From a bacterium (GTDB lineage: Bacteria; UBP6; JAFGXH01), in the NCBI GenBank assembly GCA_016936735.1, contig JAFGXH010000353.1, forward strand, positions 1 through 34,150: a stretch of 34,150 nucleotides of DNA, written 5' to 3'. This document shows positions 1 to 34,150 of this stretch, one piece after another. Each line of letters begins with the position of its first letter. Position 1 is the stretch's first letter. The notes below the pieces were generated by a model. That model worked only from the letters and a program-made list of their open reading frames with translations, made no database searches and had not been told where the DNA came from. Position numbers and translations under genes: made by a program.

Positions 1-140
1 AATTCAATAACTAAAAACAATAAGATGTAAACTGTTGGATATACAAAATATGTTATTAAAAATAAAAAAACAAAAAAAGCATTTATTTGAACACCTTGAG
101 AGTTTATAAATCTCTCATTTATAGGACATACTTGATTCAT
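1..140 (-). CDS. N-terminal part of a small membrane protein, possibly DUF4395-like (runs off the window start)
   Basis: Manual reverse-strand translation from ATG at 140..138: MNQVCPINERFINSQGVQINAFFVFLFLITYFVYPTVYILLFLVIE...; AAGAGG Shine-Dalgarno just upstream; CP-x-N and 'V-x-I-N-A-F-F-V' followed by TM helices resembles DUF4395. Not in the supplied ORF track because truncated and short. Confidence 0.55.
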   Translation of the reverse strand, partial: MNQVCPINERFINSQGVQINAFFVFLFLITYFVYPTVYILLFLVIE

Positions 141-340
141 AAAACCTCTTAAAAGATACAAAGATTATATAAATAACAGAATATAATTTAAAATTATTTC
201 AATATAATAAAAATTATTATAAAAGGATTTAAACATCTATTATATCAATATTTATTATTAAACTATTTTTATTACTTATTGATAGATTCAATGATATTTT
301 TAATCACTTTTTCTGTTGTTTATTTATACTTTTTATAAGA

Positions 341-1780
341 CTATTTTGTAGATTTTATTTTTTTATATTTTTTAAAAGCAACAAATATTGCAATCAAATA
401 GATTACACCCAGAGGAAGCAGGGTTAAAAATCCACCCAAAAAGCTATGAATAGAAAAGTTTAAACCAATAAAAGATGCCAAAAAGATTCCAAAAATAGTT
501 CCAAAAACATATCTTAACTCAATTTGAACTCTATATTTTATTTTTAAATAGATAAATACTATTAAAAATGATATGAAAAAAGAGATTGAGCTCCCAATTG
601 CAGCCCCCTGAATTGAGTATTTTGATATTAATATTGAATTAAGAGTTAAAGAGATAAAAACAGAGAATAAAGTAAAAATCAGAGCTGTTTTTGCCCTCCC
701 TATTGCTGCAATAATTGTGTTTGCAACTACAAAAAGAGATAAAAATAGTGTTCCAAAACTTAAAATCATTAACATTCTATCATTATCAATATATTTTTTT
801 CCATACATCAATATAAGAAAGAATCTAGGAGACCATAATATTGGAAAAACAAAAAATCCAACAAATAGAATTGCAAATTTTAATGATTTCTCAATAGATT
901 TTGTTATTTCAGAGTTTTTCTCAGATGAAAAATGTGGAAAAAGAATAAAAGTTAATGATAATGTTGCCTGAAAAGGGATTCTTGAAATTGTATTTATTGT
1001 TAAATAATCCCCACCATTACTCAATGCAGACTCTGTTGATGATAAAGCTCCTAAAATCCATGTATCCAGATTTAATAAAATATAAAAAGCCCCCTGATAT
1101 AGTATTATTGGAAGCATGTATTTCATAAATTTTTTTTGGAGGGTTATTTTTGAACTTAATTTATCTGATTCTGACAAAAAGTTATCAGAGATTTTATCTT
1201 TTAAAACAATAAAAAGAGCAACTGATGTTATCACAAAAGTTGCAGCAGCCCAACCTGATATTGCAGATAATAATCCTCCACCCAAAATAAATGGAATCAG
1301 AATAAGAAAAAATTTAATACTACTATAGCTTATATCAAATAGTGCCTGCTTTTTAAACTCTTTTTTACCATTTATATAACCAATTGAAACACTATATAGT
1401 GCATAAAAAAGAAAAATCAGAGAACCAACTCTAAAATATATTGAGTAATCACTATTTTTTGTAAAAAGTTTTGATATAGATGTTGCAAAAATCTGAAAAA
1501 TAGTAAATAAAACAATTGATATTAATGAGAAAACTTTTAAACCAAACTTTAAATATTTTTTTCTATTTTCAAAATCTTTTGAAACAAAGTGGGAGGTGCT
1601 TTGAACACCCCCCTGAATTAAAATCATGTTTATTGGAGAGATTACTGAATTTAAATAGTGATAGACTCCAAGCATATTTTTGGGTAAAAAGTGTCCCATT
1701 ATCATCATAATGGCATAACCAATAACCATAAAATAGATTTTTGCGATTGGAATTAAAATGGCATCTTTTTTTATGTTCAC
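341..1780 (-). CDS. Oligosaccharide flippase / Wzx-MATE-like polytopic membrane protein
   Basis: 479 aa, about 12-14 hydrophobic segments, N-terminal 'LIPIAKIYFMVIGYAIMMIMGHFLPKNMLGVYHYLNSV' and polar residues typical of polysaccharide (Wzx/MviN-superfamily) transporters; GTG start; 9 bp downstream of the TPR gene stop. Confidence 0.75.
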   Translation of the reverse strand: MNIKKDAILIPIAKIYFMVIGYAIMMIMGHFLPKNMLGVYHYLNSVISPINMILIQGGVQSTSHFVSKDFENRKKYLKFGLKVFSLISIVLFTIFQIFATSISKLFTKNSDYSIYFRVGSLIFLFYALYSVSIGYINGKKEFKKQALFDISYSSIKFFLILIPFILGGGLLSAISGWAAATFVITSVALFIVLKDKISDNFLSESDKLSSKITLQKKFMKYMLPIILYQGAFYILLNLDTWILGALSSTESALSNGGDYLTINTISRIPFQATLSLTFILFPHFSSEKNSEITKSIEKSLKFAILFVGFFVFPILWSPRFFLILMYGKKYIDNDRMLMILSFGTLFLSLFVVANTIIAAIGRAKTALIFTLFSVFISLTLNSILISKYSIQGAAIGSSISFFISFLIVFIYLKIKYRVQIELRYVFGTIFGIFLASFIGLNFSIHSFLGGFLTLLPLGVIYLIAIFVAFKKYKKIKSTK

Positions 1781-1789
1781 AAAACCAAC

Positions 1790-4700
1790 TTAAGCAACAC
1801 TCATTCCTAACTCTTTTCTTAATGTGAAGTAATCTTCAGATACAATATAGTTTAAAATGTCTGCCATTTTTAATTTGTAGTCTGCTTTAGATAAAATACC
1901 AACCATTTCACGCTTAAACATTCTATCAAGAAGCTCTAAATCTTGAGTTAAAACATAAGCCATTCTGTTTCCTGTGAACTCAACAGCGTTTAACCATTTA
2001 TTTAAATCAATACTTCCTTTTGCTCTTACAAAAGCCTCAACAACATCACGAATACTCTCTACTGTCTCTGGTGCAGTATGTTTTTCAAAATGTTTTGTTA
2101 TTGCTTGAAGCTGATCTAAATCTCCTGAAACATTCATTGATGGAATAATATAACTTAAAACACCAATAAATATATTTGTAATAACTCTACCAGGAACAAT
2201 TTTTGCTAAAACATACTCTGGACGAAGATATGTCATCGCTTTTCCAAGAATATAAAGAAGATCTTTATCACTTGTGTTGTTAAAAATATCAAAGCCAGAT
2301 TGAATCATAACTTTTCCACCATTAACACTTTGAATCTCAAATCCACTTTGTCCCTGACGAACATGAACCTCAAATGCTGGAAGATTCATAAATGTTAATA
2401 ACATTTTATAAACACTTCCAAACAGATTTGTAGTTTTTCCTAAATCAATCATCTCTTTTGGATTTAGTTTTGCAGGTTTTGAATATAACTCAACCATTGG
2501 AACACTCATTGCGAGAAAAATATCTGTCACCTGATTTTTTAAACGATGATGAGTTATTAAATCCCATTGATATTTTGTTAATATTTGACCCCATTCAAGT
2601 TTACTTTTCCCTTTAAATGCAGATAAAATCTGTTTATGTTCATCTCCCATTTTATCAAGATATCTTAAAACTCTTGCAACAACATATGCTTTATCAAGTT
2701 TTTTCTGTTGAACAAAAAGATTAAAAAGCTTTTGATAATTAAGTTCAGAGAATGGATTATCTTTAATATTTTTTCTTAAAAGCTCAATCTGTTGTTCTAA
2801 AGAGATTCCAGCATGTGCATAAATGTCTGCTAAAGCTAAACGAATTGATGTATTTTTTGGATCCAATTTTAAAGCCTGCTCTAAAGCTGTTGCAGATTGT
2901 TTAAAATCTTTTAATCTATTAGCACATATATCAGCAATTGTTAACCAGTAACTTTTCTGATTTTTAGGATCATCTTTTTTAATTCTATCAACATAGAAAG
3001 AGATTAATTGAGGCCATAAAGAGAGTTTTTTTAGATAGTTTTCATAACCAACAATAACCTCTTTATCATCAGGAAGAATCTCATAAAGCTCTGTATAGAT
3101 TTGAAGAGTTTTTTTATAATCTCCAAGACCTGTTTCATATATTTTGAGAAGTTCAAATTTATAGTCAATTTTTTGCTCCTCATTTGTTTCAATTTTGATT
3201 AAACGTTCAAGAGTCTCAACACATTGTGGAAAATATCTATTTTTTGTATAGGTATCTAAAAGAATCATTAAAAGATTTTTGTCATTTCCACCAACTAAAA
3301 ATACCTCATGTAAAAACTCAAGATATTTCGCCTCATTTTTTAGATCTTTTCTATAGATTTCAGCAATTTCAAAATATAAATCTACAAGTGGTTGCTGCTC
3401 TTGAAGAAGGTCTGCAACCTCTAATCTTACAGATATTGCACTCTCAATATTTTGCTCTTGATCTAAAATTTTATAATAGAATGTTAAAGTCTCAATATCT
3501 GTTCTTTGGAATGTTAGTGCATCCTCAATATATTTTTTGGCCTTTTTATCACCACTTAAATAGCTATTTTTACCTAAATGTTTATTTAATTCATAACGTA
3601 TGGAATCATCAAGTGATTTAAAATTCATCTCAATATATTGAAATATTCTTAAAGCTTTTCCCCACTCTTTCATTATCTCATAAAGCTCACCAAACTCATA
3701 AAAAGTTTCATAATCTTTTTTATTTAGATCAGAGCTTTTTTTGTAATATATTGAAGCCTGTTCGAAAGCATCAAGATTTTTTGCAACTCTTGCCAGTTTT
3801 AAATAGAGTGTTGCATCTTTTTTAAGTGTAATTGCTCTATCAATCTCATTTAAAATATCTTTAATAGACTCAAACATAGAGTTATCATAAACATATTCAA
3901 GAATCATAATTGCAAGATCTGTATCTTTTGCATTAAATTTTAGTGATTCAACATAATAGAAAATAGCTTTATTAGGATCTCCCATTTTATGTTGAAAAAC
4001 ATCACCAATATCTTTCAGTGCATCAGCCTTCTCTTTTGGAATTCTTATATGTTCAATAGAGTCTATTTTGTATTGAAGAAGTGTGTCATAGTTTTCCTGT
4101 TTTTTAGAGATCTCTTCAATGTATGGAAAAGCATTTTTTTCACCATTGTCATAGGCCATTTTAAAATAGTGACCTGCATTCTCTTTATCATTAAGCTGTT
4201 TATAAAGAATTTCAGCTAACATAAAAGCTGTTTTTCCTCTCTCTTCATCAGAAATATGATTTAATTTTAGTTTTAAAAGATCAGCTTTTTCTGAATTCAT
4301 TTTTTTAGTATTAAAAATTCTCATCAAAAGATTAAATGCCTGTTCATTTTTAGGGTCTGTTTGAAGAACATTATAGAAATAATCAATGGCCTGTTCCTCA
4401 TTTTTAGCTCTTAAAAGATAGTAGTTACCAAGTTGAAGATTTAAGTCTGAAAGTTTACTATTTCTCTCTTCAGTCTCCTCTCTTTTTAAGATAATTGCAA
4501 TCTGTTGAGAGAGGATATAGGGATCTGAAGGAAGAGCCTCTAGAGCCTTTTCATAAGCAGCAAAAGCCTCATCATTCTCTTCAAGATGAGTAAATAAAAT
4601 ATCACCAATTTTAATAAGAATTGAACCTTTAACAGCTCTATCTGTAACTGTTTCAATAATAGACTCATAAAAACTTAAAAGCTCTTCATGCATACCTGTA

Positions 4701-5515
4701 TTTTGAACAACCTCTTCAAGTTGTTCTTTTAATTTTGTATCACGCGGATTTTTTTTAAAGTTTTCACAAAGACTTAAAAAAACTTTATCTTTATTTGGAG
4801 CCTTATTTGTATAAATATCAACAAGTTTTTCTGTATATAACTCTTTTGTTTTTGGATCTAAACGCTCTTGAAGTTTCTCTTCATAGAGTTTTGCAAGAGT
4901 TATCCATTCACCAACAGACTCAAGAAGCTCTTCAAGTTTATCAAAATTATCTTTTGCTTTAACTTTATCCTCTTCTAAAAGAAGTTGATAATATTTTATA
5001 ACTCTTGGAGTCTCTCCAAGTTGTTCTGCAATATCTTTCATACTATATAGAGTCTCAATTTTCACTTTTTTATTTTTTTGAAACTCAATTGCTTTCTCTT
5101 GTGTATTTAGCCAATCTTCATAGAGATTCTCTTTAAAATAACATTCAGCAAGCATCTCATAGGATTTTTCAAAATTTACATCAGAATCTATAGATGAGCG
5201 AAAAATAGCAATCATATCTTTATATCTTTCAGCACTATTCTCCTGCTTGTAAATAAGCATTCCCCACTCATAATAGTTTCTTGCTAGAAATGAGAAAACA
5301 TTCTCTTCAAGTCCTAAATCAGGAATCTCAACACTAACTTGAAGAGCCTCCTGAAGACGCTCATTAACATTTTGAATAATCATCTCATAAGCCTCTTCTG
5401 CCTCTGCAAAAAGCTTAGATTGAACACAAAGATTTTTATACTCCACATAGAGTGATATGTTGTCTGGGTCCTGTTCAATTTTTTCTAAAATCTGTTCAAT
5501 TCTTTTCTCGTTCAC
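1790..5515 (-). CDS. Large tetratricopeptide-repeat protein with a C-terminal degenerate M48-like domain
   Basis: About 1241 aa from the GTG at 5515 (track start 5572). Many TPR-like helical pairs (e.g. 'YEKALEALPSDPYIL', 'YYFNVLQTDPKNEQAFNLL', 'LEQALKLDPKNTSIRLALADIYAHAG'). Start refined: GGGGGA SD precedes GTG at 5515 and a sigma70-like promoter overlaps the track's ATG. Confidence 0.85.
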   Translation of the reverse strand: MNEKRIEQILEKIEQDPDNISLYVEYKNLCVQSKLFAEAEEAYEMIIQNVNERLQEALQVSVEIPDLGLEENVFSFLARNYYEWGMLIYKQENSAERYKDMIAIFRSSIDSDVNFEKSYEMLAECYFKENLYEDWLNTQEKAIEFQKNKKVKIETLYSMKDIAEQLGETPRVIKYYQLLLEEDKVKAKDNFDKLEELLESVGEWITLAKLYEEKLQERLDPKTKELYTEKLVDIYTNKAPNKDKVFLSLCENFKKNPRDTKLKEQLEEVVQNTGMHEELLSFYESIIETVTDRAVKGSILIKIGDILFTHLEENDEAFAAYEKALEALPSDPYILSQQIAIILKREETEERNSKLSDLNLQLGNYYLLRAKNEEQAIDYFYNVLQTDPKNEQAFNLLMRIFNTKKMNSEKADLLKLKLNHISDEERGKTAFMLAEILYKQLNDKENAGHYFKMAYDNGEKNAFPYIEEISKKQENYDTLLQYKIDSIEHIRIPKEKADALKDIGDVFQHKMGDPNKAIFYYVESLKFNAKDTDLAIMILEYVYDNSMFESIKDILNEIDRAITLKKDATLYLKLARVAKNLDAFEQASIYYKKSSDLNKKDYETFYEFGELYEIMKEWGKALRIFQYIEMNFKSLDDSIRYELNKHLGKNSYLSGDKKAKKYIEDALTFQRTDIETLTFYYKILDQEQNIESAISVRLEVADLLQEQQPLVDLYFEIAEIYRKDLKNEAKYLEFLHEVFLVGGNDKNLLMILLDTYTKNRYFPQCVETLERLIKIETNEEQKIDYKFELLKIYETGLGDYKKTLQIYTELYEILPDDKEVIVGYENYLKKLSLWPQLISFYVDRIKKDDPKNQKSYWLTIADICANRLKDFKQSATALEQALKLDPKNTSIRLALADIYAHAGISLEQQIELLRKNIKDNPFSELNYQKLFNLFVQQKKLDKAYVVARVLRYLDKMGDEHKQILSAFKGKSKLEWGQILTKYQWDLITHHRLKNQVTDIFLAMSVPMVELYSKPAKLNPKEMIDLGKTTNLFGSVYKMLLTFMNLPAFEVHVRQGQSGFEIQSVNGGKVMIQSGFDIFNNTSDKDLLYILGKAMTYLRPEYVLAKIVPGRVITNIFIGVLSYIIPSMNVSGDLDQLQAITKHFEKHTAPETVESIRDVVEAFVRAKGSIDLNKWLNAVEFTGNRMAYVLTQDLELLDRMFKREMVGILSKADYKLKMADILNYIVSEDYFTLRKELGMSVA

Positions 5516-5543
5516 AAAATCCCCCAACGCTTTTAGAGTTGAA

Positions 5544-5572
5544 AGTATACTTTTTTTAAAAAAAATAATCAA
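5544..5572 (-). promoter_or_regulatory. Sigma70-type promoter for the large TPR gene
   Basis: Reverse strand TTGATT (5567..5572) - 17 bp - TATACT (5544..5549), about 30 bp upstream of the GTG start at 5515. Confidence 0.6.
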
Positions 5573-5866
5573 TTTTTTTATAACTATTTGCTATTATTTT
5601 ACAAAAAACGACATAAAAACATATCTATTTTAGTTAATAAAGTAGATATTAGATATAAAAATCCTCATTTTAACTCTCAAAATAATTAAATTACTAGTGT
5701 AATATTATTGATAACTATCTGTAAAAAATACTGTTTTATTTAACTATAAAAAATGTTATACTCAGTATATTTTTCAATTGTTTTTGAAAGATATATAACT
5801 TTACAAAAAAAGATTTATTATAAATATTTTTTGTATTATTTAATAATTTGTATTATAAGAGGTTAA

Positions 5867-7786
5867 ATGAGATATAAATCATTTGAGTTAGATCAATTCC
5901 AAATTGATGCAGTTACAGCAATATCAAAAAATGAGAGTGTTGTCGTTTCGGCTGCAACAGGAACAGGTAAAACTTTAATTGCTGATTATGCAATTGATAT
6001 GTATTTAAAAAAGGGACAAAAAATAGTATATACAGCTCCAATTAAAGCACTATCTAATCAAAAATATAGACAATTTAAAGAGGAGTTTGGAGAGGAGAGA
6101 GTTGGTTTAATTACAGGTGATATTGTTATAAATCCTAAAGGTGATGTTTTAATTATGACTGTTGAGATTTATAGAAATATGCTTATGGTATCTGACCCAA
6201 TGATTCCAGAAATTGCCTGTGTTGTTTTTGATGAGATTCATTTTATAAATGATAGAGATAGAGGAGTTATTTGGGAGGAGTCTATTATTTTTAGTCCAAA
6301 TACAGTAAGATTTGTTTGTCTCTCTGCAACAATTCCAAATGTTGTTGAGTTTGCCTCTTGGATTCAAAAAATTAAAAAGCATAAAGTTGAAGTTGTTGAG
6401 TATCATAATAGACCAGTTCCATTAACTCATATGTTTTATGAAAAACATACAGGATTACTATCTTTTCCAGAGTTTAGAAAAAAAGAGAAAGAGTTTTATT
6501 CAACAGTTAAAAAAGGGGTATCAAAAAAGGATTATTATAATGATAAACAGGCAATGGGTTATCTTGATTTATCTCAATTTTTATATTCAGCAAAAAAAAC
6601 TCCAGCACTTTTTTTTGTTTTCTCAAGAGCAAAAACAGAGGCATTTGCTCTTGAGCTTTCAAGAAGAAGGCATTTAAAATTAAAAGTTGATTCTGAAAAA
6701 ATCAACTCAATTATTGATGAGATATTAGGAACAGATGATGGAGAGATTTTTAATTTAAACACATCAAAAATATTAATTGAGTGTTTAAAAAAGGGAATTG
6801 GTTTTCATCATGCAGGTCTTTTACCAAGACTAAAATTTCTTGTTGAGAAACTTTTTGGAGAGGGATTACTTCATTTTCTATTTGCGACAGAGACATTTGC
6901 AGTTGGAATAAATATGCCTGCTAAAACAGTTGTATTTGAAAGTTTAAGAAAATATGATGGAGTTAGTTTTAGATATCTAAAAACAAAAGAGTACTATCAA
7001 ATGGCAGGTAGAGCTGGTCGACGTGGTCTTGATAAAGAGGGAACTGTTGTATCTATTGTTGAGTTTGAACATATTATGAAAAACTATGTTGATGATTTAA
7101 TGAAAGGGGATATTGAACCAATTAAGTCTCAATTTCAACTATCTTATAATACAGTTATTAATTTGGCAAGACAATATTCATATAAAGAGTCTGTATATCT
7201 TTTAAAAAATAGCTTTTTTGAGTATCAGTCAAAATCTGATAGTAATAGAATTCCACAACTGCTCAATAGACGATTAACCACCCTCAAGAAAAATGGATAT
7301 CTTGATGAGTATAGTAATCTTACAGAGAAAGGTTTCTTTTTATCAAAAGTCTATACAGAGAGTCTTTTGATTGCTGAAATTTTTTGTAGAAAAGATATAT
7401 TTGAATTTGATCAATTTGAGTGGCTTTTTCTTGTTGGATTAGTTGTATATGAACCAGGGAAAAATGACTATTTTAATGTTAAAAATTCAGGAAAAGGAAA
7501 AGCTATAATTGATAAATTTGGAAAAGGAAATCTTTTATATCACTACTTCACAAGTAAAGATGCCTTTATTGTTTATGATTTTTTAGGGTTATGGTATGAA
7601 AATATATCCTTTTTAGAGCTAATGAAGTTAACAAATCTACTTGAAGGGGATATTATTCGTTGGTTTAGAATGATTATTGATGTTCTGTTTCAAATTAAAA
7701 ATGCAACAGAGAATCCAGAGGTTGCAGAGAGATGTATGTATCTTGTTTATCGAATTGAAAGAGAGTATATTGTTTTTGAGGAGTAA
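5867..7786 (+). CDS. DEAD/DEAH-box RNA helicase, Ski2/Mtr4/HelY-like superfamily 2
   Basis: Motif I ATGTGKT, motif II DEIH, motif III SAT, 'GIGFHHAGLLPRLK', 'FATETFAVGINMPAKTVVF', motif VI 'QMAGRAGRRGLD'; GAGG SD before ATG. Confidence 0.92.
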   Translation: MRYKSFELDQFQIDAVTAISKNESVVVSAATGTGKTLIADYAIDMYLKKGQKIVYTAPIKALSNQKYRQFKEEFGEERVGLITGDIVINPKGDVLIMTVEIYRNMLMVSDPMIPEIACVVFDEIHFINDRDRGVIWEESIIFSPNTVRFVCLSATIPNVVEFASWIQKIKKHKVEVVEYHNRPVPLTHMFYEKHTGLLSFPEFRKKEKEFYSTVKKGVSKKDYYNDKQAMGYLDLSQFLYSAKKTPALFFVFSRAKTEAFALELSRRRHLKLKVDSEKINSIIDEILGTDDGEIFNLNTSKILIECLKKGIGFHHAGLLPRLKFLVEKLFGEGLLHFLFATETFAVGINMPAKTVVFESLRKYDGVSFRYLKTKEYYQMAGRAGRRGLDKEGTVVSIVEFEHIMKNYVDDLMKGDIEPIKSQFQLSYNTVINLARQYSYKESVYLLKNSFFEYQSKSDSNRIPQLLNRRLTTLKKNGYLDEYSNLTEKGFFLSKVYTESLLIAEIFCRKDIFEFDQFEWLFLVGLVVYEPGKNDYFNVKNSGKGKAIIDKFGKGNLLYHYFTSKDAFIVYDFLGLWYENISFLELMKLTNLLEGDIIRWFRMIIDVLFQIKNATENPEVAERCMYLVYRIEREYIVFEE

Positions 7787-7893
7787 TATTTATAAAAAAT
7801 ACCATTTTTATTTGAATATTTTCTATTTTTTATGGTTAAAATAGATTATATATTTTTGTGATTTATCTAATATTATAACAATTGGTATATATA

Positions 7894-8283
7894 ATGAATT
7901 GGCTTAGTCTTATATATGTTACAATATACTCTTTTATTTGGGTTTATGGTATAAATGAACATATAAATAAAAAAGAGAAACTGTGGTTTATTTTTGAATA
8001 TGTAATGTTAGGTGTTATACTTATTTCGGGAGTTGTTTTTTATTGGTTTGAATCACCCCCCTCAATTATAAGATTTGTTTGGAAATATATGTTTTTTATA
8101 ACTATATTTTTAAAAATAAGAGTATCCCATTATGAGTATTATATCATGGAGAAAATGATTCCAGAGGAGTTAGAGGACTCTAACCCTAAAGATATTTTTG
8201 TAATAGGAGTTATAATATCTCTTTTCTTTACTTTTCCTGCATTATATATGAATTTCAAAGTGGCATTTTCAGATATTATTTAA
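7894..8283 (+). CDS. Hypothetical small integral membrane protein (about 129 aa)
   Basis: ORF 7882..8283 opens with TTG; in-frame ATG at 7894 is the more likely start. About four hydrophobic segments. No recognised family. Confidence 0.6.
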   Translation: MNWLSLIYVTIYSFIWVYGINEHINKKEKLWFIFEYVMLGVILISGVVFYWFESPPSIIRFVWKYMFFITIFLKIRVSHYEYYIMEKMIPEELEDSNPKDIFVIGVIISLFFTFPALYMNFKVAFSDII

Positions 8284-8804
8284 AAATATGGGCTTGCAGA
8301 GAATGGAGAGTTATCTAAAAAACTGATATCATAAAATTGTGATTTATGCTCTTCAACATAATCTCTTTCAATTAATAACTCCTCAACTTGAATCTCTATA
8401 TCTTTTTGCTCTGCATATGTTATAATAGAACCAGTACAAGATACAAGAGAGATATTTGATTGTTGAACTGTTTGATATGCAAGATATATTTTTGCAAAAT
8501 GATGAGAGGCACTTTTCTCATCTGATGATGATAGAGCCTCTTTTAAACTTATACTATCTCCTTTGGAACGAGCAATAAGTGCCTTCATTTGAGTAATATT
8601 ATCATTTACGCAATTTAATTTAAGAATATCTTTCTCTTTCCTTGTCTTTTTTAAAATACTATATCCAGATTTTAAAATATCCTCCATTTCAGAGATATAT
8701 TTTGATGACATTGATGTTTTATCTGTTGCAGAAAGAGAGTTTATATCAATATCATTTTGTGCACCAAAAATAGTGATTGCAATAAAAAAAATGAACCATC
8801 TCAT
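8280..8804 (-). CDS. Hypothetical secreted/periplasmic helical protein with two Cys
   Basis: N-terminal signal peptide-like MRWFIFFIAITIFGAQN; 'LKLNCVNDNITQMKALI' and 'SLVSCTGSI' motifs; GGGGGA SD suits ATG at 8804 better than the TTG at 8816. Confidence 0.65.
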   Translation of the reverse strand: MRWFIFFIAITIFGAQNDIDINSLSATDKTSMSSKYISEMEDILKSGYSILKKTRKEKDILKLNCVNDNITQMKALIARSKGDSISLKEALSSSDEKSASHHFAKIYLAYQTVQQSNISLVSCTGSIITYAEQKDIEIQVEELLIERDYVEEHKSQFYDISFLDNSPFSASPYF

Positions 8805-8883
8805 CATATCCCCCAAAAGAGACTATAATAAATTATAACTTGAATTATAGTTTTTGTCAATTAAACTACTACTAATTGATTAA

Positions 8884-9378
8884 TTATTTAATGAAAATAT
8901 TTTTTTTTTCAGAGATAAGAGCATCTTCATAACTTTTTGTTATAAGCTCATCCTCCTCTCTTATTGCAGCTCTAATTTTAGAGCGAACACTTAAAAAAGC
9001 CTCTATTCCAAGTCCTAAAATAACAACTGATAGTGCTCCCCAAATCAATTTGGGGATTTTTTCACCCTCAATTGCAATATAAAGATATGGAATAATAAAT
9101 GATATGGCAAGAACAATAATCCATTGAATAATCTTTCTATTCTCCCTCTGTTTAGCAAAAAGAATTAAACGAGGAACTCCAACTGCAAAAGGAATTGCTG
9201 TAATAACATCCAGCAAACCAAATATATATGGATTAACACCATAAGGACCAAGAGTAGGAATTGCAATTACAAAACGTAGAACCATATAGAAAACAACTCC
9301 AACCCCAAAAAATCGGCTTAGTCTTTGAATCCATAAAGGGTGTTCATTTTTCAACTCTACTCCCATTAAAAGTCCCAT
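8884..9378 (-). CDS. Hypothetical integral membrane protein with basic/acidic C-terminal tail
   Basis: 164 aa, about four predicted TM segments followed by 'RSKIRAAIREEDELITKSYEDALISEKK'; no recognised family. Confidence 0.6.
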   Translation of the reverse strand: MGLLMGVELKNEHPLWIQRLSRFFGVGVVFYMVLRFVIAIPTLGPYGVNPYIFGLLDVITAIPFAVGVPRLILFAKQRENRKIIQWIIVLAISFIIPYLYIAIEGEKIPKLIWGALSVVILGLGIEAFLSVRSKIRAAIREEDELITKSYEDALISEKKNIFIK

Positions 9379-9463
9379 GTTATTTTAACATTATAAATTT
9401 GATTTGTCAAAGTTTTTATCTGTTTTTTATTAAAACATGTGATTATTTTGAATTTTTATGAAT

Positions 9464-10501
9464 TTACAGTTGAATCATATTGCTGTAATGCATTGTGATA
9501 TCATCCTCTGTTAATACATCATCCTCTGCATCTGGTGACCAAATTATCTCAACAGCAACAATATTACTTGAGGAGACCATTGCTGATTTTTTAAGAACAG
9601 ATTTATAATTTTCCCAACTATAATCATCTCCAACAGAGATTTTTGTATTTGCAAAAGTTGCTACAATAGTAAAAACTATATACTCTTTTATCTCCATAAA
9701 TGATGGTTTATTTCCATCTGCTAACATCTGTCTTGTAACAGATCTACCACGAAGTTTTTTAAATGTCTCTTGACTTAATTTTTCTCTCTCTTGATTTGCT
9801 GTAGATTCAAAAATCTCTTCAGCTTGAGAGATACTTCTTGTTTTTGGTGCAACTGTTGCAAAAGCATATTTTATATACTCCTCATTACTCATTAAAAGAG
9901 ATGATGTTTCTGATAATAAAGTTTTTAAATCATCTGCATTATCGAAATTAAGTTCATCTGCCATTTTTTTAATCTCATCACGAATATGGTCAGCAGTTGA
10001 ATGAAGAGCAAATTGCATTTTTACAGTTGTATACTCCTCATCACTATTTTCATATACTCCATTTTCACTATCTTTTCTTTTTTTGATTGCAGCAATAATA
10101 GAACCAATTATAAAAAGAGCTACAATTATAAATATCAATGTACCAAAACTTCCACTTCCGCCACCAAAAAAGAAAAAACCACCTCCACTATAACCTCTAC
10201 TTGATGAACTAGAGCCTCTATATCCACTTGAAGAGCTTCTTGATGAACTTCTTGAACTAAAAGATGAACCACCAACTCTTCCACCACTTCTTCTTGCAAT
10301 AAGTGGTTGATTTTTTTCAGTATTATCCATATCAAAAAGAGATGAGTCTCTATTTGTTTCCTGATTTGAGTTATAAATCAAATCTGAATTTAACATAGAT
10401 TTAGTTATTGTTCCATCTCTTAGTGAGTCTCTCATAGAGTTTGAATTACCAAAAAGAGATATTGAGATAAAAATAAAAAGAAAAAACAGAGTGTTTTTCA
10501 T
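9464..10501 (-). CDS. DUF1517-like membrane protein with Ser/Arg/Gly/Phe low-complexity segment
   Basis: Signal peptide, 'RSGGRVGGSSFSSRSSSRSSSS...GGGFFFFGGGSG', a TM helix (GTLIFIIVALFIIGSIIAA), then a conserved soluble domain ('VKMQFAL...LLLMSNEEYIKYAFATVAPKTRSISQAEEIFE...EREKLSQETF') resembling DUF1517; AGGAG SD. Confidence 0.65.
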   Translation of the reverse strand: MKNTLFFLFIFISISLFGNSNSMRDSLRDGTITKSMLNSDLIYNSNQETNRDSSLFDMDNTEKNQPLIARRSGGRVGGSSFSSRSSSRSSSSGYRGSSSSSRGYSGGGFFFFGGGSGSFGTLIFIIVALFIIGSIIAAIKKRKDSENGVYENSDEEYTTVKMQFALHSTADHIRDEIKKMADELNFDNADDLKTLLSETSSLLMSNEEYIKYAFATVAPKTRSISQAEEIFESTANQEREKLSQETFKKLRGRSVTRQMLADGNKPSFMEIKEYIVFTIVATFANTKISVGDDYSWENYKSVLKKSAMVSSSNIVAVEIIWSPDAEDDVLTEDDITMHYSNMIQL

Positions 10502-10729
10502 TTAAAACTCCTAAAAAAAATTATCTATTAAACAAAATCTTATAATTTTTATTTTCAAATAAAACCCTAAATAAATATGGTTAATAATTTTTTAGATGGA
10601 TATCAAAAATAGTTTAAATTATAAAAAACATTTTTATGTTTTTATAGGATATGATGTGTAATTTTTTTATATTTGTCAAGTTTAATCGTTTTTTAGTTTG
10701 ATAGTAAAATTAAAAACAGCTATTTTTAA

Positions 10730-11266
10730 CTAAAAAATAGCACCAATAGCAAATGATAAATCCCAAATAATTGTTGTCTGATTCTCTCCATTAATAAAAA
10801 ATAATGAAGGTCCAGAGTAAATTCCAAAAGATATTTTTGAAAAAAAAGATAACTCAATACCTAAAGAGAGGGCAATCCCAAAATCAATATATGGCAAAAC
10901 TCTATTTTTTACCTCTATTTTGGTAACAACAGATTCAAAAAGATGAAGAAGGTAACCTAAAGTAATCTCTAAATCTGTAAATCCCTCCTCTTTTTCATAA
11001 AACATTGAGAATCTACCAAAAAAACCATAATAAAAGAATGGATAATCTCTAAACTCAGCACCAAATCCAAAAAAATCACTATTAAACTGAAAATTATTGG
11101 TTAATCCCTCCTCTGTTTTCCAAAAAAAGAGCTTTGTTGATGTTGAAAATAAAATCATATTTTTTTTCTCTTTTCTATTTTCTACAATAGACTCAACAGG
11201 TTTAGGAATTGAGGATGAAAATATCATAAAGGGGACTACAAATAATAGAATCACTGTTTTTATCAT
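10730..11266 (-). CDS. Putative secreted or outer-membrane beta-barrel protein
   Basis: Signal peptide MIKTVILLFVVPFMIFSSS; alternating aromatic/hydrophobic strands ('YPFFYYGFFGRFSMFYE', 'ISFGIYSGPSLFFING'), C-terminal Phe (AIGAIF*). Confidence 0.55.
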   Translation of the reverse strand: MIKTVILLFVVPFMIFSSSIPKPVESIVENRKEKKNMILFSTSTKLFFWKTEEGLTNNFQFNSDFFGFGAEFRDYPFFYYGFFGRFSMFYEKEEGFTDLEITLGYLLHLFESVVTKIEVKNRVLPYIDFGIALSLGIELSFFSKISFGIYSGPSLFFINGENQTTIIWDLSFAIGAIF

Positions 11267-11374
11267 TAAAATCTCAAAAAACTCACTAATAATAACAACT
11301 ATTTAAAATATTTTCAAACAATTTTTTATATGAGAAATGAATATAAATAGAAAATTCTATTATTCGAGCTATAT

Positions 11375-12232
11375 TTAATCTTGAAGAACAAAATTTATTG
11401 TGTAGGTTATTATACTAGCGGTCTTTTCTCCATTTGATAATATAGCTGGCTCAAAAAAGAACTGTTTTACTGCCTTTAATGCCTCTTCATCAAGTCCAAA
11501 GCCAAGACCTTTGATTATTTTTGCATTTGTTACAGAACCCTTTTTATCAATCTCTAGTTTAAGAACTATAGATCCCTCAACTTCAGCATCTTTTGCTGCT
11601 TTTGTATATGCTGGTCTAACAACTTTTTTAGGAACAGCCTTCTCTTTTATTTTAAGTGGAGGTGCTTTAACAATTGCAACCTCTTTTACAGGACCAGGAG
11701 AGCCCCCATCATAAACTCCAACCTCTTTTGGTTTCCCATTTTCCCAACCTGTTTTATAATCTGTCATTAGTGTGTTTCCAACCTGAACCTGAAATGTTGC
11801 ACCACCACCTGAACCTGATATTGAGTTCATACTAACACCAAAAACAGGCGTTGAGGTTTTTTTAACCTCTTTTTGCTCCTCTTTTACCTCTTTTTTCTCA
11901 TTAATTGGATTTTTAGGAATCTCTTTTTTAGGCTCCTCTTTTTTGGGTTCCTGCTTTTTAACCACTTTTTTTATTTTTTTTATCTCTTTTTTAGGCTCTT
12001 CTTTCTTTGGTTCCTCTTTTTTAGGCTCCTCTTTTTTGACCTCCTCTATTTTAGGTTCCTCTATTTTTGGAATCTCCTTTTTAATTTTATTAATTCTCAT
12101 TTTCACATTCTCATATTTTTTTCTCTCTTTTATTGGTGGTGGAGAGTAGTTTTTAATAGAGAATCCAAGTAGTGTATTTAAAGTTAAAGATAGTATAATC
12201 CCTAAAATTAATCCAGTTGATGTATTATACAT
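11375..12232 (-). CDS. TonB-like energy transducer protein
   Basis: N-terminal TM anchor MYNTSTGLILGIILSLTLNTLLGF, Lys/Glu/Pro-rich spacer (EEPKKEEPKKEEPKKE), C-terminal TonB domain ('EVEGSIVLKLEIDKKGSVTNAKIIKGLGFGLDEEALKAVKQFFFEPA'). GAGGA SD supports ATG at 12232 rather than 12304. Confidence 0.88.
   Translation of the reverse strand: MYNTSTGLILGIILSLTLNTLLGFSIKNYSPPPIKERKKYENVKMRINKIKKEIPKIEEPKIEEVKKEEPKKEEPKKEEPKKEIKKIKKVVKKQEPKKEEPKKEIPKNPINEKKEVKEEQKEVKKTSTPVFGVSMNSISGSGGGATFQVQVGNTLMTDYKTGWENGKPKEVGVYDGGSPGPVKEVAIVKAPPLKIKEKAVPKKVVRPAYTKAAKDAEVEGSIVLKLEIDKKGSVTNAKIIKGLGFGLDEEALKAVKQFFFEPAILSNGEKTASIITYTINFVLQD
11930..12075 (-). repeat. Imperfect 15-bp tandem repeats encoding EEPKK units in the TonB spacer
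   Basis: Repeated 'ggctcctctttttta'-type units on the + strand in the TonB coding region. Confidence 0.7.
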
Positions 12233-12239
12233 TTTTTCC

Positions 12240-12659
12240 TCACTGCTGCTCATCTTCAATATTGAAGGCATAATCAACAATACCTGCAATACGAATAATA
12301 TCAACTAATTTTATAACTTTACCATATTGTGCCTCATTATCAGCAGCAATAACAACTTGAAGTTTTCCACTCTCTGCATTTTTCTTTTTATTTTCAAGAT
12401 AGCCTAATATCTCATTCATATCAATGGGATTCCCTTCAATATAGAATTTACTCTCTTTTGTCATAACAATAGATACTGTCTCTGTTGGAGTAGATTCACC
12501 AGTTGATGCTGTTGGTAATTTAACAGGAATTGATGGTGTTACAATAAAACTAGCTGTAAGCATAAAAATTATAAGTAAAACAAGCATAACATCAACCATT
12601 GGTGTTATATTAATATCTGTAATCATTCCATCATCATTATTTGATTTTCCACCTGCCAT
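12240..12659 (-). CDS. exbD: ExbD/TolR family biopolymer transport protein
   Basis: 'DGMITDINITPMVDVMLVLLIIFMLTASFIV' is a canonical ExbD/TolR TM helix with the conserved Asp; GGGAG SD. Confidence 0.92.
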   Translation of the reverse strand: MAGGKSNNDDGMITDINITPMVDVMLVLLIIFMLTASFIVTPSIPVKLPTASTGESTPTETVSIVMTKESKFYIEGNPIDMNEILGYLENKKKNAESGKLQVVIAADNEAQYGKVIKLVDIIRIAGIVDYAFNIEDEQQ

Positions 12660-12692
12660 TATTACTCTCCCTATTTATGTTAAAAATAGTCT

Positions 12693-13712
12693 CTATTTTT
12701 TCCCTTTTTTATTTTTGTCAGATTTTTTAGATTTTGAAACAGATTTTTCTGTTTCAATACTATTTTTTTCATTTTTTATATCACTTTCAGTGGATTTCAA
12801 CTCACTGTTTATTAAAGATTCACTATTTTTTTCTTCAGAATTGCTATTTTCTTCAGAAATATTACTATTTTTTTCATCAGAGATTTCATTATTTAATGAA
12901 CTCTCCACTGAATTATTATTGATTAAATCTTTTTTTTCAAGTGAAACACTATCTTTTTTTTCTGAATTTAGTTCAATTTTTTTTTTTGAATCATTTTTTG
13001 AATCTAAATTTGATACACTAGTGTTCATTTTTTTTTGAGTGGGGTTATTGTCTGGAGTTTCACTCTCCTCATCTCTTTTAATGTAGCTCATAAGAACCCC
13101 AGTTAAAACATCAGTATTTGTTTGAATAACTTTAACTTTTCTAGTGAAATAGTTGAATGCAATAACTGCAGGAATCGCAACAGCAAGACCAACTCCAGTT
13201 GCAATAAGAGCCTCTGCAATACCAGCCATAACAGCTGCTTGACCAGCTTTTAACATATCTCCACCTGCTGAATTAGATGCCTCTGCAAGGTCTTTAAAAG
13301 CTTTAATAATACCTAAAACAGTTCCAAAAAGACCAATAAAAGGTGTATTATTACCAAGTGTTCCTAAAACAGTTAAATTTCTTTCTAAAACAATCTTATT
13401 TGTGCTTTTCATAGATTCAATTGTCTCTTCAACGCTTTCTGCACCAAAATCAATCATTTTTACACCCTCAATAAGTGCATTTGTTTCAAATGAGCGTTTT
13501 TTTGAAAGTTCAGATTTAACAGATTCAATATCTCCAGAGAACAGAAGTTCTCTAAATTTAGATTGAAATTTATTAATATTAAGTCTATATTTAAAATAAA
13601 AAAAACCTCTCTCAACCATAATTGCAATCTCGAGCATAAATAGCCCAATTAATAACCATAATATCCACTCTGCACCAAAATTTGTAGCTTTCAAAAGTTC
13701 ATGGGTCAGCAT
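12693..13712 (-). CDS. exbB: MotA/TolQ/ExbB proton-channel family protein with long low-complexity C-terminal tail
   Basis: 'LGTLGNNTPFIGLFGTVLGIIKAFKDLA...AVMAGIAEALIATGVGLAVAIPAVIAFNYF' canonical ExbB/TolQ core; AGGAG SD before ATG at 13712. Confidence 0.9.
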   Translation of the reverse strand: MLTHELLKATNFGAEWILWLLIGLFMLEIAIMVERGFFYFKYRLNINKFQSKFRELLFSGDIESVKSELSKKRSFETNALIEGVKMIDFGAESVEETIESMKSTNKIVLERNLTVLGTLGNNTPFIGLFGTVLGIIKAFKDLAEASNSAGGDMLKAGQAAVMAGIAEALIATGVGLAVAIPAVIAFNYFTRKVKVIQTNTDVLTGVLMSYIKRDEESETPDNNPTQKKMNTSVSNLDSKNDSKKKIELNSEKKDSVSLEKKDLINNNSVESSLNNEISDEKNSNISEENSNSEEKNSESLINSELKSTESDIKNEKNSIETEKSVSKSKKSDKNKKGKK

Positions 13713-13748
13713 AAATCTCCTTTTACAAGTCAATCAACTCAAAACAAC

Positions 13749-13776
13749 AATATAACTAAAATCAATAAAAAGTCAA
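13749..13776 (-). promoter_or_regulatory. Sigma70-type promoter for exbB-exbD-tonB
   Basis: Reverse strand TTGACT (13771..13776) - 16 bp - TATATT (13749..13754), upstream of exbB. Confidence 0.55.
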
Positions 13777-13968
13777 TAAATGAACAAACGATTCTTTCAA
13801 AAAATCTGTTTGTTTAGTAAAAAAGGATTATCAAATCCTCTTATTTTAATAAAACACCAAAAATATTAAAATCTGTTACCAACAATTTTTTTTAATTAAA
13901 CCATCTATTAAAAAATGGCTTTAATTTAATATAAACAACATAAAAACAATAAAATTGCATAAAAACAG

Positions 13969-13990
13969 GATAATTTCTTGATAAATTATC
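13969..13990. promoter_or_regulatory. Candidate operator dyad overlapping the -35 of the Cys-rich lipoprotein promoter
   Basis: Perfect 8-bp inverted repeat GATAATTT-CTTGAT-AAATTATC; the -35 hexamer TTGATA covers its loop. Confidence 0.35.
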
Positions 13991-14006
13991 TATTTAAAGT
14001 TATGAT
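13978..14006 (+). promoter_or_regulatory. Sigma70-type promoter for the Cys-rich lipoprotein gene
   Basis: TTGATA (13978..13983) - 17 bp - TATGAT (14001..14006); ATG at 14038 with GAGAGG SD. Confidence 0.6.
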
Positions 14007-14037
14007 AAAATGATTGCTTTTATTTTGAGAGGTATCT

Positions 14038-16932
14038 ATGAAAAAGCTTTTTTTATTTATAGCTTTTCTGTTTTTTGGAACACTCACAATAGGTTGTGAT
14101 GATCCATCTGAGCCTGCTTGTGGTGGAGCTTGCGACTCAGGATTCTATTGTGATAAAACTTTAGATTATTGTGTTCCATATGAATGTTCTGAGCAATATC
14201 CAACAGGAAGCTGTTCAAGTGAAGAGCCCGCAGGAGGTAAAAAATCACTTGCTTGTGAAGATGGTGTTTGTGTTCAACAACCATGTTCAGCAAAATACAA
14301 GGGTGGATATTGTGGTGAGGGAGAGATTTGTAATTCTTTATCAGGTGTTTGTGAAACACCTGAATGCTCTGCAACATATCCAAATGGAAGTTGTCCAGAT
14401 GGTCAAATGTGTAATGGGGGTGTTTGTCAAAATTTCTCCTGTTCCGCACAAAATCCAAATGGAAGCTGTCCAACTGATCAATATTGTGATGCTGGAGTTT
14501 GTAAGCAGTATCCATGTTCATCATCTCATCCAACAGGATTATGTCCTAATGGACAAACCTGTGTCTCAGGAGTTTGTATTGATGATACAGATAGATGTTC
14601 AACTTCAAATCCAAATGGTACTTGTCCATCTAGCTATGCTTGTATAGATGGTTTGTGTCAACTTCAACCATGTTCAGAAGATTCCCCTGAGGGAAGTTGT
14701 TCAGATGGGGAGTATTGTAGTAGAGAGTACACTGGTGGAGAATATATTGTTGTGTGTAAGCCATTAGATTGTTCTGCTGAAAATCCAACTGGAGCCTGTC
14801 CAAGTGGTCAGGTTTGTATTGATGGAACATGTGCTCAAGATAGTTGTGCTGGAACATGTGGACCAAGAGAGGTTTGTGAATTTGGTCAATGTAATCCAGA
14901 TCCATTCTATTGTTCAGCAGACTCTCCAAGAGGTTGGTGTCCAAATGGACAGAGCTGTATTGATGGAAATTGTAAAACACCAGAGATCTCACCTTGTGAT
15001 AATATTCAATGTGATACTGGAAAACAGTGTTTAGTGATAGATGGTGCTGCTGTTTGTACAGATGATATATGTTCTGACTCAAACCAAGATGGACTTTGCA
15101 ATGATGGAGATATCTGTGTAAATGGTGTTTGTATTGAGGATATATCAGAGTTATGTAATGGTGGTTGTTCAGAGGGAAAAGTCTGTAATACATCTACTGG
15201 ATTATGTGTTGATGATCCATGTATTGGTATAACTTGTCCTGATGTAAATGCAATGTGTACACCAAAATTAACAGACACAACAACACCATATCGTTGTATT
15301 TGTAAACCTGGATATGCCTTAGATTTTAATCAGGGAATCTGTATTTTTGATGGTGATGATTGTACAGGTGTTGATTGTGGTGAAGGGGTTTGTCTTTTAA
15401 GTGAATATGAACCAAATGGTTATTGGTGTCAATGTAATGAAGGAATGGAGTATTTAAATCCACCCTATAAAAACTTCTGTATTGATCCAACACAATATAA
15501 CTACTGTGATGATTCTTGGAGTTGTGAACCTCATGGGGAGTGTGTTGTTGTTGAACGAAATGGAGATCGTTATGCTGAATGTCAGTGTGATGAGGGATAT
15601 CTTTTTAACTTAGAAACTAGAAGTTGTGAAGCAGGAATCTCTTGTGGATATCAGATATGTAATCCATTAGGTGAGATTTGTGAAACTGTTGGTAATAATA
15701 GCTATTGTGTATCTCAAGCATGTAGTGCTCAGTATCCAGAGGGAGATTGTGGCTCAAATGGAATCTGTGTTGATGGAACTTGTATAACTCAAGAGTGTAG
15801 TTCTCAATATCCATCAGGATACTGTATTGCTGGATATCAATGTCATAATGGAGCTTGTGAACATCCTTCAACAGCTGGTCCAAAACTTATTGGAGAGAGT
15901 TGTGATCTTGAAGCAAATAATTGTGAAGCAACTGCATTATGTTTTCCAACTCAAACAGGAGAGGGAAAATGTATTCAAATGTGTGATGTTTCAAATCCAA
16001 GCTGTAGTGATCCATTCCAAGTTTGTATAAGTCGTGGAGTATTTCCAGGACAGGATTATGACTATATTGGTGTTTGTGTTAAAGATGAGGGTTGTAATAT
16101 TGCAACAAGTGATGGTTGTCCTTATGAAGAACAGGTATGTTTAGCATTCCAAAATACATCTATCACACAATGTTTATATACAGGACCAAGACCATTAGGA
16201 GCTGCTTGTAATACATCTCAAGCAACACAATTGTGTCAAGAGGATTTTCTTTGTGTTGAAGGACGTTGTGTTCCAAACTGCTCAAGATATATGTATGATT
16301 CAGATTTTTGTTATGACTACTTTAACATGAAGTATGAGTTTAAGGATTTAACATTACCATATTTTGGAGTAGCAACATTTAGAACAAATACTGAAAAAGA
16401 TAGTGTAACTCTTTGTAATCCTGAGTTAGGAAATACTTGTGAGGGCTCTCAAACATGTATTCTTGTTCAACAAAAAGATACAACAAATACTGCATCAGCT
16501 CAAATTGGTGTTTGTACAGAGTCTTGTAATCCTGCTGGAACTCCATTTAGAACACAATGTAGTTCGGAGAAAATATGTTATAATGCATACTCTGGTGTTG
16601 GTGGAGTATGTTTACCTGAAAATGGTTGTGATCCATATTTAACAACTGGTCATGGTTGTAATGGTACAGAGGCATGTTATGCTATTACTGATAATGCAAC
16701 AGCTTGTATGAAGGCTGGTTGGGCTATTCCTGGAGATAATTGTGACTTTACAACAGATTTAAATATTTGTCAAATGGGACAATGTATTGAGGGTAAATGT
16801 AGAACTGTTTGTGATTTAAGTGACTCATCTTTTGAATGTCAATTCAGTGGAAATAGTTGTGAATCAACTACTGATTCATATTACTCAAGTAGTTCATCAT
16901 TTGGAACATCTCTTTATGGTGTTTGTAAATAA
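14038..16932 (+). CDS. Cysteine-rich repeat surface/periplasmic lipoprotein
   Basis: Lipoprotein signal MKKLFLFIAFLFFGTLTIGC with Asp at +2; many modules of the form CS-x3-P-x-G-x-C-P-x-G-Q-x-C-x2-G-x-C spaced about 25 aa; EGF-like segments further in ('CKPGYALDFNQGIC', 'CQCDEGYLFNLETRSC'). Confidence 0.85.
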   Translation: MKKLFLFIAFLFFGTLTIGCDDPSEPACGGACDSGFYCDKTLDYCVPYECSEQYPTGSCSSEEPAGGKKSLACEDGVCVQQPCSAKYKGGYCGEGEICNSLSGVCETPECSATYPNGSCPDGQMCNGGVCQNFSCSAQNPNGSCPTDQYCDAGVCKQYPCSSSHPTGLCPNGQTCVSGVCIDDTDRCSTSNPNGTCPSSYACIDGLCQLQPCSEDSPEGSCSDGEYCSREYTGGEYIVVCKPLDCSAENPTGACPSGQVCIDGTCAQDSCAGTCGPREVCEFGQCNPDPFYCSADSPRGWCPNGQSCIDGNCKTPEISPCDNIQCDTGKQCLVIDGAAVCTDDICSDSNQDGLCNDGDICVNGVCIEDISELCNGGCSEGKVCNTSTGLCVDDPCIGITCPDVNAMCTPKLTDTTTPYRCICKPGYALDFNQGICIFDGDDCTGVDCGEGVCLLSEYEPNGYWCQCNEGMEYLNPPYKNFCIDPTQYNYCDDSWSCEPHGECVVVERNGDRYAECQCDEGYLFNLETRSCEAGISCGYQICNPLGEICETVGNNSYCVSQACSAQYPEGDCGSNGICVDGTCITQECSSQYPSGYCIAGYQCHNGACEHPSTAGPKLIGESCDLEANNCEATALCFPTQTGEGKCIQMCDVSNPSCSDPFQVCISRGVFPGQDYDYIGVCVKDEGCNIATSDGCPYEEQVCLAFQNTSITQCLYTGPRPLGAACNTSQATQLCQEDFLCVEGRCVPNCSRYMYDSDFCYDYFNMKYEFKDLTLPYFGVATFRTNTEKDSVTLCNPELGNTCEGSQTCILVQQKDTTNTASAQIGVCTESCNPAGTPFRTQCSSEKICYNAYSGVGGVCLPENGCDPYLTTGHGCNGTEACYAITDNATACMKAGWAIPGDNCDFTTDLNICQMGQCIEGKCRTVCDLSDSSFECQFSGNSCESTTDSYYSSSSSFGTSLYGVCK
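14185..14985 (+). repeat. Tandem array of diverged ~75-bp (25-aa) four-Cys coding modules
   Basis: CSAKYKGGYCGEGEIC.., CSATYPNGSCPDGQMCNGGVC, CSAQNPNGSCPTDQYCDAGVC, CSSSHPTGLCPNGQTCVSGVC, CSTSNPNGTCPSSYACIDGLC, CSAENPTGACPSGQVCIDGTC, CSADSPRGWCPNGQSCIDGNC. Confidence 0.85.
15721..15859 (+). repeat. Second, two-copy cluster of the same four-Cys module
   Basis: CSAQYPEGDCGSNGICVDGTC and CSSQYPSGYCIAGYQCHNGAC. Confidence 0.75.
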
Positions 16933-17314
16933 TCACTATAATATCTAGAGTATCAAACTATTAAATCCATACCTAAATCTAAATAATATTTCATAACTAT
17001 TCAACAGAAACTGATTCTGATTATTTTTTACATTATCTCAATTTAAATATCTGTTTTGTATTATTCTTGCATAAACACTATTGTTCATTTATATTTTAAT
17101 GAATAGTTTATTTTAATACACCATAAGTTTCGATTAATTTGTAGTTGATTATGTAAGATTAGTATTATATAAAAAACAGCATCAAATTGATTTGAATTCA
17201 AGATTTTCTGTTTACTCGAAAAATCTACACTAAAAATATAAGAGTAATCGATATATAGTCTGTTTAAAATAGTAGAAAAATCTGTTTTATATTGATGAAA
17301 TTAGATATTGATTG

Positions 17315-20300
17315 TTATTTAACTTTTATGGATATTCCAAGTGATTCTCTAAGAGAGAGATATTGATCTGATATAGAGAACTCAAGTATATCATCTATTT
17401 TTTCTTGAACAGATGCACCTGATAATCTATTTTGATCCTCTTTTATAACTTTTATTGCACTATTTACATCACCACAGAATAGAAGAGCTACTCTATTTGC
17501 TGTAAATTCAGCACCTTTTAGCCATAAATTGATATTTACTCCCCCTTTAGAAGCGGTTTCAAGTGTTAATGCAACATCTGCAGGTAGAGATTTTTTCAAA
17601 TCTTTTTGAAGTTTTGGAAGTTTAGTAACAATTGAGCTATTATTTAAAGATTCAAGAGTTTGATAAACCTCTTGAACTGTTGTTCCTGCTGATGTTGCCA
17701 TCTGAATCATATAAAACTCTGGTAGTGCAAGAGTAATATATTTAGCCAAATAGAAACCAGCTTCAGCCTCATCTCTATCAACAAGCATATCTGTTCCAAC
17801 AAGAAAAAAATCTGATTTATTTCCTTTACCAAAAAAACCACTTGAGCTTATTGCTGAATCAAATTTTAATCCTTTATGATTATTTTTGATATGATAGAAA
17901 TCTAATCCAGTAACACCTAAATTTTGCATAACATACTCTGCAAGTTTATAGAATCTTGTGTTAGGATCTAAACCATCTTTTTTAGGATCTATATCCTTCA
18001 TATCTTTCATTTTTTTATCACAAAGAGATTCAGATGCAATTGTTTGAACCCCCTCCATAATTTTTGAAACATCTTTGTTAAGATGGTTATGATTAAGATA
18101 TTTTTCAAAAATATTTTTACCAACAGGTTGTTCAAGACGTCTTAATGTTGCTGATTTATAACCATTATAAAACTCTCTTTCATCCTCATGAGCTGCCCCA
18201 ATTTGGAATAGAAATGCAGAATAACAGTAGATTTTATCATAAAGTTTTTTCTCATTATAAAGTTTTATTAATGAGTGAATTGAGTCTGTGCTATTTTTTG
18301 CATTTTGTTTAACTTTAGCTTTATGAAGAGCAATTGCTTTATCATAAAATTGAGGTATTCTTTCATAAAAATCAATTAATATTTGGTAATATTTTTGTTG
18401 ATTTGGATGAAGTTGTCCTAATGTTTCATAAACCTCAACAGCTTTTACAAAATCCTGAATAATATCTTTATAAATAACACCCAGTTTTTCAAGAAGATAT
18501 GTTTTTAGCTCAGCATCCTGCTCACCAAGAGTTGAGTATACTTTTTTGTAAACCTCTTCAAGATCTTTAAATGCCTTAGCTCCCTCTAAAATCTGTTCAA
18601 TTGCAGATAACACTTTTGTGTTTCTATAATTTAAAGATAGAACTTTTAATAAGTAGGAGACAGATTTTTGAGGATTATTAAGTTTCGCATAGTATAAATC
18701 TGCAAGAGTATAACAGATTTTTGCAGCACTATCTTCACTTGTTTCAAGTTTTAATTGCTCCTCTAAAACAGAGATCATATTTGGATAGTTTGCTGTTTTT
18801 GAGTATATCTCATACATATGAGTTAATAATTCAATATTTTTAAGCCCCATTGATATCACTTTTTCAAAATGAGAAAGGGCTTGAGAATAGCTTTGAAGCT
18901 CATTTTTATAAATAAGTCCCATCTCATAATTGATTTTAATAATCTCCTCTTGAGATGTTATTTTTTGAATCATTTTATTATAATATTCAATAACTTTATG
19001 CCATTGAGCCCCCTGTTTATAGGCATCAATTGCATATTTTAAAGCATCAATATTATACTCATCAACACTTAAAGCTCTATTAAAATATCTATTACTTAAT
19101 TCAAAATTCTCTACTCCTGCATATGCAACACCCAATTTTACATATAAAGAACCAATCTCATTGGATTCACAAGAGTCAAAATAGTGAACTAAATACTGTT
19201 TAGAAGCAGATATAACTGTTTCATATTTTTTTAATTCAAATGAAACATCAGTTAATAACTCCAAATTCTCTCTATAAACTCTATTTAAATTAAAAGATTT
19301 CTCTGATAGTTCAAAAACTTTTGCTGGAGAGTTTTTGAGATATCTATTTGCAAATGCATCTCTATAGTAGTGAACCTCTTGAGGAATCTCTTCAGATTTT
19401 AATATAAGAGAACTATATTTTTCATAAAGAGAGCTTAGTGAATCAAACATTTCTGATTCAAAATATAGTTTTGATAGATATTCTGTTGAGGTTTTTGTTG
19501 GTTTTAACTCTAAACTCTCTTCAAAATATGATATAGAGCTTGAGGTATCCTCTAATTTTTCATAGTAAAGAACACCTAACTCATTTCCAATAGAGACTTT
19601 CTCATCCTCATCAACACACTCTTTTAGTCTATCAAGATAGTTAACAACATTTGCATAATCCTCCTCTTTATATGCAATATCTTTTAACATTCTAAGTGCA
19701 TCTGCATGATCAAATCTACTTTGTACAGCCTGTTCAAAAGCACCTTGTGCTTGATATAAATCATCCATCTCATCAAGATAGATTCTACCAATTTCATAAT
19801 ATGCCTCTGCTGCTTGATTTGGATCTGATGTTCCTGCTGCAACACTTGATAATAGATCTATTGCATCATCCCATTGTTGTTGAGTTTTAAATATTCTCAT
19901 TAAACCATCAACAGCAACCTCTTCAACAGGATTTTCAGATAAAGAGTACTCAAAATACTCTTTTGCTTCATCATTTAAAGATAATTTATCAAGATAGATA
20001 AGTGCAACTCTATTCAAATATAACACTCTCTGTTCCTGATTATCCTCTTGATCTAAAACCATTTTATAAAGAGAGACTAGTAATTCCCACTCTCCACTAT
20101 TTTCATAAATCTCTTCAAGAGCTTTAAATGCAATAGAATTATTTGGTTCATACTCCTCTAAAACAGAACGATAGAGCTCTATTGCACTATTTAATTCAGT
20201 TTCATCTCTTTTTAAAATCTCTGCCTTTTTTATAATAGAATCAATTTTAAAAGAGCTATTCTGCTCAATTAAATGATTATAAACTATTAACAAATCCTCT

Positions 20301-23300
20301 GTAGAGTTTTTAGATTGATAATACTCTTCAAGAATAGAGTATGCCTCTGCAGAATTTGGATCTCGTTTTAAAATCTCATTATATGCCTCTATTTTTAAAG
20401 AGATATTATTTTTCTCTTCTGCTATTGTAGCTATTTTTTGATATAACTCAATTTGAAGATCTAAATCATCAAAAACAGAGATTTTATGTTTATATATTTT
20501 TACCAAAGAGTTAAAATCCTCTATATCAGAGTAGATTCTTTCCAAATTATCAAGAGCCTCTAGCTCTTCTGGATAGGTTTGAATCATTTTTTCATAAAGT
20601 TTAGCTGTTCTTTCAATAGAGTTAATATTTGCTTCAAAATGAACCCCTAATTTATAGTAGTACTCTCTTTGAAGACCACTATCCTCTTCAAGAGATATGA
20701 GTTTTTCATAAACTTTTGCAAGCTCTTCCCATTGATTAATAAGAAGAAATAGCTCTTCAAGTTTAAGGTATATCTCTTTATTCTCTGGCTGATAAGAGGA
20801 TAAGAGCTGATATGTTTTTATTGAATATTCAGCTAAATTAAGCTCATCCCTATATACCTCTGCAACTTTAAAAAGAAGATTATCTCTTATTGAGTTTTCT
20901 GTTGTTAATGGTAAAATTCTTTCTGCACTTTTTATAAATCTTTCCCATAACATTGAAACAGAAGCTAATTGATAGAAAAGATCTATTAAAGAGTCCTCAT
21001 TTGGATATAAAGAGTATGCTTTTTCAAAAAATGAAAATCCCTCTTCATAATCAGCACTATTCTCAATAATAACAGTTACTATTTTCTCATAAACAGGAAG
21101 TTTATTCTCTATCGCATCTATTTTTAATTTTAAAATAGAGACTAACTCATCCCACTCAGTTAAAGATTCATATAAAGACTCTATTCTCTCAATAACAGTA
21201 AGATTCTCTGGTTCTAATTTTAAAATCTCTTTAAAATATGATATAGCTCTATCTGGAGAACTTAATTTATCAAGAGATATCTCTGCCATTTTTTCATAAG
21301 TAGATATTATCTCAGTTTGTTCAGAAAGTATAGAGCGTTTCTCTTCTAAAATATATATAAGTTCATCAAACATCTCCAGTTGTTCATAAACCTGCTCTAA
21401 TCTATCTATAACAATACTATTTTTAGGGTTTGCTTCAAGATGTTTTATTGATATTTGAATCATCTCTTCAAAAGCACTATTTTCAAATAATAAAGATGCA
21501 AACTCATCATAATATGCTAAAAGAGTTTTCTTAATTGGAAGATTTAGTAGATTCATTTGAGATATAATATAACTATCCTCAAATTTTTGTTCCTCCTCCT
21601 CTAATCCCTGTTCCAAAACCTGAATCAACTGTCTTATTGTTTCAAATTGCTCATCAAGAGAATCAAATTTTCTATAAATCTCTTTCATTCTCATAAGAGA
21701 GAGAATATGAGTTGGTTCAACTTCAAGTATTTTTTGATAATTTTGCAAAGCAAATGATGGCATATTTAATTTATCTTCACGATAATATATATTAGCCAAT
21801 TTTTCAAAATGAGATATTAATTGAGGCTCCTCAATCTCACCAGCAAATTCTGATAGATAATTTTCATAGTACTCTGCTAAAAGATCCCAGTTCTCATTTT
21901 TACCATAATACTCTATTAACTCAATAAATGCCTCTTTTTTGTCTATTCCAAGCTCAAGAGTCTCTTTCCATAATGATTCAGACTCATTATTGGACTCTTT
22001 TTTATAGATTTTAGCAAGTTTTAAAAGAGTAGAACTTCTCTCCTCTTCACCAATTTCAGCATTTAAAATTAGTTTATAAATATCAACTAATTCTCTATTA
22101 TTATCTAGAGATAATGTCTCTAATGCTCTTAAAGAGTGAAGATGGTCTGGTTTTAACTCAATTAATTTTTTGTAGCTATCTTTTGTTTCTAGTGTTTTTC
22201 CTAACTCCTCTTGAAGAGCTGCAAGTTTTAAATATGTATCAATTTTTTCATCATTGCTATCCATTAAAGGAATTAAAGATATATAAATTGATTCAAGCTC
22301 TGCAAAAGCTCCCTCCTCCTGATAGATTAGCTCTAGTTTTTTTAGTACAGAGTAGTCCTCTCTATAATTTGAAAGTTTTAAAAATGAGTTTTTAGCTTTT
22401 ATCATATCTCCTAAAAACTCAAAATAGATATTACCAGATTTATAATGAATCAATTGTTGTAACTCAACATTTTCAATATCTGGCAACAGTTCAGATAGAA
22501 GAGTAACAAGATCTTCATAATTTCCTAATGTTTCAGAGACTTTAAAAAGATATCCAAGAGTTATTTCACTAAAATCTATTATGAATGCTTGAACTAAATT
22601 TCTAAAAGCAGCTTCAAAATCTCCAATATACTCTATTTGAGTTAATGCTATAGTTAGAAATAGCTCTTTTTTATCATTTTCATCTTGTAGGAATTGAAGT
22701 TTTTTGTTTAGAATCTCTGTATAACGATCCCACTCTGAAACAGTTTTATATGTATTTTCAAGAATTAATAGAACCACTTTTTGTATTTCAGAACTATCTG
22801 AAACACTTAAAATAGATTCAAGATCATCATAAATCATCGCTTGATTTACATCTATTTCTAAAATAGAGCGATAAATCTCAACAGCCTCCTTACTCATAGA
22901 GAGGTTCTCTTTATAAATCTCTGCAACTCTATAAAGAGTAGCTATTTTTCCATCAATATCATCAACATATTTAACCTGCTCTTTTAAAACATCAACAAGA
23001 AGTGTATAGTTTTCTAGAGATTCAAGGTAATGAGCAGCTTTTTCATACCACTCTATATTCTCATTTTCAAGTTTTATTAACTCTAAAAGAGCCTCTACAG
23101 ATTTAGGCTGATTCTCTGTGTAGTTTTCTGATATTGAGAGTTTATGTTTTAATATTTCAAATTTTACCTCATTCTCAAGAGATGGCAAAATCTCATCAAT
23201 AACAGTTATAAAATCACTATAGTTTCCTGTAGTATCAAGAAGAAGATATATTGTATCTAAAACATCACTATTTTGAGGCTCTTTTTTAAAGAGAGTGAAT

Positions 23301-26300
23301 GCAAATTTTAAAGACATCTCATACTGTTGTAGATTGTCTTTATAGATATTTATAATTTTATTAATAAAGGCTTTTTTTGCCTCCTCATTCTCTATTAAAT
23401 TTTCAACTCTCTCTAATAAAAGAACTAATTTATCCCAAAATCCAAGAATCTCATAAATTGGTTCAAGAATTGTTGTAGCCTCTGCAACAATTGAGTCATC
23501 TTTTGCTAGTTCTTCAAGGTATTTTAACCCATTTTCATTATATGGATTAAGTTCAAGGAGTTTTTGAAGATATTGAACAGCATATTCACTATTTTTAAGA
23601 TTTACTGCAGAATTAACAGCTCTTTCTAAAAGGGTATTTTGAATTAACTCATCATCTGTGAAATATCTGAGTTTTTTCTCAAAAAGATTATCTAGTGATT
23701 GATAATCTGATGTAGATTTAACTATATCTTCAAGTTTCTGATATATCTCAATATTATCAGGTTCCAAATCAATCATAAGCATTAATATTTCAACTGCTTT
23801 CTCAGGTTTTTGAAGTCGATTAAATAGTAAATCTGCCCCTATATTAAGATACTCTTTTTTCTTATCTCCATCCTCTTCAAAAGATGCAGCATTTTGATAT
23901 AAAACAGCTAACTCTTCCCAACTCTCTAATGAGTTATATATCTCTCTTAAAATGGTAAAAATCTCATTTTCATGAAGATTAATAAATACTCTTTCATAAA
24001 CTTCAGCAGCCTCTTTTTTTAAATCCATCTTATTCAATAAAATAGATGCACCTGTTTTTAGTAGTTCAAAAGAGTCATCCTCAATAGCTTCGGCTCTAAA
24101 CATAACTATATCTTTTAGTTTTTCCCAATCCTCTTTTACTTCAAAAAGCTCCTTTAACATCTCAAAAAGCTCTGTTTGTTGAGGAGATGCATAGAATGCT
24201 TTAAGATAGAAAATCTCTGAACTATCATCACGTTGATGATTTTCATATATTTTTCCTATCTCATTATAAATCATCCAAGAGTACTCTTTTTTCTCATCTG
24301 CAATAGAGTCTAATTTCGATGTTAATGTATCAACATCCATAACTCCTTGATATGAATTAGAGATTTTACTAAGAGTTGATTCTACATCTTTGGTAATTAA
24401 AAGAATTGGAAATAGTGACTCTAATGTTTTTTCTCTATTTTTTAGAGATGATTCATAAATTGTTAAAATATTTTTAAAGTAGAGCTCTTTTATTGATATC
24501 TCATCCTCTTTTGAGATAAGAATATTATAAAATGTAACTAAATCTTCAAAAAGTTTTCTATTAGTTAAAAATGGAATAACCTCTTCACTATATTTTTCAA
24601 GAAGTTCACTATTCTCATCTAGAAGTTGAAATAGTCTCTCTCTTAATTTAGATTGATACTCTCCAACAAGCATATCATGAGACTCAAAATAGTGCTCAAC
24701 CGCTTTATCAATATTACCCATTTGAGTATATATAGAAACAACCTCTGATACTATTTTTAAAAACTCCTCTCCACTATTTTTCAATTGGTGTTCCATTCTA
24801 AAAAGTATTTTTAGAATATTCTCTTTATCATCTTTTAATTGATAAAACTCTTTTTTTGCAAGATAGGCATCAATAATAGTTTCATCAATATTAATAATTT
24901 TATCTAAATCTAAAAGAGCCTCATCTATTTTATTAAAATAGAGTCCTTTTACTTTTGCAACAGCAATTCTATTTTTAATTTTTTCATCATGATTTTTAAG
25001 AAGTTTATATTTCTTCTCCAAAATCTCAAAAAGCATATCATAATTTTTTGAGTCTAAATATATTTTCTCAAGAGCTGTTAAAACTGTTAAATTCTCACTA
25101 TCCTCTTGTAAAATTTGATTATAAAAACTTTGAGCTTTTTTATGTTCTTTTAGGTATATATCATATATTTTACCCAAGCGTGCTAAAATATTGATTTTAG
25201 CCATTTTCTCAGATACATCATCTTTTAATTTTAAAAGAGTTGCTGTTAAATCTTGAAAATCTGCTTTTTTCTCAGAAAGAAGCTCCAACTCATTTAAAAG
25301 CTCATTATTATCAAGAGATTTTAAATATATTCCCTTTTTGATATTATATGCAGCTTCAAAATCAGCAAATTTTTCATCAAGAAGTGTTGCATATTTGTAG
25401 TTTAGTGATTGAAGTGTACTTTTATCAAAATCTACAGATAAAAGATGCTCAAATAGTGCTTTTTCTAAATCTTTAAACTCTGTTTTTGAGAGATTTGAAA
25501 TCAATAGATTTGCAAAAGATAAATCAGAGTGTTTTTTTAGAATGGATAGTAGAGTCTCATAATACTCTCTATCAGAATACTCTAAAAGCGATTTTTCTGT
25601 ATATTCAATAAATTTTGGCAAATCATTTTTCTCTTCTAAATAACATAGTGCAATTTCAGAAAGAGTCTCTTTTTTATCTTTTCCCTGTTGTAAAACAGAT
25701 TTTAATAGTGCAACTCTTATCCAAGAGTCATACTGTTTTGTTGTTGAGTATATTTTTAAAAGAGTATTAACTGTTTTCAATTGAGTTGAATCAATCTCTA
25801 TAATCTGTTCTAAATATTTTGCAGCATCTTCAGAAGAGCTCCATTTTTCAAGAGCAATGAGAGCCATTTTTTCTAGAAGAGTTATTTTTTCTTCTGAGTT
25901 TAAAAATTTTAATTTTTTCTCATAAGCAGTATTAAGAGATTTATAATCATCTATTAATTCAAGTATATCAATAATATTATTAACATACTCCTCTACCTCA
26001 GGTTTTAACTCTATAAGTTCAAAAGATAGCTGTTTACTATCATCATAACGCTCTAAATCATTGTAGATATTTATTACTCTATTATAGAGATTCTCCTTTA
26101 AATCAACATTTTCAACAACTCTTAATATCTCAATAAGAGTGTTTGCTAATAAAACTTTATTATTTAATTCAGCTGCTATTTCAGCTAAATTATCTAAAAT
26201 AGAGATCTCCATTGTCAGAAGAAATTTTCCTTTCTCATTTTGAAAACATTCATCAAATTTTTTATCCTCAATATAAAGAATAGAAAGCTCATTTAATATT

Positions 26301-28816
26301 TGAACTCTCTCTTCAATATTAGATATTAATTGTTGTTTATTGCCTAATAAAGAGTACATCTCCTCTCTATTGTTTTCAAGTGAATAGATTTGATAAAGTT
26401 TATCAATAATCTCAATACTATCTTTGAATGCATTATGGTAAAAAAGAAGGGCATTTTTTAGATATGATTCATCTGAAATATATACTTCAGCAATTGCAAT
26501 TGCTTTTAAGGAGTAGCTTTTTTTTATCTCTAACTCCTCACACTCTTTTATAATGCGATAGATAACTTGGTAGTAATTTTCCCATAACTCAAGTGTTGTA
26601 AAAAGAGAGTCAATCTCTTCAAAATCTCTTTTTTTAAGTAACATTAATACAACAATTTCAATGATATTGCTATTTTTATCATATTGAAGATACTCTTTAT
26701 AGTATTTTATAGCATCATCATTACTATCAAGATTTTCAAATATTTTTGCAAGTTTTAAAATCACATCTGCTGTTGGGTCAAGGTTATAAAGATGAAGTAA
26801 GACATCTTTTTGTTTTACTTTATCATCCTCTCCCTCTGCAAACTCAAGGATTTTTTGAAGAGCAAAAATATTATTAGAATCAATTGTTAATATTTTTTCA
26901 AGAACATCAATAAATAGAGCTTTCTCTCTTTTAATATTCTCCTCAACAAAATGATAAAGGCTAATCAAAAGCTCTATTTTTGAGTCATCACTATTACTTA
27001 AAAATACCTCTTTTAACATAACATGATATAGTTTATCTGGTTTTTGAGCCTGCTGATAAATCTGTTTAAGTCTATCAAGAGCATCACCATTTGAAGGGTC
27101 TATATTAAGAATCTGTTCAAAATAAAATGCTCCTTCAAGAGGTTTTTTTAAATGATCTATATATGCCTGTGCAACCTCAAAAAATATCTCTATTTTTCCT
27201 GATTCATCATCAATTGCATCTGCTTTTTGAGCAAGAATTTTGATATATTCATTCCAGCGATTACTTGTTTTACTTTTTTCAAGAAGAAAATTTAGTGCTG
27301 GAATGTGAGTTGCATCATGTTCCAATAGTTTTTTATAAAGCATTGTTGGGTCTTGATTTAATTGAGTAATACTCAACTCTATTAGCTCTTCATAAAGATT
27401 TACTATTTCAGAGAGATTTTTATCACTTTTCTGTTCAAGATAGTCTATATCACCCTTTAACATCTCCATTAAGGCACGCCATTTTGCACCATCACGATAT
27501 ATTTTTTTTAAAGACTCTTTTGCATCACTATTTTCAGGGTCTAATTTAAGAATAGCTTTATATGAGTCTGTTGCTTTAAATATATTTTGAGATGCCTCTG
27601 CAACATCTGCTATCTCTTGATGAATTTTGATCTGTTCCTGAATATTTTCAGTCTCTTTTAGATTTTTTGTTAAAATCTCCAACACTTTTCTTGAGTTTCC
27701 TGTAAATTTATAATACTCAAGATAGATATAGTCATATTTAAAATTATCTGGATCTAATCTTTGAGATTTTTTTGCAAATTTCTCTGCTTTTTCTAAATCA
27801 TCCATATATTCAGACGTAAACTCAACAATAAAATTTGTCAGAAATATCTGATAATCTTTAGTTAAATCTTTATCAGACATTGTTTCTGCTAAAGCCAAGA
27901 TATCTTTATGATGACCATTTTCAATAGCATAATCAACAGCATTTTTAAAAATCTCCTGATTATTTGGGTCTATGGATAATAGTTGTTCATAAATTTTAAA
28001 TCCACTTTTTGAAACAACTTTAGGATTTTTAAATAGCTCTTTTAGTAAAAGAGTATAGTTTGTATTGTTTGTTGATTTATAAAAATCCATAAGAGACTCA
28101 ATTAGGGTCTCGAATGTATTTGTTTCAATAAAAACACGATTCATTAAAAGAGGAATATCCTCATTTTCGGGATAAAGTCTTATTGCCTCTTTTAAATAAT
28201 ATTGTGATTTTTCAATATCATCAGAGTTTGTTAAATAAAGATTAGCTATATTTATACACATAACACTTTTTAGTGATGGATCCTCAATTTGAGCAAGCTT
28301 ATCCTCATAGTTTTTAACAATTTTTTCCCAATTCTCTTGTGCCATTAAAATATCTTCAACATACTCAGATATCTCTTCTGAATCTGGATTAATTTGAAGT
28401 GCAATATTAAAAAATTTGAGTGCAACAACTGAATCAAGAAGAATGTCTTTATTTAAAACACCTAACTGAGTATAAATTTCAGCCTTTTTTAAATCATCCT
28501 CAACAATAAGGACAAAATAGTCCATTAGTTGAAGAAGCTCTTTATATTTTCCAGCTGCTTGATAGTATTTTTTTAATTTTTCAAAATAGTTTTCTGTTTT
28601 GTAAAAATGAAAAAGTTTCTGTAAAACCGCCTCATAAAGCTCTTCAGGAAGGGAGTTTTGAACATCAAAGAGTTCTGAAAGTAAATGATATCTCTTTTGA
28701 AGAGAGATATTTTTCTCTGTTAAAAGCTGATGAAACAGTGGTATAATCTCTTTTGAGGAGAGTTTATCCAAAATTGGCTGAATTGTATCATGTTGTTTTA
28801 AAAGCTTTTTAATCAT
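17315..28816 (-). CDS. Giant tetratricopeptide-repeat protein (3833 aa) with a C-terminal degenerate M48-like domain; AgmK/GltI-like architecture
   Basis: Uninterrupted 11.5-kb ORF with GGAGGG SD; pervasive TPR-like helices with 'LxPxN' inter-repeat turns ('ILKLDPENSDAKESLKKIY', 'ILEVEPTHILSLMRMKEIY', 'ILKLEPENLTVIERIESLY'); no signal peptide evident. Confidence 0.9.
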   Translation of the reverse strand: MIKKLLKQHDTIQPILDKLSSKEIIPLFHQLLTEKNISLQKRYHLLSELFDVQNSLPEELYEAVLQKLFHFYKTENYFEKLKKYYQAAGKYKELLQLMDYFVLIVEDDLKKAEIYTQLGVLNKDILLDSVVALKFFNIALQINPDSEEISEYVEDILMAQENWEKIVKNYEDKLAQIEDPSLKSVMCINIANLYLTNSDDIEKSQYYLKEAIRLYPENEDIPLLMNRVFIETNTFETLIESLMDFYKSTNNTNYTLLLKELFKNPKVVSKSGFKIYEQLLSIDPNNQEIFKNAVDYAIENGHHKDILALAETMSDKDLTKDYQIFLTNFIVEFTSEYMDDLEKAEKFAKKSQRLDPDNFKYDYIYLEYYKFTGNSRKVLEILTKNLKETENIQEQIKIHQEIADVAEASQNIFKATDSYKAILKLDPENSDAKESLKKIYRDGAKWRALMEMLKGDIDYLEQKSDKNLSEIVNLYEELIELSITQLNQDPTMLYKKLLEHDATHIPALNFLLEKSKTSNRWNEYIKILAQKADAIDDESGKIEIFFEVAQAYIDHLKKPLEGAFYFEQILNIDPSNGDALDRLKQIYQQAQKPDKLYHVMLKEVFLSNSDDSKIELLISLYHFVEENIKREKALFIDVLEKILTIDSNNIFALQKILEFAEGEDDKVKQKDVLLHLYNLDPTADVILKLAKIFENLDSNDDAIKYYKEYLQYDKNSNIIEIVVLMLLKKRDFEEIDSLFTTLELWENYYQVIYRIIKECEELEIKKSYSLKAIAIAEVYISDESYLKNALLFYHNAFKDSIEIIDKLYQIYSLENNREEMYSLLGNKQQLISNIEERVQILNELSILYIEDKKFDECFQNEKGKFLLTMEISILDNLAEIAAELNNKVLLANTLIEILRVVENVDLKENLYNRVINIYNDLERYDDSKQLSFELIELKPEVEEYVNNIIDILELIDDYKSLNTAYEKKLKFLNSEEKITLLEKMALIALEKWSSSEDAAKYLEQIIEIDSTQLKTVNTLLKIYSTTKQYDSWIRVALLKSVLQQGKDKKETLSEIALCYLEEKNDLPKFIEYTEKSLLEYSDREYYETLLSILKKHSDLSFANLLISNLSKTEFKDLEKALFEHLLSVDFDKSTLQSLNYKYATLLDEKFADFEAAYNIKKGIYLKSLDNNELLNELELLSEKKADFQDLTATLLKLKDDVSEKMAKINILARLGKIYDIYLKEHKKAQSFYNQILQEDSENLTVLTALEKIYLDSKNYDMLFEILEKKYKLLKNHDEKIKNRIAVAKVKGLYFNKIDEALLDLDKIINIDETIIDAYLAKKEFYQLKDDKENILKILFRMEHQLKNSGEEFLKIVSEVVSIYTQMGNIDKAVEHYFESHDMLVGEYQSKLRERLFQLLDENSELLEKYSEEVIPFLTNRKLFEDLVTFYNILISKEDEISIKELYFKNILTIYESSLKNREKTLESLFPILLITKDVESTLSKISNSYQGVMDVDTLTSKLDSIADEKKEYSWMIYNEIGKIYENHQRDDSSEIFYLKAFYASPQQTELFEMLKELFEVKEDWEKLKDIVMFRAEAIEDDSFELLKTGASILLNKMDLKKEAAEVYERVFINLHENEIFTILREIYNSLESWEELAVLYQNAASFEEDGDKKKEYLNIGADLLFNRLQKPEKAVEILMLMIDLEPDNIEIYQKLEDIVKSTSDYQSLDNLFEKKLRYFTDDELIQNTLLERAVNSAVNLKNSEYAVQYLQKLLELNPYNENGLKYLEELAKDDSIVAEATTILEPIYEILGFWDKLVLLLERVENLIENEEAKKAFINKIINIYKDNLQQYEMSLKFAFTLFKKEPQNSDVLDTIYLLLDTTGNYSDFITVIDEILPSLENEVKFEILKHKLSISENYTENQPKSVEALLELIKLENENIEWYEKAAHYLESLENYTLLVDVLKEQVKYVDDIDGKIATLYRVAEIYKENLSMSKEAVEIYRSILEIDVNQAMIYDDLESILSVSDSSEIQKVVLLILENTYKTVSEWDRYTEILNKKLQFLQDENDKKELFLTIALTQIEYIGDFEAAFRNLVQAFIIDFSEITLGYLFKVSETLGNYEDLVTLLSELLPDIENVELQQLIHYKSGNIYFEFLGDMIKAKNSFLKLSNYREDYSVLKKLELIYQEEGAFAELESIYISLIPLMDSNDEKIDTYLKLAALQEELGKTLETKDSYKKLIELKPDHLHSLRALETLSLDNNRELVDIYKLILNAEIGEEERSSTLLKLAKIYKKESNNESESLWKETLELGIDKKEAFIELIEYYGKNENWDLLAEYYENYLSEFAGEIEEPQLISHFEKLANIYYREDKLNMPSFALQNYQKILEVEPTHILSLMRMKEIYRKFDSLDEQFETIRQLIQVLEQGLEEEEQKFEDSYIISQMNLLNLPIKKTLLAYYDEFASLLFENSAFEEMIQISIKHLEANPKNSIVIDRLEQVYEQLEMFDELIYILEEKRSILSEQTEIISTYEKMAEISLDKLSSPDRAISYFKEILKLEPENLTVIERIESLYESLTEWDELVSILKLKIDAIENKLPVYEKIVTVIIENSADYEEGFSFFEKAYSLYPNEDSLIDLFYQLASVSMLWERFIKSAERILPLTTENSIRDNLLFKVAEVYRDELNLAEYSIKTYQLLSSYQPENKEIYLKLEELFLLINQWEELAKVYEKLISLEEDSGLQREYYYKLGVHFEANINSIERTAKLYEKMIQTYPEELEALDNLERIYSDIEDFNSLVKIYKHKISVFDDLDLQIELYQKIATIAEEKNNISLKIEAYNEILKRDPNSAEAYSILEEYYQSKNSTEDLLIVYNHLIEQNSSFKIDSIIKKAEILKRDETELNSAIELYRSVLEEYEPNNSIAFKALEEIYENSGEWELLVSLYKMVLDQEDNQEQRVLYLNRVALIYLDKLSLNDEAKEYFEYSLSENPVEEVAVDGLMRIFKTQQQWDDAIDLLSSVAAGTSDPNQAAEAYYEIGRIYLDEMDDLYQAQGAFEQAVQSRFDHADALRMLKDIAYKEEDYANVVNYLDRLKECVDEDEKVSIGNELGVLYYEKLEDTSSSISYFEESLELKPTKTSTEYLSKLYFESEMFDSLSSLYEKYSSLILKSEEIPQEVHYYRDAFANRYLKNSPAKVFELSEKSFNLNRVYRENLELLTDVSFELKKYETVISASKQYLVHYFDSCESNEIGSLYVKLGVAYAGVENFELSNRYFNRALSVDEYNIDALKYAIDAYKQGAQWHKVIEYYNKMIQKITSQEEIIKINYEMGLIYKNELQSYSQALSHFEKVISMGLKNIELLTHMYEIYSKTANYPNMISVLEEQLKLETSEDSAAKICYTLADLYYAKLNNPQKSVSYLLKVLSLNYRNTKVLSAIEQILEGAKAFKDLEEVYKKVYSTLGEQDAELKTYLLEKLGVIYKDIIQDFVKAVEVYETLGQLHPNQQKYYQILIDFYERIPQFYDKAIALHKAKVKQNAKNSTDSIHSLIKLYNEKKLYDKIYCYSAFLFQIGAAHEDEREFYNGYKSATLRRLEQPVGKNIFEKYLNHNHLNKDVSKIMEGVQTIASESLCDKKMKDMKDIDPKKDGLDPNTRFYKLAEYVMQNLGVTGLDFYHIKNNHKGLKFDSAISSSGFFGKGNKSDFFLVGTDMLVDRDEAEAGFYLAKYITLALPEFYMIQMATSAGTTVQEVYQTLESLNNSSIVTKLPKLQKDLKKSLPADVALTLETASKGGVNINLWLKGAEFTANRVALLFCGDVNSAIKVIKEDQNRLSGASVQEKIDDILEFSISDQYLSLRESLGISIKVK

Positions 28817-28828
28817 AAAAATCCCTCC

Positions 28829-29848
28829 TTATTTTTGACGATTCAATTCTTCTTGTTTTTTTATTCTAATAATTTCATCTAATTGATCCATTTGTTCTCT
28901 AGCCTCTTTTGCTTGAGCTCCTGTTGGGCTTAATTGAATAAATCTCTCTATCATTTTTCTAGCATCCTCATACTCCTCTAATAGGTAGTGAGTCATTGAG
29001 AGATTATATGCAGACTCTTTAAGAGCAGGATCTTTTTTTAAAGCAAGTTGAAATTGATTTTTTGCCTCACTAAGAAATGCTGTTTTTTTACCATTAGCAT
29101 CATCTCTATCCTGTTCTAATTGACTCTTTTTTGACTCTTCATCTTTTGATAATTTTTTCTTTTTCTTAACTTTTTCATCAATTTCAGTTAAATCTGTTTT
29201 TGCTTTTTTCTCTTTTAAGTAAAAATCATTTCCTATTTGGAAAAGAACTGTACCTAATTTTGATAAAACGACAGGATCTTGATTATATTTTACAGCCTCT
29301 TTTAGTATTTTTTGAGCCTGCTCAATATTATTCATTCTTAGAAGGGAATCTCCAAGAAGACCATAAACACTGCTATTATTGTTGTTTATTTCTAATGTTT
29401 TTTGAAACCACTTTACAGCCTCTTCAAAATCATTTTTTGTATAAAATGCTTTTCCTAAATAGAAAAAAACTTTGTCATTTTTTGTTACTGTTGTAAATGG
29501 TTTAAGAACTTTTATTGCTCCATCACCCTCATTTTTTTGAATAAATAGATCTGCAAGATATATTGCAGCCTCTTCATGCATTGGTTTTAACATCAATACT
29601 TTAGAAAGAGATTCAATTGCTTGATCTGTTTTTTTTTGCTGAATACTTAATAGTGCATAATAGTAGTGTGGATCTGGATTTTTAGGATCCTTCTCAATGG
29701 CTGATTTAAAATGAATTCCAGCCTCCATGTATTGACCCGAGCGAAGAAACTGAATTCCTTTACCTAAATCTCTCTTTGCAGCAACCTTATCATGGTCACA
29801 ACCAGAGAGTATAAAAATCGTTAAAAGTAGCAGAAAAAAATATCTCAT
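28829..29848 (-). CDS. TPR lipoprotein
   Basis: Lipobox MRYFFLLLLTIFILSGC; TPR repeats 'GQYMEAGIHFKSAIEKDPKNPDPHYYYALLSI', 'DFEEAVKWFQKTLEINNNNSSVYGLLGDSLLR'; 12 bp upstream of the giant TPR gene, same strand. Confidence 0.88.
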   Translation of the reverse strand: MRYFFLLLLTIFILSGCDHDKVAAKRDLGKGIQFLRSGQYMEAGIHFKSAIEKDPKNPDPHYYYALLSIQQKKTDQAIESLSKVLMLKPMHEEAAIYLADLFIQKNEGDGAIKVLKPFTTVTKNDKVFFYLGKAFYTKNDFEEAVKWFQKTLEINNNNSSVYGLLGDSLLRMNNIEQAQKILKEAVKYNQDPVVLSKLGTVLFQIGNDFYLKEKKAKTDLTEIDEKVKKKKKLSKDEESKKSQLEQDRDDANGKKTAFLSEAKNQFQLALKKDPALKESAYNLSMTHYLLEEYEDARKMIERFIQLSPTGAQAKEAREQMDQLDEIIRIKKQEELNRQK

Positions 29849-29875
29849 TACACCCCTAAATCATAATCAATTTTG

Positions 29876-29904
29876 ATGATACATTATTTTAATTCTATTT
29901 GCAA
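29876..29904 (-). promoter_or_regulatory. Possible promoter for the TPR lipoprotein-giant TPR operon
   Basis: Reverse strand TTGCAA (29899..29904) - 17 bp - TATCAT (29876..29881), upstream of 29848. Confidence 0.4.
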
Positions 29905-30065
29905 TTTTCAAAATAAAAATTCTCTTAATTTTTAGTTTTTTTAAACAAAAATTTAGTTTTTTATGATTCTTGATATTTTAAAATCTTTTCAGATCCAATA
30001 TTTGTTTTATAATATTGAAAAAAAACTCTCTTTGTGTTAAAAGTTAACTTTTTATAGAGGGTTTC

Positions 30066-32483
30066 ATGTGGATTTCATTAAACTGGATTAAAAAATTGGC
30101 TGATATTCCTCAACTCTCATCCTCTGAGTTGGTGAAAAAAATAACAATGAGTATTGCAGAGGTTGAGGGGGTAAAAGAGTCTCATCCTCATCTTGAGAAT
30201 ATTGTGACTGCTAAAATTCTTGAAATAGAGAAAATTCCAGAAACAGAGCATCTTCAAGTAACAAAAGTTACAGATGGAGTTGAAACACTTCAAGTTGTAT
30301 GTGGTGCACCAAATATTGAGGTTGGAGATATTGTTCCTTTGGCTAAAATAGGGGCTGAATTACCATCAGAGGGAGAGTCTAAATTTGTTATAAAAAAAGG
30401 GAGACTTAAAGGTGTTGACTCATTTGGAATGTTATGCTCTGCAAGAGAGTTAAAACTTTCTAATGATCATGGTGGAATTCTAAAACTTGATAAAAACACT
30501 CCTCTTGGAACAAAACTATCTCAATTAAGAGATGAGGGGGATATTTTATTTGAGATTGATAATAAATCTATAACACATCGTCCAGATTTATGGGGACATC
30601 TTGGTTTTGCAAGAGAGATAGCTGCAATAACAGATGGAAAATTGAAACAATCTGACTATGCAGATTTTTTAACCCCCTACAAAAAAAATGATAAAATCCT
30701 AAATATAACAATAGAACAACCTCAAAGCTGTAGAAGATATAGTGGCGTTGTTGTGGATAATGTTGTTGTTAAAGAGTCATCTCCAGAGATTCAAAAGGCT
30801 CTTCTCTCTGTTGGATTAACTCCAATAAATAATATTGTTGATATAACAAACTATGTTATGCTTCAGCTTGGTCAACCAATGCATGCTTTTGATACTCAAA
30901 AGTTAGACTCATTAGATATAAATGTTCGTTTTGCAAACTCTGGTGAGAAAATTGTTGCTCTTGATGGAAAAGAGTACTCTCTTTCTGATGCAGATTTAGT
31001 TATTGCTGATAATAAAAAGGCTATTGCAATTGCAGGTGTTATGGGTGGAGAAGAGACAAAAATCTCTGAAACAACAAAAACAATTCTTTTTGAATCTGCC
31101 AATTTTCATGCAGCAACAATCAGAAGAGCAGCAAATAGACTTGGAATAAGAACCGATTCATCTAATAGATTTGAAAAATCTTTAGATCCTCAAAACACTA
31201 TTGAGGCTTTAAATTTAGCATGTAAAATGTTATTAGACTCCTCTCCTGAAGCTAAAATATTAGGTTCTGTTGAGGATGTTTTCCCAACTCCTCTTGATGA
31301 AATAAAAATTGATATAACAACTGACTATATATGCAAAAATTTAGGAGTAACTCTATCAAATGAGTTTATTGAGAAAACATTAACATCACTATCTTTTGAG
31401 ATACTAAAAAAAGATGGCAATAGTTTAACATTAAAAGTTCCATCTTTTAGAGCAACAAAAGATGTCTCTATTGCAGCAGATATTGTTGAGGAGATTGGTA
31501 GAGTTTTTGGTTATGATAATATTCCAGATACCCCTTTTCTTGCAGAGGTAAAACCACCAAAATATAATAAAGAGCGTCTTTTTGAAAGAGAGATTAAAAA
31601 TCTTTTTGTAAATAGATATGGTTTTGATGAGATTTACAGTTACTCTTTTGTATCAGAATCATCAATTGAGAAATGGGGTGACTCTCCTGAAAGATATTTA
31701 GGTTTAAAAAATGCTCTATCACAAGAGTATACAAAAATCAGAAGGGACCTTTATATCTCTGCTCTTCATGCAGTTCAAGTGAATCAAAAAAATTTCTCAG
31801 AGTTCCGTTTTTTTGAAGTTGGACGTGGTTATATTTTAGAGAATAAAGATAGTGATAATTTAGCATCAGAGGAGCGTTTTATAATGGCAACAGCTGTTAC
31901 AACCGATTCTCAAAGGGCAACTGATATATTTTATGAGTTTAAAGATACTCTCCAAGATCTATTTTTAACTTTTGGAGTTACAGGAATTCAGGAGTTTATT
32001 CCTCAAAATATACCAAGTTTTTCACATCCTCATCGCTATTTAACATTTAAAAGGGGAAAAGAGATTTTTGCAACAATATCTGAAATTCATCCTAAAATGG
32101 CAAATAGATTTGATATTTCTGGAAGAGTTATAACTCTTGAAATCAATCAAAAAGCTCTATTTGAAGCTAAGAAGACTATTAAAAAGTTTGAAGATATAGC
32201 AAAATATCCTGAAACACTTCTTGAACTAACTGTTTTAGCCTCTGAAAGAGATTATGTTGACTCAATTATACAGATTGCTAAAAAGGGTGGTAAAAAACTT
32301 ATTAAAAATGTTGAACTCCTTACTGTTTATAAAGGAAATCCTATTCCTGAAGGTAAAAAGGCTGTTTCTTTTAAAATTACCCTTGGTTTACCTGATAGAA
32401 CTCTTAAAACTGATGAGATTAATTCAACATTTCAATCAATTATTGCTGATCTTGATAAAAATGGTTTCTCTCTAAGAAAATAG
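30066..32483 (+). CDS. pheT: Phenylalanine--tRNA ligase beta subunit
   Basis: 'MWISLNWIKKLADIP', EMAP/tRNA-binding domain ('VVCGAPNIEVGDIVPLAKIGAELP'), B3/4 'ITHRPDLWGHLGFAREIAAI', 'VEEIGRVFGYDNIP', C-terminal FDX-ACB domain; GAGGG SD. Confidence 0.97.
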   Translation: MWISLNWIKKLADIPQLSSSELVKKITMSIAEVEGVKESHPHLENIVTAKILEIEKIPETEHLQVTKVTDGVETLQVVCGAPNIEVGDIVPLAKIGAELPSEGESKFVIKKGRLKGVDSFGMLCSARELKLSNDHGGILKLDKNTPLGTKLSQLRDEGDILFEIDNKSITHRPDLWGHLGFAREIAAITDGKLKQSDYADFLTPYKKNDKILNITIEQPQSCRRYSGVVVDNVVVKESSPEIQKALLSVGLTPINNIVDITNYVMLQLGQPMHAFDTQKLDSLDINVRFANSGEKIVALDGKEYSLSDADLVIADNKKAIAIAGVMGGEETKISETTKTILFESANFHAATIRRAANRLGIRTDSSNRFEKSLDPQNTIEALNLACKMLLDSSPEAKILGSVEDVFPTPLDEIKIDITTDYICKNLGVTLSNEFIEKTLTSLSFEILKKDGNSLTLKVPSFRATKDVSIAADIVEEIGRVFGYDNIPDTPFLAEVKPPKYNKERLFEREIKNLFVNRYGFDEIYSYSFVSESSIEKWGDSPERYLGLKNALSQEYTKIRRDLYISALHAVQVNQKNFSEFRFFEVGRGYILENKDSDNLASEERFIMATAVTTDSQRATDIFYEFKDTLQDLFLTFGVTGIQEFIPQNIPSFSHPHRYLTFKRGKEIFATISEIHPKMANRFDISGRVITLEINQKALFEAKKTIKKFEDIAKYPETLLELTVLASERDYVDSIIQIAKKGGKKLIKNVELLTVYKGNPIPEGKKAVSFKITLGLPDRTLKTDEINSTFQSIIADLDKNGFSLRK

Positions 32484-32520
32484 AGCTTTACTAATAATAT
32501 CAATCATTGATAATTAAATT

Positions 32521-32728
32521 GCCATTATTAAAATAAAAAATTTGTGATGCTTTCAGTGGATTAGATTTCAATAGGCTCAACCACCTTGTATACTGTTCAT
32601 TAAAAAAGATATGAACAGTATACTACTTCAGTGTAGTGAAAGTTTCAATTGATATATTTAGTATGTAAAATTATTTTAATGGCTCTATAACTGTAGAAAT
32701 GCTTCGGGAAATTTTTTCCCATGCCATT
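32521..32728. repeat. Nested inverted-repeat element in the convergent pheT/tsaD intergenic region
   Basis: GCCATTATTAAAATAA (32521..32536) with TTATTTTAATGGC (32671..32683); CTTTCA (32550..32555) with TGAAAG (32637..32642); GTATACTGTTCAT (32588..32600) with ATGAACAGTATAC (32611..32623), perfect 13 bp; GGGAAATTTTTTCCC (32706..32720) and a further GCCATT (32723..32728). Confidence 0.6.
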
Positions 32729-32917
32729 TCAATTTTACATTTACTAGCATAAATTAAATATTAGATGATTATCAAAAATTTTTAAGAGTCTCTTTTTATA
32801 GACTAAAGGTTTTGATTTATTTATGGTAATCAATTATACAAAATTAATATCATCTAATTTTTCATTTTTTCTAAAGGAACAAAATTCCTACTATTTTTTT
32901 TATGTTTAAATTGTATT

Positions 32918-33901
32918 TTAAAGAGTTTCTGTTGCTTTTGGATGAATTGAGTGTGGATCATCTGCTCCATATTTTTCATAAAGCTTAACTCCAATATAAC
33001 CAATCATTGCCCCATTATCCATACAGTATTTTAGGGATGGAAGATATATATTGTGTGTTGGTAGTTGCTCAGATATATATTTTCTTAATAATGAGTTTGC
33101 TGCAACACCACCAGAGATTACAATATTACTCATATTATACTCATTTGCTGCTCTTTTAATTTTTTCAAAAAGAGAATCTATAACAGCATCTTGAAAAGAG
33201 GCTGCAACTCTCTCTACATCATAATCGGGATTATTTTTTAGGTATGTACTAACAGCTGTTTTTAATCCACTAAAGGAGAAATGAAGCTCTGTGGAGTTTC
33301 TCATTGGTCTTGGAAAAGCTATTTTCTCTGATTTGGTATATTTTTGAGCCAATTTATCAATAATTGGTCCTCCAGGATAACCAAGATTACACATTTTAGC
33401 AACTTTATCAAAAGCCTCTCCTGCTGCGTCATCAAGTGAATAACCTACGAGTCTATATTTATCAATATCCTCAACAATAAATATATTTGTATGACCACCA
33501 CTTACAACTACACCTAAAAATGGGTATGGAACCTCTTGAGTTATATGTGCTGCATGAAGATGTCCCGCTAAATGATGAACTTTTTTTAATGGAATATTGT
33601 TAATTATAGATAGGGTTTTTGCAAACTCAACCCCAACTAATAAAGAGCCAATTAATCCTGGTGCATATGTTACAACAATAAGCTCTATATCTTTTATTGT
33701 AAAGTTAAATTCACTCATTAATTCATAATATAGAGGAAGTATATTTTGATTATGTGCTCTTGCTGCAAGCTCTGGTACAACTCCTCCAAATGCTTGATGT
33801 ATCTGATTTTGAGAGGCTGTTTTAACCCCTAGAAGAGTTGTATTGTTGAATAGTGCAAGAGATGTATCATCACAAGAGCTCTCTATAGATAAAGTTATCA
33901 T
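32918..33901 (-). CDS. tsaD: tRNA N6-threonylcarbamoyladenosine (t6A) biosynthesis protein TsaD
   Basis: 'SIESSCDDTSLALF', 'HHLAGHLHAAH' metal-binding motif, 'GVVVSGGHTNIF', 'GGVAANSLLR'; GAGG SD. Confidence 0.97.
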   Translation of the reverse strand: MITLSIESSCDDTSLALFNNTTLLGVKTASQNQIHQAFGGVVPELAARAHNQNILPLYYELMSEFNFTIKDIELIVVTYAPGLIGSLLVGVEFAKTLSIINNIPLKKVHHLAGHLHAAHITQEVPYPFLGVVVSGGHTNIFIVEDIDKYRLVGYSLDDAAGEAFDKVAKMCNLGYPGGPIIDKLAQKYTKSEKIAFPRPMRNSTELHFSFSGLKTAVSTYLKNNPDYDVERVAASFQDAVIDSLFEKIKRAANEYNMSNIVISGGVAANSLLRKYISEQLPTHNIYLPSLKYCMDNGAMIGYIGVKLYEKYGADDPHSIHPKATETL

Positions 33902-33923
33902 TGAAAAACCTCAGAAAAGTAGA

Positions 33924-33950
33924 TAAAAAAAAGGGGCTAAAATGCCCCTC
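33924..33950 (-). terminator. Rho-independent terminator downstream of tRNA-Leu
   Basis: Reverse strand hairpin AGGGGC-ATTTTA-GCCCCT (33932..33949) followed by a T-tract (rc of aaaaaaaa). Confidence 0.8.
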
Positions 33951-33954
33951 TTTC

Positions 33955-34041
33955 TGGTACCGAAGACCGGAATCGAACCGGTACGAGGTCGCCCTCACCA
34001 GATTTTGAGTCTGACGCGTCTACCTATTCCACCACTTCGGC
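33955..34041 (-). tRNA. tRNA-Leu (anticodon CAA), CCA encoded
   Basis: Reverse strand GCCGAAGTGGTGGAATAGGTAGACGCGTCAGACTCAAAATCTGGTGAGGGCGACCTCGTACCGGTTCGATTCCGGTCTTCGGTACCA: 7-bp acceptor stem (first pair G-U), anticodon loop CTCAAAA, long variable arm, GGTTCGATTCC T-arm, genomic CCA. Confidence 0.97.
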
Positions 34042-34050
34042 CTGATGGCA

Positions 34051-34079
34051 AATATATATTAAAATTATTAAATTGTCAA
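34051..34079 (-). promoter_or_regulatory. Sigma70 promoter of tRNA-Leu
   Basis: Reverse strand TTGACA (34074..34079) - 17 bp - TATATT (34051..34056). Confidence 0.75.
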
Positions 34080-34150
34080 TATTTTTTTACTACTATTTAA
34101 AATTATCAATAAGCTATTTTTTATAAAAGCCATTATCTCTATTTATTTTA

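Follow-up and report, generated by a model that had tools for sequence, protein, structure and literature searches.

The closest described relative of the protein considered here is GltI/AgmK of Myxococcus xanthus (MXAN_4863), a 4132-residue protein with tetratricopeptide repeats (TPRs) and neither signal peptide nor transmembrane segment, encoded in the G1 gene cluster; within the family, only the M. xanthus gene is known to be required for gliding (PMC3169522). The published table assigns GltI only TPR motifs, and that paper does not mention a peptidase or M48 (PMC3169522). A review points out that it has yet to be examined whether GltI threads through the peptidoglycan, and how (PMC12288465). 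M48 peptidase folds are combined with TPRs in BepA/YfgC, in which an edge strand has a non-proteolytic, chaperone-like role (PMC8423444). Inactive metallopeptidase homologues generally reuse the peptidase fold for protein interactions, and a 2024 review of metallopeptidase pseudoenzymes contains no M48 case (PMC11266112). Few components of the Myxococcus gliding machine are as poorly understood as GltI. A 2024 paper in Science Advances reportedly concerns GltJ and focal adhesions.

The window, by which we mean the whole 34,150-nucleotide stretch of UBP6 bacterial DNA analysed here (contig JAFGXH010000353.1), encodes a giant TPR protein with a conserved C-terminal domain (Table 1). A sequence-only reading had proposed that this protein changes character after its TPR array and ends in a degenerate M48-like domain, and the three peptides quoted for this each occur once in the translation (KSDFFLVGTDML at residues 3667-3678, DRDEAEAGFYLAKYIT at 3680-3695 and NINLWLKGAEFTANRVALLFCGD at 3761-3783). 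The change of character is real, since the Pfam TPR hits, among the matches listed, all lie upstream of approximately residue 3400, and the last 328 residues have no Pfam or NCBIfam model above cut-off and no reliable PDB sequence match. Searches with the single domain against Pfam, NCBIfam and PDB sequences returned nothing reliable, and a profile HMM of 31 members (alignment A3) gave chance hits in PDB sequences without finding M48. One weak Pfam match (E 0.027), with a helical domain of primase, was discounted because it is confined to the N-terminal linker helices. The interval first marked for the domain, 17,315-18,010, does contain the M48-like core, which makes up about 190 residues at the end of the 3,833-residue protein, but falls short of the whole conserved unit (Table 1).

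Table 1. Features of the window that bear on the giant TPR protein and its C-terminal domain.
Feature	Coordinates	Strand	Remarks
Giant TPR protein, GltI/AgmK homologue	17315..28816	-	3833 aa, ATG start, no internal stop
TPR lipoprotein gene (predicted)	28832..29848	-	12 bp upstream of giant; lipobox-like LSGC read from sequence
Conserved C-terminal unit, 300 aa: family-specific linker helices, pseudo-M48 core, LR..LG tail	17318..18217	-	alignment A3 and AlphaFold model
Pseudo-M48 core, aa 3611-3798	17423..17986	-	hhalign, Foldseek, tree
Degenerate HExxH helix, aa 3680-3695	17732..17779	-	Lys3692 at first zinc-His position
EFTANR, aa 3770-3775, equivalent to ExxADR motif	17492..17509	-	third-ligand Glu3770 and Arg3775 retained
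1260-aa TPR paralogue with same C-terminal pseudo-M48 domain	1793..5572	-	E 7e-13 to giant's domain
Pseudo-M48 unit of 1260-aa paralogue	1793..2692	-	GKAMTY replaces HELGH; Lys1111, Glu1198

Homology to M48 peptidases emerges when profiles are compared. Alignment by hhalign of 76 family members with 18 M48 proteins from related genomes gives a score of 64.7 (probability 95), against 18-21 for the best of 100 column shuffles and 14-22 for reversed alignments; the match to HtpX/BepA-type M48 proteins alone is weaker, at 27.7 versus 18.0 for the best shuffle. The profile-profile alignment reproduces the M48 register read from the sequence, the RDEAEAGFYLAKYIT helix being matched to the HELGH helix, and WLKGAEFTANR to ExxADR. 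Direct searches with the family HMM also recover intact M48 proteins (L205, E 1e-11; L207, E 2e-10; L084, E 2e-8). These data support identification of the C-terminal domain as a relative, in all likelihood catalytically dead, of M48 peptidases. A BepA-like arrangement, which had been named as something that would support the reading, is not what is found: BepA/YfgC is periplasmic and has the M48 domain first, an intact zinc site and a short TPR part, whereas here the TPRs come first, the zinc motif is absent and there is no signal peptide. A BepA-like architecture is rejected on domain order, zinc site and location, and BepA may serve as a mechanistic parallel rather than an architectural relative.

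As judged from its sequence, the window giant is a GltI/AgmK homologue. Like the members of that family (approximately 3,500-4,150 residues) it consists of a very long TPR array with neither signal peptide nor transmembrane segment by hydropathy, shares a 72-residue double-TPR period and the pseudo-M48 end, and aligns co-linearly with a Myxococcota GltI over about 1,980 residues up to the last residues, with 21% identity (E 2e-77). A search of the window's genome with the C-terminus of the Myxococcus protein matches only the giant and its 1260-residue paralogue, both in the window. A fasttree phylogeny places the giant on the GltI side, and IQ-TREE does not fix its place within the family. The Myxococcota member itself is, on gene order, length and reciprocal search, GltI/AgmK. 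In a Myxococcus-like genome (G181) a member of about 4,140 residues is followed just downstream by a 701-residue zinc-ribbon/GYF/TonB protein of the GltJ type, and upstream lie a 639-residue TPR protein, a short 242-residue protein in the place of GltH, a GltG-type FHA-TonB protein, a GltE-type TPR lipoprotein and a GltD-type TPR protein of 1,284 residues, corresponding to the published M. xanthus G1 cluster (PMC3169522).

The gltI-gltJ pair, with gltJ directly downstream, recurs in 18 of 18 Anaeromyxobacter-branch loci, and GltJ is also encoded at GltI in G055 and G117. GltJ is absent downstream in all 13 other Myxococcota-type loci (L108, L109 and L111-L121, of Polyangium type and others, with only 274 bp available downstream in L119), and adjacency to gltJ is therefore not a universal feature of GltI. 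The window gene differs from GltI/AgmK in belonging to another phylum and in lacking an adjoining gltJ, which was sought there without success and is absent beside the giant of genome G002 too. Directly after the giant in G002, where gltJ would be, there is a response-regulator-like gene (G002:C188:5791-7173, minus strand). Both giants are preceded within 12 bp by homologous TPR proteins (33% identical), the one in the window being a predicted lipoprotein.

The domain is conserved well beyond the window. Orthologues of the giant's last 328 residues are 89% identical within the genus and 40% identical within the family, and divergent copies occur in other phyla. Of 195 Myxococcota genomes (the phylum of G055, with Anaeromyxobacter, Polyangium and Myxococcales bins as named relatives), 176 contain it by a ten-member profile (A1), usually in TPR proteins of about 4,100 and 1,750 residues; genome contigs were scanned with seven closer GltI domains rather than with the very divergent ten-sequence alignment, in which no segment was sufficiently conserved. 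Its C-terminal position is constant, at 0-20 residues from the end in all 68 TPR-type hits checked. Two more TPR proteins of the window's genome, on contigs C132 and C296, end in divergent copies by profile.

The zinc site is lost, as described below, and GltI/AgmK ends in this domain as well, so that a docking role is more probable than an enzymatic one. We consider it reasonably probable that it is an M48-derived, non-catalytic head on a TPR solenoid, most likely docking to a membrane partner, and the binding or assembly module proposed earlier would agree with its conservation, with the order of the neighbouring genes and with the link to GltI. The best-surviving alternative, which we regard as unlikely, is that the domain is kept only for folding or stability as a cap without a specific partner; it does always occupy the last part of the array, where solenoids need caps, but a conserved fold of 190 residues with a near-invariant Arg and a mostly retained Glu is more than a cap requires, and it has been kept in two subfamilies with very different TPR array lengths. 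Distinctly improbable is a role as a decoy or partner that regulates an active M48 peptidase of the same cell instead of serving as a scaffold head. Active relatives can be regulated by pseudopeptidases, according to one review (PMC11266112), and the window's genome encodes one intact M48 protein of the neighbouring subclade; against this, the neighbourhoods of the giant in the window, G002 and G181 contain no M48 gene, and the domain goes together with giant TPR arrays and partly with GltJ.

The absence of HExxH noted from the sequence extends to the whole family. At the aligned columns the window giant has K-Y-I-T-L, and none of 126 non-redundant homologous domains has the motif. The first His is replaced by Arg or Lys in 114 of the 126, the catalytic Glu mostly by Ala (Glu in 10), and the second His by Phe, Leu or Tyr (His in three). 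In contrast, the third-ligand Glu of ExxAD is retained in 83 domains including that of the window, and the Arg of ADR in 124. Invariant columns of A3 are E237, T239, R242, D250 and R290. Continued peptidase activity, whether through an unusual metal site or some other chemistry, is thus very improbable: the retained third-ligand Glu would be compatible with it, but not the substitutions at the three other positions, and A3 has no alternative invariant His/Cys cluster. A salt bridge between the Arg/Lys and the Glu is only suggested by their joint distribution (both present in 80 domains, Arg/Lys without Glu in 34, Glu without Arg/Lys in three, neither in nine), because these counts come from related, non-independent sequences. 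A more specific form of the docking-head reading is tentative and rather doubtful: zinc would be replaced by a fixed Arg/Lys opposite the third-ligand Glu, the head of GltI, as a scaffold of bacterial focal adhesions, would dock GltJ, and the module would serve several envelope machines, both across the Myxococcota and in the low-GC lineage, of another phylum, to which the window belongs.

Partly degraded standalone proteins connect the domain with intact peptidases. When 338 genomes were scanned with the A3 profile, all six short proteins hit across the core (288-506 residues, inspected) are M48-type, the other hits being TPR proteins and one 77-residue fragment matched outside the core. Three have an intact HELGH (L219, L220 and L221), and three have decayed forms: RELGH in L222 (Pfam M48, E 4e-21), REVAH in L223 (E 1e-6) and RAVAH in L218 (E 0.002, just missing the Pfam cut-off). 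In a maximum-likelihood tree (IQ-TREE, 89 rows, with canonical HtpX/BepA-type M48s as outgroup) the 64 TPR-linked domains cluster (support 100/96), L218 and L223 join them (99/93), and the resulting clade groups with an M48 subclade that contains L219-L222 (100/99), the HtpX/BepA-type proteins standing apart. The standalone subclade (L219-L221, L077, L078, L083, L084, L205 and L207) comprises the nearest intact relatives of the window domain in the tree; these short proteins share the core fold predicted for it, the ExxADR helix and the order in which the elements follow each other, and carry HExxH, whereas the window domain lacks both zinc-ligand His residues and the catalytic Glu. The RELGH protein L222 lies inside the intact subclade, suggesting that the first His was lost at least twice.

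On the docking-head reading, an M48 metallopeptidase ancestor would have lost zinc binding and catalysis stepwise, the first His changing to Arg or Lys, followed by loss of the Glu and then of the second His. The resulting domain would have been fused onto the end of a very long, presumably cytoplasmic, TPR solenoid and retained as a non-catalytic protein-binding head. In the Myxococcota it caps GltI/AgmK, a scaffold of the gliding machine, and would most likely dock the end of the solenoid to a membrane partner, which would be GltJ where that is encoded next door, with contact perhaps made by way of the edge strand and the substrate groove of the M48 fold. An equal job in the window's organism is conceivable.

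Predicted structures agree with the profile evidence. AlphaFold2 models were obtained for the 300-residue window unit (pLDDT 89.8, pTM 0.89), most of which is helical, and for the GltI core from Anaeromyxobacter oryzae (pLDDT 90.8); they have three confident strands in the M48 order. Foldseek comparison of the window model with the PDB returned Ste24p, BlaR1, BepA and ZMPSTE24 as the top seven matches, and for the A. oryzae model zincins fill the first nineteen places (anthrax lethal factor, Ste24p, minigluzincins, BlaR1 and ZMPSTE24). The E values are weak for both (0.05 and 0.13 at best, with TM-scores mostly 0.2-0.4), so that this check, although its best matches are M48/M56 and other zincins, backs the sequence evidence and does not stand alone; the details of a zincin fold are those that the models suggest. 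The peptidase fold first proposed is supported by the profile register, the zincins among the best PDB matches and the partly degraded standalone proteins that bridge the gap. That the C-terminus is merely the end of the solenoid or an unrelated helical cap resembling M48 by chance, as its mostly helical model and the helical chance hits of a pairwise PDB sequence search might suggest, is already strongly contradicted and extremely improbable given the three strands in M48 order, a profile score three times that of the best shuffle, and the graded intermediates in a resolved tree.

We found no prior description of a pseudo-M48 end of GltI in the openly readable literature searched, and its novelty is not certain. 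A discrete end domain provides a definable piece of GltI for deletion, purification and binding tests, and the half-degraded M48 proteins form an ordered series from zinc peptidase to scaffold part of a kind that is rarely visible.

Other genes of the window deserve mention. Consecutive genes for ExbB, ExbD and TonB_C proteins (11378-13733, minus strand) lie 3.6 kb from the giant and could possibly encode a proton-driven envelope motor. Convergent with the giant is a gene for a 964-residue Cys-rich protein (14038-16932, plus strand) that begins with a lipobox-like sequence and contains numerous short Cys repeats, for which Pfam gives weak EGF-like matches only. A polysaccharide flippase-like gene (344-1780, minus strand) starts 9 bp past the 1260-residue TPR paralogue, with which it probably shares an operon.
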